From: Deltaproteobacteria bacterium
GTDB lineage: Bacteria; Myxococcota; Myxococcia; Myxococcales; 40CM-4-68-19
Direction: 5' to 3'
Length of the DNA stretch: 51,154 nt
Assembly: GCA_005879315.1 (NCBI GenBank)
Contig: VBLC01000066.1
Span: 1 to 51,154 of the forward strand
In this document: piece by piece, positions 1 to 51,154 of the stretch
Layout of the letters: every line of letters starts with the position of its first letter
How positions within the stretch are numbered: the first letter of the stretch is position 1
Notes under the pieces: generated by a model
Told to the model about the DNA's origin: nothing
Database searches by the model: none
Seen by the model: the letters and a program-made list of their open reading frames with translations, nothing else
Position numbers and translations under genes: made by a program

Positions 1-216
1 GAGCTCGGAAAGACGCGGCTGCCGATGCCGGTGACGTCGATCGGCGGAGAGAAGGCGAACGGCGTTGCGCTTGGCGCGCAGATGAAGCTCATCTCGGCCA
101 ACCCGACGGTAGTGATCATCAAAGGCGCCGGGCATTGGATCATGGAGGAAAGTCCCGAAGAGACCCTGGCGGCCGTGATCCGCGCGCTCGAGCAGTCCGC
201 CGCCGCGCCGAAGTGA
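1..216 (+). CDS. alpha/beta hydrolase, C-terminal part (cut by window edge)
   Basis: The frame is open from base 1, so the gene begins left of the window; 71 codons are visible. The visible part has the last strand of an alpha/beta hydrolase (MPVTSIGGEKANG), followed about 30 residues later by GAGHWIMEESPEE, where the His (codon at 133) is the catalytic histidine of epoxide-hydrolase/haloalkane-dehalogenase-like hydrolases. The nucleophile and acid are outside the window. It reads toward the tannase cluster and could belong to it, but a ketopantoate reductase relic on the other strand lies between. The substrate cannot be told. Confidence 0.8.
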   Translation, partial: ELGKTRLPMPVTSIGGEKANGVALGAQMKLISANPTVVIIKGAGHWIMEESPEETLAAVIRALEQSAAAPK

Positions 217-224
217 GGTGACGA

Positions 225-559
225 TCAAGCTGGCGAAGTGCAACTGTCAGTGTTCGAGCTCGCGCAGGAGATCGTCGAGGCGCGCGGGATCCGGTTGAGT
301 CTGGCCCTTTCAATCCGATGAACGATTTCGGTCACCGCGCTGTTCATCGCGATTGGCTTTCCGATTTGCCTGCCCACCTGGGCCACATAACCCTTGATGA
401 AGTCGATCTCCCGATCAGGTCGAACTTGTCCCGGTATTCCTCGATCGCAGCGACATGAACCTCGGAAGCCACGGCCTCCCACGCCCGAGACCCGCAGGCC
501 GCCGCGCGAGTCGCAATCGTTCCGCCCAATGCGCCGATACCCACGATCAAGGTCCGCAT
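225..559 (-). pseudogene. ketopantoate reductase (PanE/ApbA-like) relic
   Basis: On the minus strand a start at 559 opens MRTLIVGIGALGGTIATRA, the dinucleotide-binding N-terminus of ketopantoate reductase-like proteins. After about 45 residues the match moves to another minus frame, around 415-420, with REIDFIKGYVAQVG and GKPIAMNSAVTEIVHRI, which is the family's C-terminal helix region; this runs to a stop at 225. A normal member has about 300 residues, whereas only about 110 codons' worth remain here. The middle is therefore deleted and the two ends are out of frame. It is a dead gene between a hydrolase and the tannase. The identification rests on motif recognition only. Confidence 0.65.
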
Positions 560-703
560 CCTCAGCTCCTCTTCGAACGGCCAGGCTCCCCTGGCAAGAT
601 CCTGCAATCGGCAAAGCAAGATCTCGAAAGACGCCGCGCTCGCATCCGCGTAGCGTGCGTCCAGAATCGCATTGACGATCCAGCTTCGAGATGAGGAGGA
701 TCC

Positions 704-2242
704 ATGCGTTGCGCGAAGATTGTGGTTGCGACAGCGTTCCTCGGTTTGCTCTGGGCCGCGAGGCCGGCGAACGCCGCAAGCTGCGACGGGCTGACAAGCC
801 TGGCCGTGTCGAGCACGACGATCACGTCAGCCGCGATGGTCGCTGCCGGCGGCGGATTCCCCGAGTATTGCAACGTCAAAGGCCATGTCGATACCGAGAT
901 CGCCTTTGAGCTGCGTCTTCCCACCAAGTGGAACGGCAAGTTCTACTTCACGAGCTTCGGTGGCCTCGACGGCGTGATGCCCGGCCCCGGAGCAGGACTG
1001 AAGCTCGGCTACGCCGAGGTCGCGACCAACACCGGCCACGCGAGCACGAATGGAACCGTGTACGACGGGAGCTGGGCCTATCACAATCTCGAGCGGCAGG
1101 TGAACTGGGCCTATCGCTCGACTCACGTCGTGGCGATGGCCGGAAAAACGATCACGACCGCCTACTATGGAGCGGCCCCGCGGCTTTCCTATTACGTCGG
1201 TTGCTCCGGCGGAGGCCGCCACGCGGCCATGTCGGCGCAGCTCTATCCCGATGATTTCGACGGCGTCGTCTCGGGCGATCCATTCCTCAGCCCGCCGGGA
1301 CAGGTCATCGCCTGGAACTGGGATGAGCAGACCCTCACAGCCGCGCCCATTCCGCCGGCCAAACTGAACGTGATCGCCAAAGCGGTCCTCGACGAGTGCG
1401 ATGCGAAGGACGGCGTCGTCGACGGCCTCATCAGTGATCCGCGCCGCTGCCGCTTCGACCCGGGCACGCTCGCATGCCCCGCCGGCGGCGACGGGTCGGG
1501 CTGCCTCACCACGGCACAGGTCGCGAGCTTGCGGAAGTTCTATGGCGGCCCGAGGAATTCGCGGGGCGAGCAGCTCTTCCCCGGCTGGGAGCCCGGTGTG
1601 GAGAACCTGGGATGGCCGCGCGCCCTCGTCAATACCGTGAACGGCGGGCCTGGGGAGCTGATGGTCCTGATCCCGGACAACTTCCTCAAGTATTTCGTGT
1701 TCGGTCCTGGCTACGATCCGCTTTCCTTCAACTTCGATCGCGACCCCGCAAAGCTCGCTCCTGACTTCGCTCTCTTCGACGTGAAGCCCGATCTCTCAGC
1801 GTATGCGGCCGCGGGCCACAAGATCGTCATGTACCACGGGTGGGCCGATCCCCGGCTCGTTCCGGTGCTCTCGATCCAGTTCCACGGCGCGGTCGCGCGC
1901 AATCTCGACGAGGAAACGCGGATCGACGATTTCTATCGCCTCTTCATGGTCCCGGGAATGCTCCACTGCGGCGGCGGGACGGGCCCTTCGAGCTTCGATG
2001 CGTTCGGCGCGCTGGTGAATTGGGTCGAGGGGGGCGTCGCTCCTGACCGAATCATCGGATCGCACCTGACGAACGGCGTGGCGGATCGAACGCGTCCGCT
2101 TTGCCCCCATCCGAAGGAAGCCGTCTATACCGGCAGCGGTAGCATCAACGACGCCGCGAACTTCGTCTGCCGCGTGCGGCACGTCCGCGACATGGTGAAC
2201 TCGGACTTCTATCGCAGGGAACGGGAAGAGGACGACGATTAG
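704..2242 (+). CDS. secreted tannase/feruloyl esterase family hydrolase (copy 1)
   Basis: A 512-residue serine esterase of the tannase family (PF07519), which hydrolyses esters of phenolic acids or related aromatic or hydroxy-acid esters. ATG 704 follows GAGGAGGA at 693-700. Residues 1-24 form a signal peptide ending ARPANA, so the enzyme is exported. The nucleophile is Ser168 in GCSGGG, next to Cys167; the acid is Asp382 in YHGWADP; the base is His421 in GMLHCGGG, next to Cys422. This is the family's CS-D-HC arrangement, where the two Cys bridge the catalytic residues. The segment CDAKDGVVDGLISDP resembles the family's calcium loop. The tail is strongly acidic (REREEDDD). It lies 27 bases before a secreted alpha/beta hydrolase, probably co-transcribed. 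The substrate is not determined. Confidence 0.92.
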   Translation: MRCAKIVVATAFLGLLWAARPANAASCDGLTSLAVSSTTITSAAMVAAGGGFPEYCNVKGHVDTEIAFELRLPTKWNGKFYFTSFGGLDGVMPGPGAGLKLGYAEVATNTGHASTNGTVYDGSWAYHNLERQVNWAYRSTHVVAMAGKTITTAYYGAAPRLSYYVGCSGGGRHAAMSAQLYPDDFDGVVSGDPFLSPPGQVIAWNWDEQTLTAAPIPPAKLNVIAKAVLDECDAKDGVVDGLISDPRRCRFDPGTLACPAGGDGSGCLTTAQVASLRKFYGGPRNSRGEQLFPGWEPGVENLGWPRALVNTVNGGPGELMVLIPDNFLKYFVFGPGYDPLSFNFDRDPAKLAPDFALFDVKPDLSAYAAAGHKIVMYHGWADPRLVPVLSIQFHGAVARNLDEETRIDDFYRLFMVPGMLHCGGGTGPSSFDAFGALVNWVEGGVAPDRIIGSHLTNGVADRTRPLCPHPKEAVYTGSGSINDAANFVCRVRHVRDMVNSDFYRREREEDDD

Positions 2243-2269
2243 ATCGATCGATCCAACGCGGAGGTCACT

Positions 2270-3469
2270 GTGAAACGCGCGAATTTCACCAGAATGGCGG
2301 CTGTCCTCGCTCTCGCTTTGGGAGCACCTGGCGCCCACGCCGACGGCCAGACCTGCGAGCAGGATGACGACGGCATCCTCTCCATCGACCACTACGTCAA
2401 CCACGTCTCCACCTTGCGCGCCACTGCCGGCCAGCACGTCCAGCTCTTCGTGCGCGAGCGCGTCCGGGGTAGCGCGGAGGACCTGGGCAAGAGCACCGAG
2501 GCGAACGGCAAGGCGGTGCTCTTCGTCCACGGCGGCACGTATCCCTCCGTGCCCGACTACGATCTCCGCTTCAAGGACTACGACTGGATGGCCTATCTGG
2601 CCGGCTCCGGATTCGACGTCTATTCGATGGACATCCAGGGTTATGGCTGGTCGACGCGGCCCTTCCCGATGGGCGATCCGTGCAACGTCAGCCCCGCCCA
2701 GCAATTGCTCATCAGCCCCTATCCGATCTCTCCGGGCGCGATCCCCTGTGCTGCGAGCCACCCGTTCGTGCTCGCGAGCACCCAATCCGACTGGGACGAG
2801 GTCGACCGCGTGGTGGACTTCGTCCGCGCCCGTACCGGACAGGACCGCATCAGTCTCATCGGCTGGTCGGGCGGCGGTCCGCGATTCGGTGGCTACGCGG
2901 GCCTGCATCCGGAGAAGGTCGATCGGGTGGTGCTGCTTGCGCCCGCTTACTTCCGCGCCGTCCCCGACAATCAGCCTCCTTCGCAACCCGCCGGCTTTCC
3001 CTTCACTGTCTCGACGCGCTTTCACGCCTTCCACGAGCGCTGGGATATCCAGGTGCATTGCGCCAACCAGTTCGACCCCGCGATCCGCGACGCGATCTGG
3101 GCGTCGAACATGAAGTTCGATCCGGTCGGGGCGACCTGGGGGCCGGGCATCGTCCGGGCACGCTCCATGACCTTCACCCAGTGGAATGCACACCTCGCCG
3201 CGAAGGTGCAGGCTCCCGTGCTCCTGCTTTCCGGCGAGCTCGATCAAGAGGTGAACCCGCAGTTCGTGCGCGACCTGTACGCCGACCTCGGGTCCGCGTC
3301 CAAGGTCTTCCTCAGCATCGAATGCGTTTCCCATTACGTTCCGTACGAGACGAATCACATGGTTCTGCTCAAATCATCCAAGGACTGGTTGCTCCATGGA
3401 TCGGTCATCGGGGTCAGCCGCGGGATGCTCCACGCGGATGCGGCCGGCCACATCCGGAAGGTCGAGTGA
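2270..3469 (+). CDS. secreted alpha/beta hydrolase
   Basis: A 399-residue exported alpha/beta-fold hydrolase. The GTG start at 2270 follows a GAGG at 2261-2264. A signal peptide covers residues 1 to about 24 (ending GAHA). FVHGG near residue 77 supplies the oxyanion region. The nucleophile is Ser200 in IGWSGGGPR. Asp325 in SGELDQEV is the likely acid. His363 (ETNHMVL) or His355 (VSHYV) is the likely base. It follows the first tannase by 27 bases, so the two secreted esterases probably act on the same material, one perhaps on the product of the other. The exact substrate cannot be assigned; an ester or lactone is most likely. Confidence 0.85.
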   Translation: MKRANFTRMAAVLALALGAPGAHADGQTCEQDDDGILSIDHYVNHVSTLRATAGQHVQLFVRERVRGSAEDLGKSTEANGKAVLFVHGGTYPSVPDYDLRFKDYDWMAYLAGSGFDVYSMDIQGYGWSTRPFPMGDPCNVSPAQQLLISPYPISPGAIPCAASHPFVLASTQSDWDEVDRVVDFVRARTGQDRISLIGWSGGGPRFGGYAGLHPEKVDRVVLLAPAYFRAVPDNQPPSQPAGFPFTVSTRFHAFHERWDIQVHCANQFDPAIRDAIWASNMKFDPVGATWGPGIVRARSMTFTQWNAHLAAKVQAPVLLLSGELDQEVNPQFVRDLYADLGSASKVFLSIECVSHYVPYETNHMVLLKSSKDWLLHGSVIGVSRGMLHADAAGHIRKVE

Positions 3470-3513
3470 AACCAGCCTAGCGCTGGTCCATTGGCGTTTG
3501 GCAGGCCAGAGCG

Positions 3514-4182
3514 ATGAAGCCGATCGCGACCAAATCCGTCCTTCCGGTCCGCGCCGCCGACGAGATCCGAGGCGCGATCCTGAGCGGCGCCCTCCTTCCC
3601 GGAGCGCGCATCAAGCAGGAGGAGCTCGCGGCGCGCCTCGGCGTGTCCCGCGAACCCGTGCGCCAGGCCTTGCTGATGCTCCAGCGCGAGGGCCTGGTCT
3701 TCACCGAGCCGGGTCGGACGGCCACCGTCGCCACCCTCGATCGGCGATTCATCGCCGACGTCTACGAGCTTCGCGAGGTCATCGAGGGCCTCGTGGCAGC
3801 CACCATGGCGAAGCTCTGCGCCCCCGATCTGACACACCTCGAGGAGATCGTCGCGCGCGGTCGCGAGGCCGTCCGGCTGAGGAGTTTTCGGCGGCTCATC
3901 GAGCTGGACATCGCCTTCCACTCGGCACTTTACGAGGCGGCGAACAACCGGGTGCTGATCGACGTCATGCGCGATCAGTGGAACCATATCCGGCGGGTGA
4001 TGGCGATGGTGCTCGGCGAGACCAGCTACCGCGATCGCGTCTGGGACGAGCACGCCGCCATTCTAGAGGCCATCCGATCCGGCAATCCTCGGCGGGCGCG
4101 CGCCGTCGCCGCTCACCACACGCGGGCCGCAAAGCTGTTCCTGCTCGGCTCGGTCGCATCCGAGGGGATTCCCTTTCTCTAG
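3514..4182 (+). CDS. GntR/FadR-family (FCD domain) transcriptional regulator
   Basis: A 222-residue cytoplasmic regulator. The N-terminal winged helix (about residues 10-75) carries ADEIRGAILSGALLPGARIK and the recognition region LGVSREPVRQALLMLQREG. The rest is an all-helical FCD ligand-binding domain with the typical DVYELREVIEGL opening and metal/ligand-type His and Asp positions (ELDIAFHSALYEAA, VWDEHAAILEAI). FCD regulators usually sense small carboxylic acids and repress neighbouring catabolic genes. It sits 44 bases after the secreted hydrolase, in the same direction, so control of this esterase island by an acid released from the esters is a reasonable inference. Confidence 0.93.
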   Translation: MKPIATKSVLPVRAADEIRGAILSGALLPGARIKQEELAARLGVSREPVRQALLMLQREGLVFTEPGRTATVATLDRRFIADVYELREVIEGLVAATMAKLCAPDLTHLEEIVARGREAVRLRSFRRLIELDIAFHSALYEAANNRVLIDVMRDQWNHIRRVMAMVLGETSYRDRVWDEHAAILEAIRSGNPRRARAVAAHHTRAAKLFLLGSVASEGIPFL

Positions 4183-4268
4183 AATCGCGCCGCTCCGTTT
4201 TTGCGACGCGGCGCGCATTGACGGCCCCTGGATCCTGGATCCAGATTGCGTGCTCCCTCGGAACCGCA

Positions 4269-5192
4269 ATGCGGCTCGGCTCGCCAACGATGTTCATCGA
4301 GACCCTCACCGGGCGGCCCCGTCCCGTCCCGGGCATGGGCAAGCTGTCGAGCGGCCATTTCTGGAGAGGGCTCCGGCTGGAAGGAATCTCGGTCGGCCCG
4401 GACGAGCTCGGCGAAGGGCATTTCACGCAGCACTTCATCGGTGTGATCGGCAGCGAGGTCCGCATCGAGAACTCGTGGACGGGCGGCCGTCGTTGGAGCC
4501 GGCAGTATTTTCCCGGCAACGTGGCCCTGCTTCCCGCGAGCGTGCCGTATGCCGCCCGATGGGAAGGCTTCAAGAGAGTGACCGGGCTCTTCCTCGATCC
4601 GGATCTTCTCTCCGCGACCAGCGGCGAGGCAACCGGCACTCAGATCGAGCTTCGTCCAGCCGTGGCTCCGCAAAACGACGCGCTCCTCGCCGATCTGGTG
4701 CTGACACTGCGCGGAGAGGTGCAAGCCGGATTTCCCGGAGGTGCGCTGTATGGCGAGTCGCTCGGTGTCGCCATTGCCGCGCATGTCGTTCGCTCCTATG
4801 CGGCCGCAACTTGCCGCGCGGCGGACCCGCGCGGGGGCCTTCCTTCCGACGACCTGCGCCGCATCGAGAAGTATGTCGAAGAGAACCTTGCCCGGAACCT
4901 TTCGCTCCACGATCTCTCCCAGCAGCTGGGCATGAACGTGTACTTCTTCGTCCGTTCGTTCAAGCGGAGCACCGGCGTGCCGCCGCATCAGTACGTGCTG
5001 AGAAGGCGCGTCGAGCGTGCGAAGGCGTTCCTGCTCGACGCTGGCAGCTCGATCGCCGACATCGCGCTCCGCTGCGGGTTTGCCACACAGAGCCATTTGA
5101 CCGCCACGTTCAGTCGCTTGACGAACCTGACGCCTGGTGAATACCGCCGCGCATTCGAACGAGCGCGCCGCGGCGAGTCGCGGTCCGCCTAG
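4269..5192 (+). CDS. AraC-family transcriptional regulator
   Basis: About 307 residues from ATG 4269; ATG 4290 (300 residues) is an equally possible start, as neither has a strong ribosome site. The N-terminal two thirds (to about residue 195) is a poorly conserved sensor domain. The C-terminal 100 residues are a double helix-turn-helix of the AraC type: RRIEKYVEENLARNLSLHDL, then LGMNVYFFVRSFKRSTGVPP, and the signature IADIALRCGFATQSHLTATF with LTPGEYRR. It is likely an activator of the following metallo-hydrolase/tannase genes or of the whole island. The open frame continues upstream for some 290 codons over the GntR gene, but that extension has no homology. Confidence 0.92.
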   Translation: MRLGSPTMFIETLTGRPRPVPGMGKLSSGHFWRGLRLEGISVGPDELGEGHFTQHFIGVIGSEVRIENSWTGGRRWSRQYFPGNVALLPASVPYAARWEGFKRVTGLFLDPDLLSATSGEATGTQIELRPAVAPQNDALLADLVLTLRGEVQAGFPGGALYGESLGVAIAAHVVRSYAAATCRAADPRGGLPSDDLRRIEKYVEENLARNLSLHDLSQQLGMNVYFFVRSFKRSTGVPPHQYVLRRRVERAKAFLLDAGSSIADIALRCGFATQSHLTATFSRLTNLTPGEYRRAFERARRGESRSA

Positions 5193-5243
5193 AGCACAAA
5201 CTCAAGACCCCTCAAAGCCCAACAACACAAGCGTAGGCGCCAA

Positions 5244-5258
5244 GCCGCCTTCGGCGGC
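5244..5258 (+). terminator. short GC hairpin after the AraC gene
   Basis: A six-base-pair all-GC stem (GCCGCC, loop TTC, GGCGGC) lies 51 bases after the AraC stop, in the 170-base gap before the metallo-hydrolase. It has no T-run, so it would be a weak terminator or attenuator. The rest of the gap is A-rich for this genome (5193-5235) and holds no gene. Confidence 0.25.
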
Positions 5259-5362
5259 CGGGGCTAGCGCAAGAATCCGACAAAGCGCGGACAAGATTCT
5301 GAAAGACACGCCCTCGGTCCACTCGATAGGTTCGCGTCCATTCCGCAAACCATGGAGTCGCC

Positions 5363-6526
5363 ATGAAAGCTCACCGCGCAGCGTTGACGGCGCTGGTCTT
5401 CGTCGTTTCATCGGCCGCACTCGCAAGGGACAGGGACCATCGAGCGGACCCGGCAGAGATCAAGGCCCGCCAGCACTTCTTCGGCGCGGAGAACGTCGAC
5501 CCGGTCACGGCGGCCGTGCGCAGGGACCGCGTGATCTTCTCGTGGTTCAGCAACACCTCGTTCGCGGTCGCGGCGGGGGGCCGGGTCTTTCTGCTCGACT
5601 CGTACATCGACCAGGAGGGCCGCGTGCCCACGACGGTGGACGAGATCGTCGCGCTCAGGCCGGAGGCGATCTTCATCGGCCACGGGCACTTCGATCACCT
5701 GGACTTCGGCGGTCCGGTGGCCGCCGCTGTCGGCGCCACGCTCGTGGCCTCGCCCGAAGCCTGCGATCAGGCGCAGCTCGACGCGCAGCGCGTCCTCGGC
5801 CCCACCGCCAAGGTGAACTGCCTGGGCGCGGTGACGCGCGGCTCTTCGCCGGGCGCGGAGATCAACTCGCTCGACGTGCTCCGCGGTGGCGTGTGCGTCA
5901 CGGCGTTCAAGCACATCCACTCCGCCGTGCTGCCGTCCGACCCGGACTATGCGCCGAACCCGATCGCTGTAGTGACGGACCCGCGCGACGCCACGCTCTT
6001 CCCGCCGCCCGCGCCCATCGTGCACGGCGGCTGCGGCGGCATCTGCGGGCTGACCAGCATCATGTATCAATTCACGGTCGGACACGGCGAGCACAAGTTC
6101 ACCTTCCTCTGGCACAACACCACCGGTCCGTACAAGGAGAAGGCGCCGCAGATCTTCGACATCGCGCGCAAGCTTCCCAAGACGGACGTCGAGCTGGGCG
6201 CCATCTTCAGCATCGGGTGGACCACCAACTACGAGCGCGACGCCGTGCTCTTCACGCGAGCGCTGCAGCCCAAGGTCTACGTGCCCACGCACCACGATCT
6301 CCTCTTCCTCAAGACGACGGCGCCTTACTGGAAGGCTGCCTATTACCGGCAGCTGAAGATCATCGGCGTCCCGGAGGCGGAGCAGCCGCTGGTGCGCTGG
6401 CTCTATGACCCGGAGGCGTACCTCAATTCGTCGATGTTGACCTTCGACATCAAGGACCACTTCTGGGCGAGCTCCCCAGAGGGACGGCCGGCGAGCGAGT
6501 GCGACTCGTCCGGCGATGAGGATTAG
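5363..6526 (+). CDS. secreted metallo-beta-lactamase-fold hydrolase (copy 1)
   Basis: A 387-residue exported MBL-fold protein, with a signal peptide of about 22 residues ending SSAALA. The metal motif is GHGHFDHLD, with His107, His109, Asp111 and His112, a complete H-x-H-x-D-H. Later histidines (PIVHGG, TVGHGEH, LWHNT, VPTHHD) could complete the second metal shell. A single substrate cannot be predicted; exported relatives include lactonases, esterases and beta-lactamases. It starts the second half of the esterase island and is followed after 51 bases by the second tannase. The protein ends in an acidic tail (DSSGDED), as do its neighbours. ATG 5363 is preceded by a GGAG six bases upstream. 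Confidence 0.88.
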   Translation: MKAHRAALTALVFVVSSAALARDRDHRADPAEIKARQHFFGAENVDPVTAAVRRDRVIFSWFSNTSFAVAAGGRVFLLDSYIDQEGRVPTTVDEIVALRPEAIFIGHGHFDHLDFGGPVAAAVGATLVASPEACDQAQLDAQRVLGPTAKVNCLGAVTRGSSPGAEINSLDVLRGGVCVTAFKHIHSAVLPSDPDYAPNPIAVVTDPRDATLFPPPAPIVHGGCGGICGLTSIMYQFTVGHGEHKFTFLWHNTTGPYKEKAPQIFDIARKLPKTDVELGAIFSIGWTTNYERDAVLFTRALQPKVYVPTHHDLLFLKTTAPYWKAAYYRQLKIIGVPEAEQPLVRWLYDPEAYLNSSMLTFDIKDHFWASSPEGRPASECDSSGDED

Positions 6527-6577
6527 CGGCCGCCAGGCAAGAAACGGCATTGACCTGCTTCGTTCAGGAGAATCCAA

Positions 6578-8152
6578 ATGAATCGACCCTTCGCATTCAC
6601 CGTGCTTTGTACAATCGCGCTGGCAACCGCGCTGAGCCCCTCGCGAGCTGAAGCGAACCAATCGTGCGAGGGCCTGGCCAAGCTCTCTCTCAAGAACGTG
6701 ACCATCACCTCCGCCGTGAGCGTCGCCGCATCCGCGACGCTTCCTGCCCATTGCCGGGTGTTCGGGATCGCGACGCCTACCATCGACTCCGCGATCACTT
6801 TCGAAGTCCTGCTGCCGGCGGCGTGGAATGGAAAGTACTTGCAGGCCGGCAATGGAGGTTACGGCGGGTCATTGGGAACCCCGATGGGCAACATGCTGGC
6901 CGCCTTGCAGCGAGGCTATGCCGCAGCGGGCACGGACATGGGCCACAGCGCCTCGGACCCAGTATGGGCGTTCGGACATCCTGAGCGAGTTGCCGACTGG
7001 GGTTACCGGGCGAACCACGTCACCGCCCAGACTGCGAAAGCGATCGTCAAGGCCTTCTACGGCGAGGGGCCGGAGCTCTCGTACTTCAGCGGCTGTTCCG
7101 ACGGTGGACACGAGGCGCTGATGGAAGCGCAGCGGTTCCCGGAAGAGTTCGACGGCATCATCGCCGGCGCGCCCGCGAACTTCTGGACCCATCAATCGAC
7201 GGCGTGGATCTGGGAGGGCGCTGCGGCGCTCTCGGATCCTGCGAGCGCCCTCTCCAGTGACAAGCTGAAGCTCGTCACCTCCGCCGCCGTCGCAGCTTGC
7301 GATGGAATCGATGGCCTGAACGACGGACTCATCGACGACCCGCGCAACTGCCGGTTCGATCCGGCGAGCCTGCTCTGCGGAGGCGGCGATCCTACGAAGT
7401 GCCTCACCGCCCCGCAGGTCGCGGCGGTCAAGAAGATCTATGCCGGTCCCCGGAACCCGCGCACGGGTGCGCAGATCTATCCCGGCCTGGAGCGGGGCAG
7501 CGAATACGCCGCGATCGCCAACGACACATTGTCGGTCCTGGTCGGAAGCTGGTCGCCGCTGGTGTCGGGGCCCGTGCCGTTCCTGGGTGACCTCTTCTTC
7601 AAGCAGATGGTCTTCAACAACTTGAGCTGGGATTTCCGCACGCTCGACTACGATGGCAACGTGGCCTTCGCGGACACGAAGATGGCGCCGATCATCAACT
7701 CGACGAACCCTGACCTGAGCACCTTCAGGGAGCTGGGTGGCAAGCTGATCATGTATCACGGCTGGAACGACCCGCTGGTCAATCCGCGCAACAGCATCAA
7801 CTACTACGAGAACGTCATCGCCGCCTTGCATCGCGAGGACGACGAAGGTGAAGGAGCTGGGAATGCCGCGAAGGACACGCAGAAGTTCTTGCGGCTCTTC
7901 ATGGCGCCCGGAATGACCCACTGCTTGCTGGGCCCCGGCCCCAACGTCTTCGATACTCTCACTGCGCTCGAGAACTGGGTCGAGCAGGGGAGGGCGCCGG
8001 AAAGGCTCATCGCATCGGGAGGCGCCGTAGCGGGCCGGACGCGGCCGCTCTGCCCGTTTCCCAAGGTGGCCCGTCACATCGGCCACGGCAGCATCAACGA
8101 CGCGGCGAACTTCGCGTGCGTCAAGCCGGAGCACGGATCGCACGACGACTGA
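6578..8152 (+). CDS. secreted tannase/feruloyl esterase family hydrolase (copy 2)
   Basis: A 524-residue paralogue of the tannase-family protein at 704-2242, with the same layout. A signal peptide ends near residue 26 (SRAEA). The nucleophile is Ser174 in SGCSDGG, next to Cys173; the acid is Asp398 in YHGWNDP; His448 is in GMTHCLLG, next to Cys449. The loop CDGIDGLNDGLIDDPRNC matches the family's calcium-binding loop. Both copies share the C-terminal signature GSINDAANF. ATG 6578 follows AGGAGA. The sequences differ enough in the lid region (residues 180-350) that the two enzymes probably have different substrates. The stop overlaps the start of a tiny frame (TGATG at 8150-8154). The tail is HGSHDD. 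Confidence 0.92.
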   Translation: MNRPFAFTVLCTIALATALSPSRAEANQSCEGLAKLSLKNVTITSAVSVAASATLPAHCRVFGIATPTIDSAITFEVLLPAAWNGKYLQAGNGGYGGSLGTPMGNMLAALQRGYAAAGTDMGHSASDPVWAFGHPERVADWGYRANHVTAQTAKAIVKAFYGEGPELSYFSGCSDGGHEALMEAQRFPEEFDGIIAGAPANFWTHQSTAWIWEGAAALSDPASALSSDKLKLVTSAAVAACDGIDGLNDGLIDDPRNCRFDPASLLCGGGDPTKCLTAPQVAAVKKIYAGPRNPRTGAQIYPGLERGSEYAAIANDTLSVLVGSWSPLVSGPVPFLGDLFFKQMVFNNLSWDFRTLDYDGNVAFADTKMAPIINSTNPDLSTFRELGGKLIMYHGWNDPLVNPRNSINYYENVIAALHREDDEGEGAGNAAKDTQKFLRLFMAPGMTHCLLGPGPNVFDTLTALENWVEQGRAPERLIASGGAVAGRTRPLCPFPKVARHIGHGSINDAANFACVKPEHGSHDD

Positions 8153-8256
8153 TGGTCTTTCCTGAAGACTTCGATGTCGAGCCTGGCGAGCTCGAGCTGA
8201 CGAGCGGAAGCAGGCTGACCGGCGATCGCGACGACTCTGACGACGATGAGCGATGA
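8152..8256 (+). CDS. possible 34-residue acidic small protein
   Basis: An ATG at 8152 overlaps the tannase stop (TGATG) and opens 34 codons ending at TGA 8254-8256. The product is strongly acidic, with the end RDDSDDDER, like the tails of the neighbouring secreted enzymes. It has no signal peptide and no family I recognise. The overlap suggests translational re-initiation, but at this length the frame may be chance. It fills most of the 142-base gap before the second metallo-hydrolase. Confidence 0.3.
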   Translation: MVFPEDFDVEPGELELTSGSRLTGDRDDSDDDER

Positions 8257-8294
8257 ACTGTTGGTAGTTTGGCAGGCAATTTCGGGGTGAAACC

Positions 8295-9494
8295 ATGCGC
8301 AGAATCTCCTTCGTTTTCGCTCTCGCACTTTGCTTCTCCACTTTGCCCTTGCACGCGGAGAGGGACGACGACGGCGACGCGGAGCAGAAGAGCGTCGAGC
8401 TGACGTGGATGTCGATCGCCAACTGGTACTTCAAGGCCGGCTCATTGAAGATGGTGATGGACGGCTACCTCACGCGCGTCCCCTCCAGCGTCTTCGTGCC
8501 CTCGAAGCAGTTCCCCGCGGACCAGTTCGCCTTCACGAATGCGACCTGGCCGTCCAACGTCACCGACGTGATGCGGGTCCGCTTTGCGCTCGGCGCGGAC
8601 AATCTCGATTACCTGCTCGCCGGGCATAGCCACTTCGATCACACCTATGACACGGCCATCTGGGCTGCGCTGACGGGCGCGCAGATCATCGGAGGCCAGT
8701 CGACCTGCTATCAGGCCGAGTCCCAGGGCTGGCCAAAGAGCCAGTGCACGGTGGTGAGCGGCAGCTGGGTCACGGGCCATGGCGAGCGTCTCCAGCTTGC
8801 CCCTGACGTCACGCTGCGGGTGGTGCGGTTCAACCACAGCGGCACTGACAAGAACCCCATCCAGCATTTCGGACGCGAGCTCAGCGGCCCGCCCATCCCC
8901 GATCCGGCGACCGGCGGGTTCAAGGCAGGCGTCGGGGAGGACTTTCCCAATGGAGGCGGCGGGCGCGCGTTCCTCTTCACCGTCGGCCACGGGCGGCGCC
9001 GCGTCAGCTTCTTCGTCAACAACTCTGCCAGTCCGTTCGACCTGGACCAGCCCGTCACTGTGAACGGAGAGAGCTTCGGATCTCCTCTCGAGAACCTCAG
9101 CGCCGCGATGCGAGACGCGGAGCTGACCAGCGTCGACGCCTGGATCGGCACGGGCGGGTTGGCGGTGGCGCAGCTGATCGTCCCCGTGATCCACCCGAAA
9201 ACATACATTCCGAATCACTGGGACGGCTTGTTCAACCCGTTCTGGCCTGGTCTGCCCTTCCCCTTCAAAGACGCAAACCTTTCCGCATTCCTGGATCGCA
9301 ATGGCATCCAGTTCTTGCCTCAGCATCAGTACTTCGACGGCTATCGCGTCGAGGCGACGGGGGTGACGCGGCTGATGAACCACAAGCTGAAGCAGAGGCT
9401 GGGCTTCAGCGACGTGCAGCCCTTCACCGCAGCGAGCGTCGCTACCGCACGGGAGGTAAGCGCGGCGATGGGACCCGAGGATTGCGACCAGTAG
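8295..9494 (+). CDS. secreted metallo-beta-lactamase-fold hydrolase (copy 2)
   Basis: A 399-residue exported MBL-fold protein with a signal peptide of about 22 residues (ending LPLHA) and a complete metal motif, AGHSHFDHT (His111, His113, Asp115, His116). It differs from the MBL protein at 5363 in length, in the spacing after the motif and in the C-terminal part (PKTYIPNHWDGL), so it is a distant relative rather than a recent duplicate. The mature N-terminus is acidic (ERDDDGDAE). It is the last plus-strand gene of the island and lies 38 bases after the tiny acidic frame. Its substrate is unknown; its pairing with tannase-type esterases suggests an ester or lactone intermediate. Confidence 0.87.
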   Translation: MRRISFVFALALCFSTLPLHAERDDDGDAEQKSVELTWMSIANWYFKAGSLKMVMDGYLTRVPSSVFVPSKQFPADQFAFTNATWPSNVTDVMRVRFALGADNLDYLLAGHSHFDHTYDTAIWAALTGAQIIGGQSTCYQAESQGWPKSQCTVVSGSWVTGHGERLQLAPDVTLRVVRFNHSGTDKNPIQHFGRELSGPPIPDPATGGFKAGVGEDFPNGGGGRAFLFTVGHGRRRVSFFVNNSASPFDLDQPVTVNGESFGSPLENLSAAMRDAELTSVDAWIGTGGLAVAQLIVPVIHPKTYIPNHWDGLFNPFWPGLPFPFKDANLSAFLDRNGIQFLPQHQYFDGYRVEATGVTRLMNHKLKQRLGFSDVQPFTAASVATAREVSAAMGPEDCDQ

Positions 9495-9668
9495 TGAGAG
9501 ATCGTCTGTGACGCAGGCGGAGCAGGGTTTCCTGTCGAAAGATGATCCCGAGATCGCCTGGCAGGCGCGCTCCGCCCGCCGGAAGCTGATGCCCACCGCG
9601 GTGGAGCTGATCCGCTCGGTCTCCCCCAGGCAGCGGCCGCGCTGCGCCTGAACGCGCCGCTCGGATTC

Positions 9669-10082
9669 TCAGCCGCCGAGCAGCTCGTCGTAACCCTGCC
9701 CGCGCATCTCCAACAGGCAGAGCCCGTTGCCGAAGGGGTCCGCCAGATTGGCCAGACGGCCCCACTTCTTCGGCTGCACCTCGCGGTCGAGCGCCGCGCC
9801 AGCCGCTAGCGCGCGGCGCACGGCCGCGTCCAGATCCTCCACGACAAAGTCGATGTGCACCGGTGTCCAGTGGCGGCGGTAGTCCCGCACCGCGGTCGCG
9901 CCAGGGCTGGGAGACGAGCCGGCGGGCTCGGCGAGCAGATCGATCGGTGACGACGCGCCGAGAAGCTCCGCCCAGCCGCGGCCCAGGCGGCGACCCAGGG
10001 TCAGACCCAGGGCCTCGCGGTAGAAGGCGACACCCTTCTCCAAGTCGTCCACATCGATGCAAACGCGAATCTGCAGGCTCAT
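9669..10082 (-). CDS. VOC-family (glyoxalase/bleomycin-resistance fold) protein
   Basis: A 137-residue protein with the two beta-alpha-beta-beta-beta halves of the vicinal-oxygen-chelate fold. The first half opens IRVCIDVDDLEKGVAFYREA; the second has PVHIDFVVEDLDAAVRRALA and ends LADPFGNGLCLLEM. His (VHIDF) and Glu (LLEM) are usual metal ligands, so it may bind a metal. It is the second gene of a two-gene minus operon: the upstream VOC gene stops 7 bases before its start. Function beyond the fold (detoxification, dioxygenase or binding) is not predictable. Confidence 0.88.
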   Translation of the reverse strand: MSLQIRVCIDVDDLEKGVAFYREALGLTLGRRLGRGWAELLGASSPIDLLAEPAGSSPSPGATAVRDYRRHWTPVHIDFVVEDLDAAVRRALAAGAALDREVQPKKWGRLANLADPFGNGLCLLEMRGQGYDELLGG

Positions 10083-10089
10083 CGGATGG

Positions 10090-10524
10090 CTATTTCTTCT
10101 GCGCCTTCATGCGGCGCTCCATCTCCTCGGGCGAGACGTCCTCGATGTGCGTGCCCATCGACCACTGGTTGCCCCACCGGTCGATCACGGTGGCGACCCG
10201 GTCGCCATAGAATTGGTTCGCCGGCTCGCGCTTCGCCTGCCCGCCCGCGGCCACCGCCTTCTTGAAGGTCGAGTCGACGTCGGGGACGTAGAGATAGGCG
10301 CCGATGCGCGTCGGCGCAACCTCGGGGTTTCCGTCCGCAAGCATCACCATCGAATCGCCGATCTGTACCTCGGCGTGACCAATCTTTCCGCCCGGCGCGG
10401 GGAAGCGGAACTTTTCCTCGGCGCCGAACGCGTTCTTGAGGAATTGGATGAAGTCGGCTGCGCCCTCGACGACGAAATACGGAGTGAACGTGCGGTAGCC
10501 CTCGGGAATCGGCTTGACGGCCAT
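10090..10524 (-). CDS. VOC-family protein, PhnB-like
   Basis: A 144-residue VOC protein of the PhnB-like type: EGYRTFTPYFVVEGAADFIQ, then FLKNAFGAEE, GHAEVQIGDSMVMLAD, and a C-terminal DRWGNQWSMGTHIEDVSPEE. The start at 10524 is fixed by an excellent ribosome site (AAGGAGG, plus-strand 10531-10537, seven bases away); the frame is open 27 codons further upstream without homology. It is first in the minus-strand pair with the VOC gene at 9669. It diverges from the RND pump across a 115-base gap that must hold both promoters. The ligand is unknown. Confidence 0.88.
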   Translation of the reverse strand: MAVKPIPEGYRTFTPYFVVEGAADFIQFLKNAFGAEEKFRFPAPGGKIGHAEVQIGDSMVMLADGNPEVAPTRIGAYLYVPDVDSTFKKAVAAGGQAKREPANQFYGDRVATVIDRWGNQWSMGTHIEDVSPEEMERRMKAQKK

Positions 10525-10639
10525 GTGTCTCCTCCTTTGCAGGTGCGGTCTACAGCTTGAGCGCTGCGCCGTCGAGCACCGGCGGGCAGGCGCTTGCCCG
10601 TGCATCGCCCGCCGCTCTGCGGCATCCTAATCCGACCGT

Positions 10640-13600
10640 ATGTGGATCGTCCGTCTCGCGCTGCGCCGCCCCTATACCATCGCCGTCGCTTGCGCGCTGA
10701 TCTTCATCTTCGGCTGGCTGAGCATCAGCAAGATGAAGACCGACATCCTGCCGGCCATCGACATCCCGGTGGTGATCGTGGTCTGGAACTACCCGGGCCT
10801 CTCCGCCGAGGACATGGAGCGCCGCGTCGTCTTCATCAGCGAGCGCGCCTACTCCACCACCGTGAGCGGCATCTCCCGCATCGACTCGCAGTCGATGACC
10901 GGCCTGGGCATCCTCAAGGTCTGGTTCGAGCCGGGCAGCGACATCGGCGGGGCCATCGCGCAGATCTCCTCGGTCTCCTCCGCCGCCAGCCGGGTCATGC
11001 CGCCCGGCATCACTCCACCGGCCATCGTCCGTTTCAACGCCAGCAACGTGCCGGTCGCGCAGCTCACCGTCGCCAGCAAGACGCTGAGCGAGGAGCAGCT
11101 CTTCGACTACGGCCTCAACTTCATCCGCCTGCGCCTCTTCACCATCTCTGGCCTGGCCACGCCCGCGCCTTTCGGCGGCAAGACGCGACAGATCATGGTG
11201 GACATCGACCCTGCCCGGGTGGCGCAGAAAGGGCTTTCTCCCAACGACGTGGTGCAGGCAGTCTTGAACAGCAACGTGCTGGTGCCGGCGGGCTCGGCGC
11301 AGATCGGCGACCGCCAGTACGACGTCAAGCTCAACTCCAGCCCCGTGAGCGTCGCCGCCTTCAACGACATGCCGGTCAAGGCGCAGAACGGCGCCACCAT
11401 CGTCCTCGGCGACGTCGCCCGAGTCCACGACGGCTTCGCGGTGCAGGAAAATGTCGTTCGCCTCAACGGCCGCCGCGCCACCTACCTGGCCATTCTCAAG
11501 AAAGCGGACGCCAGCACTCTCGCCGTGGTCGAGGGCGCCCGCGAGCAGATCCCCATCATCCAGCAGGCCGCGCCCGAAGGAATGGAGTTGAAGCTCGACT
11601 TCGATCAGTCGATCTTCGTCCGCGCGGCCATCGTCAACGTGCTGCACGAAGCGGTCATCGCCTCCATCCTCGTCTCGCTGATGATCCTCTTCTTCCTCGG
11701 CAGCTGGCGGGGGGCGGTCATCGTCGGCACCAGCATTCCGCTCGCCATCCTGGTGGGTCTGGTCGGACTGTTCTTGACCGGCAACACCTTGAACCTCATG
11801 ACCATGGGCGGCCTGGCGCTGGCCATCGGCATGCTGGTCGACGACGCCACCGTGGCCATCGAGAGCATCCACCGCAACCGGCACCTGGGAAAGGCGCTCA
11901 CACCCGCCATCCTCGACGGCTCGGAGCAGATCGCGGTGCCGGCGCTGGCCGCGACGCTGACCATCTGCATCGTCTTCTTTCCCGTCGTCCTGCTCGAGGG
12001 TCCGGCGCGCTTCCTCTTCTCTCCCTTGGCGCTGGGCGTGGTGGTCTCGATGATCGCCTCCTACATCCTCTCGCGGACGCTGGTTCCGATGCTGGCGCGC
12101 CTTCTCATGGAGAAGGAGGATCTCCACTACGCGGGCGAGAGCTTCGGCGCGCGCTTCAACCGCTGGCGCGACGGCGCCTTCGGCCGCTTCCAGGAGGCGT
12201 ACGGTCGCGTGCTTCAGACGGTGCTGCAGCACCGTTCCATGGTGCTGGGCGCGGCCGGGCTCATCTTGCTATTCACGGCCGCGCTGCCGTTCGTGGTGGG
12301 CCTCGACTTCTTCCCCAACGTCGACGCCGGCCAGATGCGCTTGCACTTCCGCGCGCCCATCGGCACGCGGCTGGAGGAGACCGAGCGGCTGGTGGCGCGG
12401 CTCGAGCAGCGCTTGCAGGACATCATCCCGCCGAGCGATCTCGCCACCATCAACTCCAACATCGGCATGCCCACTTCCTACAACCTGGCCTTCGTGCAGA
12501 CCGACAACACCGGCAGCCAGGACGCCGACATCCTCGTCGCGCTCCAGGCGGGCCACGCGCCCACCGAGCAGTACATGGAGAAGATCCGGCGCGAGCTGCC
12601 CGACGAGTTCCCCGGCAGCTCCCTCTACTTCCAGCCCGCCGACATCGTCAGCCAGGTGCTCAACTTCGGGCTCTCCGCTCCCATCGACGTCCAGATCGAA
12701 GGACCCGACGTGGAGCAGAGCTACGCGCTCGCGCGCAATCTGGCGAGCCGCATCCGCCTGGTCCCCGGCGCCTCCGACGTGCGCATTCCACAAGTCCTGG
12801 CGCATCCGGCGCTGGCGGTGGACGTCGATCGCCGGCTGGCAGCGCACATCGGCGTCACCGAGCGCGACGTGGCCAACAATCTCCTCGTCTCGCTCAGCTC
12901 CAGCACGCTGGTGGCGCCCTCGTTCTGGATCAATCCGAGGAACAACGTGAACTATCCGGTGGTGGTGCAGACGCCGCTCACCAAGGTGGATTCGATTTCC
13001 TCCCTCTTGGGTACGCCGCTCGGCCGCGGGGCGCAGCTCGTCGCCTCCTCCACGCCGGGAGACTCGATCGCCGGCGGCGCTTCCTACCTGGGCGCGGTGG
13101 CCAGGCTGCGGCCGGACACAGGCCTCTCGATGATCAACCACGTGGCGGTGCAGCGGGTGGTCGATGTGCAGGCCAGCGCCAGCGGCCGCGACCTGGGCAG
13201 CGTGACCATCGGAATCGAGAAGGCGATCGATTCCCTGGGCAAGCTCCCCAAGGCCACGCGCGTCCATGTCCGCGGGCAGAGCGAGAGCATGTTCGCCGCC
13301 TTCGGCAGGCTGGGCCTGGGCCTGGTGCTGGCGATTGTCCTCGTCTACCTGCTGCTGGTGGTCCTCTTCCAGTCGTTCCTCGATCCCTTCATCATCCTCG
13401 TCGCCGTGCCCGGCGCGCTCATCGGAATCCTCTGGATGCTGGCGCTCACCGGCACGACCTTGAACGTCGAGTCGTTCATGGGAGCGATCATGGCGGTTGG
13501 CATCGCCACTTCCAACAGCATCCTCCTGGTCAGCGCCGCCAACGACGCGCGCGTGCAGCAGAACCTGGGCGTGCTCGAGGCCGTCATCGCCGCCGGCAAG

Positions 13601-13858
13601 ACGCGCTTGCGCCCGGTGCTCATGACGGCGCTGGCCATGCTCCTCGGCATGGTCCCGATGGCGCTGGCGCTGGGAGAGGGCGGCGAGCAGAACGCGCCGC
13701 TCGGACGCGCGGTCATCGGCGGACTTCTGGTCGCCACCTTCGTCACTCTTCTCGTGGTCCCCGCCGTCTACACGCTCCTGCGCCGCGCAATGCCGCGCGC
13801 ACACCAGCTGGACGAGAAGTTCGCGGCGGAGAGCCGCATGGAGCCTTCGCATGGCTGA
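10640..13858 (+). CDS. RND-family efflux permease (AcrB/MdtB-like)
   Basis: A 1,072-residue inner-membrane proton-driven exporter, full length for the hydrophobe/amphiphile RND family. TM1 lies at residues 9-30 (PYTIAVACALIFIFGW). Two large periplasmic loops separate the TM blocks. The proton-relay aspartates are Asp401-Asp402 in GMLVDDATVAIE. The second half repeats the layout, with TM segments around LGLVLAIVLVYLLLVVLF and the GAIMAVGIATSNSILLV region. The next gene, its membrane-fusion adaptor, overlaps it by eight bases. No outer-membrane channel gene is nearby, so it must borrow one. The order pump-then-adaptor is the reverse of acrAB. Substrates are unknown. Confidence 0.94.
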   Translation: MWIVRLALRRPYTIAVACALIFIFGWLSISKMKTDILPAIDIPVVIVVWNYPGLSAEDMERRVVFISERAYSTTVSGISRIDSQSMTGLGILKVWFEPGSDIGGAIAQISSVSSAASRVMPPGITPPAIVRFNASNVPVAQLTVASKTLSEEQLFDYGLNFIRLRLFTISGLATPAPFGGKTRQIMVDIDPARVAQKGLSPNDVVQAVLNSNVLVPAGSAQIGDRQYDVKLNSSPVSVAAFNDMPVKAQNGATIVLGDVARVHDGFAVQENVVRLNGRRATYLAILKKADASTLAVVEGAREQIPIIQQAAPEGMELKLDFDQSIFVRAAIVNVLHEAVIASILVSLMILFFLGSWRGAVIVGTSIPLAILVGLVGLFLTGNTLNLMTMGGLALAIGMLVDDATVAIESIHRNRHLGKALTPAILDGSEQIAVPALAATLTICIVFFPVVLLEGPARFLFSPLALGVVVSMIASYILSRTLVPMLARLLMEKEDLHYAGESFGARFNRWRDGAFGRFQEAYGRVLQTVLQHRSMVLGAAGLILLFTAALPFVVGLDFFPNVDAGQMRLHFRAPIGTRLEETERLVARLEQRLQDIIPPSDLATINSNIGMPTSYNLAFVQTDNTGSQDADILVALQAGHAPTEQYMEKIRRELPDEFPGSSLYFQPADIVSQVLNFGLSAPIDVQIEGPDVEQSYALARNLASRIRLVPGASDVRIPQVLAHPALAVDVDRRLAAHIGVTERDVANNLLVSLSSSTLVAPSFWINPRNNVNYPVVVQTPLTKVDSISSLLGTPLGRGAQLVASSTPGDSIAGGASYLGAVARLRPDTGLSMINHVAVQRVVDVQASASGRDLGSVTIGIEKAIDSLGKLPKATRVHVRGQSESMFAAFGRLGLGLVLAIVLVYLLLVVLFQSFLDPFIILVAVPGALIGILWMLALTGTTLNVESFMGAIMAVGIATSNSILLVSAANDARVQQNLGVLEAVIAAGKTRLRPVLMTALAMLLGMVPMALALGEGGEQNAPLGRAVIGGLLVATFVTLLVVPAVYTLLRRAMPRAHQLDEKFAAESRMEPSHG

Positions 13859-14966
13859 GAACAACAAGCGGCTGGTGGCCGCCGGCAGCGCCATCCTCGT
13901 GCTGGCCGCCGCGGCCGGCACCGCCGCGCTCTTCCTCCGCGAGCACAATGCGCAGGCGCGGCAGGCGGACATCTTGCAGAAGGAGCTGGCCCAGGGGCCG
14001 ACGGTCCGCGCGGCGCGAGTGGAGATGGCCGCCGCCGACCGCGTGGTTTCGCTGCCGGCGGAAGTTCGCGCCGAGATGCACGCCACGCTCTACGCCAAGG
14101 TGAGCGGCTACGTGAAAGAAGTGACCGTCGACAAGGGCGACCGCGTGAGCAAGGGTCAGGTGGTGGCGGTGCTGGAGTCGCCCGACCTGGACGAGCAGCT
14201 CCGCTCGGCCGAAGCCGAGCTCTCCTTGCGCAAGCAGCAGCTGGCGCGCGCGCTGCGGCTGGTTGGGTCCGGCTACGTCTCGCACGATCAGCGCGAGCAG
14301 CTCGAAGAGGCGGTCAAGGTGGCGCAGGCCAACGTGGTCCGCGCGCGCGTGCAGAAGGACTACCAGTTCCTCCGCGCGCCCTTCGATGGCACGGTGACGG
14401 CGCGCTATGCGGATCCGGGCGCGCTCCTTCCCGCCGCGACCGGCAGCACTTCCAGCGCGCAGCCGCTCCTCGAGATCGCCCAGGTCGATCGGCTTCGCCT
14501 GGCGCTGCAGCTCGGCCAGGACGACGCCTCGCGGGTGCACACGGGAGATGCGGTCACGCTGCAGCTCGCGCCCGATCAGCCGGCGTTCCAGGCGCGCGTC
14601 TCGCGAATCGCGGAGAGCCTCGATCCGCGCACCAGGACCATGCTTTGCGAGATCGATCTGCCCCATCCGCCGCGCGGCCTTTATCCCGGCGCCTTCGTCG
14701 AGACGACGCTGGCCTTGCGCGGCGCGCCTCGGCCGCTGGTGCCCACCGAGGCGCTGGTCGGACAGTCGGGACAGCTCTTCGTCGCGCTCATCGAGGAGAA
14801 CAAGGTCCACTTCCAGCACGTCAAGCTCGGCATCGACGACGGTGCCCGCGTCGAAGTGCTCGACGGCCTTCGCGGCGGCGAGCTGGTGGCGCTCAACCTC
14901 GCGCCCGACGTCGCCGACGGCAGCTCGGTGCGAATCCGCGACGAGAGACCGAAGACCGCGCGGTAG
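13851..14966 (+). CDS. RND efflux periplasmic adaptor (membrane fusion protein)
   Basis: A 371-residue HlyD/AcrA-type adaptor. A single N-terminal membrane anchor (residues 10-29) is followed by a barrel-sandwich/lipoyl half ([20 protein letters not shown]), a short coiled-coil hairpin (about residues 115-165, [20 protein letters not shown]), the second lipoyl half ([20 protein letters not shown]), a beta-barrel domain and a membrane-proximal domain. The start overlaps the pump gene by eight bases, so the two proteins are made together. The coiled coil is short, as in adaptors for heavy-metal or small-molecule pumps. A 56-base gap separates it from the helicase gene. Confidence 0.93.
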
Positions 14967-15022
14967 TCGCCCGCATCCTGTTATAGAGACCAGCCGCCCC
15001 GATGCGGTGGAGGAGTCGCCGC

Positions 15023-16303
15023 ATGACGTTCGCCGAGCTGGGCCTGTCGAAAAAGTCTCTGGCCGCGCTGGAGCGGGAGGGCTTCGAGGCGCCCACCCCC
15101 ATCCAGTCCCAAGCCATCCCGCCCGCGCTCCTCGGCAAGGACGTGGTGGGGTCTGCCGCCACCGGCACCGGCAAGACGCTCGCCTTCGTCCTGCCCATCC
15201 TCGAGCGGCTGGAGGGAAAGCACGGCACCCGCGCGCTGATCCTGGCGCCCACCCGCGAGCTGGCGCTGCAGATTCACGAGCAGGTGGAGCGCTTCCGCCA
15301 CGGACACCACCTGCGCAGCGCCGTGGTGATCGGCGGGGTGGGGATGGGCCCGCAGCGACACGCGTTCGAAAAGGGCTCGGAGATCATCGTGGCCACGCCG
15401 GGCCGGCTCAACGACCACCTCGATTCGGGAAGCGCGCGGCTCGACCAGATCGAGATCCTCGTCCTCGACGAGGCGGACCGGATGCTGGACATGGGCTTTC
15501 TCCCCCAGCTGCGGCGCATCTTGAAGCACGTGCCCCGCGCGCGGCAGTCGCTGCTTTTTTCCGCGACCATGGCGGGCGAGGTGGCCGATTTCGCCCGCGA
15601 GCATTTGCGCGATCCGGTGCGCGTCGAGGTGACCCGCAGCGGGACCACCTCGGAGCGCGCGCTGCAACAGGTCTTCCTCATCGGGCAGGAAGAGAAGATC
15701 GCGCTCCTGCTCGCGCTCCTCGAGCAGGACCAGCTCTCGACGCTGGTCTTCACTCGCACCAAGAGGCGCGCCGACCGCGTGGCCCGGTCGCTCTTGCGGA
15801 GCGGACACCAGGTGGCGGTGATCCACGCCGACCGATCGCAAGGACAGCGCCGCGCGGCGCTGGAAGGGTTCCGCTCCGGACAGCACCGCGTGCTGGTCGC
15901 GACCGACATCGCCGCGCGAGGCATCGACGTGGCGGAAATCGGGCACGTGGTGAATTTCGATCTGCCTCACGTACCCGAGGACTACGTGCACCGCATCGGC
16001 CGGACCGCCCGCATGGAAGCCAGCGGCCGCGCCTCCAGCTTCGCCGCGCCGGAGGAGCACGAGCTGCTCCGCGGCATCGAGAAATTCACCCGCAAGACGG
16101 TGGAGCGCGCCAAAGTGCCGCGCGAGCACGAGGCTTTCCAGGACGAGGTGAAGCGTCGTGCGGAGATGCCTCCGCCTCCGCGCCAGGCTCCGCATCACCG
16201 CTCGAGGCCGGCGCGGCACGGACGCCCGCAGCAGCAGCATCATCAGAGTCAGAAGCAGCCGGCGCAAAAGCTGGGCACCTGGAAACCACGGCGCCGCCAT
16301 TGA
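15023..16303 (+). CDS. DEAD-box RNA helicase
   Basis: A 426-residue ATP-dependent RNA helicase of the RhlE/DbpA type. All core motifs are visible in order: Q motif [10 protein letters not shown], Walker [33 protein letters not shown] and HRIGRTAR. A His/Arg-rich basic tail (about residues 380-426) probably adds RNA binding. The start at 15023 is chosen because GGAGGAG lies at 15008-15014; ATG 15002 upstream would add seven residues and has no such site. Its stop TGA overlaps the TTG start of the next gene. Confidence 0.95.
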
Positions 16304-17322
16304 TTCCGTATTCGATTCTCGATCTCGCCCCCATCGTCGAGGGCGGCGATGCCGCGCAGGCGCTCCGCTGCTCGCTCGATCTCGCCCGGAACGCCGAGCG
16401 CTGGGGCTACCACCGTTACTGGGTCGCCGAGCACCACGGCATGCCCGGCGTCGCCAGCGCCGCCACCGCGGTGGTCATCTCGCACCTCGCCGCCGGCACC
16501 TCGCGCATCCGCGTCGGGGCAGGCGGCATCATGTTGCCCAACCACGCGCCGCTGGTCATCGCCGAGCAGTTCGGCACGCTCGAGTCGCTCTTTCCGGGCC
16601 GCATCGATCTCGGTCTCGGCCGCGCGCCCGGCACTGACGCGCTCACCTCGCGCGCGCTGCGGCGCACTCTCGACAGCGAGGTCGACGCCTTTCCCCAGGA
16701 CGTGCTCGAGTTGCAGTCCTACTTCCAGCCGCCGGAGCCCGGCCGCATCCTGGCGGTGCCCGGCGCAGATCTAAAGATACCCATCTGGATTCTCGGCTCC
16801 AGCCTCTACGGCGCGGAGCTGGCCGCGGCGCTCGGATTGCCCTACGCGTTCGCCTCGCACTTTGCTCCTGCGCAGCTGATGCGAGCGATCGATCTCTATC
16901 GCTCCGAGTTCCGCCCTTCGGCGCAATTGCAAAGGCCCTACGTCATGGTCGGCGTCAACGTGCTGGCCGCCGACACCGACGCGGAAGCGCGCTTTCTCGC
17001 CACCTCGGTGGAGCAGGCCATCGTCAACCTGCGCACCGGCCGCCCGGGCCGCCTGCCGCCGCCCTCGCGAAATGTCCGCTGGGGATTCGAGGAGCGCGCC
17101 ATCCTCGATCAAGTCTTGAGCTGCTCCGCCATCGGCTCGCCGGCGACGGTCAAGCAGTGGCTGGAGGATTTTGCCAAGCGGACCTCCGCCGACGAATTCA
17201 TCATCGCCGCGCAGATGTTCGATCACCAGGCGCGCCTGCGCTCCTACGAGCTCACTGCCCGAGGAGCGGCGGCAGCCGGCCCGCGTTCCACGCCGAGCGT
17301 CCGAACCGAACGCCCGGATTAG
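16300..17322 (+). CDS. luciferase-like flavin monooxygenase (LLM class)
   Basis: About 340 residues, bacterial-luciferase-like TIM barrel, single-component LLM group (flavin-dependent, oxidoreductase, cytoplasmic). Signatures: [14 protein letters not shown] at the start, [36 protein letters not shown] and [15 protein letters not shown]. The start is TTG 16300, inside the helicase stop (TTGA), which gives tight coupling; the frame is open far upstream through the helicase gene but without homology there. The substrate is unknown. Confidence 0.9.
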
Positions 17323-17435
17323 CAAGAGACCATTGGTCTCGCGCGGCATCGAGAGAGCGCGCGGCCGGCCGGCGAGCGACCAGCGCTATCGCGAGGGCGG
17401 CCGCGTGACTACCGTGCGCAAGAAGGAGCGTGGCC

Positions 17436-17825
17436 ATGTTCAAGACGACCAAGGCATTCAGCAGTTTTGCGGTGAAAGACCTGGAAGCGGCGAGGAAGTT
17501 CTATGGGCAGACGCTGGGCGTGGAAGCGACCGACGTCCCCGGAATGAAAGGCCTGTTGCAACTGAACCTCGCGGGCGGAGTCAGGGTGATGGTCTATCCG
17601 AAGCCCGATCATGCTCCGGCCAACTTTACCGTCCTCAACTTCGCCGTCGATAACGTGGAGAAGGCCGTCGCTGCCCTCACCGAGCGCGGAGTGCGCTTCG
17701 AGATCTATCGGGATGGACCCGTGAAGACGGATGCCAAGGGCATTTCCGTAGGCGAAGGCCCGCGCATCGCCTGGTTCAGGGACCCTTCGGGAAACATCCT
17801 CTCGGTGCTGGAAGAGAAGCGTTGA
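17436..17825 (+). CDS. VOC-family protein
   Basis: A 129-residue VOC-fold protein: KAFSSFAVKDLEAARKFYGQ, then GGVRVMVYPKPDHAPANFTV, NFAVDNVEKAVAALTERGV, and the end IAWFRDPSGNILSVLEEK. The ATG at 17436 has AAGGAG at 17423-17428; a GTG two codons earlier is less well placed. It is unrelated in detail to the two minus-strand VOC genes at 9.7-10.5 kb. Downstream the MipA relic converges on it with 48 bases between the stops. Confidence 0.9.
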   Translation: MFKTTKAFSSFAVKDLEAARKFYGQTLGVEATDVPGMKGLLQLNLAGGVRVMVYPKPDHAPANFTVLNFAVDNVEKAVAALTERGVRFEIYRDGPVKTDAKGISVGEGPRIAWFRDPSGNILSVLEEKR

Positions 17826-17873
17826 GCTCTGCTCTCGGTCGCGCCGCCCCTCGCGGCTCGGCCGAGATCGCCT

Positions 17874-18151
17874 TCAGCGCCAATGGAAGACGAGCATCGT
17901 GGCCGTCGCGAACTGCGTCTTCCGCTGCACTACCGGAGAGCTCGCGGCGTCGCCGAGGAGGAGCGCGCCGCGGGAAAAAGTGTTCACCGACCATCGCTTG
18001 TCGAGTGGCACGATCATTCCCAGCGAGAGCGCGACGTCGCGGAAGCCGGCGCCGGGCGCGAACAGCGCCGTGGCCACGTGATCGGCGCGCGCCGCCTCGA
18101 GCTGCGATGGATCGATGCCGAAGTACTCGCGCATGTACCGGCCGTCGGCCC
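17874..18151 (-). pseudogene. MipA/OmpV outer-membrane protein, C-terminal fragment
   Basis: The minus strand reads WADGRYMREYFGI, then GAGFRDVALSLGMIVPLDKRW, RGALLLGDAASSPV and a final QFATATMLVFHWR before the stop at 17874-17876. This is the C-terminal third of a MipA/OmpV-family outer-membrane barrel, including the terminal aromatic strand. The family is usually about 250 residues; only about 92 remain. Upstream of the Trp (near 18150) the minus frame stays open but is only the complement of a dihydroxyacetone kinase, so the N-terminal two thirds and the promoter are lost. Confidence 0.75.
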
Positions 18152-18753
18152 AGGATGATGTCGCGGTCGAGAGCTCGACGTACAGCACCAGCCGCCGCGG
18201 CGTGGCCGGCACGCTGGTGGTGGAGAAAATCGTCGGGGCCGCGGCCGAGGCGGGTGCCGACCTGGCCGCTTGTGCGGCGCTCGGAGAGCGCGTCGCGCGC
18301 GCCTGCGGCACGATGGGCGTTGCGCTCACGAGCTGCACCGTCCCCGCTGCGGGAAAGGCAACGTTTTCCCTCGAAGAGGGGGAGATGGAGCTCGGCGTGG
18401 GCATCCACGGCGAGCCTGGCCGCCGCCGGGTCCCCATGGCACCTGCCGCCGCCATCGCCGATGAGCTGCTCGGCGCCATCCTGCGTGACCTGGCGCCGCG
18501 GCGGGGAGAGCCGTTGCTGCTCCTGCTGAATGGCTTCGGCGGCACTCCGCTGATCGAGCTGTACGTCATGTTCGACGCGGCGGCGCGCCGGCTCGCCGCC
18601 GATGGATTCACCATCGCGCGCTCGCTGGTCGGCAACTTCGTCACCTCGCTCGAAATGGCCGGCTGCTCCATCACACTCGGCCGCCTCGATGGCGAGATGC
18701 TCAAGCTCTGGGATGCGCCGGTGCAGACGGCGGCGCTGCGGTGGGGCCGCTGA
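18152..18753 (+). pseudogene. dihydroxyacetone kinase (DhaK domain), C-terminal fragment
   Basis: From 18154 the plus strand reads DDVAVESSTYST then RRGVAGTLVVEKIVGAAAEA, GTMGVALTSCTVP, ELGVGIHGEPGRRRVP, LLLNGFGGTPLIELY and ends with LWDAPVQTAALRWG. This is the second half of the DhaK substrate-binding domain, including the GIHGEPG segment with the His that binds dihydroxyacetone. About 200 residues remain of roughly 330-350; the N-terminal half (with the GSGHEP region) and the start are missing. An in-frame ATG at 18115 exists but is inside the MipA relic. No DhaL domain follows, so it cannot be a working kinase. Confidence 0.85.
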
Positions 18754-18804
18754 GACGCTGGGCTGGCCTTCGCTGCAGCCGCGAGCGTACCCTGGAAACG
18801 CCGA

Positions 18805-19365
18805 GTGGGAATCAGGACTCACTGTTTGCTGGCCGTGTTCCTGGCTGCGGGCGCGGCGCGCGCCCAAGAGCCCGGGCCCTGGTCGCTCGAGCTCGCCCTC
18901 AACGCGAAGCTGGACTGGCCCAACCCGCTCACTACGGGGCTCTTCTATTTCCCCTTCTCGGTGCGCGTTGCGCGCGAATGGACCAAGCACCTGCGCGTGC
19001 GGGGATCGCTCGGCTACGGCACCATCTTCGGTGACGAGACCTCGGGCTCAACGTTAGAAGCTCTGGTCGCGCCCGAGGCGAGGGGCTGCACCTCACTCGC
19101 CTGCGCGGCGGCCCGCGTGAACGTCGGATTCTCCTCGTCGAGCTACCGCTGGCAGGGGAGGACGGCCGAAATTCGTGCCGTTCTCATCGAGCCAGCGTTC
19201 GCCTTCAGCTTGCCCGGAGAGACACGATTCGGCTTTGGTTTCGAGCTGGGCTGGAGATTCAAACTGCCAGTCTGGCGGCGAATCGTAGCCGTCGATCGCG
19301 TCGGCCCCACCGAGGGGAACCAGACCGGGCCGCTGTTGGGCTTGTTCCTCGAACTGCGTCTCTGA
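18805..19365 (+). CDS. exported small protein, probable outer-membrane beta-barrel
   Basis: 186 residues from GTG 18805. Residues 1-20 look like a signal peptide (LLAVFLAAGAARA then QEPG). The mature part alternates polar and hydrophobic residues in short strands (FYFPFSVRVAREW, LRVRGSLGYGTIFG, FGFGFELGWRFKL) and ends GLLLGLFLELRL-like with a terminal strand. A pair of Cys (GCTSLACAA) sits mid-protein. I do not recognise a family. It starts 51 bases after the kinase relic and has no obvious ribosome site. A small barrel or surface protein is the best guess. Confidence 0.55.
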   Translation: MGIRTHCLLAVFLAAGAARAQEPGPWSLELALNAKLDWPNPLTTGLFYFPFSVRVAREWTKHLRVRGSLGYGTIFGDETSGSTLEALVAPEARGCTSLACAAARVNVGFSSSSYRWQGRTAEIRAVLIEPAFAFSLPGETRFGFGFELGWRFKLPVWRRIVAVDRVGPTEGNQTGPLLGLFLELRL

Positions 19366-19553
19366 CAAGTCTCGCCCCGAGCAGCTGCCATCCTTCTTCG
19401 CCAAGAGCGTCCAGCGGATGCGCGAGATCGTGCAGCCGAGCGAGCGCACGTGTCAGGCGAGGCAATTTGTACGCGACGCGCCGGCGTCCCGCGGCGGCGC
19501 CGAACAAGGCCTAAAAGCTGCCGCTGGCGGTGCGCGCCGGCTAACTTCGTCTC

Positions 19554-21107
19554 ATGGACGCCGAAGTGCTCATCGCCGGCGCTGGTCCGACCGGCCTCGT
19601 GCTCGCTCTCTGGCTCGCCCGGCTGGGCATCCGGATCCGCATCATCGACAAGACCGCCGAACCCGGCACGACTTCGCGGGCCTTGGCTCTTCAGGCGCGG
19701 ACACTGGAGCTCTATCGCCAGCTCGGCATCGCTCGCGAAGTGGTAGACGCGGGTCTGGTCTTCTCCGCGGCGAATCTCTGGGCGAGAGGCAGAAGGGCCG
19801 CGCACATCGAGCTCGGCACGCTCGGGGTGGGCAGAAGTCCTTTTCCCTACGGGCTCATCTACCCGCAGGACGAGCACGAGCGCTTCCTCATCGAGCGGCT
19901 GCGGGAGCTGAACGTGCGCGTCGAGCGCAAGACCGAGCTGGTCGACTTCGAGGAGGGGGATGGCCGCGTGGTGGCGCGTCTAGGAACTTCGACCTGCGAA
20001 ACTCCGTTTCTCGCCGCCTGCGACGGCGCGCGCTCAACCGTGCGCGAGAAGCTCGGCATCGGCTTCCCCGGCGGCACGTACGAGCACCTCTTCTACGTCG
20101 CCGACGTCGACGCGAGCGGGCCGCTGATGGACCGGGAGCTGCACGTCTCGATCGACGAGAGCGACTTCCTCGCCGTATTTCCCTTGAAGAAAGAGGGCCG
20201 GGCCCGTTTGATCGGCACCATTCGCCCCGAGGCAGGAGGAGAAGGCAAGGAGCTCGGCTGGGGCGACGTGAGCAAGGGCATCTTGCAGCGGCTGCGCATC
20301 GACGTCCGCCGCGTGAACTGGTTCTCGACCTACCAGGTGCACCACCGCGTCGCGACGCGGTTCCGGCAGGGGCGCGTCTTTCTCCTCGGCGACGCGGCTC
20401 ACATCCACAGTCCGGTCGGTGGACAGGGGATGAACACCGGCATCGGCGACGCCGTCAACCTCGCCTGGAAACTGGCGGCCGCGCTGCGCGGGCGGGCGCC
20501 GGAGCGCATCCTCGACAGCTACGAGCCGGAGCGGATCCGCTTCGCCCGCCGCCTGGTCGCGACCACCGACCGCGTCTTCCAGTTCGTCACCCGGAGCGGG
20601 CGGCTGGCGGCCCGGGTGCGCGTCCACCTGGCGCCGCGCGTGATCTCGGCGGCATTCCTGCTGCCGGCGGTGCGCCGGTTCTTTTTCCGCACCATCTCGC
20701 AGACGGGCATCGAATACCGCGGGAGCGACTTGAGCGAGGGTCGAGCCGGCCGCGTCCAGGGCGGAGACCGGCTGCCCTGGGTGCAGTCCGAACCCGACAA
20801 CTTCACGCCGCTCGAGTCGCTCGATTGGCAGGTGCATGTCCATGGCGCCGCGACGCGGGAGCTTGCGGCGAGCTGCGCGTCGCGCGGGCTGCAGCTTCAT
20901 GTCTTTCCCTGGAGTCGGAACGCAGCCCGGGCGGGATTGGTTCGCGATGCGAGCTACCTGGTACGGCCCGATGGCCACGTCGCGCTGGCCGATCGGCTCC
21001 ACAGTCCGGCGCGCCTGGAACGCTATCTCGAGGGCCGCGGCCTTCGCTTCGGTGAAGAGACCCGGGCGTGGCCGCCTGCGAGCAGCCGCTTCAGAGTGCC
21101 GGGGTGA
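19554..21107 (+). CDS. FAD-dependent aromatic monooxygenase (PheA/TfdB family)
   Basis: A 517-residue flavoprotein hydroxylase (PF01494). The FAD-binding GAGPTG is at residues 9-14, the second motif is CDGARSTVREKLGI near residue 157, and the FAD-ribityl motif is GDAAHIHSPVGGQGMN near 280. A C-terminal domain of about 120 residues with a thioredoxin-like fold is typical of phenol hydroxylase-type members. It uses NAD(P)H and O2 to hydroxylate an aromatic ring or a polyketide/antibiotic. It stands alone, transcribed toward the minus operon, with only 13 bases between the two stops. The 188 bases upstream hold no recognisable gene. Confidence 0.92.
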   Translation: MDAEVLIAGAGPTGLVLALWLARLGIRIRIIDKTAEPGTTSRALALQARTLELYRQLGIAREVVDAGLVFSAANLWARGRRAAHIELGTLGVGRSPFPYGLIYPQDEHERFLIERLRELNVRVERKTELVDFEEGDGRVVARLGTSTCETPFLAACDGARSTVREKLGIGFPGGTYEHLFYVADVDASGPLMDRELHVSIDESDFLAVFPLKKEGRARLIGTIRPEAGGEGKELGWGDVSKGILQRLRIDVRRVNWFSTYQVHHRVATRFRQGRVFLLGDAAHIHSPVGGQGMNTGIGDAVNLAWKLAAALRGRAPERILDSYEPERIRFARRLVATTDRVFQFVTRSGRLAARVRVHLAPRVISAAFLLPAVRRFFFRTISQTGIEYRGSDLSEGRAGRVQGGDRLPWVQSEPDNFTPLESLDWQVHVHGAATRELAASCASRGLQLHVFPWSRNAARAGLVRDASYLVRPDGHVALADRLHSPARLERYLEGRGLRFGEETRAWPPASSRFRVPG

Positions 21108-21120
21108 CACGGCACGCGCT

Positions 21121-21633
21121 TCAGGCCGCCACCTTCCTGACGGTGTCCCAGGTGCGGGTGGTGACCTCCTTGCCGAACGTCCTCTCGATCAGGCTCATGA
21201 ACACCGGCCCGCGCGGGCCGGGGACATACGCGCTGAACACTTCGCCGCCCGCGAGGCTAAGAATGCGCGCTCCATCCAGCGCGATCGGCAGGGAAAGGTC
21301 GAAGGTGGCTCTCCGGCGCAGGAAGGTGACGATGCGCTTGGCGTTCGGCGCCAGTCGCCACGATCGATAGGGATCGCGGGCCAGGATCTCGCGGAGCGCT
21401 TCCACCGGCCGCACGATGGTCAGGAACGATTCGCCGAGCCGCGCTTTCATCGCCGCTTCCGCTCTGCGCTCGAGAGACGGCGGCGATGCCGCACGCGCGG
21501 TGAACACGACGTTGCCGCTCGAGAGCAAGGTCCTGACGTCGGAAAAGCCCGCGCTCTCGAAGCACTTCTTCAACTCGGGCATTTTCGCGTTCATCGGGCT
21601 GACGCCCCGGAGAAACGCCGCATACCGTGCCAT
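21121..21633 (-). CDS. DUF1697 domain protein
   Basis: A 170-residue protein of the widespread DUF1697 family: YAAFLRGVSPMNAKMPELKK, then SSGNVVFTAR and a C-terminal half with VFMSLIERTFGKEVTTRTWD. No catalytic function is established for the family. It is the last of four minus-strand genes (23816 to 21121) spaced about 20-70 bases apart. The family's usual Gly-Ile-Asn near the N-terminus is replaced by GVSPMN. Confidence 0.9.
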   Translation of the reverse strand: MARYAAFLRGVSPMNAKMPELKKCFESAGFSDVRTLLSSGNVVFTARAASPPSLERRAEAAMKARLGESFLTIVRPVEALREILARDPYRSWRLAPNAKRIVTFLRRRATFDLSLPIALDGARILSLAGGEVFSAYVPGPRGPVFMSLIERTFGKEVTTRTWDTVRKVAA

Positions 21634-21654
21634 CGCTTCACGCCCCCTCGAGCG

Positions 21655-22026
21655 CTACGGGCCCATGCCAGGATCGAACATCGGCCGCACCTCGGACTCG
21701 CCCTCGAAGCCCGGCCAGTACTTCCGGTGCAACTCCATGAACTCGGTGGCGATCTGTATCGCTTCCGCCTTCGAGTCCGCTTTCACGATTGCCCAGCCGC
21801 CGATGACCTCCTTGCTCTCGGAGAACGGCCCGTCGGTCACGGTGATCTTGCCGCTGGCGAGGCGCACCCGCACGCCATCCTTGCTCGGCAAGAGACCGCC
21901 CGTGTCGACGAGGCTACCCTTCTTGAGCGATTTCTCCACGAACTTGCCCATCGCCTCCATCAAGGCGGGCGGCGGCGGCGACTCGCGATACGATTCGGAA
22001 TGGCGAATGAACGTCAGGTATTTCAT
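21655..22026 (-). CDS. YCII/DGPF-domain protein
   Basis: A 123-residue YciI-like protein: MKYLTFIRHSESYRE, then GKITVTDGPFSESKEVIGGW (the DGPF signature) and a C-terminal AEAIQIATEFMELHRKYW. The start at 22026 is set by AAGGAGG five bases upstream on the minus strand. Members often sit beside sigma factors or in small stress operons; here the partner genes are a methyltransferase and DUF1697. The role is unknown; the His in FIRHSE is in the position of the family's conserved polar site. Confidence 0.9.
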   Translation of the reverse strand: MKYLTFIRHSESYRESPPPPALMEAMGKFVEKSLKKGSLVDTGGLLPSKDGVRVRLASGKITVTDGPFSESKEVIGGWAIVKADSKAEAIQIATEFMELHRKYWPGFEGESEVRPMFDPGMGP

Positions 22027-22094
22027 GGCTCCTCCTTGGGGCTCCGATCCTGCGACGAACGAGCCCGGGCCGGATCGACATGCCAGACTTTTTA

Positions 22095-22703
22095 TCAGCG
22101 CACTGCGGTTCCGCGCACGCTCGGCCGCGCGATGGGGATCGTCTTGCGCAGGCTCTCGCGCTTCACCTCGTCGAGCGCAAAACCGGCGGTGCGGATCGCT
22201 TCTGCGGTTCGCCGTGTGAGGTGGCAATTTCCCATCAGCGGCTTCCAGATCGGCTCGAGCAGCTTCTGCCAGCGCAGCCGACCCACATTGTCGGTAGCGG
22301 CAACATGCTCGATGAAAACCAGACGGCCGCCCGGCTTGAGCACGCGGCGCATCTCGGCGAGCGCGGCTGCGGGATCTCGCACGGAGCACAACACCAGCGT
22401 AGAGACGACGAAATCGAACGCGCCATCGGCGAAGGGCAGGTTCTCGGCGGCCGCGCCGATCACCTCTCTTGCTCGACCGACGGCGCGCGCGGCCAGCCGG
22501 CGCCGCATCGCCCGGTCGGGTTCGGCCAACACCAGCCGTGTGATGGTCTTCGGATAGCGGGCAAGGTTTGCGCCCGTGCCGGCCCCGATCTCGAGAACCG
22601 CCCCCGAGAGCGGCGCGAGCAACTCGGCCCGCCAGGCAGCGAGGCAGGCGTCCTCGGCCGCCTTCATCATGGGGTCGTACAGCGCTGCCAGGAGCCATGA
22701 CAT
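22095..22703 (-). CDS. class I SAM-dependent methyltransferase
   Basis: A 202-residue UbiE-like methyltransferase. SAM motif I is VLEIGAGTGANLARY (about residues 36-50). Motif II follows as LVLAEPD, then AAAENLPFADGAFDFVVSTL and motif III VLKPGGRLVFIEHVA. It probably acts on a small lipid, quinone or secondary metabolite. It follows the winged-helix gene by 21 bases and precedes the YCII gene by 68 bases in the minus operon. Confidence 0.92.
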   Translation of the reverse strand: MSWLLAALYDPMMKAAEDACLAAWRAELLAPLSGAVLEIGAGTGANLARYPKTITRLVLAEPDRAMRRRLAARAVGRAREVIGAAAENLPFADGAFDFVVSTLVLCSVRDPAAALAEMRRVLKPGGRLVFIEHVAATDNVGRLRWQKLLEPIWKPLMGNCHLTRRTAEAIRTAGFALDEVKRESLRKTIPIARPSVRGTAVR

Positions 22704-22724
22704 CGAGTGGGACTGTCCCTTCCT

Positions 22725-23816
22725 CTAGCGCCACGCCAGCTTGTCGAGGCGGGCGCCGAGAAAGACTGCGAGCCGCTCTGCTTCCTCGGCCGCTCCATCG
22801 CGCACCCTGGGCGGCTGGCGGGCGAACGGCTCGATCTGCACCTCGAGGCGGCCGTTCTTCCGCTCGTGCCGCCAGACACCCTCGACGTGGCCGTCGACCA
22901 GCAGCGCTGGCGAGATCCAACCCTGCGGCCGGTAGATGCGACCCTTGTGCGCCGCCGGGAAGAGGCCGCCCAAGCGCGGCGCGCCGACTACGTAAGGATC
23001 GAATGCTGGCAGCAGACGCACCGAGCGCGCCTCCGCCGCGGACCGCGCTGCGCCGGCGAGGACATAGGCGCGTGTCCCCTCGAGATCCACGGGCGTGACC
23101 TCGAGCGATTCGATCAACTGCTGCGCTTGCGCGCGGGAGGTGCCCTGCCACCAGAGCGCGAAGTCGTCGCGCGTCGCCGGCCCGTAGGCCCCGAGGTAGC
23201 GGCGGGCCAGCTCGGCGAGCGCTTTCGGCGGCTCGAGCTGCCGTACCGGACCTGGATGGGTGAAGCGCACCCGCGCCCCCTCGCCTTCGGCAAAGCAGAG
23301 CTGGCCGCGGTACGAGGCCGGCTTGAGCAGGACGCCCCAGCCCTGCCGGAGGATCGCGCCGAGCTTCTTCGAGCCGGTGCGCTCGACGACCGCGTCGGCG
23401 AGCTGCTCGCGGGTCAGCGCGCGGCCGCGCAGCACCTCGCCCACCGTCTCGATCACCAGCTCGATCTCCTTGGGCGCGAGGCCGAAGTACCTGACCCAGC
23501 CCTGGGTGAGGTAGTGCCTGTAGGTGCCGAGCGCGCCCAGGTAGACGGGGAGATCGCGCGCGGGCAAGAGGTGCAGCGTCCCGCGCATCGCCCAGATCTT
23601 GACCAGGGTGCGCTCGCGCCAGAGCGCGCGCTGGAACCTCTCCAGGCTCGTGCCCTCGACCCGCGCCCAAAGCGAGAGGGCAGCGCTGGAGAGGAGCTGC
23701 GCGTGCAGCCCGCAGATCCGCGCGGCGACACGCAGCTCGCTGCCGCGCGGCGCGCGCCGATGCAGCTGGTGGCGCTCGAGCCGCAGGGCCCGCGCCTCTT
23801 CCCACCCGAGCTTCAC
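22725..23816 (-). CDS. AlkZ-like winged-helix DNA glycosylase family protein (HTH_42)
   Basis: A 363-residue member of the HTH_42/AlkZ family (PF06224), starting at GTG 23816. The N-terminal part has VAARICGLHAQLLSSAALSL, the family's catalytic stretch. AlkZ uses Gln-x-Gln here, whereas this protein reads His38-Ala-Gln40. Further signatures are FQRALWRERTLVKIWAMRGT and GRIYRPQGWISPALLVDGHV. Known members remove bulky alkyl or crosslinked bases. It is the first gene of the four-gene minus operon and diverges from the LacI regulator. Activity is inferred from the family; with the altered motif it could differ. Confidence 0.85.
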   Translation of the reverse strand: MKLGWEEARALRLERHQLHRRAPRGSELRVAARICGLHAQLLSSAALSLWARVEGTSLERFQRALWRERTLVKIWAMRGTLHLLPARDLPVYLGALGTYRHYLTQGWVRYFGLAPKEIELVIETVGEVLRGRALTREQLADAVVERTGSKKLGAILRQGWGVLLKPASYRGQLCFAEGEGARVRFTHPGPVRQLEPPKALAELARRYLGAYGPATRDDFALWWQGTSRAQAQQLIESLEVTPVDLEGTRAYVLAGAARSAAEARSVRLLPAFDPYVVGAPRLGGLFPAAHKGRIYRPQGWISPALLVDGHVEGVWRHERKNGRLEVQIEPFARQPPRVRDGAAEEAERLAVFLGARLDKLAWR

Positions 23817-23966
23817 GCACTCGAGTCTACGGCAAATCGATCCGCTGATTCGCCTTGCTCAGATCACTCGGCCAAGAGCCTGGCTCGACGTGTTCCATCT
23901 TCTTCCAAAGGACAGAAACGTCGCCGAGCCCGCGACCGCCGCCTTCGGGCATGACCGGTCGCGTCG

Positions 23967-23972
23967 TTGACA
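23967..23972 (+). promoter_or_regulatory. -35 box of the glucan operon promoter (TTGACA)
   Basis: A perfect TTGACA lies 18 bases before the first LacI-type palindrome. With a 17-base spacer the -10 hexamer would begin at 23990, inside the palindrome, where the match to TATAAT is poor (GTAAGC or TAAGCG). A repressor bound there would block polymerase. The start site is not known. Confidence 0.5.
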
Positions 23973-23989
23973 AGCGACAAAAATGTAAA

Positions 23990-24001
23990 GTAAGCGCTTA
24001 C
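23990..24001. promoter_or_regulatory. LacI-type operator O1 (perfect palindrome)
   Basis: GTAAGCGCTTAC is a perfect 12-base palindrome with the central CG typical of LacI/PurR/CcpA-type operators. It sits 42 bases before the LacI-family start codon and overlaps the predicted -10 region, so autoregulated repression of the operon is likely. Confidence 0.75.
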
Positions 24002-24007
24002 CTCACC

Positions 24008-24019
24008 GTAAGCGGTTAC
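24008..24019. promoter_or_regulatory. LacI-type operator O2 (one mismatch)
   Basis: GTAAGCGGTTAC is a second copy, one base from perfect dyad symmetry, centred 18 bases after the first. The spacing differs from two full helical turns by about three bases. Two adjacent sites suggest two repressor dimers, or a strong and a weak site. Confidence 0.65.
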
Positions 24020-24042
24020 GTCGATAGGAGCAGTGATCTTTC

Positions 24043-25086
24043 GTGGTAACCCGGTCGACGATCTACCAAGTGGCAAGACGCTGCGGCGTGTCCACCGCCA
24101 CGGTCTCGCGGGTAATGCACGACGGCACCGGGTTCTCGCCGCCCACCCGCAAGCGCGTGCTCGCGGCAGCCGCCGCCATGGGCTGGGTTCCGAGTGGCCC
24201 GGCGCGCGGCCTCGCCTTCCGGAAGACCGGGATCGTCGGCCTGCTCTTCCCCGACCTGGCGTCCTTCAGCGAGTCCGAAGAGGAATCTCCTCTCTTCATC
24301 GACCAGGTGATCCGGGGCGCGGAGCGGGCCGCGGCCGCCGCCGGCGTCGCGGTGCTGATCGCGGCCACCCGCGGGGCCGGCCGGAAGCTGGCCCGCTCCG
24401 TCGTCGGGCAGGTCGATGGCTTGGTGGTTCTGGCTCGCAGCCTGCCGGTCAAGGATATCCAGATATTTTCGCGCAGCGTGCCGATCGTGGTGCTGGCGGA
24501 CCGATTGAACGGGTCCAGGCTGGACTACGTGGGGGCCGACAACCGCGGCGGCATGCGCGAGCTGACCGCGCACGTCCTGACGGTGCACAGGTTCACCCGC
24601 CTCGCCTTCGTCGGCGGCCCGGCGCGCTCCCCCGATTCCCAGGAGCGATTCGCCGGATTCCGCATGGCGATGCGAGCGGCCGGGCTTTCCGTTCCCGGCC
24701 GACCCGCAGCAGACGGCGGCTTCACCGAGGCTGGCGGCGCCCGGGCGATGCGCGCGCTGCTGGCCAGCGGGAAGCCGCCGCAGGCGGTCCTCTTCGGCAA
24801 CGACGAGATGGCGGTCGGCGGTCTCTCCGTCCTGCGCGCCGCCGGGGTGCGGGTCCCGTCCGGCATCGCGGTCACCGGTTTCGACGACATCGCTCTTTCG
24901 CGGCACGTGCAACCGTCGCTCACCACCGTCAAGCAGCCGATGCGCGACCTCGGCGGGCAGGCCGTGCGCGTTCTGCTCGCCCGGGTGGCCGAGCCGGCTT
25001 CCCGGCGCCAGTCGTTGGTGTTGCCCACGCAGTTGGTCGTGCGGCGCAGTTGCGGGTGCACTACCCGGCGCGGAATGGCGGCGTAG
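24043..25086 (+). CDS. LacI-family transcriptional repressor of the glucan operon
   Basis: 347 residues. The N-terminal helix-turn-helix (about residues 6-27, TIYQVARRCGVSTATVSRVM) is followed by a hinge and a periplasmic-binding-like effector domain with GLLFPD, FVGG, FGNDEMAVG and GFDDIALSRHVQPSLTTVKQ. GTG 24043 is the likely start, with AGGAG at 24026-24030 about twelve bases away. The protein is the first gene of the operon and lies directly behind two palindromic operators, so it most probably represses itself and everything downstream until a glucan-derived sugar binds. TonB receptor translation begins 49 bases after its stop. Confidence 0.94.
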   Translation: MVTRSTIYQVARRCGVSTATVSRVMHDGTGFSPPTRKRVLAAAAAMGWVPSGPARGLAFRKTGIVGLLFPDLASFSESEEESPLFIDQVIRGAERAAAAAGVAVLIAATRGAGRKLARSVVGQVDGLVVLARSLPVKDIQIFSRSVPIVVLADRLNGSRLDYVGADNRGGMRELTAHVLTVHRFTRLAFVGGPARSPDSQERFAGFRMAMRAAGLSVPGRPAADGGFTEAGGARAMRALLASGKPPQAVLFGNDEMAVGGLSVLRAAGVRVPSGIAVTGFDDIALSRHVQPSLTTVKQPMRDLGGQAVRVLLARVAEPASRRQSLVLPTQLVVRRSCGCTTRRGMAA

Positions 25087-25135
25087 CGCCCTCGAGATGT
25101 GAAGCTCAAACCTGTTGTTCCACTGGGAGGGAATC

Positions 25136-28132
25136 ATGGGATGCTTGCAGAAGTCCTGTCGCCACGCCGCAGCAGCGGCGCTGATGTTCTTGCTGGCCGG
25201 GACGGCACAGGCCCAGGTCAGCACCGCCACCATCCAGGGCCATGTCAGAAGCGGCGGGGACCCTGCGCCGGCCGGCTTGAGCGTCGTCGCCGTCAGCAAG
25301 GAAAGCGGATTCGAGTACAAGACCGCCACGCTGCAGGACGGCAGCTATACGATCACCGGCTTGCCGCCCGACGAATACGAGATCCGCATCACGGACCCGA
25401 ACGGCGTCGCCAAGAGCGAGCCCATCACACTGGCCGTGGGCGACACCGCGTCGGTCGACCTCGCTCTCACTCCATCGGAGCGCAAGACGGGGACCGAGGA
25501 GATCACGGTCGTCGGCACGCGACGGCGCAAGGCGGTGAAGAACTCGGAGGTCGGCACCAACGTCCCTCCAGTCCTGATCGAGGGTCTGCCGCAGACCACC
25601 CACAACTTCCTGGCCGCGGCCGACCTGGCGCCCGGCGTGGTCTTCGAGCAGGACCAGGCCACCGGCAGCACCAGCATCAAAGCCGGCGCGCAGAATCACG
25701 ACAACGTCAACGTGTTCATCGACGGCGTCAGCCAGAAGAACAACATCCTCCGCGGAGGCGTGGTCGGGCAGGACTCGAGCCGCGGCAACCCGTTCCCCCA
25801 GTCGGCGGTCAAGGAATTCAAGGTCATCACGCAGAACTACAAGGCCGAGTTCGACCAGGTGAGCAGCGCGGCCATCACCGCCGTCACCAAGTCGGGCACG
25901 AACGAAGTGCACGGCGACGTCTATTTCGACCGCGCCGAGACTGCCTGGCGATCCAAGTCGCCGCTGGAGATCCAGAGGGAACAGCAGGGGCAACTCCTCT
26001 TGCCCTCGAACAAGAACGAGTTTGGAGTCAGCCTGGGTGGCCCGATCCAGAAGGACGCCGTCAACTTCTTCCTCGCCTATGACGGCAAGACCATCGGCGA
26101 CTCCCGGCAGGTGATCCCGAGGAACCTGGACAAGCTCCCTGCCAACGCCGGGATCGTGCCTCAGCTCGCGAAGCAGGGCGGCTCCTACGTCGACAGCTTC
26201 AACGAGCACCTCATCTTCGGCAAGGTGAACGCAGAGCTCGACCACGAGAGGAGGCTGACGCTTTCGACGACGGTGCGGCTCGAGTCGGATCACATCCCCG
26301 AAGACCTGAACCTGAGCGCGCCCGGAAACGACAAGAACCGCACCAACAACGAGTTCAGGATCGATGCCTTCCACGAGTGGAATCTCGGCAACGAGCTGGT
26401 GTCCGAGACCAGGCTCGATTACCAGAATGCTTATTGGAAGCCGCAGTCGAACCTCAACGCGCCCGAGATCAGGTACAGGGTCTCCACGGCCTCTGGGGCG
26501 ACGGTCGACAGCGGCGGCGACGTGATCCTCACGGGCGGTTCGCCCGACAACCAGGTGCGCGGGCAGAGAGGTTTCACCCTCTCCCAGAGCCTGGCCTACG
26601 CGGGGCTCGCGCAACACGTCTTCAAGGGCGGAGCGAAGCTCGCCTACCTCAATTACGACCTCTCCGGAACCTCGCGCGGCGTCGACGTCGTCACTACCCT
26701 CATCGACCCCAGCACGGGAGTTCCTTTCTACGACCCCGCCACCGGGACGTGCACCGGAACCAACGTCATCAACGGCGGCAACAACAGCGACCAGTGCAAG
26801 ATCGACCGGGCACTCGCTCCGACGTCGGTGAGCATCAACAACGGCCAGATCGGCATCTTTGCGCAGGACGACTGGGATCTCACCAGCCAGCTCCAGCTCA
26901 ACCTGGGCGTGCGCTGGGATGTCGAGACCAACATGCTCAACAATGGCTACGTGACCCCCGCGGATCGGGTCGCGATCCTCAACGCACCCGACACCCGGAC
27001 CTTCACGGGTCAAACGGCGGCACCAGGTCAGACCTACGCGCAGTCGCTCGCCAAGGGCGGAATCAACATCGCGGACTACATCGCTGATGGTCATTCGCGA
27101 AAGACGTACCTGGGAGCGATCGCGCCGCGCCTGGGAGCCTCCTTTGACGTCCTGGGCGACAAGAACACCGTGGTATTCGGCGGCTATGGGCGCTCCTATG
27201 ACCGCATCATGGCCAACCACGCGCTCGACGAGATGCAAAAGAACCAGCAGCCCAAAGGTGAAATCTGGCTCATCCGGAACGACTTCAAGATGCCTTACAC
27301 CGATCAGTTCAGCGTGGGCGTTCGCCAGGCTGTGTGGCTGCTCAACCTCGAGGCCGTCGTCAGCGAACTGGACGGGAAGAACCAGTTCCAGTGGTTCAGC
27401 GGCAATCGCGACTTGAATGGCGGGTACGCGACGCAGAGTGTCGTCGACCCGCTCTGGGGCGGCCCGGCCGGATACGGGTCGCTGATCCTGGGCGACTTCA
27501 TCGGAGAGACCCGCACGCGCCAGCTGATGCTGAAAGTGGAGAAGCCCTACACGAGGCTCTCGGGGTGGACCGTGGCGGCCGCCTACACTTTCTCCGACGC
27601 GCAGACCAAGCATCGGGAGTGGAATGACGACATCTTCGATTGGACCTACGGCAGGACGGCCGCCGATCGGCCGTGGAATACCTCGCGCCTCGTCGACAAG
27701 CACCGCCTGGTCCTCGCGGCCTTGGCCGACAACCTGCTGCCGTGGGGCTTCGTACTCTCGAGCAAGTTCACCTACGGCAGCGGTATCCCGCGGCGTGTCG
27801 TAGGCTGTCCGTTCGTCGGCGCCAACCCGTGTGACATCGCGAACGGAGGTGCGGTGGCCCTGCTGGCGGATTCGCCGGCGTTCAAGCAGTTCGATCTGAG
27901 CTTGGCGAAGCGATTCGGCACCGGGCCCGGGGCGTTCGAGGTCCGTGCGGATGTCTTCAACATGTTCGACTGGAACAACGAAACCTATGACACCAACGCT
28001 TGGGGTGGCGTGGGCGTGGCTGCGGGAAAACCGGCCAACTCGCTTGGTCTGGACAACCTCGACCTCAACAAACCGATCGGGATTCGCGGACCGACGCGCA
28101 CCTTGAAGCTCGCAGCGAGTTATAGCTTCTAG
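25136..28132 (+). CDS. TonB-dependent receptor, Oar-like, for glucan oligosaccharides
   Basis: 998 residues, outer membrane. The start is ATG 25136, preceded by GGGAGG; a TTG 21 bases upstream is open but has no ribosome site. A signal peptide ends near residue 27 (GTAQA). Residues about 28-110 form a carboxypeptidase-regulatory-like beta domain (GHVRSGG to LPPDEYEIRI). A TonB-box-like EEITVVGT and a plug domain follow (VFIDGVSQKNN, AITAVTKSGTNEVHGDVYF), then a large barrel ending KLAASYSF with the terminal Phe. Position between the repressor and glycoside hydrolase genes points to carbohydrate import. No SusD partner is present. Confidence 0.93.
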   Translation: MGCLQKSCRHAAAAALMFLLAGTAQAQVSTATIQGHVRSGGDPAPAGLSVVAVSKESGFEYKTATLQDGSYTITGLPPDEYEIRITDPNGVAKSEPITLAVGDTASVDLALTPSERKTGTEEITVVGTRRRKAVKNSEVGTNVPPVLIEGLPQTTHNFLAAADLAPGVVFEQDQATGSTSIKAGAQNHDNVNVFIDGVSQKNNILRGGVVGQDSSRGNPFPQSAVKEFKVITQNYKAEFDQVSSAAITAVTKSGTNEVHGDVYFDRAETAWRSKSPLEIQREQQGQLLLPSNKNEFGVSLGGPIQKDAVNFFLAYDGKTIGDSRQVIPRNLDKLPANAGIVPQLAKQGGSYVDSFNEHLIFGKVNAELDHERRLTLSTTVRLESDHIPEDLNLSAPGNDKNRTNNEFRIDAFHEWNLGNELVSETRLDYQNAYWKPQSNLNAPEIRYRVSTASGATVDSGGDVILTGGSPDNQVRGQRGFTLSQSLAYAGLAQHVFKGGAKLAYLNYDLSGTSRGVDVVTTLIDPSTGVPFYDPATGTCTGTNVINGGNNSDQCKIDRALAPTSVSINNGQIGIFAQDDWDLTSQLQLNLGVRWDVETNMLNNGYVTPADRVAILNAPDTRTFTGQTAAPGQTYAQSLAKGGINIADYIADGHSRKTYLGAIAPRLGASFDVLGDKNTVVFGGYGRSYDRIMANHALDEMQKNQQPKGEIWLIRNDFKMPYTDQFSVGVRQAVWLLNLEAVVSELDGKNQFQWFSGNRDLNGGYATQSVVDPLWGGPAGYGSLILGDFIGETRTRQLMLKVEKPYTRLSGWTVAAAYTFSDAQTKHREWNDDIFDWTYGRTAADRPWNTSRLVDKHRLVLAALADNLLPWGFVLSSKFTYGSGIPRRVVGCPFVGANPCDIANGGAVALLADSPAFKQFDLSLAKRFGTGPGAFEVRADVFNMFDWNNETYDTNAWGGVGVAAGKPANSLGLDNLDLNKPIGIRGPTRTLKLAASYSF

Positions 28133-28148
28133 TCGACGCATCCAACCG

Positions 28149-28184
28149 CCCGCGCAGGTGCCCTCCTTCGGGCGCCTGCGCGGG
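28149..28184 (+). terminator. strong hairpin after the TonB receptor
   Basis: A 15-base-pair stem (28149-28163 with 28170-28184, one G-T wobble) and a six-base loop, TCCTTC, start 16 bases after the receptor stop. No T-run follows. It may be a leaky terminator or an RNA-stabilising element that sets receptor mRNA above the downstream genes, which otherwise lack their own promoter. The alternative GTG start for the next gene at 28184 would lie on its last base. Confidence 0.55.
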
Positions 28185-28201
28185 TGCACTCCCTCCAGCC
28201 C

Positions 28202-29671
28202 ATGACTCAGGGAAAAAGCGCACCGCGGTCGCCGCCACCTCCCCTCGGGCGCCGCGATCTGCTCGCGGCCTTTCTCGCGGTGCCGCTTTCAGCCTGCCGG
28301 AGGAACGGCGCCCCGGCGCCTGTGAATAATCCGCCCTTGGCCGCCGACGCCTTGCTCACCGATCTCGAGCGCCGCGCCTTCGACTTCTTCTGGGAGACCA
28401 CCGACCCCGCCACCGGTCTGACCTTGGACCGCTGGCCCGCGCCGTCCTTCTCCAGCATCGCGGCGGTGGGTTTCGCCCTCAGCGGCTACGTCGTGGGCGC
28501 CCAGCGGGGCTTCATCACCCGCGAACAGGCGCGGGCCCGCGTGCTCGACACGGTCCGCTTCTTCCACGACGCGCCCCAAGGCAGCGCTACGACGGGCGTC
28601 ACCGGCTACAAGGGCTTCTTCTACCATTTCCTCGACACCAAGACTGGCACTCGCTTCCGTGACTGCGAGCTGTCCACCATCGATACCACGCTGCTTCTCG
28701 CGGGCATGCTGCATTGCCAGGCATGGTTCGACGGGATCGACGCGGACGAGACGCTGATCCGGACGCTGGTGGACGACATCTACGGCCGCGCCGACTGGTC
28801 CTGGTTTCAAGTGCGCTCCCCATGGGTGGCCATGGGCTGGACTCCGGAGCAAGGTTTCTCCGGCTACGACTGGAAGGGCTACAACGAGGCCTCGATCCTC
28901 TACCTGCTCGCCATGGGTTCGCCCACACATGCGGTCGGCGCGGACGCCTGGGCCGCCTGGACGAGCACCTACGAGAATTTGCCGCATTCCGGTTGGGTGA
29001 CCGAGTACGGACAGACGTACTTGCGCTTTCCTCCATTGTTCGGCCATCAGTTCACGCAGTGCTGGGTGGACATGCGCGGCTTGACCGATGCGTACATGAA
29101 GAGCAAGGGCGTCGACTACTTCGAGAACTCGCGGCGCGCCACGTACGCGCAGCAGGGCTACGCGATCGCGAACCCCGAGGGCTGGGCCGGATACGGGCGC
29201 GACGTCTGGGGCGTCAGTGCCTGCGACGGTCCGGCCGACGTCATCCGATCCTTCAACGGCAAGCAGCGCCAGTTTCACGGCTACGCTGGCCGGGGCATGG
29301 GCGGACCCTCCACCTATGACGACGGCACCATCGCTCCCTACGGCGCTGGCTCGTCGGTGGTCTTCGCGCCGGAGATCGCTCTACCGGCGCTGGCCGCGAT
29401 GTATGAGCGCTACGGACGGGCCATCTACGGGCGCTACGGCTTCTATGCTTTCAACCAGAGCTTCAACTTCAGCGACGTTCAGCTCTCCAATGGCCGGCTG
29501 GTGCCGGGTCTGGGATGGGTCAATACGGATTTCCTGGGCATCGAGCTAGGGCCGCTCCTGGCGATGATCGCCAACTATCGCGGGGAGCTCGTCTGGAAGA
29601 GCATGCGCCAGCACCCCGCCATCAAGCGCGGCCTCTTGCGCGCAGGCTTCACCGGCGGATGGCTGGGGTGA
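28202..29671 (+). CDS. GH144-type endo-beta-1,2-glucanase-like lipoprotein
   Basis: 489 residues from ATG 28202 (an in-frame GTG at 28184 sits on the hairpin). The N-terminus has a twin-arginine pair (GRRDLLAAFLAVPLSAC) and a lipobox with Cys32, so it is exported, perhaps by Tat, and lipid-anchored. The body is the (alpha/alpha)6 'glycoamylase' domain (PF10091): FDFFWETTDPATGLTLDRW, FYHFLDTKTGTRF, STIDTTLLLAGML, GYNEASILYLLAMGSPTH and YGFYAFNQSFN. Characterised members of this group (GH144) cut beta-1,2-glucan internally. That fits the phosphorylase further down. Its last four bases overlap the binding-protein start (GTGA). Confidence 0.88.
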   Translation: MTQGKSAPRSPPPPLGRRDLLAAFLAVPLSACRRNGAPAPVNNPPLAADALLTDLERRAFDFFWETTDPATGLTLDRWPAPSFSSIAAVGFALSGYVVGAQRGFITREQARARVLDTVRFFHDAPQGSATTGVTGYKGFFYHFLDTKTGTRFRDCELSTIDTTLLLAGMLHCQAWFDGIDADETLIRTLVDDIYGRADWSWFQVRSPWVAMGWTPEQGFSGYDWKGYNEASILYLLAMGSPTHAVGADAWAAWTSTYENLPHSGWVTEYGQTYLRFPPLFGHQFTQCWVDMRGLTDAYMKSKGVDYFENSRRATYAQQGYAIANPEGWAGYGRDVWGVSACDGPADVIRSFNGKQRQFHGYAGRGMGGPSTYDDGTIAPYGAGSSVVFAPEIALPALAAMYERYGRAIYGRYGFYAFNQSFNFSDVQLSNGRLVPGLGWVNTDFLGIELGPLLAMIANYRGELVWKSMRQHPAIKRGLLRAGFTGGWLG

Positions 29672-30915
29672 GGGTCGTCGCGGCCGCCCTCTGTGCCGCA
29701 GCCTGCGCTCGCGACGATGCTCGCGTTCTCCACTTCTGGGCCATGGGCCGCGAGGGCGAAGTCGCGTCGGAATTGCTCGGGGCCTTCGAGCGCGAGAACC
29801 CGGGCCTGCGCGTTCGCGTCGAGCAGCTGCCCTTCACGGCAGCCCACGAGAAGCTGCTCACCGCGTACGCCGGCGACGCCACCCCGGACATCGCGCAGAT
29901 GGGCAACACCTGGCTCCCCGAATTCGTCGCCCTCGATGCGGTCGTGCCGCTCGACGATCGCCTACGCGCTTCGGCCCAGGTGGATCTCGCCGACTTCGAT
30001 CCGGGAATCGTGGCCACCAACGTCATCGAGGGGCGGCAGTACGGCGTGCCTTGGTACGTGGACACCCGCGTGCTTTTCTACCGCCGCGACCTGCTCGCCC
30101 AGGCCGGCTTCGACGCTCCGCCGCGCGACTGGGACGAATGGCTGCGCATGCAGGTCGCCGTCAAGCAGCGCGTGGGGCCCGACCGCTACGCGGTGCTCCT
30201 GCCGCTCAACGAGTACGAGCAGCTGGTGGCGCTGTGGCTACAGCAGGGCGAGCCGCTCTTGCGCGACGGCAACCGCTTCGGAAACTTCCGCAGCGCGGGC
30301 TTCGCGCACGCGCTGGAGTTCTATCTTTCGATGTTCGAGAGGCACCTCGCGCCGCCGGTCACCAACAACGACGTCGCCAACGTCTGGAACGAGTTCGCCC
30401 GCGGCTACTTCAGCTTCTTCATCACCGGCCCCTGGCAGATCGGTGAGCTCAAGCGGCGCCTGCCTCCCGAGCTGCAGTCGTCGTGGATGACGGCGCCCTT
30501 GCCCGGTCCGCACGGGCCCGGCGCGTCGAGCGCAGGCGGCTGCAGCCTCGCCATCTTCCGGCGCTCGACGCGGATGGATGCGGCCTGGAAGCTCGTCGAG
30601 TTCCTCTCGCGCCCGGCAGTGCAGCAGGAGTTCTACCGGCTCAGCGGCAACCTTCCGGCGCGGCGCTCGGCCTGGGCCGCCCCGGCGCTGGCGCACGATC
30701 CGTACGCCCGCGCCTTCCGCGATCAGCTCGACCGGGTCCGCCCGATCCCCCAGGTGCCGGAGTGGGAGCGCATTGCCACCGAGCTCCGGTTAGTGATGGA
30801 GATGGTGGTGCGCGGTGACATCCCCAAAGCCCGGGTGGCGCAGGAGATGGATGCGCGCGCCGACCTGATCCTCGAGAAACGCCGCTGGATGCTCGAGAGA
30901 AGGGCGCATCGATGA
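29668..30915 (+). CDS. ABC sugar-binding lipoprotein (extracellular family 1)
   Basis: About 415 residues from GTG 29668, which overlaps the GH144 stop; ATG 29659 is an alternative. A very short signal with a lipobox-like AAAC (Cys13) suggests a lipoprotein. The two-lobe binding-protein fold is clear: VLHFWAMGREGEVASELLGA, TPDIAQMGNTWLPEF, YGVPWYVDTRVLFYRRDLL, GYFSFFITGPWQIGELKR. Clustering with two permeases and phosphorylase predicts binding of sophoro-oligosaccharides. The end overlaps the first permease by ATGA. Confidence 0.92.
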   Translation: MRVVAAALCAAACARDDARVLHFWAMGREGEVASELLGAFERENPGLRVRVEQLPFTAAHEKLLTAYAGDATPDIAQMGNTWLPEFVALDAVVPLDDRLRASAQVDLADFDPGIVATNVIEGRQYGVPWYVDTRVLFYRRDLLAQAGFDAPPRDWDEWLRMQVAVKQRVGPDRYAVLLPLNEYEQLVALWLQQGEPLLRDGNRFGNFRSAGFAHALEFYLSMFERHLAPPVTNNDVANVWNEFARGYFSFFITGPWQIGELKRRLPPELQSSWMTAPLPGPHGPGASSAGGCSLAIFRRSTRMDAAWKLVEFLSRPAVQQEFYRLSGNLPARRSAWAAPALAHDPYARAFRDQLDRVRPIPQVPEWERIATELRLVMEMVVRGDIPKARVAQEMDARADLILEKRRWMLERRAHR

Positions 30916-31790
30916 AGCCGAGGCAAGCGGCCTGGCTGTTCGTGGCGCCCGCGCTCCTCGCGATCGCGGTGTTCTTCGTGGTGCCGGTGGCGGCAGCGCT
31001 GGTGATGAGCGGGACCGACTTCGACATCTACGCGCTGGCGGACCTGCGCAACGTGCGCTTCATCTGGCTCGACAACTACCTCCAGCTGCTCCAGAGGCCG
31101 CTGTTCTGGCAGGCGCTGCTCAACACGCTCTTCTTCGTGGTGGTCGGCGTGCCGCTGTCCGTTGCCGTCTCGCTGGTGGCGGCGCTCTTGCTCAACTCGC
31201 CCCTGGCGCTTTTCAAGGGCTTCCATCGCACCGCGCTCTTCGTGCCGGTGGTGGCCACGCTCGCGGCGGTGGCGGTGACGTGGCGCTTCCTGCTGCACAC
31301 CCGCTACGGGCTCTTGAACTACGGCCTTTCGTCGTTGGGCTTCTCGCCGATCGACTGGCTGGGCAATCCGCGCTGGGCGATGCCCGCGATCATGCTGCTC
31401 TCGGTGTGGAAGAACTTCGGCTACAACATGATCATCCTGCTCGCGGGCCTGCAGGCGATTCCGGGCGAGCAGTACGAAGCCGCGCGCCTCGACGGCGCCG
31501 GGCCGTTGGCCGTGCTCCGCCACATCACCATTCCGGCGCTCGGGCCGATGCTGCTCATGGTCAGCATCCTCACCATGGCGGCCCACTTCCAGCTCTTTGC
31601 CGAGCCCTACATGATGACCCAGGGCGGTCCGGCGCAGCGCACGGTCACCGTGCTCTATCTGATGTACGAAGAGGGCTTCAAATGGTGGAGCCTGGGCACC
31701 GGTTCGGCGGTGGCCTTCGTGCTCTTCCTCTTCATGTTCGGGTTCACCGTCCTGCAAGTAACGGTGTCGCGGCGCTGGGGGACGGCATGA
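30912..31790 (+). CDS. ABC sugar permease, MalF-type
   Basis: A 292-residue inner-membrane permease with six predicted TM segments, first at about residues 8-28 (WLFVAPALLAIAVFFVVPVA). The cytoplasmic EAA loop that contacts the ATPase reads YEAARLDGAGPLAVLRHITI. The start overlaps the binding protein and the stop overlaps the second permease, each by ATGA, so the three are made together. No ATPase gene is in the operon; a shared MsmX/UgpC-type ATPase encoded elsewhere is the usual solution. Confidence 0.94.
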   Translation: MKPRQAAWLFVAPALLAIAVFFVVPVAAALVMSGTDFDIYALADLRNVRFIWLDNYLQLLQRPLFWQALLNTLFFVVVGVPLSVAVSLVAALLLNSPLALFKGFHRTALFVPVVATLAAVAVTWRFLLHTRYGLLNYGLSSLGFSPIDWLGNPRWAMPAIMLLSVWKNFGYNMIILLAGLQAIPGEQYEAARLDGAGPLAVLRHITIPALGPMLLMVSILTMAAHFQLFAEPYMMTQGGPAQRTVTVLYLMYEEGFKWWSLGTGSAVAFVLFLFMFGFTVLQVTVSRRWGTA

Positions 31791-32608
31791 GGGCGCGCCT
31801 CGGCTTCCTCGGGGTCAACGCTGCGCTGGCCCTGCTGGCGGCGCTCACCCTCTTCCCGCTCGCCTGGATGATCTCTGCGTCCTTGATGGCTCCCGGCGAG
31901 GCGAACAACTATCCGCCGCCCCTGCTGCCGACCTCCGCCACACTGGAGAACTACCGGGTGCTGTTTGCCGAGCACGGCCTCGTCCGGCAGGTCTTCAACA
32001 GCCTGCTGATCTCGCTCTTCGCCACCTTGTTGTCGTTGGCCTTCAACCTGAGCGCGGGCTACGCGTTTGCCAAGCTGCGCTTCTGGGGGCGTGAGCGCAT
32101 CTTCCGCCTCCTGCTCGGCGCCCTGGTGATCCCGGCGCAGATCACCATGATGCCCCTCTTCTTCATGCTCAAGCGGATGGGGCTGGTGAACACCACGCCC
32201 GGCGTGCTGGTGCCCTGGCTCGCGAGCGTGGTCGGCATCTACCTGGTGCGGGAGTACGCGCGGTCGATCCCCGACGAGCTCCTCGAGGCGGCGCGCATGG
32301 ACGGCGCGGGAGAGGGGCGCATCTTCCTCAAGGTGGTGCTGCCGCTCTTGAAGCCCATCATGGTGACCCTGGCCGTGCTCGCCTTCATGCTCTCCTGGAA
32401 CGACTTCATGTGGCCCCTCGTCGTGCTGACCGATCGCGAGATGCAGACCTTGCCGGTCGCGCTCGCCACCTTGTCGCGCGAGCACGTGCAGGACGTCGAG
32501 CTGATGATGGCCGGCGCCGTCATCACGGTGCTGCCGGTGCTCCTCATCTTCTTCGCCCTGCAGCGGTACTACATGCAGGGCCTGCTGGCAGGGAGCGTGA
32601 AGGGATGA
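31787..32608 (+). CDS. ABC sugar permease, MalG-type
   Basis: 273 residues from ATG 31787 (ATGA overlap with MalF-type gene). TM1 is residues 8-30. The EAA loop is LEAARMDGAGEGRIFLKVVL. The end has the usual LQRYYMQGLLAGSVKG of MalG-type sugar permeases. It forms a heterodimeric pore with the preceding permease to take oligosaccharides into the cytoplasm, where the GH94 enzyme acts. Its stop overlaps the next gene by ATGA. Confidence 0.94.
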   Translation: MRARLGFLGVNAALALLAALTLFPLAWMISASLMAPGEANNYPPPLLPTSATLENYRVLFAEHGLVRQVFNSLLISLFATLLSLAFNLSAGYAFAKLRFWGRERIFRLLLGALVIPAQITMMPLFFMLKRMGLVNTTPGVLVPWLASVVGIYLVREYARSIPDELLEAARMDGAGEGRIFLKVVLPLLKPIMVTLAVLAFMLSWNDFMWPLVVLTDREMQTLPVALATLSREHVQDVELMMAGAVITVLPVLLIFFALQRYYMQGLLAGSVKG

Positions 32609-35600
32609 TCGCGGCGCCCCTGATGCTGGCAGTGCTCTTGGAAAGCGCGCCGGCCGCAGCCGGCGAGCGCGTGATCGCGGACGCTCGCGACGCTTCCGCA
32701 TGGAAGGCTCTCGGGTCCGAGCAGGTGGAGGCCGCGCTCCGGCGCGACGCCGATGGCAGCCTGTGCCTGGAGTACGACTTCCGCTCCGTCTCGGGCTATG
32801 CGGTCATGAGGCGTTCAATGCCCGTCCAATGGCCGCGCGCATTCGCTTTGCGGGTGCGGATCAAAGGGCGCGGCGGCGTGAACGACTTCCAGCTCAAGCT
32901 GGTGGACGCGAGCGGCGACAATGTCTGGTGGGTAAACCGGCCGGGCTATGTCACGCCGCGGGCACTGACCGATGTCACCTTCAAGGAGAGACACTTCAGC
33001 TTCGCCTGGGGACCCACCGCCGACAAGGCGCTGGCGCGCACCGAGACCCTGGAGCTCGCGGTGGCGGCGGGGCGCGACCGCGGCAAGGGCGCGCTGTGCA
33101 TCGCGGAGGTGGGGCTCAAGGAGCGCGAGCCCGATCCAGCCGTCTGGCCGGAGCCTCTCGCACACACGCGCGGTCGCACGCTCGAGCTCGATCTGCTCCG
33201 GCTGCGCGAGCTCAACGGGCTGGTGCTGCAGTGGCCCGTGCCAGTGCGGCGGGTGAACTACGACGTGCTGGCGTCGCCGGATGCGCGACGGTGGACGGTG
33301 CTGCGCCGCGTGCGCGGCAGCTCGGGCGGCTTCGACGCGCTCTACCTCCCGGAGAGCGAGGCGCGCCACTTGAAGATTCGCGCGCTGGATGCGGCGGCGC
33401 CTTTGCGCGTCGACCTGCGCGACAGCAAGACGTGGCCCGACTTCAACGCCGTCCTGTCCGAGCTCGCACGTCACGCGCCGCGCGGCCACGTCCCCCGAGC
33501 GTTCCTCGGCGAGCAGAACTACTGGGCGCTGGTGGGAGTTGCCGGGGGCGGTGAGCGCTCGGGGCTGCTGAGCGAGGATGGCGCGCTGGAGCTCGGGCGA
33601 GGCGGCTTCAGCGCGGAGCCGGCCGTCCTGGCCGGGGGGCAGCTCGTGGGTTGGGCCGACGTGCAGATCGTCCATTCGCTGCGCGAAGGACATCTGCCCA
33701 TGCCGGAAGTGCACTGGCGGCACGGCTTGTTCGCCCTCGACATCGCGGCAGCAGCCGAGGGGCGGCCTTCAGCGCCGCAGATCCTGGCGCGGTACGCGCT
33801 GACCAACACCTCCGGCTCGGTGCGCGCCTTCACACTGCTCCTGGCCGTGCGCCCCTGGCAGGTGAACCCACCGCAGCAGTTCCTCAACACGCCGGGCGGC
33901 GCGAGTCGTATCGACCGGATGCGGTGGCGGGCGCCGCGGCTGACAGTGAACGACGGCAAGGAGCTGACCTTCGCCGAGGCGCCAGGTCGCGTGACCGCCC
34001 TGCCCTTTGCAGGCGGCATCGACCTGCGCCCGCTGCGCGACGCCCAGGCCCTGCACGATCTCGCGGATGAGCAGGGCCACGCCTCGGCGCTGCTTCAGTG
34101 GGAGCTGATGCTGCAGCCGGGCGAGACGCGCGTGCTCCGCTGGAGCGCGCCGCTCCGTGCCGATCCCGGGTCCGCTGCTGTGCAGCCGATCGACGAGCGC
34201 ATGGACCAGGTGGCCGCAGACTGGCGAGCGCGCCTCGGCAAGATGGAGCTGACCTTGCCTGCGTCTTCGCGGCAGGTGGTGGACACGCTGCGGACGGCGC
34301 ACGCGTACATCCTGATCTCGCGGGACCGCGCCGCGCTCGAACCGGGTACGCGCTCGTATGCGCGATTCTGGATTCGCGACGGCGCGATGATGGCCGCGGG
34401 CCTCTTGCGCCTGGGCGAGCTCGACGCTGCGCGCGACTGCGTGGACTGGTTCGCCGGATTCGTCTTTGCCTCGGGCAAGGTGCCGTGCTGCGTGGATGCG
34501 CGCGGGGCAGACCCCGTGGTCGAGAACGACAGCCACGGCGAGTACCTCTACGCGGTGGCCGAGGTGTGGCGGCACTCGAGGGACAAGGCCTTCTTGGCCC
34601 GACACTGGGAGGTCGTGCAGCGGGTCGTCGCCTGGCTCGAGGGCTTGCGCCAGAGCACGCGCACCGCAGCGTTCACGGCGGGGAACCCGGCGAGCCTCCG
34701 CGGCCTTTTGCCTCCTTCCATCAGCCACGAGGGCTACTCGGACAAGCCCGCCTTCTCCTATTGGGACGACTTCTGGGCGCTGCGCGGCTACAAGGACGCG
34801 GTCGTCATCGCCCAGGGCCTGGGCCAGACCGCGCGGGCGACGCAGTGGGCGCAGTGGCGCGACGAGTTCCAGGCCGAGCTCGCGCAGTCGATCGAGGCCT
34901 CCGCCGCGCGCTTCGGCATGGACGCCATCGCCGGCGCCGCTGACCGCGGAGACTTCGACCCGACCTCGACGTCGGTGGCGCTCGATCCCGCGCAGGCGCG
35001 CGTCTCACCCCAAATCTTGAAATCCACCTTCGAGCACTACTGGCAGGAGGCCCGGCAGCGCGCTGAGGGAACGCGCCCGTGGAAGGACTACACGCCCTAC
35101 GAGCTGCGCAATGTGGGGGTGCTGGTGCGGATGGGTCAGCCAAGTCGCGCACACGAACTTCTCAAATTCTTCATGCATGACCGGCGGCCGGAGGGCTGGA
35201 ATCAGTGGGCCGAGGTCGTGCTGCGAAATCCCCGCGAGCCGGCGTTCCTCGGCGACATGCCGCATGCCTGGGTCGCCTCGGACTACCTGCGCTCGGTGCT
35301 CGACATGTTCGCCTACCAGCGGGAGGAGGACGACGCCTTGGTGCTAGGCGCGGGTCTGAGCGACGAGTGGATCGCTTCCGGTGTCGCCGTGAAGAGCATG
35401 TCGACGGCGCAGGGTGCGCTCAGCTACGCGCTCACGCCCTCGGGAAGCGGCATCCGTCTCGAGTTGGCCGGCGGGCTCTTGCCGCCTCGAGGCGGAGTGC
35501 GCTTCGCCTGGCCGCTGGCCGGTCCGTTGCCGAGGGCGCGTCACGACGGCGCCGAGCTCCCGTGGACCGGCCGCGAGCTGGTCCTTCCCAGAGGACCCGC

Positions 35601-35640
35601 GACCGTGCAGTTGGTCCATGAGCAAGGCCAACATGACTGA
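32605..35640 (+). CDS. uncharacterised exported 1,011-residue protein, probable (alpha/alpha)6 glycoside hydrolase
   Basis: It starts at ATG 32605 (ATGA overlap) with a signal peptide of about 20 residues (LMLAVLLESAPAAAG). Residues about 22-175 look like a beta-sandwich carbohydrate-binding domain (FALRVRIKGRGGVNDFQLKL). Residues about 185-280 resemble a discoidin/F5-8C domain (VRRVNYDVLASPDARRW). After a central beta region (about 290-545), residues about 550-920 form a helical domain with six-hairpin-glycosidase signatures: YARFWIRDGAMMAAG (Asp592), ENDSHGEYLYAVAE (Glu640, Asp642, Glu646), SYWDDFWALRGY (Asp721, Asp722) and DMPHAWVASDY (Asp884). A beta tail ends it. I cannot assign a GH family. 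Placed between transporter and phosphorylase, a role in trimming or debranching the glucan in the periplasm or at the surface is inferred. Confidence 0.75.
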   Translation: MIAAPLMLAVLLESAPAAAGERVIADARDASAWKALGSEQVEAALRRDADGSLCLEYDFRSVSGYAVMRRSMPVQWPRAFALRVRIKGRGGVNDFQLKLVDASGDNVWWVNRPGYVTPRALTDVTFKERHFSFAWGPTADKALARTETLELAVAAGRDRGKGALCIAEVGLKEREPDPAVWPEPLAHTRGRTLELDLLRLRELNGLVLQWPVPVRRVNYDVLASPDARRWTVLRRVRGSSGGFDALYLPESEARHLKIRALDAAAPLRVDLRDSKTWPDFNAVLSELARHAPRGHVPRAFLGEQNYWALVGVAGGGERSGLLSEDGALELGRGGFSAEPAVLAGGQLVGWADVQIVHSLREGHLPMPEVHWRHGLFALDIAAAAEGRPSAPQILARYALTNTSGSVRAFTLLLAVRPWQVNPPQQFLNTPGGASRIDRMRWRAPRLTVNDGKELTFAEAPGRVTALPFAGGIDLRPLRDAQALHDLADEQGHASALLQWELMLQPGETRVLRWSAPLRADPGSAAVQPIDERMDQVAADWRARLGKMELTLPASSRQVVDTLRTAHAYILISRDRAALEPGTRSYARFWIRDGAMMAAGLLRLGELDAARDCVDWFAGFVFASGKVPCCVDARGADPVVENDSHGEYLYAVAEVWRHSRDKAFLARHWEVVQRVVAWLEGLRQSTRTAAFTAGNPASLRGLLPPSISHEGYSDKPAFSYWDDFWALRGYKDAVVIAQGLGQTARATQWAQWRDEFQAELAQSIEASAARFGMDAIAGAADRGDFDPTSTSVALDPAQARVSPQILKSTFEHYWQEARQRAEGTRPWKDYTPYELRNVGVLVRMGQPSRAHELLKFFMHDRRPEGWNQWAEVVLRNPREPAFLGDMPHAWVASDYLRSVLDMFAYQREEDDALVLGAGLSDEWIASGVAVKSMSTAQGALSYALTPSGSGIRLELAGGLLPPRGGVRFAWPLAGPLPRARHDGAELPWTGRELVLPRGPATVQLVHEQGQHD

Positions 35641-38600
35641 CATCCTCGGAGCTGAGCCGAGGCCCGTGCCCTCCGAGCCGCTGCGCCTCACCACTGCCGC
35701 CGGTCTGAGCCTGGAGCTCAACCGCGACGGCGGCGCACGACGCATCGAATTCGGCGGCGTCTCGGTGAATCTCTTCATGGGCAACGGCATGGAGCCCTCG
35801 CCTGCGAACGTGTGGCTGCGGCTGCACCGCGGCGCGAGGGTCGAGGCGGTGCCGCTGCTCGGGCCGCAGTCGCCTCTGCGGGGGCAAGCTTCGGCGAATG
35901 CCTTTGCAGCCTCGGGCGAATGGCAGGGCTTGCACATCGAGCTGCGCCTCGCCCTCGCCGAGGACCGGCCCACCTGGTGCTGGCAAGTGCGACTCGGGAA
36001 CCGCTCGCAGGAAGAGCTCCGCACGGATCTGATGTTCGGCCAGGACCTCGCGCTGGCGAGCTACGCCGTCGTCCGCCTGAACGAGTACTACGTCAGCCAC
36101 TACATCGACCTGAGCGGATGGGAGCACGCGCGCTGCGGCTGGGTGGTCGCCGCTCGGCAGAACCTCGCCCAGGCCGGCCGGCATCCCTGGGCCGTCATCG
36201 GCTCGCTCCGTCGCGGCGTCTCCTTCGCCACCGACGGCCTGCAACTCCATGGCCTCGCGCAGCGCTTGGGCGGCCTCCCAAGCGGGGTGTCGAACGGGTT
36301 GCCGGGACAGCGGCTGCAGCACGAGCACGCCCTCGCCGCTGTCCAGGACCAGGTCGTAGCGCTGGCGCCCGGCGCCCGCTCGTCGGGCGGCTTCTTCGTG
36401 GCGCTTCAGGCGGATCACCCGCTGGCCACCTCGGCGGAAGACCTCTCTGCCGTGGATGCCGCGCTCTCGTGGGCCGCCTCGCTCGAGCTGCCGCCCTCGA
36501 GCCCGGCCGCAGAGCACGAGCACTCCGGCGGCGGCGGCACGCTGTTCGCGACCGCCCCCATGCTCGAGTGCCGCGACCTGGAGGAGGCGGAGCTGCCGCG
36601 GTTCTTCGGCGCCGAGTGGCGCCACGAGGAGCGCGAGGGCGGCGAGCTGCTCTCGTTCTTCTGCGGCGAGAACGCCCATGTGGTGCTGCGCGCCAAGGAG
36701 GCGCGGACCCAGCGCCCGCACGGCCAATTATTGAGAACGGGGCAGGCCCGCGTGCCGGAGGACTCGTCATTGACCTCCACGGTCTGGATGGCGGGCGTCT
36801 TCCACTCCATGGTCACGCAGGGCCACGTCAGCATCAACCGGTTCCTCTCCGCCCAGCACAGTTGGTTGGGACTCTTCCGCTCGCATGGCCTGCGTTTGTT
36901 CGTGGAAGTTGACGGCTGCTGGCAGCTCCTCGGCGTGCCCTCGGCATTCGAGATGCGGCTCGACTCCTGCCGCTGGATCTACCGGCACGCCCGCGGCGTC
37001 ATCGAGGTGGTCAGCGGGGCGGAGTCCGGGAGGAATACCCTGAGCCTGCGGGCGCGCGTCCTCGATGGCCCGAAAGTGGCGTGGCTCTCGACGCTGCACC
37101 TGGCGCTGGGTGGCGACGACGGCAACTCCGCAACGTCTGTCGCCTGGCGCGTGCAAGGCAAGGAGGTCTTCGTCGGAGTTCCTGAGGGCGGTGAGCTGCA
37201 CGCGCGGTTCCCGGGCGGGGGCTTCGCCGTCGTGCTGCTCGAGGACGTGGCTCCCCTCGTCGTGCGGGGCGACGGGCGCCTGTTCACGGATGGCCGGTCA
37301 CGAGGGTTGCCCTTCCTTTGCGCGGAGAGCGAGGCTAGCAGTTCCTTTGGCCTGGAACTGTCCGGGAGGCTTCTGCCCGGCGCGCCATCTTCGCCCTTGC
37401 CGATCCTGCTGCCTTCGCTGCGAGCACCGGGGGAGACCGGCGCTGCGCGCGAGGTGCACCGCCTTGCGGAGATGCTCCCCTGGCTGCTGAACAATGCGCT
37501 GGTGCATTACCTCTCGCCCCGCGGGCTCGAGCAGTATTCCGGCGGAGGCTGGGGCACGCGCGACGTGTGCCAGGGTCCGCTGGAGATGTTGCTGGCGCTC
37601 GACTGCCCGGAGGCCGCCCGCGACCTGGTGCTTCGGGTGTTCGCCGCGCAGAACGCCGACGGCGACTGGCCGCAGTGGTTCCAGTTCATCGAGCGCGAGC
37701 GCGATCTGCGGGCGAGCGACTCGCACGGAGACATCGTCTTTTGGCCGCTGCTGGCATTGGCGCGCACCGTGCTGGGCACGGGCGATCATTCCCTGTTCGA
37801 CGCGCAGGTGCCCTTCCATGGCGGGCCCGGCGCCACCGAGGCAAAGGCGACGCTGCTGCAGCACGTGGAGCGCGCCCTCCAGGTCATCGCGCGACGCCGC
37901 GTGGCCGGCACCGCGCTGGCGGCGTACGGTCACGGCGACTGGAACGACTCCCTCCAGCCCGCCGACCCGTCCATGCGCGAGAGGCTGTGCAGCGCCTGGA
38001 CCGTGACGCTGCACCATCAGACCCTCGCCGCCATCGCCAAGGCCCTGCGGTTCGCAGGCCACCCGGATCGAGCCGCCATCCTGGAGGCCGAGACCCTCCG
38101 AATCCGGCACGACTTCCATCGACACCTGATGGCCGACGGTGTCATCGCTGGCTATGGAGTCTTCTCGGCGGGCGCCGCGGATGAGTTGCTGTTTCACCCG
38201 CGCGACCGCCAGACGGGCGTGCGCTACAGCCTGCTGCCCATGATGCACGCCATCCTCGAGGGCCTTTGCACGCCCGAAGAGGCCGCGGCGCATCTCAAGA
38301 TCATGCGCGAGTACCTCTGGGGCCCGGACGGAGCACGCCTGTTCGACCGCCCCCTGCCTTACCGCGGCGGCCCGGAGCGGCTTTTCCAGCGTGCGGAGAG
38401 CAGCGCCTTCTTCGGGCGCGAGATCGGCATCATGTACACGCATGCGCACCTGCGCTACGCGCAGATGCAAGCCCACGTCGGCGATGCACGGGGCCTGCTG
38501 CGCTCCTTGGCGCTGGCGCACCCGGTGCAGTTGCGCGAGCGATTGCCTCAGGCCAGCCTTCGCCAGTCGAACTGCTACTTCTCCAGCTCGGATGCTGCAT

Positions 38601-39016
38601 TTCGCGACCGGTACCAGGCGCAGAAGGAGTACGCGCAGGTGGCCGCAGGGAGGGTCGCGCTGGACGGCGGCTGGCGCGTGTATTCGAGCGGGCCGGGAAT
38701 CGCGCTCTCGCTCCTCGTGACCGGTCTGTTGGGAGTCCGCCGCGAGGGAGCCACTCTGGTCATCGACCCGGTGATCGCACCGGAGCTGAGCGGGCTGCGC
38801 GCGGAGCTGTCGGTGCTGGGGCGCCGGGTGCAAGTGGAAGTTCAGGTCGACAGACAGGGCTACTCGCCGCGGCTCATCACCCTCAACGGACGGCCGTTGG
38901 CGTTCACCCGCGCCGACAACCCATACCGCGCCGGCGGCGCGGCGATTCCGCTGGACGCCTGGACCGCGCATCGGCGCGCGGACGCGCCCGACCTCCTCCG
39001 CGTCGAGTTGGGCTAA
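35633..39016 (+). CDS. GH94 phosphorylase, probable 1,2-beta-oligoglucan phosphorylase
   Basis: 1,127 residues from ATG 35633, overlapping the previous stop by eight bases, with AAGG five bases upstream; ATG 35618 would add five residues. No signal peptide, so cytoplasmic. The C-terminal half is the GH94 catalytic barrel: GGWGTRDVCQGPLEMLLALD, DGDWPQWFQFIERERDLRAS, HGDIVFWPLLA, and AYGHGDWNDSLQPAD (DWND at 769-772), which carries the catalytic acid. Length near 1,100 and the HGDWNDSLQPAD form match 1,2-beta-oligoglucan phosphorylase rather than cellobiose or chitobiose phosphorylases (about 800). It would split sophoro-oligosaccharides with phosphate into glucose 1-phosphate. Substrate specificity is inferred from size, motif and the GH144 neighbour. 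Confidence 0.83.
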   Translation: MTDILGAEPRPVPSEPLRLTTAAGLSLELNRDGGARRIEFGGVSVNLFMGNGMEPSPANVWLRLHRGARVEAVPLLGPQSPLRGQASANAFAASGEWQGLHIELRLALAEDRPTWCWQVRLGNRSQEELRTDLMFGQDLALASYAVVRLNEYYVSHYIDLSGWEHARCGWVVAARQNLAQAGRHPWAVIGSLRRGVSFATDGLQLHGLAQRLGGLPSGVSNGLPGQRLQHEHALAAVQDQVVALAPGARSSGGFFVALQADHPLATSAEDLSAVDAALSWAASLELPPSSPAAEHEHSGGGGTLFATAPMLECRDLEEAELPRFFGAEWRHEEREGGELLSFFCGENAHVVLRAKEARTQRPHGQLLRTGQARVPEDSSLTSTVWMAGVFHSMVTQGHVSINRFLSAQHSWLGLFRSHGLRLFVEVDGCWQLLGVPSAFEMRLDSCRWIYRHARGVIEVVSGAESGRNTLSLRARVLDGPKVAWLSTLHLALGGDDGNSATSVAWRVQGKEVFVGVPEGGELHARFPGGGFAVVLLEDVAPLVVRGDGRLFTDGRSRGLPFLCAESEASSSFGLELSGRLLPGAPSSPLPILLPSLRAPGETGAAREVHRLAEMLPWLLNNALVHYLSPRGLEQYSGGGWGTRDVCQGPLEMLLALDCPEAARDLVLRVFAAQNADGDWPQWFQFIERERDLRASDSHGDIVFWPLLALARTVLGTGDHSLFDAQVPFHGGPGATEAKATLLQHVERALQVIARRRVAGTALAAYGHGDWNDSLQPADPSMRERLCSAWTVTLHHQTLAAIAKALRFAGHPDRAAILEAETLRIRHDFHRHLMADGVIAGYGVFSAGAADELLFHPRDRQTGVRYSLLPMMHAILEGLCTPEEAAAHLKIMREYLWGPDGARLFDRPLPYRGGPERLFQRAESSAFFGREIGIMYTHAHLRYAQMQAHVGDARGLLRSLALAHPVQLRERLPQASLRQSNCYFSSSDAAFRDRYQAQKEYAQVAAGRVALDGGWRVYSSGPGIALSLLVTGLLGVRREGATLVIDPVIAPELSGLRAELSVLGRRVQVEVQVDRQGYSPRLITLNGRPLAFTRADNPYRAGGAAIPLDAWTAHRRADAPDLLRVELG

Positions 39017-39029
39017 AGAGAGAGCCGAG

Positions 39030-40379
39030 ATGAACGATGATTACAACTTCCCCCAGCATTTCCTCTGGGGCGCGGCGACCGCGGCGTATCAGATCGAAGG
39101 CTCGCCGCTGAGCGACGGAGCCGGTCCGAGCATCTGGCACCGCTTCGCGCACACGCCCGGGAGGATGCGCAACGGCGACACGGGGGACGTGGCCTGCGAC
39201 CACTACCGGCGCTTCCGGGAGGACATCGCGCTGATGCGCGAGCTCGGGCTCAAGTCCTATCGGTTCAGCATCGCCTGGTCGCGCGTGTTCCCTGAGGGCA
39301 CCGGGGCGGTCAACGCAAAGGGGCTCGACTTCTACGAGCGCCTGGTGGACGAACTGCTCGCCCAGGGGATCGAGCCAATGGTCACGCTCTACCATTGGGA
39401 CCTCCCCGCTGCGCTGGACGATCGCGGTGGATGGCTCAACCCAGAGGTCGCGCGCTGGTTCGCCGAGTACTCGCGCGCGGTGTTCCGCCGGCTCGACGGT
39501 CGCGTCAAGCTGTGGGTCACCTTGAACGAGCCGTGGGTGGTGTCCGACGGCGGCTACCTGCACGGCACGCTGGCGCCGGGCCATCGCAGTCCCTTCGAGG
39601 CGCCGCGCGCTTCGCACAACTTGATGCTGGCGCATGCGGCGTCGGTCGCCGCCTACCGAGCCGAGGGACGGCACCGGATCGGCCTGGTCGTCAGCCTGGA
39701 GCCCAAGTATCCAGCGTCAGCGAGCGCGGAGGACTTGGCGGCGACGCTGCGCGCCGAAGCGTACATGAACCGTCAGTACCTCGACGCCGCGCTCCTCGGC
39801 CGGTACCCGGAGGAGCTCGCGGAGATCTTCGGCGAAGCCTGGCCCGACTGGAAGCCTGAGGAGGTGGCGTCCCTCCGGGTGCCCATCGATTTCCTGGGCG
39901 TCAATTACTACACGCGCAGCGTCACCCGCGCAGATGCGACGAGCTGGCCGCTGCGCGCCTCGGCCGTGCGCCAGGTCAACGCGACGCATACCGAGATGTC
40001 CTGGGAGGTCTTCGCCCAGGGGCTTCAGGACGCGCTGCTCTGGGTGAAGAAGCGCTACGGCGACGTACCGCTCTACGTCACCGAGAACGGCGCTGCGTTC
40101 TACGACCCGCCCCAGGCGCCGGCCGATGGCGTGCAAGACCCATTGCGCGTGGGCTATCTGCGCCAGCACTTGCGCGCCGTGTACGGCGCCATCGCGGCAG
40201 GTTGCGACGTGCGCGGCTACTTCGTCTGGTCCTTGCTGGACAATCTCGAATGGGCACTGGGCTACTCGATGCGCTTCGGTATCGTGCACGTCGACTTCGA
40301 ATCGCAGCGGCGAACGCCGAAGGCAAGCGCGCGCTTCTACTCCAAGGTGATCGCGACGAATGGACGTGGGCTCGGCTGA
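39030..40379 (+). CDS. GH1 beta-glucosidase
   Basis: 449 residues, normal length, no signal peptide, so cytoplasmic. N-terminal signature FLWGAATAAYQIEGSPLSDG. The acid/base is Glu167 in TLNEPW and the nucleophile is Glu352 in YVTENGAAF. It follows the GH94 gene by 13 bases. In this setting it most likely hydrolyses sophorose or other short beta-linked products that the phosphorylase leaves. GH1 enzymes are broad, so activity on other beta-glucosides is possible. Confidence 0.95.
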   Translation: MNDDYNFPQHFLWGAATAAYQIEGSPLSDGAGPSIWHRFAHTPGRMRNGDTGDVACDHYRRFREDIALMRELGLKSYRFSIAWSRVFPEGTGAVNAKGLDFYERLVDELLAQGIEPMVTLYHWDLPAALDDRGGWLNPEVARWFAEYSRAVFRRLDGRVKLWVTLNEPWVVSDGGYLHGTLAPGHRSPFEAPRASHNLMLAHAASVAAYRAEGRHRIGLVVSLEPKYPASASAEDLAATLRAEAYMNRQYLDAALLGRYPEELAEIFGEAWPDWKPEEVASLRVPIDFLGVNYYTRSVTRADATSWPLRASAVRQVNATHTEMSWEVFAQGLQDALLWVKKRYGDVPLYVTENGAAFYDPPQAPADGVQDPLRVGYLRQHLRAVYGAIAAGCDVRGYFVWSLLDNLEWALGYSMRFGIVHVDFESQRRTPKASARFYSKVIATNGRGLG

Positions 40380-40423
40380 GCGCCGTTCGTCATGTCTTCC
40401 AATCGTGACCCGCGAGGTCCGGC

Positions 40424-41113
40424 GTGAAGCACTTGGCCTTCTTCGTCTGCGCCGCACTAGGCTGCGTCCCTTTGACGAAGTCTCCGGAACCAGACTGGGC
40501 CGCCCTCGGCGTATACCGAACGGAGAATGCCCGGGTCGGCCTTCCCACCTCCGCGGAGAAGAGGGTGGTGTTCTTCGGGGATTCCATCACCGAGGCCTGG
40601 GTCTCCAAGGCTCCCGCTTTCTTCGAGGGCCACCAATACCTCGCACGCGGGATCGGCGGGCAGACCACCGCACAGATGCTGGTGCGCTTCCGCCAGGACG
40701 TGATCGCGCTGCGGCCACAGGCCGCGCTGATCCTGGCCGGGACCAACGACATCGCCGAAAACACGGGGCCCTACCGCCAGGAGGATACCCTCGGCCACCT
40801 GCAATCCATGGTCGAGCTGGCCATGGCCCATGGGATCCACGTGGTCCTCGCCTCGATCCTGCCGGCCCGCAACTACCGCTGGAGCCCGGGGCGCGAACCC
40901 GCTGGGAAGATCATCGCGCTCAACACCTTGCTCCGAGCCTATGCCGAGAAGAACGGGCTCGTTTATCTCGACTACCACGCCGCCATGGCCGATACCGACG
41001 GCGGCCTGAAAGCCAGTCTGTCGGAGGACGGCGTCCATCCCAATCGGGCCGGCTACGATCTGATGGGCCCGCTCGCCGAGCATGCCCTGCAGAAAGCGCT
41101 GGCTGCGAAGTAG
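40424..41113 (+). CDS. SGNH/GDSL-family lipase or carbohydrate esterase
   Basis: 229 residues from GTG 40424, with a GAGG about eight bases before it. The N-terminus is a lipoprotein-like signal (FVCAALGC, Cys14). All four SGNH blocks are present: FFGDSITEAW (Ser), GIGGQTTAQM (Gly), LAGTNDI (Asn) and EDGVHPNRAGY (Asp and His). This form resembles acetyl-esterase-like members that act on decorated sugars or polysaccharides. It lies 44 bases behind the GH1 gene in the same direction. It may be the last gene of the glucan operon and remove acyl substituents, but could be independent. Confidence 0.9.
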   Translation: MKHLAFFVCAALGCVPLTKSPEPDWAALGVYRTENARVGLPTSAEKRVVFFGDSITEAWVSKAPAFFEGHQYLARGIGGQTTAQMLVRFRQDVIALRPQAALILAGTNDIAENTGPYRQEDTLGHLQSMVELAMAHGIHVVLASILPARNYRWSPGREPAGKIIALNTLLRAYAEKNGLVYLDYHAAMADTDGGLKASLSEDGVHPNRAGYDLMGPLAEHALQKALAAK

Positions 41114-41204
41114 ATCTCGAGAGCCGAGGCTCTTGCGCCTTCCCTTGGCAACCTGCCTTCGACCCGGTATGAGCCCGAAAGTCGTTCGACGTGAAGGGAA
41201 CGCC

Positions 41205-41420
41205 ATGCTGCTGCTGACTGCGTTCATCGAAGTCGCTCCAAGCGATCGCGAAGCAATCCACGCCGCCCTCAGCGATGTCATCGCTTCCACGCGCGCCGAG
41301 GAAGGTTGTGAGGACTACGGTTGCTACGAGGCATGGATGAACGTGGCCGGACCGAAGATGAAGTCCGCGCGTGGGTTCCTCTATGACGTCGCCTCGTCGA
41401 CGGAACTGAGGCCTCGGTAG
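41205..41420 (+). CDS. short antibiotic-biosynthesis-monooxygenase (ABM)-like protein, probably truncated
   Basis: 71 residues from ATG 41205 with a GAAGGGA seven bases upstream. The first 45 residues match the start of an ABM-fold domain (LTAFIEVAPSDREAIHAALS, then EEGCEDYGCYEAW). After that the sequence (MNVAGPKMKSARGF) no longer follows the usual beta-strand and end, and the protein is about 25 residues shorter than the family. Either a degenerate copy or a fused stub. It leads the alcohol-dehydrogenase cluster by 35 bases. Confidence 0.5.
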   Translation: MLLLTAFIEVAPSDREAIHAALSDVIASTRAEEGCEDYGCYEAWMNVAGPKMKSARGFLYDVASSTELRPR

Positions 41421-41455
41421 AGCCGATGAGCCTCATGTACGCAGGAGAGACAGAA

Positions 41456-42505
41456 ATGCAAAAGATCCGCGCCTGGGCCGCTCCCGCTGCCGGCAAGCCG
41501 CTCGCCCCGATGACCATCGAGCGCCGCGAGCCCGGACCGCGCGACGTCGTCCTCGAGATCCTGTTCTGTGGCGTGTGCCACTCCGACATCCACCAAGCCC
41601 GCGACGAGTGGTCGGGCGGCCTCTTCCCGATGGTTCCTGGCCACGAGATCGTCGGGCGGGTCAGCAAGCTTGGCGGCCAGGTCACCAGGTTCAAGGTCGG
41701 CGACTTCGCCGGCGTGGGCTGCCTCGTCGACTCTTGCCGCTCTTGCGCTCCGTGCGCTGACGGGCTCGAGCAGTTCTGCGCGAAGGGCGCGGCCTTCACC
41801 TACAACAGCACGGAGATGGATCGGAAGACGCGGACGTACGGCGGCTACTCGACCCGGATCGTGGTGGACGAGCGGTACGTACTCCGCATCCCTGCCAACC
41901 TCGACCCGGCGGCCGCTGCCCCGCTCCTTTGCGCCGGCATCACCACGTACTCACCCTTGAAGCAGTTCAACTGCAAGAAGGGCGACAAGGTCGGCGTCGT
42001 CGGCCTCGGCGGGCTGGGTCACATGGCCGTGAAGCTCGCGGCGTCGATGGGCGCGGAGGTGACGATGCTCAGCACCTCGAAGTCGAAGGAGGCCGACGCG
42101 CGCAGACTCGGCGCCTCGGGTTTCGAGATCACCCGCGACGAAAGGACGTTCGAGAAGCTCGCCGGCCGCTTCGACCTGATCATCGACACCATCTCGGCGC
42201 CGCACGACTACAACAAGTACCTCGGCATGCTCCGCGTGCAGCGCACGATGGTCGTCGTCGGCGTGCCACCCGAGCCGACGCCGCTGCACGCCTTCACGCT
42301 CATCGGAGGCAACCGGCGGCTGGCGGGCTCGATGATCGGCGGCATCGCCGAGACGCAAGAGATGCTCGACCACTGCTCGAAGCACGGGATCGTCTCGGAC
42401 GTCGAGATCATCCCCATCGAGAAGATCAACGAAGCGTACGAGCGCGTGCTCCGGAGCGACGTCCGCTACCGGTTCGTCATCGACATCGCCAGCTTGCGGG
42501 GCTGA
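41456..42505 (+). CDS. zinc-dependent NAD(P) alcohol dehydrogenase (YahK/CAD-like)
   Basis: 349 residues, medium-chain zinc alcohol dehydrogenase. Start ATG 41456 has AGGAGA seven bases upstream. Catalytic zinc: Cys41 in CGVCHSDIH, His and Glu in VPGHEIVG, and a later Cys (LLCAGITTYSP). Structural zinc: four Cys in VDSCRSCAPCADGLEQFC. The coenzyme fold is VGVVGLGGLGHMAVKLA. This subgroup reduces a wide range of aldehydes with NADPH. It starts a run with 15-base gaps to the next two genes. Confidence 0.94.
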   Translation: MQKIRAWAAPAAGKPLAPMTIERREPGPRDVVLEILFCGVCHSDIHQARDEWSGGLFPMVPGHEIVGRVSKLGGQVTRFKVGDFAGVGCLVDSCRSCAPCADGLEQFCAKGAAFTYNSTEMDRKTRTYGGYSTRIVVDERYVLRIPANLDPAAAAPLLCAGITTYSPLKQFNCKKGDKVGVVGLGGLGHMAVKLAASMGAEVTMLSTSKSKEADARRLGASGFEITRDERTFEKLAGRFDLIIDTISAPHDYNKYLGMLRVQRTMVVVGVPPEPTPLHAFTLIGGNRRLAGSMIGGIAETQEMLDHCSKHGIVSDVEIIPIEKINEAYERVLRSDVRYRFVIDIASLRG

Positions 42506-42520
42506 GCAGGAGAAACGGAA

Positions 42521-43162
42521 ATGCGCGTCGGCATCCTCGGCTCGGGGCTGATGGGCGGCAAGCTCGGCACGCTCTTCGCGCGCGCGGGGCATGAGGTGGT
42601 GTTCAGCTACGCGCGCAGCGAGGAGAAGCTGAGGACGCTCGCGCGCAAGGCTGGCGGCAGCGCGCGCGCTGGGACGCCACACGACGCTGCGCGGGACGCG
42701 GACGCAGTTCTCTTCGCCGTGCACTGGTCGCGATCCGACGACGTGCTCAGCCAGGCCGGCGATCTCAAAGGCAAGGTCATCGTGACCTGCTCGCTGCCGA
42801 TGAACGACGGCGACACCGGCCTCGTCGTCGGCCTCACGTCCTCGGGCGCCGAAGAGCTGGCGAAGAAAGCGCGAGGCGCGCAGGTCGTCTGCGCCTTCAA
42901 CACCGTTCCGAGCGAGGTGCTGTTCGGCGTGTACGAGGCGCGAGAAAAGGCACCGCGGCCGAGTCTCGTCTACTGCGGGGACGACGCGCGCGGGAAGAAG
43001 GTCGCCGCGTCGCTCATCCGCGACGTCGGCTTCGAGCCCGTCGATGCCGGACCGTTGCGCATCGCCCGCTACACCGAACCGTTCGCGCTCCTCATGGCAG
43101 AGCTGGCGTACGGAGGGCGCGGCGGCCCCGAGCTCGCGTATCGATTCGAACGGTTCCGCTGA
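42521..43162 (+). CDS. NADPH-dependent F420 reductase-like oxidoreductase
   Basis: A 213-residue Rossmann protein with GILGSGLMGGKLGTLFARAG at residues 4-23 and ARSEEKLRTL behind the second strand, which favours NADP. Further family marks are DAVLFAVHWS, AQVVCAFNTVPSEVL and VYCGDD. Related proteins include F420:NADP oxidoreductases and simple imine or ketone reductases; F420 use is not shown here. It sits 15 bases after the alcohol dehydrogenase and 15 before the cupin. Confidence 0.87.
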   Translation: MRVGILGSGLMGGKLGTLFARAGHEVVFSYARSEEKLRTLARKAGGSARAGTPHDAARDADAVLFAVHWSRSDDVLSQAGDLKGKVIVTCSLPMNDGDTGLVVGLTSSGAEELAKKARGAQVVCAFNTVPSEVLFGVYEAREKAPRPSLVYCGDDARGKKVAASLIRDVGFEPVDAGPLRIARYTEPFALLMAELAYGGRGGPELAYRFERFR

Positions 43163-43177
43163 CGAAGGAGCCTGCAG

Positions 43178-43591
43178 ATGGAGATCAAACCGAACGGCTC
43201 ACAGCCCTCGGGAAAAGGCCCGGCTGCGAACTTCACCGGCAGCGTGCGCGTCGATCCTCTGTTCCAGGCGCCCGCCCCTGCGCGGGGGTTCGGCGCCAGC
43301 GTCACGTTCGAGCCCTGCGCGCGCACCGCGTGGCACACGCATCCGCTCGGCCAGACGCTGATTGTCACGGCCGGGTGCGGCCTCGTCCAGAGCTGGGGAG
43401 GCCCGGTCCAAAAGATCCGGCCCGGCGACGTCGTTTGGTGCCCACCGAAAGAGAAGCATTGGCACGGCGCGACGCCGAACACGGCAATGACGCACATCGC
43501 GATCGTGGAGGTGCTCGACGGGAAGGCCGTCGACTGGATGGAGAAGGTCAGCGACGAGCACTACCAGGCCGCAGCTGATTCTGCGGAGTGA
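43178..43591 (+). CDS. cupin-domain protein
   Basis: A 137-residue single-cupin protein. Motif 1 is [19 protein letters not shown] (two His and Gln) and motif 2 is [20 protein letters not shown] (a His). These could bind a metal. This form resembles small quercetinase/mandelonitrile-lyase-like cupins often annotated with carboxymuconolactone decarboxylase-type neighbours. It ends the redox run; its stop overlaps a GTG frame that leads into a CobW relic. Confidence 0.88.
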
Positions 43592-43596
43592 AGACC

Positions 43597-43815
43597 ATGA
43601 GTTCGCAGCCGACCGCAGCTCGCACCAGCAGCGCGTACATCATTCCGTCCTTTGGGATGCCCATCGAGGTATCGAAGCTCGCCCGCGAGGCCAGCTTCGA
43701 TTATTTGCTCGTGGAATCGACGGGGATCTTGGAGCCGCTGCTCTTGGCGGAGCCTCGCTTGGGTCGGCGGACGGTCCTCACCTTCCCGCTCCTTCCTCCT
43801 CCGCAGAAGAACTGA
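43597..43815 (+). pseudogene. CobW/G3E GTPase fragment
   Basis: The frame from ATG 43597 encodes 72 residues, of which about 30 (near 43666-43752) read IEVSKLAREASFDYLLVEST and GILEPLLLAE. This is the segment after the CxCC metal site in CobW/G3E GTPases (normally FDYLL-ESTGISEPLPVA). The nucleotide-binding start and the rest of the protein are missing. The last 20 residues are only the complement of the C-terminus of the opposite gene. It is a relic created by a rearrangement. Confidence 0.65.
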
Positions 43816-44387
43816 TCGCCGCCATCGGACTCGAGCCCCGAGACCATCACTCCGGGCGGCATCTCGAGCGTCTCGAGGATTTCTCCCGTTTGAGGATCGA
43901 CTCGCCTCAAATCGCTCTGGTCACCTTCCCAAGTGGCGTGCCAGAGCTCTCCATCGATCCAGGTGACCCCGGTGACGAAGCGGTTGGACTCGATGGTGCG
44001 AAGAATCGCCCCTGTTTGGGGATCGACTTGATGAATCTTCCGGTCCCGATACTGCCCCACCCAAAGCGTCCCTTCGGCCCAGGTGAGCCCCGAGTCACCG
44101 CCGCCGCCGGGCGCCGGGATGGTGGCGAGCACACGGCCGGTCTTCGGATCGATCTTCTGGATGCGATCCTCGGCGAGCTGAAACAGGTGCTGGCCGTCGA
44201 AGGTCGTTCCTGCATGCGCGGCGACATCGATCGAGCGCAGCGTCTTCCCGCTCGCAGGATCGAAGGCGTTCAGCTTGTCTCCAGCAGCAAACCAGACGTT
44301 CTGACCGTCATACGTGACTCCATGCACGTTGTCGGCACCCGAAAAGGGTCCATACTCGCGGACGATCTCGGCGGTTGATCGCCTCAT
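43701..44387 (-). CDS. glutamine-cyclotransferase-like beta-propeller protein
   Basis: 228 residues with repeated propeller blades: NVWFAAGDKLNAFDP, HLFQLAEDRIQKIDPKTGRV, TLWVGQYRDRKIHQVDPQTG and ELWHATWEGDQSDLRRVDPQ. It has no signal peptide. It resembles glutamine cyclotransferase-like and SMP-30-like proteins, but the key residues are not clear enough to predict catalysis. The family end looks to be VRRPKRG near 43755; the last 16 residues (to the stop at 43701) run through the CobW relic. It lies 9 bases behind the TPR/winged-helix regulator, so probably one operon. Confidence 0.75.
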   Translation of the reverse strand: MRRSTAEIVREYGPFSGADNVHGVTYDGQNVWFAAGDKLNAFDPASGKTLRSIDVAAHAGTTFDGQHLFQLAEDRIQKIDPKTGRVLATIPAPGGGGDSGLTWAEGTLWVGQYRDRKIHQVDPQTGAILRTIESNRFVTGVTWIDGELWHATWEGDQSDLRRVDPQTGEILETLEMPPGVMVSGLESDGGDQFFCGGGRSGKVRTVRRPKRGSAKSSGSKIPVDSTSK

Positions 44388-44396
44388 GCTTCCATC

Positions 44397-45617
44397 TTAG
44401 TCAATCGGCAGAGGAGCGGGGAGTAACAAGGTCGTCGTGAATCCCGGCACGGGCGGGGTCGTCCAACGACGCGCTCGCCCGCGCCCGAACGACTGCACCT
44501 TGCCCGCCGCCGCAAGCGAGTCGAGCGCCCGCTGCACGGTGCGCTGGCTCGTGCCAAGCGCAAGCGCAAGAGCCGAGCTCGACCACGATTCACCGTCGGC
44601 GAGGAAGGCGAGCACCGCCGCATGCTCCTCCTCGACGGGCCGCGCCAGCACGACGACCTCGCGTGCGCGGCGCGGCGCCAGCGCAAAACCTCGCTTCGTC
44701 GCGCTCACGTCGGCCAGCGTCCGAAGCACCGTGCGAAGGCGCCCGACTTCGACTCGCAACCGCCCGCGATGCGATTCATTGACGAGCTTCGATCCGAATG
44801 CGCGCGCGACGAGCGCGTCCCTCGGTACGTCTCCCGGCCACGCTTCGCCCAGCGCGCGCGCGAGCGCGAACAACACCGGACGCCTTGCGAGCGAGACCGT
44901 CTCCCTTTCATCCCGCACGACGTGACGGCAAGCGTCCACGACGAATGCTTTCGACGCCAGCAACGCTTCGACCTCGTCGAGCAGGAGGAGTCGCTCCTCG
45001 CCACTCGCGATCAGGCGCGCAGCGGGCGTGTTCAGGACGAGGAATGCGCTTTCGACTTCCGCCGTCAGCGCAGGGATACGTGCGTAACGCGCGGCGCTCT
45101 CGGCCCGAGCGAGCGCAGCGCGCGCCGCCTTCGTCCGGAGGCGCCGCATCGCGACCGCCGCGACCACCAGCTCGTGGGCGGTCCTCGACGCGGGAGGGAA
45201 GGGCGCGGGGTCGAGCTCGGCGAGCGTACGCTCGGCCTCGTCGATGCGCCCGATCAGGACGAGGCGCCGGACCTCGAGATACCGCGCATGCGCGGCGTTT
45301 ACCCGGTCGCCGTACTCTTCGAGCGTTGCCCGCGCCGCGTCGAGCGCCTTCGCAGGCCAGCCCAAGTCGCGCGAGACGAGTGCGATCTCGGCCTCGGCGA
45401 CGACGCACCTCGCGCGGGCCGCGGCCTCTTTCGGACCGAAGGCACGCTCAGCCCTTCGCAGGAGAGCCTTCGCTCGAACGAGATCGCCGAGCTGCGCCAT
45501 CGCGATGCCTCGAAGCGCGAGAGCTGGCGCGTCGTCGCGCAGGGCGACCCGCTTCAATGCGCCGAGGGGGTCACCCGCTGCGAGTGCAAGCGCCGCGGCA
45601 TTGATCAGCGAGTCCAT
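44397..45617 (-). CDS. TPR-like and winged-helix transcriptional regulator
   Basis: 406 residues from ATG 45617 (minus); the frame is open another 81 codons without homology. The N-terminal half is helical repeats rich in Ala and Leu of a TPR type (MAQLGDLVRAKALLRRAERA, ARCVVAEAEIALVSRDLGWP). The middle has a winged-helix-like segment (GRLRVEVGRLRTVLRTLADV) as in transcriptional activation domains. The C-terminal ALALALGTSQRTVQRALDSL is a clear helix-turn-helix. A DNA-binding role is likely. It diverges from the SDR gene across 102 bases, so it may control both. Its exact family is not one I can name. Confidence 0.72.
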   Translation of the reverse strand: MDSLINAAALALAAGDPLGALKRVALRDDAPALALRGIAMAQLGDLVRAKALLRRAERAFGPKEAAARARCVVAEAEIALVSRDLGWPAKALDAARATLEEYGDRVNAAHARYLEVRRLVLIGRIDEAERTLAELDPAPFPPASRTAHELVVAAVAMRRLRTKAARAALARAESAARYARIPALTAEVESAFLVLNTPAARLIASGEERLLLLDEVEALLASKAFVVDACRHVVRDERETVSLARRPVLFALARALGEAWPGDVPRDALVARAFGSKLVNESHRGRLRVEVGRLRTVLRTLADVSATKRGFALAPRRAREVVVLARPVEEEHAAVLAFLADGESWSSSALALALGTSQRTVQRALDSLAAAGKVQSFGRGRARRWTTPPVPGFTTTLLLPAPLPID

Positions 45618-45719
45618 CGGAATCCCGTCACACTTGTAACTCCCGTCGTTCGATGCCGGCGTTAAGTCTCTCGCACGACCAACACCAACCACCAAGTCAA
45701 ACAAGAAAGGAAAGAGACG

Positions 45720-46478
45720 ATGAACGGACAGAGAATCGAAGGAGCGGTCGCCCTGGTGACGGGCGCCAACCGCGGCATCGGGCGAGCGCTGACGGAAGCA
45801 CTCCTGACCCGGGGCGTGAGCAAGGTCTACGCCACGGCGCGCAATCCGGAGGCGCTGCACGCCCTGCGTGACGAGCGGCTCGTTTCGCTGCGGCTCGACG
45901 TGACCGACGCGGACCAGATCCGCGCGGCCGCAGAAGCGGCTTCGGACGTCGAGCTCGTCTTCAACAACGCCGGGGTGGCGCTTGCCCGCGGAATCGCGGA
46001 TTCAACGGTCCTCGACCAAGCCCGCCGCGAGATGGAGGTGAACTACTTCGGGCCTCTCCAGCTGCTCCAGCGCCTGGCGCCATCGCTGGCCAGGAATGGC
46101 GGGGGCGCGATCGTCATCATCGGCTCGGCGGCCGGCCTGACCAACGTTCCCTTTCTCCCGACCTACAGCGCTTCGAAGGCCGCGCTGCATTCGCTGACCC
46201 AGGCCGCGCGCATCCTCCTCGGGGCGCAGGGCACCTCGGTCTTCGGCGTCTACGCGGGCCCCGTTGACACCGACATGTCCCGTGAGCTTGCGATTCCGAA
46301 GACCTCGCCGCGCGAGGTGGCGTTCGCGATCCTCGACGGCATCGAGGCCGGTCAGGAGGACATCTTCCCGGACCCGTTCGCGGTGGATTTTGGCCGACTG
46401 TTCGAGTCCTCGCCGAAGGCCTCGGAACGGCAGATCGCCGCGATGGCCGCTGCGATGCTATCGGCCTCCGCGGCGTGA
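45720..46478 (+). CDS. short-chain dehydrogenase/reductase
   Basis: 252 residues. Cofactor motif TGANRGIG at residues 14-21, NNAG near residue 84, catalytic Ser in IIGSAAG, Tyr and Lys in TYSASKAAL. All catalytic residues are present. A good ribosome site (AAGGAAAGAG) precedes ATG 45720. It is a normal classical SDR; substrate unknown. It diverges from the TPR/winged-helix regulator, a common arrangement for a regulated reductase. Confidence 0.94.
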   Translation: MNGQRIEGAVALVTGANRGIGRALTEALLTRGVSKVYATARNPEALHALRDERLVSLRLDVTDADQIRAAAEAASDVELVFNNAGVALARGIADSTVLDQARREMEVNYFGPLQLLQRLAPSLARNGGGAIVIIGSAAGLTNVPFLPTYSASKAALHSLTQAARILLGAQGTSVFGVYAGPVDTDMSRELAIPKTSPREVAFAILDGIEAGQEDIFPDPFAVDFGRLFESSPKASERQIAAMAAAMLSASAA

Positions 46479-46537
46479 GCAGTGGCGCAGTATTGGAAGT
46501 CTGGCGGAACAAACCCTGGAAGGAGGAATCGCATATC

Positions 46538-46978
46538 GTGGATATTTTGCACAGAGTGGGAATCAAATCGTCGTCCCTGGATGCCACCTATAAGGCATTG
46601 GCCACGCGCGAAGGTCTTTCGGCCTGGTGGACGAACAACACGCAAGGGGAAAGCAAAGTCGGCGGAGTGCTGCAATTCCGCTTTGCGGCCGGCGGTTTCG
46701 ACATGAAGGTTCTTGAGCTTGATCCCGCCAAGCGCGTGCTATGGCAAGTGGTCGACGGGCCCAAAGAATGGATCGGCACCAAAGTAAGTTGGGAGCTCAA
46801 GAAGGATGGCGACTACACCATCGTCCTCTTCAAACACCAAGGATGGAAGGAGCCGGTGGAGTTCATGCACCATTGCAGCACGAAGTGGGCGGTCTTTCTG
46901 ATGAGCCTGAAGTCGCTTCTCGAAACCGGGAAAGGTGCCCCCGCGCCAAACGATATCAAGATCGACAACTGGAACTAA
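46538..46978 (+). CDS. SRPBCC (AHSA1/START-like) protein
   Basis: 146 residues from GTG 46538, which follows GGAGG at 46522-46526. Signatures: DILHRVGIKSSSLDATYKAL, GLSAWWTNNTQG, VLQFRF and KVSWELKK. This fold binds hydrophobic ligands. A GTG at 46475 overlapping the SDR stop would add 21 residues that do not match the family. The A+T content is visibly higher than in neighbours, suggesting separate acquisition. Its stop TAA overlaps an ATG at 46978 (TAATG). Confidence 0.87.
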   Translation: MDILHRVGIKSSSLDATYKALATREGLSAWWTNNTQGESKVGGVLQFRFAAGGFDMKVLELDPAKRVLWQVVDGPKEWIGTKVSWELKKDGDYTIVLFKHQGWKEPVEFMHHCSTKWAVFLMSLKSLLETGKGAPAPNDIKIDNWN

Positions 46979-47232
46979 TGCCCCTCATAGAAGCGCTCGC
47001 GTTTTCGCCGGAACGCAGGCGTGCCCGCCCCGCGGAGGTCGCGCTCATCGAGCGGCGGCTCGTCCAGGTCCTCCGCCGGGTCGGGCATGCCATAGCGGCG
47101 GCGGCCGACTTCGACCGGAGCGGAATGACCTTCTTTTTTGGCGTCACGTGGTCTGCAAATGTTCCACTGGTGTTCCAAGGACGCCAAGAGATCATCGGCG
47201 CTACGATCGGCGTGCATCACAACCCTCAATAG
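46978..47232 (+). CDS. possible 84-residue protein, unknown
   Basis: ATG 46978 overlaps the SRPBCC stop (TAATG) and opens 84 codons to TAG 47230-47232. The first half is charged and helical (EVALIERRLVQVLRRVGHAI), the second hydrophobic (GMTFFFGVTW). I recognise no family, and an antisense frame of similar length is also open, so coding is uncertain. The coupling is the main argument for it. Confidence 0.3.
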   Translation: MPLIEALAFSPERRRARPAEVALIERRLVQVLRRVGHAIAAAADFDRSGMTFFFGVTWSANVPLVFQGRQEIIGATIGVHHNPQ

Positions 47233-47335
47233 CTGGGCCGTCTCGGCGAACCGGAAGACATCGCCGGCGGCGGGATGTTCTGACCTTCAGCGCTTCCGAT
47301 GCGCGCAGCCGCAGACTGATCCAGACTGCAGGTCG
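47233..47335 (+). pseudogene. SDR C-terminal fragment
   Basis: Directly after a stop, the plus strand reads LGRLGEPEDIAGGGMF and then TGA. This is the conserved C-terminal block of glucose-dehydrogenase-type SDRs (LGR-GEPEDIA). In another frame the sequence continues with FSASDARSRRLI, resembling the FLASD-A block that normally follows. No N-terminal part is present. It is a short relic ahead of the MFS gene. Confidence 0.5.
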
Positions 47336-47339
47336 ACCG

Positions 47340-48707
47340 ATGGCGCACGGCCTCTCATTGAGCAGCCCCGGAGGACGCGGCTTGCTCGCTGCCGCGGTGC
47401 TCGGCTCCGGGATGGCCTTTCTGGACAGCACTGCGGTCAATGTGGCGTTGCCGCCGCTGCAGCGATCGTTCGAAGCAGACCTGTCCCTGCTGCAGTGGAC
47501 CGTGGACGCCTACCTGCTGTTTCTCGGCGCGCTTCTGCTGGTGGGTGGAGCGCTGGGAGATCGCTACGGTCGCCGCCGAGTGTTCTTGATCGGCACCGTA
47601 GGATTCGCGCTTGCCTCGCTGGCTTGCGGAATCGCTCCCGGTGCCGGCTTCCTGATCGCCGCTCGCGCCGTCCAGGGAACCGCAGCGGCGCTGCTCGTGC
47701 CGGGCAGCCTGGCCCTGATGCGCGCCGCGTACCGTGAGGAAGATCAGGGAAAGGCCATCGGGCTGTGGTCGGGCTTGTCCGGAGTCACCTCCGCGCTCGG
47801 GCCCATTGCCGGCGGCTGGCTGGCGGAGGCGATCTCCTGGCGGGCGATCTTCTTCCTCAACTTGCCGCTCGCCGCCGCGTGCGTGTTCGCCACCGCGCGC
47901 TTCGTCCCCGAGAGCCGGGACGAGGCGGCGAATGCTCCACCCGACTGGGTCGGAGCCGCGCTGGCGACCATCGGGCTCGGCGCCACTGTCCATGCGTTGA
48001 TCGAGGGGCCCGCGCGAGGGCTTTCCGTGGAGACAGTGGCAGCCGCGCTCATCGGAGCCGCGGGGCTGATCGGCTTCGTCTTCATCGAGCGCCACCAGCG
48101 CCATCCGATGCTGCCGCTGGAGATTTTTCGCTCGCGCCAGTTCTCCGGGGCCAACCTCGCCACAATGGCCATCTATGCCGCTTTGGGTGGCGCGATGTTC
48201 GTGCTCACCCTCCATCTCCAGGGCAGGCTGCGCTACTCGCCCTTGCAGGCCGGCCTGGTCCTGACGCCGGTCACCGTCCTCCTGCTGCTGCTCTCTCCGC
48301 CGGCCGCGAAGGTGGCAGGACGGATCGGCTCGCGCTGGCCGATGGCCGCCGGCTCGCTGATCGCGGGATTTGGCCTGGTTCTCCTCTCTTTCCTGAATGA
48401 CCAGGCGCCCTCTCTTCTGGCCATCCTGATCGCGGTGGCCGTCTTCGGCCTCGGATTGTCGGCGCTGGTTGCTCCGCTCACCATTGCCGTGCTCGAGAGC
48501 GTGGAGCAGGAGCGCAGCGGCCTCGCTTCCGGAGTGAACAACGCGGTGGCGCGGATCGCCGGCCTGCTTGCAGTCGCGGTCCTCCCACCGCTGGCCGGCT
48601 TGGAGACGGCGAGTACCGGCTTTCGGCGGGCGATGCTTCTCTGTGCGGCGCTCTGCGGCGCCGGGGCCGTGGTGTCCTGGGCATCGATTCGCGAGACACG
48701 CCACTGA
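47340..48707 (+). CDS. MFS exporter, DHA2 (EmrB/QacA) family
   Basis: 455 residues from ATG 47340, with no strong ribosome site; the open frame upstream is not conserved. Inner-membrane drug/proton antiporter. Motif A is GALGDRYGRRRVFLIG. Motif C region is GLSGVTSALGPIAGGWLAEA. The first TM carries GMAFLDSTAVNVALPPLQ, typical of DHA2 members with an Asp in TM1. Up to 14 TM segments are expected for the family and the hydrophobic pattern fits. Substrates are unknown. It stands alone; no adaptor is present. Confidence 0.93.
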   Translation: MAHGLSLSSPGGRGLLAAAVLGSGMAFLDSTAVNVALPPLQRSFEADLSLLQWTVDAYLLFLGALLLVGGALGDRYGRRRVFLIGTVGFALASLACGIAPGAGFLIAARAVQGTAAALLVPGSLALMRAAYREEDQGKAIGLWSGLSGVTSALGPIAGGWLAEAISWRAIFFLNLPLAAACVFATARFVPESRDEAANAPPDWVGAALATIGLGATVHALIEGPARGLSVETVAAALIGAAGLIGFVFIERHQRHPMLPLEIFRSRQFSGANLATMAIYAALGGAMFVLTLHLQGRLRYSPLQAGLVLTPVTVLLLLLSPPAAKVAGRIGSRWPMAAGSLIAGFGLVLLSFLNDQAPSLLAILIAVAVFGLGLSALVAPLTIAVLESVEQERSGLASGVNNAVARIAGLLAVAVLPPLAGLETASTGFRRAMLLCAALCGAGAVVSWASIRETRH

Positions 48708-48925
48708 CGGACGATTCTTCGAAACAGATTTCTGACAACGCGTCACCTGGACCACGTTCGCCTGCGCGTACGTCGCCACTCCGGCACGGCCAGGAGCTGC
48801 TCGGCAACGAGCAAGTGAGGGCGGCGTTTCTGGGCGTGTGGCCCGCCCAGACGAACGCGTCCACGTAGATGGGAGCGGTGCCCGGCACCAGGTAGAGCGC
48901 GGTGCAGAGGTGTCGAGCTCAGTCC
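48708..48925. other. gap with possible decayed coding sequence
   Basis: 218 bases between the MFS and DUF1801 stops. Pieces on the minus strand look coding in composition (ALYLVPGTAPIYVDAFVWAG, and in another frame VAEQLLAVPEWRRTRR) but are short, in different frames and without start. I cannot name a family. No hairpin with T-run is seen. Confidence 0.3.
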
Positions 48926-49399
48926 TCAGCTCACCGCTTTCTTCACGAGCGCGCCGATCCTTGCCTCGTCGGCGGCGGTCAACTTCGTCAGAGCGAAGGC
49001 GGTCGGCCACATGGCGCCTTCGTCGAGATTCGCCTTGTCGCTGAAGCCGAACGTCGCGTACCTCGTCTTGAACTTCTGCGCGCTCTGGAAGAAGCAGACG
49101 ACCTTGCCGTCCTTGGCATACGCGGGCATCCCGTACCAGAGTCTAGGCAAGAGGGTAGGCGCGCTGGCTTTGATGACGGCATGGAGCCGCTTGCCCATGG
49201 AACGATCCGGTTCCGGCATCTCGGCGATCTTCGCGAGCACGGCGCTTTCCCCGTCCGCCTTGTCCGCGCGCGGGCCGCGGCGCGCGGCCGCCTTCATCTC
49301 TTGGACGCGCTCCTTCATCGCGGCTCGTTCCTCGTCCGTGAATCCCTCGTGCCTCTTTTTCGCGGTGGTACTCTTGGCGGACTTCTGCGTGTCCTTCAT
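48926..49399 (-). CDS. DUF1801-domain protein
   Basis: 157 residues. A basic, Lys-rich N-terminal arm ([20 protein letters not shown]) is followed by the DUF1801 core: [55 protein letters not shown]. The family is small, YdhG-like, without a proven activity. A GGGGAG precedes the start at 49399 by nine bases. The N-terminal arm may bind nucleic acid; this is inference. Confidence 0.88.
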
Positions 49400-49910
49400 T
49401 GGAGGTTTCTCCCCTGCGAGTATTGATGGGAACGACCCTCATCCTAGGGTGATGGAGCCGCAGGCGATCTGATGCGGGCCCCACCGCCGCTCACCTTCTC
49501 GGTCTCGAGTTCCAGTTTGGACCCATGAGCGTCGCCTTCTCGAGGCGACGCTCTCCGATCGTCGAATCAGCAGACCGAGTCTTCTTGGCGCAGTTGCCTT
49601 GGGCGACCGAACGACGTTGCGCAAATCATTTGGGCTCCTTACCACCAGAACAGCGTGAGGATCACCAACGGGACCTGGTTCACTTCAGGGACAATCTCAA
49701 CGCCAAGCGCAAGTACCTGGTCCTTTTCAGGGCCTGTCCGGCCGTCCACGCCCCAGGGGCATTCCGCGGTTCTCAGACACTCGAAGCTGCGATCAAGTCA
49801 GTGCGTGAGACGCGATCCCCGGCTTCTTGTTCGCAGTGACCCGGGTCGAAATGATGCGAGCTCCCACGCAGAGCCTGAACGCCAGCTCGTTCAGGCTCTG
49901 CCGGTGCGCA
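49400..49910. other. 511-base intergenic region without a supported gene
   Basis: The region lies between two minus-strand genes, so it holds the DUF1801 promoter and the terminator of the propeller gene (49869-49900). A 104-codon plus frame (49525-49839) has no recognisable family. On the minus strand, 49639-49797 reads CPWGVDGRTGPEKDQVLALG and EVNQVPLVILTLFWW then stop, with plausible protein composition but no start; it may be a gene remnant. Base composition is slightly lower in GC than average. Confidence 0.4.
49869..49900 (-). terminator. hairpin terminator of the propeller gene
   Basis: A perfect 13-base-pair stem (CAGAGCCTGAACG and its complement, loop CCAGCT) begins 11 bases after the stop of the minus-strand gene at 49911. 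No T-run follows in the minus direction, so it is either Rho-assisted or a 3-prime end stabiliser. It is the most regular inverted repeat in the window. Confidence 0.6.
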
Positions 49911-51154
49911 TCAATACGTAAACGGCGCGAGTTGCTGCTGTCCGGGGCCCAGCGTGTACGCCGTGCGCGTCGCCGGATTCAACTGCAGGTTGTTGGCGCC
50001 GATGGTGAGGAAGGTATTGAAGAGGAAGAGCTGCTCGAAATTCGCGAGCACGGTTCCTCGCTCGTCCATCACCACGGTGCCGCTGGTCGCGTTGTTGTTG
50101 ATGCCGAAGTCACCCGGGACCACCTGGTCCATCACGATCAGCCCGCGCGTCTCGTCGATGGTGGGATAGATGTTGGTGGACCCGTTCGGGTTGACGGCGA
50201 TGCCGGTCTTCGCTCGGAGATCGTAGATCCCCGCCAGGCCGTCGCAGATCGTCGGCACGATGGCCTTGTTGGTGATCGAATCGACGGCCATGCCGTACGC
50301 GAAGCCGCTGGTGACGCCCTGGAAAGACGAGAGCGCACCCGTGGCCAGGTTCGCGGTCACGATGGTCGGCGACCCGCAGAAGTTGAAGAAGTCGGTGACG
50401 GGCGTGGAGGCCTCATTCCTCCTCGTGTTCTGCCCGATGCCGTCGAACACCGGGAATCCCATCGAGGCGATGGGCGGACTGAGGTCGATGAGCGGCCCGA
50501 ACGTGTTCCTGGTGATGTCCGAAGTGAAGATCTTCCAGGCGTTGTTGATGCTCGGCGCCGTCAGGTCGAAGGCCAGGAACGCCGCATGGTCGTTCGCCTG
50601 GTTCGACGCCCCCTCGCTGATCGACAGCGTGTCGGGCGACGGCGGCGTCCACGGGTTGCCCACGGTCCCGTCGGGCACGTTGAGCAGATTGTAGTTGCTG
50701 GCGAACGTGTTGAGATCGAAGAGCCCGAACAATCCGGTGCTGCCGCCCCAGATACCGGATCCGGTGGTGAAGTACAGCGCGCTCTTTTGCGACGCGACGG
50801 TCTTCGCGATCGCGTTGGTCGATTGATCGAACGTCTCGAGCGACGTCACGATCGTGCCGTCTGCCAGTAGCTGGCCGGAGGTGAGGAACCCGCGGCTCCC
50901 GTGCTGATCGATGCCGAACCCGTTGTTCGCGAAGCCGCCGTCCGCCGCCAGCACCCCGTCCATGGTGATGGTGCTCACCTCGCTGGCTTCGCCGGCGGCC
51001 GCGCCGTTGCGCGTCGGCAGGACCCGGACGACGTGATTCATCGTCGGGAAAAGGCCCAGCGTCTTCGCATTGAACGTGGCGGTCCCTTTCAGCCCGGGCA
51101 ACACGGCGAAGGCGATCGAGGCGGTGTCGACTCCGTTGCGGTCGCGCACCGTCC
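49911..51154 (-). CDS. uncharacterised beta-propeller-like protein (N-terminus outside window)
   Basis: The frame is open from the right edge (codons before GTG 51149 are also open), so at least 413 residues are visible and the start is missing. The sequence has repeated blades without a strict repeat: VDSITNKAIVPTICDGLAGI, YPTIDETRGLIVMDQVVPGD, GTVVMDERGTVLANFEQLFL. It is rich in Asn, Thr, Ser and Gly with few charges, like exported or surface proteins. Segments mention no catalytic motif I recognise. It may be a secreted repeat or propeller protein. Confidence 0.65.
   Translation of the reverse strand, partial: TVRDRNGVDTASIAFAVLPGLKGTATFNAKTLGLFPTMNHVVRVLPTRNGAAAGEASEVSTITMDGVLAADGGFANNGFGIDQHGSRGFLTSGQLLADGTIVTSLETFDQSTNAIAKTVASQKSALYFTTGSGIWGGSTGLFGLFDLNTFASNYNLLNVPDGTVGNPWTPPSPDTLSISEGASNQANDHAAFLAFDLTAPSINNAWKIFTSDITRNTFGPLIDLSPPIASMGFPVFDGIGQNTRRNEASTPVTDFFNFCGSPTIVTANLATGALSSFQGVTSGFAYGMAVDSITNKAIVPTICDGLAGIYDLRAKTGIAVNPNGSTNIYPTIDETRGLIVMDQVVPGDFGINNNATSGTVVMDERGTVLANFEQLFLFNTFLTIGANNLQLNPATRTAYTLGPGQQQLAPFTY

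Follow-up and report, generated by a model that had tools for sequence, protein, structure and literature searches.

Organization of the gene island

The window, meaning the whole stretch of 51,154 nt analyzed here, carries at positions 704-9494 seven genes on the + strand in the order TAN1-ABH-GntR-AraC-MBL1-TAN2-MBL2:

704..2242, + strand: TAN1, putatively exported enzyme of the tannase/feruloyl-esterase family, 512 aa (PF07519, 350.4 bits)
2270..3469, + strand: ABH, putatively exported alpha/beta hydrolase, 399 aa, GTG start (PF00561, 59.1 bits)
3514..4182, + strand: GntR/FCD-type transcriptional regulator, 222 aa (PF07729, 95.0 bits; PF00392, 59.4 bits)
4290..5192, + strand: AraC-type transcriptional regulator, 300 aa (PF12833, HTH_18, 79.5 bits)
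5363..6526, + strand: MBL1, putatively exported MBL-fold hydrolase, 387 aa (HxHxDH at 107-112, AlphaFold2 model)
6578..8152, + strand: TAN2, putatively exported enzyme of the tannase/feruloyl-esterase family, 524 aa (PF07519, 442.8 bits)
8295..9494, + strand: MBL2, putatively exported MBL-like hydrolase, 399 aa (HxHxDH at 111-116, homology to MBL1)

The host assembly comprises 4.43 Mb in 125 contigs, is 97.6% complete, and holds the island on contig C64. The preliminary description had placed six exported hydrolases between these coordinates; coordinates and genes are retained, and the count is corrected to five exported hydrolases. Pfam matches to PF00561, FCD plus GntR, and HTH_18 agree with its naming of an alpha/beta hydrolase and of GntR/FCD and AraC regulators.

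From TAN1 to MBL2, the genes are separated by 27, 44, 107, 170, 51, and 142 bases. No terminator-like site was found on the + strand in positions 1-10700, where two sites, both on the - strand, were detected compared with 6.3 expected from shuffles; a promoter scan gave results at chance level. The island probably consists of two parts, TAN1-ABH-GntR and AraC-MBL1-TAN2-MBL2. Upstream, positions 1-213 encode the 71-residue end of a further alpha/beta hydrolase, clipped at the contig edge, with a PF12697 match (17.9 bits) below the cut-off. Downstream lie an RND transporter and its adaptor (10640-14966), and between these and the island are two VOC-like genes on the opposite strand, one of which was covered by the Pfam search. 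A PF01494 FAD monooxygenase gene is located at 19554-21104.

All five enzymes begin with a short positive stretch followed by a hydrophobic core, and the maximum 10-residue Kyte-Doolittle mean is 2.38-2.77 in these proteins versus 1.63 and 0.16 in the two regulators. A candidate signal-peptidase site follows the core, of the AxA type in four enzymes (detected by script) and LHA in MBL2 (read by eye). Export of the five enzymes is plausible from these signal-peptide-like starts; together with the families and motifs, they are consistent with the earlier picture of exported ester-type hydrolases accompanied by two regulators. ABH contains the motifs GWSGG (198), GELD (322), and NHM (362), and has no close relative among solved structures.

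Tannase-family enzymes

TAN1 and TAN2 score well above the curated PF07519 cut-off of 29.8 bits and retain intact motifs, so that the presence of two tannase-family enzymes, as first proposed, stands. They are the only two clear PF07519 genes in the 4.43 Mb host genome, a third match (21.5 bits) falling below the cut-off, and share 40% identity. Each contains GCSGGG or GCSDGG, GWADP or GWNDP, and HC (in TAN1, the Ser of GCSGGG is residue 166, the Asp of GWADP is 379, and HC is at 421); by motif reading, both possess the catalytic Ser/Asp/His and a Cys pair flanking Ser and His. An ACDxxDGxxDG stretch resembles the known Ca site of PF07519 enzymes.

Among solved structures, MHETase and FaeB-type enzymes of fungi come closest to both. 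PF07519 takes in tannases, feruloyl esterases, and MHETase; in the latter, the pair Cys224/Cys529 flanks the catalytic Ser and His, and activity on MHET is tied to S131, E226, and F495 (PMC7568301, excerpt). TAN1 and TAN2 are similar to MHETase and AoFaeB in fold family, in the CS-D-HC active site, and in predicted export. They differ in the three MHET-related residues, whose equivalents are Gly/Asp/Val in TAN2 and Gly/Gly/Leu in TAN1 (HMMER alignments, read by eye). Because S131, E226, and F495 are replaced in both, TAN1 and TAN2 are regarded as PF07519 family members and not as MHETases, and an MHETase-like function was rejected.

A tannase tree of 42 rows, built with a quick method, placed TAN2 as sister to the tannase on contig C473 of genome G003, inside an 18-row starred clade composed mostly of sequences from beyond the host's order. 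TAN1 grouped with tannases of G005 and G003 at lower support (88), and the tannases of family f4, from the same order, formed a separate group.

MBL proteins

MBL1 and MBL2 contain the motifs GHGHFDH and GHSHFDH, respectively. Neither matched a Pfam family in the Pfam search, and all of their NCBIfam matches were below cut-off, the best being "metal-dependent hydrolase". The two proteins are distantly homologous (22% identity, E 5e-9). The AlphaFold2 model of MBL1 has a pLDDT of 86.7 and matches UPF0173 (3x2y, Z 21.0), the UlaG-like 3bv6 (Z 20.8), Igni18 (Z 20.6), and NAPE-PLD, all within Z 19.4-21.0. According to an excerpt of PMC7846560, 3bv6 and 2wym are akin to UlaG. With its HxHxDH motif and predicted fold, MBL1 falls into the MBL-fold superfamily and is modeled as a UPF0173/UlaG/NAPE-PLD-like metallo-hydrolase. 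The model of MBL2 (pLDDT 64.2) is too weak to assign a fold, although MBL folds head its structure list. Of the two MBL-fold proteins claimed at the outset, MBL1 is confirmed by motif and model, and MBL2, with the motif and its homology to MBL1, is a candidate.

Besides the predicted fold, MBL1 shares HxHxDH and a downstream His with the UPF0173/UlaG/Igni18/NAPE-PLD branch. It differs from the UPF0173/UlaG branch in its length of about 390 aa with a signal-peptide-like start, in having exported esterases as neighbors, and in the Asn of "WHNTTG", where many relatives carry the Asp of "WHDSxG". In an alignment of 36 rows of the MBL1 family, HxHxDH was kept in 34, and 22 matched PF00753 at E <=0.001, a match not given by MBL1 itself. 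The candidate next metal-ligand position is Asp in 20 rows, Asn in 15 (MBL1 included), and a gap in 1. In MBL1 this residue is Asn252, and the column is only putatively equivalent to Asp144, which is among the metal ligands of Igni18 (PMC7846560, excerpt). An esterase-family neighbor accompanied 8 of the 15 Asn rows (MBL1 included) versus 3 of the 20 Asp rows, counts that come from rows related by descent.

An ester or lactone role for MBL1 is plausible because Igni18 is reported to have, depending on the metal, lactonase, lipase, phosphodiesterase, and phospholipase activities; the same excerpt calls its copper-driven lactonase activity a likely artefact (PMC7846560). Lactonase motifs are described in PMC3219644 (excerpt). 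By analogy of fold with UlaG and Igni18, lactone cleavage by the MBL proteins is possible. A beta-lactamase function found no support, B3 enzymes ranking below UPF0173/UlaG for both MBL1 and MBL2.

These folds bear on a detoxification reading, in which the exported esterases and MBL proteins, with the downstream RND pump, would defend the host against competitors' toxins of the lactone or ester type. The proximity of the pump, the B3 beta-lactamases lower in the MBL2 fold list, and a B3 model score of 15.8 bits for MBL2 (below cut-off) speak for it. However, the best folds are those of UPF0173/UlaG/NAPE-PLD rather than of B3 lactamases, the opposite-strand VOC-like genes part the island from the pump, and tannase-type partners do not suggest resistance; the reading is considered quite improbable.

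Related genomes

PF07519 matches over the cut-off occur in 21 of 146 related genomes, the host's own included. Within the host's phylum, MBL2 was found in 3 of 195 genomes. Two genomes of the host's family, G007 (JANYKT010000140.1) and G003 (JANXXR010000083.1 and JANXXR010000199.1), are MAGs filed under "Deltaproteobacteria bacterium". Tannase and MBL genes are neighbors in two further genomes of the host's genus. G003 shows the order AraC-tannase-MBL at locus L061 (contig C473), where the adjoining AraC protein is 41% identical to that of the island, and MBL-tannase at L215, at the end of contig C32. In G001, an MBL2 orthologue (66-67%) lies 94 bases from a convergent tannase gene with an interrupted frame in the assembly. 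An MBL1 relative occurs in G005, the tannases of that genome lying at other loci. In G007, relatives of MBL1 and MBL2 adjoin each other and DUF6351, Abhydrolase_10, and SGNH genes; this genome has no PF07519 match. The host itself possesses a second pair of exported esterase and MBL, Abhydrolase_10 plus MBL, at positions 7279-10460 of L060 (contig C87).

Linkage of MBL and esterase genes across genomes

Genome contigs were scanned with four MBL1-type proteins; 102 relatives were obtained and 80 loci were kept. Nocardia accounts for 46 of these, and the rest belong to Betaproteobacteria (Cupriavidus and others), Rokubacteria, Alphaproteobacteria, other Actinobacteria, one Moraxellaceae, and the host's relatives. 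Within about 10 kb, or less at contig ends, a PF07519-type gene was found at 2/80 loci, a DUF6351-type gene at 8/80, and either at 9/80; none of the 46 Nocardia loci had a tannase-type neighbor. DUF6351 (PF19878) is described in Pfam as a tannase-like family of unknown function.

Genome-wide distances were taken in 35 of the 80, chosen by the authors (30 non-Nocardia and 5 Nocardia), in which the MBL1 family is present by construction (35/35), PF07519 passes the cut-off in 21/35, and PF19878 in 17/35. Under a model of uniform placement, with genomes taken as independent and distances read by eye, an MBL1-family gene lay <=5 kb from PF19878 in 7/35 genomes (0.23 expected, P ~9e-11), from PF07519 in 2/35 (0.35 expected, P 0.04; weak beyond this island), and from either in 8/35 (0.57 expected, P ~3e-9). 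From these counts, the strong link of MBL1 is with DUF6351, and that with PF07519 is marginal outside the host's relatives. In one Betaproteobacteria MAG (L151), the order tannase-MBL1-DUF6351 occurs on a single strand, with no more than 20 bases between open frames. Gene clustering across 38 chosen loci and the window revealed Abhydrolase_10 (6 loci), TctC (5), and SGNH (4) as other recurring neighbors; the neighbors are otherwise varied and include M20 peptidase, SBP56, and solute-binding proteins. The DUF6351 and MBL loci of Cupriavidus, Rokubacteria, Actinobacteria, Betaproteobacteria, and G007 resemble the island in having an exported MBL1-family gene <=5 kb from a tannase-type esterase; the island has instead two PF07519 enzymes, plus MBL2.

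Plasmid records contained 9 relatives of MBL1 (3 examined), 3 of MBL2 (2 examined), and 164 of TAN2 (8 examined). The MBL relatives are annotated there as hypothetical proteins. One MBL1 relative is situated within a type II secretion operon of a Bradyrhizobium plasmid and another in a tripartite tricarboxylate transporter/amidohydrolase cluster of an Agrobacterium plasmid, and the third MBL1 record carried no annotation; two MBL2 relatives (27-28%) lie near TctC genes on Comamonadaceae plasmids. Such surroundings are as expected of exported nutrient enzymes. A profile search found no MBL1- or MBL2-type gene within 6 kb of the eight plasmid TAN2-relative loci (0/8), and no annotated tannase was present at the two Streptomyces plasmid loci of ABH relatives examined among 88 records.

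The tannase-MBL pairing is therefore not obligate, given PF07519 at 2/80 MBL1-family loci, its absence from G007, and the plasmid tannase loci. The occurrence of the MBL proteins mostly without tannases, which the preliminary description had set as the observation that would count against its pairing, weighs heavily against the pair; the looser link to PF19878 or PF07519 persists.

In an alternative view, two unrelated exported-enzyme operons would stand side by side by chance, sharing no substrate. None of the other genomes examined showed the seven-gene order, the row is divided by separate regulators, and MBL1 and MBL2 are rare and patchy, with the MBL1 family in 5/299 genomes from the same family as Cupriavidus sp. 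AU9028 and MBL2 in 3/195 from the host's phylum. Yet tannase-type and MBL genes are repeatedly adjacent, more often than expected by chance, within the genus and across further phyla, and the genes of the island share a single strand with short gaps. Chance neighborhood is accordingly judged rather unlikely.

Possible substrates

The island had been suggested to break down an aromatic or polyester substrate by ester and then lactone cleavage, an idea for which the host genome offers no help. The search for aromatic catabolism covered PF00775 (intradiol dioxygenase), TctC, and LigB. PF00775 and TctC were absent from the host genome, and its sole LigB-type gene looks YgiD-like by eye, so that aromatic catabolism in the host was rejected within this search.

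A pathway in which the tannases release aromatic acids (gallic, ferulic, or terephthalic) and the MBL proteins open ring-cleavage lactones would fit the breadth of PF07519 (PMC7568301, excerpt), the FAD monooxygenase gene of the window, and two of the eight plasmid tannase relatives, which have gallate and protocatechuate genes as neighbors (gallate dioxygenase and ligK for one, ligAB for another). Ring-cleavage lactones, however, form in the cytoplasm, and both MBL proteins have export-like starts. With the missing host genes and the replaced MHETase residues, the aromatic or terephthalate substrate proposed earlier is not upheld, and such a pathway appears unlikely.

Extracellular degradation of polyhydroxyalkanoate or a synthetic polyester might be read from the weak matches of ABH to PHA depolymerase (33.9 bits, cut-off 300) and PETase (17.9 bits, cut-off 28), and from one plasmid tannase relative that adjoins 3-hydroxybutyrate oligomer hydrolase and TctC genes. 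Both scores fall well short of their cut-offs, the island has no PETase or PHA depolymerase, and the MHETase residues are missing; a PETase/MHETase system is not indicated, and polyester degradation is very improbable. TAN1 and TAN2 also differ from MHETase and AoFaeB in that they do not lie in a PETase/terephthalate or gallate gene cluster.

A proposed nutrient-acquisition island

The best explanation, to which a probability of about 0.5 is given, is a nutrient-acquisition island of exported hydrolases. It draws on the enzyme families with intact motifs and export-like starts, the one-strand order with short gaps, and the recurrence of exported MBL-esterase neighbors. The enzymes would leave the cytoplasm by Sec export; TAN1 and TAN2, as tannase-type serine esterases, would hydrolyze acyl esters in an organic compound rich in ester bonds; the fragments may then be attacked at other ester or lactone bonds by ABH and by the MBL proteins as metal-dependent enzymes; and the two regulators (GntR/FCD and AraC) would respond to the liberated acids. 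The reaction order, an action of the MBL proteins on lactones or esters, acid-responsive regulation, and co-transcription are our inferences. Counted against the nutrient-acquisition reading are the lack of a conserved seven-gene order, the weak PF07519 link, the author-chosen set of 35, the Nocardia loci without a tannase-type neighbor, the varied MBL1 neighbors, and a host without TctC and obvious ring-cleavage genes.

More tentatively, and judged less likely than not, the exported UlaG/UPF0173-like family may act across phyla as a partner of serine esterases of the tannase type (DUF6351, PF07519, also Abhydrolase_10 and SGNH), forming a modular two-chemistry extracytoplasmic system in which a serine esterase is combined with a metal-dependent lactone/ester hydrolase. 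The island would then be an enlarged form with both partners doubled, and would contain an MBL subgroup with Asn in place of a likely metal-ligand Asp. The enzyme families and folds are already known; what is new is how they are combined, together with an exported MBL partner that is loosely conserved. In the open-licence literature listed for DUF6351 and for tannase with MBL or a tripartite transporter, no account of such an island was found, in line with the initial view that the arrangement is not a textbook one.

Enzymes of the tannase and DUF6351 families abound, mostly without an assigned substrate, and a recurring metal-dependent partner would help to trace their targets. Such a partner would also make available a pair of enzymes that could be screened together for activity on esters and lactones. 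For the exported MBL family, whose plasmid relatives carry no functional annotation, the island and its related loci provide a first genomic context.

MBL1 and its relatives

In the MBL1-family alignment, whose rows are related, the column holding N252 of the window's MBL1 is likely a metal-ligand position; of 35 rows, 15 carry Asn there and 20 carry Asp. Neighbours of esterase families accompany 8 of the 15 Asn rows (window included) versus 3 of the 20 Asp rows, a comparison among related sequences.

Two tandem arrangements and one plasmid gene occur in other bacteria:

L109, 6737-7975, Rhizobacter: second tandem MBL1-type copy, KxAxGH replacing HxHxDH
L167, 11123-12379, Roseateles: second tandem MBL1-type copy, KxAxGH replacing HxHxDH
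L242, 8950-10227, Bradyrhizobium plasmid: MBL1 relative

Each copy that has lost the motif HxHxDH is followed by a gene for TctC, a solute-binding protein. The Bradyrhizobium gene sits inside a type II secretion operon, with gspM-side genes on one flank and gspD-side genes on the other, and may encode a secreted substrate of that system.

Esterase-type genes in related and other genomes

A second exported esterase/MBL pair is found in the window's genome, and a tannase adjoins an MBL2 orthologue in another genome of the window's genus (G001):

L060, 7279-10460, window's genome, contig C87: Abhydrolase_10 gene, then Lactamase_B_2-type MBL
L054, 11025-12480, G001, contig C91: tannase whose coding sequence breaks into two frames near 11.8 kb

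The split gene is either a pseudogene or an assembly error. In Schlegelella koreensis, 14 tannase and 12 DUF6351 (tannase-like) matches were detected across the genome, many of them clustered within some 200 kb of contig C1 (about 616-826 kb).

Other genes of the window

347-619, minus strand: short ORF
19554-21104: FAD monooxygenase (PF01494, 268 bits)
24043-41110: LacI regulator, TonB/OMP-type outer-membrane protein, ABC sugar-type transporter genes, SOGP/GH94-type phosphorylase, GH1 glucosidase, GDSL lipase

The short ORF, which by eye resembles the start of ketopantoate reductase and gave no match in a Pfam search, is perhaps a gene remnant. The monooxygenase is a possible aromatic hydroxylase, and the gene set at 24043-41110 looks like a cluster for beta-glucan or glucoside utilisation.

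Follow-up and report, generated by a model that had tools for sequence, protein, structure and literature searches.

Beta-1,2-glucans, most of which are cyclic, are factors of symbiosis and virulence, and several glycoside hydrolase (GH) families have recently been founded on new beta-1,2-glucan enzymes. In Xanthomonas, the GH144 protein XCC2207 is an endolytic beta-1,2-glucanase (PMC12102758). Alpha-1,6-cyclised beta-1,2-glucans occur in Xanthomonas, Ralstonia and Cereibacter (PMC11842490), and the Xanthomonas form is made by XccOpgD (PMC11228985). GH15 enzymes carry their general acid in the loop between helices 5 and 6 and their base in the loop between helices 11 and 12, bind O4/O6 of the sugar in subsite -1 through a conserved Asp, and include specialists for alpha-1,6 bonds (PMC12446779). 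Here we describe P0001, encoded in the window (the whole analysed stretch of DNA, 51,154 nt). It represents a real, conserved and unnamed enzyme family and, with a probability of roughly 0.68 for class and mechanism, is a new, exported hydrolase that resembles GH15 and serves the use of beta-1,2-glucan. The gene and its neighbours are arranged as follows.

24043..25086, + strand: LacI-type regulator (profile search)
25115..28132, + strand: TonB-dependent receptor (profile search)
28184..29671, + strand: GH144 endo-beta-1,2-glucanase, orthologue of XCC2207 (PDB 8xul) (PF10091, 1.4e-72; 8xul, 1.8e-159)
29665..30915, + strand: sugar-binding protein of an ABC importer, start approximate (3uor, 5.4e-146; Lin1841, 1.1e-70)
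30912..31790, + strand: ABC permease 1 (profile search)
31787..32608, + strand: ABC permease 2, with an ATGA overlap with the P0001 gene
32605..35640, + strand: P0001, 1011 aa, unnamed glycoside-hydrolase-like family (open reading frame, profile search, model)
35618..39016, + strand: GH94 1,2-beta-oligoglucan phosphorylase (SOGP) (SOGP Pfam domains; 5h3z, 1e-160)
39030..40379, + strand: GH1 beta-glucosidase (PF00232, 4.7e-159)
40424..41113, + strand: GDSL lipase/esterase, operon membership uncertain (profile search)

Judged from the proteins it encodes, this is a beta-1,2-glucan operon, because it combines an XCC2207 orthologue, an SO-BP-like binding protein and an SOGP. The binding protein matched Lin1841, a binder of sophoro-oligosaccharides, and the phosphorylase matched 5h3z, which we take to be the Lachnoclostridium SOGP. 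The original prediction had P0001 translationally coupled to the sugar permease before it and overlapping the GH94 gene after it, and both points were borne out: the stop codon of permease 2 and the start codon of P0001 share the ATGA at positions 32605-32608, and the ATG of the GH94 gene at 35618 precedes the P0001 stop at 35638-35640.

The same arrangement recurs well beyond this contig. A profile search over species-representative genomes returned at least 578 stretches encoding the P0001 family, from which 80 loci were kept, belonging to Burkholderiales, Xanthomonadales, Caulobacterales, Sphingomonadales, Deltaproteobacteria/Polyangia MAGs and one Holophagales MAG. Where the upstream flank exceeded 8.5 kb (65 loci), the neighbours were GH144 (63/65), a TonB receptor (63/65), LacI (60/65), an ABC importer (58/65), GH1 (35/65) and SOGP (14/65), in agreement with the earlier claim that the gene is fixed inside a beta-1,2-glucan operon. 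Sphingomonad loci were reduced to LacI, the TonB receptor, GH144 and the P0001-family gene. As to conservation of the neighbourhood in other genomes, gene order was kept across distant phyla, namely Pseudomonadota, Deltaproteobacteria/Myxococcota MAGs and the Holophagales MAG. Among 250 Xanthomonadales genomes the P0001 family was found in 61, GH144 in 84 and both in 61 (Fisher 2e-39), and among 195 sampled Myxococcota genomes in 7, 8 and 6, respectively (2.7e-9); these p-values ignore relatedness and so overstate the evidence, a weakness from which the spread over distant phyla is free. Pairwise identities of the P0001 family correlated with those of GH144 (r 0.90) and of the TonB receptor (0.69), without correction for the species tree. 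Absence of the protein from other GH144 loci had been named as a refuting result; nearly all carriers have GH144, but 23 of the 84 GH144-positive Xanthomonadales lack the P0001 family. For a second clade in Xanthomonadales a conserved partner was not found in the neighbourhood, which therefore gave no functional hint.

Searches by sequence placed P0001 outside the named families, as had been supposed. Against Pfam nothing exceeded the cut-off (best F5/8C, 0.011, and GDE_C, 0.059), PHROGs gave zero matches, a single-sequence search of the PDB returned chance matches only, and the matches to NCBIfam were all of GH15 type and sub-threshold. PF00723, the GH15 domain, was absent from P0001 and reached just 0.091 in one homologue, and GH94 Pfam domains were likewise not found in P0001. 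The GH15-type NCBIfam models were sub-threshold but recurrent, appearing in 7 of 9 members as oligosaccharide amylase (best 7.2e-8) and archaeal trehalase; the sole Pfam family that homologues did reach was F5/8C, and in public plasmid records they are labelled "discoidin domain-containing protein". Profile-profile comparison with hhalign ranked GH15 first (4.3e-4) and GH94 next (2.3e-3), with E-values that are weak and pairwise, and detected no relation between the family profile and GH144 (E 0.16 to 0.29). Two other candidates for nearest kin, a glycogen-debranching profile (E 0.015-0.028) and a GH65 profile of only 2 sequences (E 0.026-0.041), were weaker than GH15 and were set aside. GH162, GH189 and GH192-194 were absent among the fold matches and the PDB sequence matches. 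In the open-access literature no paper on the P0001 protein was found, and among the family names GH195-GH200 only GH195 was applied to an enzyme, in work on diatom mannan. P0001 appears to form a new family inside a known superfamily, distantly related to GH15 (and GH94).

AlphaFold2 models built on 49 natural members (pLDDT 92.8, pTM 0.92; core alone, pLDDT 94.2, pTM 0.93) divided the protein into the following parts.

32605..32664, + strand: probable Sec signal peptide, aa 1-20, MIAAPLMLAVLLESAPAAAG (judged by eye)
32668..33129, + strand: N-terminal beta-sandwich, aa 22-175 (model strands 22-173)
33157..33429, + strand: F5/8C (CBM32-like) domain, aa 185-275 (family profile against CBM32-type chains, 1.4e-9)
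33442..34152, + strand: beta-supersandwich as in GH15/GH94, aa 280-516 (models, Foldseek)
34189..34236, + strand: helix linking the supersandwich to the barrel, aa 529-544 (model)
34261..35310, + strand: (alpha/alpha)6 barrel of 12 helices, aa 553-902 (model)
35311..35616, + strand: C-terminal beta domain, aa 903-1004 (model)

The binding-type N-terminal sandwich, the discoidin-like domain and the (alpha/alpha)6 helical domain of the original prediction can all be recognized here. Homologues L044 and L054 gave sub-threshold CBM11/CBM4_9-like Pfam matches over the N-terminal sandwich, and homologues passed the F5/8C cut-off, P0001 alone falling below it. The beta-supersandwich had gone unnamed in that first reading. 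A Foldseek search of the PDB, which had been suggested as a check, returned GH15 dextran dextrinase as top match for both models (E 1e-17 full length, 9e-16 core), followed by GH94 phosphorylases and, behind them, GH116, GH78, GH95 and glucodextranase; the TM-scores of about 0.6 indicate shared architecture, not a shared family. GH144 and GH162 entries (clan GH-S) were absent from the 50 best matches of either model. Cyclic glucan synthase entries also appeared, aligned over about 800 columns that presumably correspond to their GH94 part.

Three acidic residues of the barrel stand out as candidates for the active site.

34378..34380, + strand: D592 in YARxWIRDG, counterpart of the O4/O6-binding Asp of GH15 at subsite -1 (92/94 members; hhalign)
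34765..34767, + strand: D721 in SYWDDFW, where helix 6 begins, putative general acid (hhalign to the GH15 W-E acid motif)
35212..35214, + strand: E870 in WNQWAEVV, loop between helices 11 and 12, candidate general base (93/94 members; hhalign to the GH15 base Glu)

Conservation was counted over 94 members from two clades, and D721 is Asp in 93 of them, that is, in every member with a letter at this position. In the hhalign alignment R591-D592 pairs with the R-D of GH15, W720-D721 with its W-E acid motif and E870 with its base Glu, and in the model D592 begins helix 2, D721 begins helix 6 and E870 lies in the 11-12 loop. Of the two catalytic Glu that typify GH15, E870 fits by its place in that loop but the residue proposed as acid, Asp721, is not a Glu. 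That the acid and base candidates are conserved across the family agrees with the proposal of acidic motifs as in six-hairpin glycosidases. Among the acids singled out there, D592, E640, D642, D721 and D884 are nearly always kept, but E646 is neither invariant nor near-invariant and D722 is D or N, with N in 16 members. The conserved E870 had been overlooked.

As we picture it, the glucan would be brought in by the TonB receptor, and P0001 and the GH144 endo-beta-1,2-glucanase would work on it jointly in the periplasm. D721 would give the proton and E870 would activate water for an inverting single displacement, and D592 would hold the subsite -1 glucose by O4/O6; these three roles are probable. 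The Glu kept where GH15 has its base suggests that P0001 hydrolyses its substrate and is not a GH94-like phosphorylase, and E870 accordingly argues against phosphate-dependent cleavage.

Which bond would be cut is a more tentative matter. Since GH144, SOGP, GH1 and GH3 already cover beta-1,2 bonds, exclusion points to another bond, and the fold and profiles, by favouring GH15 and GH94 over GH144, make yet another beta-1,2-glucanase less likely than an enzyme for a different linkage. The ring-closing alpha-1,6 bond of the cyclised beta-1,2-glucans known from Xanthomonas, Ralstonia and Cereibacter is then a possible target, put forward with some doubt. Going a little further out on the same limb, the P0001 family could be a new GH family linearising such glucans (CbG16alpha and relatives), the counterpart of the cyclising GH186 enzyme and carried together with GH144 in soil, plant and water bacteria. 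The fold leaves alpha versus beta unsettled, as GH15, GH94 and GH116 share it and the latter two act on beta bonds. OpgG/OpgD (PF04349) were present in 6 of 39 sampled carriers; the remaining 33 would make no such glucan by that route, so the host does not fix the natural substrate, and most carriers would scavenge glucan made by others. Recycling of the host's own OPGs was discarded on the same count.

An exo-acting beta-1,2 enzyme, freeing glucose or sophorose from the ends of sophoro-oligosaccharides and so complementing the endo-acting GH144, is the rival to be taken most seriously, although we regard it as unlikely. GH94, the second nearest fold, is active on beta-glucosides, GH144 enzymes of the XcSGL type are endolytic and thought unable to free glucose exolytically (PMC12102758), and 14 of 59 loci lack any further beta-glucosidase or phosphorylase over a distance of some 10 kb. 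Against this, GH1, GH3, SOGP or another GH94 is already in most loci (GH144 plus GH1, GH3 or GH94 nearby in 44/59), profile comparison places GH15 nearer than GH94, and a relation to GH144 is not detectable. The coverage of beta-1,2 bonds by other enzymes of the locus would equally suit an enzyme that takes beta-1,6 side glucose, or branches of another kind, off periplasmic glucans of the E. coli type, and such branches exist (PMC11842490); we consider this improbable, as the GH15 relatives are alpha-specific (PMC12446779) and nothing points specifically to beta-1,6.

No more probable is a retaining transglycosylase resembling dextran dextrinase within GH15, in which case E870 would be the candidate nucleophile. 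Dextran dextrinase is the best structural match, its extra N-terminal domain shares in the retaining geometry, and it illustrates that retention, in place of inversion, is possible with the same two residues (PMC12446779); P0001 too has extra N-terminal domains. The catabolic context of the operon nevertheless favours hydrolysis, and the inverting and retaining geometries of GH15 differ by 1.2 to 1.6 Angstrom (PMC12446779), which cannot be read from sequence. That P0001 merely binds glucan or plays a structural part is very improbable: it has two binding-type domains, but the barrel acids, both catalytic candidates included, are conserved over 94 members in two clades. We thus retain an inverting GH15-like hydrolase as the preferred reading. 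An enzyme of this sort, conserved beside GH144 across hundreds of species, makes the full degradation of cyclic and mixed-linkage beta-1,2-glucans a testable question; among the bearers of the family is Xanthomonas, whose GH144 (XCC2207) has been characterised. The operon further invites a reinterpretation of the Xanthomonas "MalEFG" importer.

Compared with the systems described, GH144 of clan GH-S (XCC2207, PDB 8xul) is the operon partner of P0001 and shares the (alpha/alpha)6 barrel, but profile comparison finds the two dissimilar (E no better than 0.16), GH144 lies outside the 50 best Foldseek matches, and GH144 enzymes are single-domain barrels (PMC12102758), unlike the multidomain P0001. 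GH186 OpgD (XccOpgD) is the maker of the alpha-1,6-cyclised glucan proposed as substrate (PMC11228985); it differs in being biosynthetic, and only the 6/39 carriers given above have a PF04349 member. With GH94 (cellobiose phosphorylase, PDB 8ho7; SOGP, PDB 5h3z) P0001 has in common the supersandwich-barrel (core Foldseek E 1.8e-15). The GH94 proton donor is an Asp, like the candidate acid of P0001. In contrast to GH94, P0001 has the conserved E870 at the GH15 base position, is exported (signal peptide predicted by eye) and has no GH94 Pfam match. GH15 (dextran dextrinase, PDB 9ju0; glucodextranase, PDB 1ug9) offers the closest parallel, with the same supersandwich, linker helices and 12-helix barrel and with the three candidate residues (Asp, acid and base) placed in the corresponding loops. 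P0001 differs from it in its additional jelly roll and CBM32-like domains and its tie to beta-1,2-glucan operons, and membership of GH15 fails because P0001 has no PF00723 match and a candidate acid that is Asp where GH15 has Glu; it may well work in a GH15-like way.

The family also comprises a second clade, whose members are shorter, about 35% identical and devoid of the N-terminal jelly roll, and which was represented at the following loci:

L054:15524-18406, second-clade member
L056:15455-18388, second-clade member
L017:14476-17349, second-clade member
L169-L177, second-clade members

These genes were mostly orphans, no conserved neighbours being found for most of them; on a Methylosinus plasmid, the second-clade gene adjoins SOGP and a GH15. 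Four other proteins (L142-L145), which are weak GDE_C-type sequences, came from another unassigned (alpha/alpha)6 group, and one of them (L144) lies on contig C118 of the window's own genome.

Apparently disrupted copies of the family gene were also observed. That on the X. sacchari R1 plasmid (L015:14902-17967) is split over two reading frames and absent from the gene listing, reflecting either a sequencing error or a broken gene, and a related genome retains a remnant with in-frame stops (L008, G040:C125:68666-68815). At an Ideonella MAG locus (L085) the operon is present, SOGP included, and no GH144 match was found there.

The closest solved structure to the binding protein encoded in the window (29665-30915, + strand) was Xac-MalE of X. 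citri (3uor; 5e-146), whose ligand is given as unknown in one paper, and the same protein likewise matched the sophoro-oligosaccharide binder Lin1841 (1e-70). Sophoro-oligosaccharides are probably the cargo of the Xanthomonas 'maltose/trehalose' importer.
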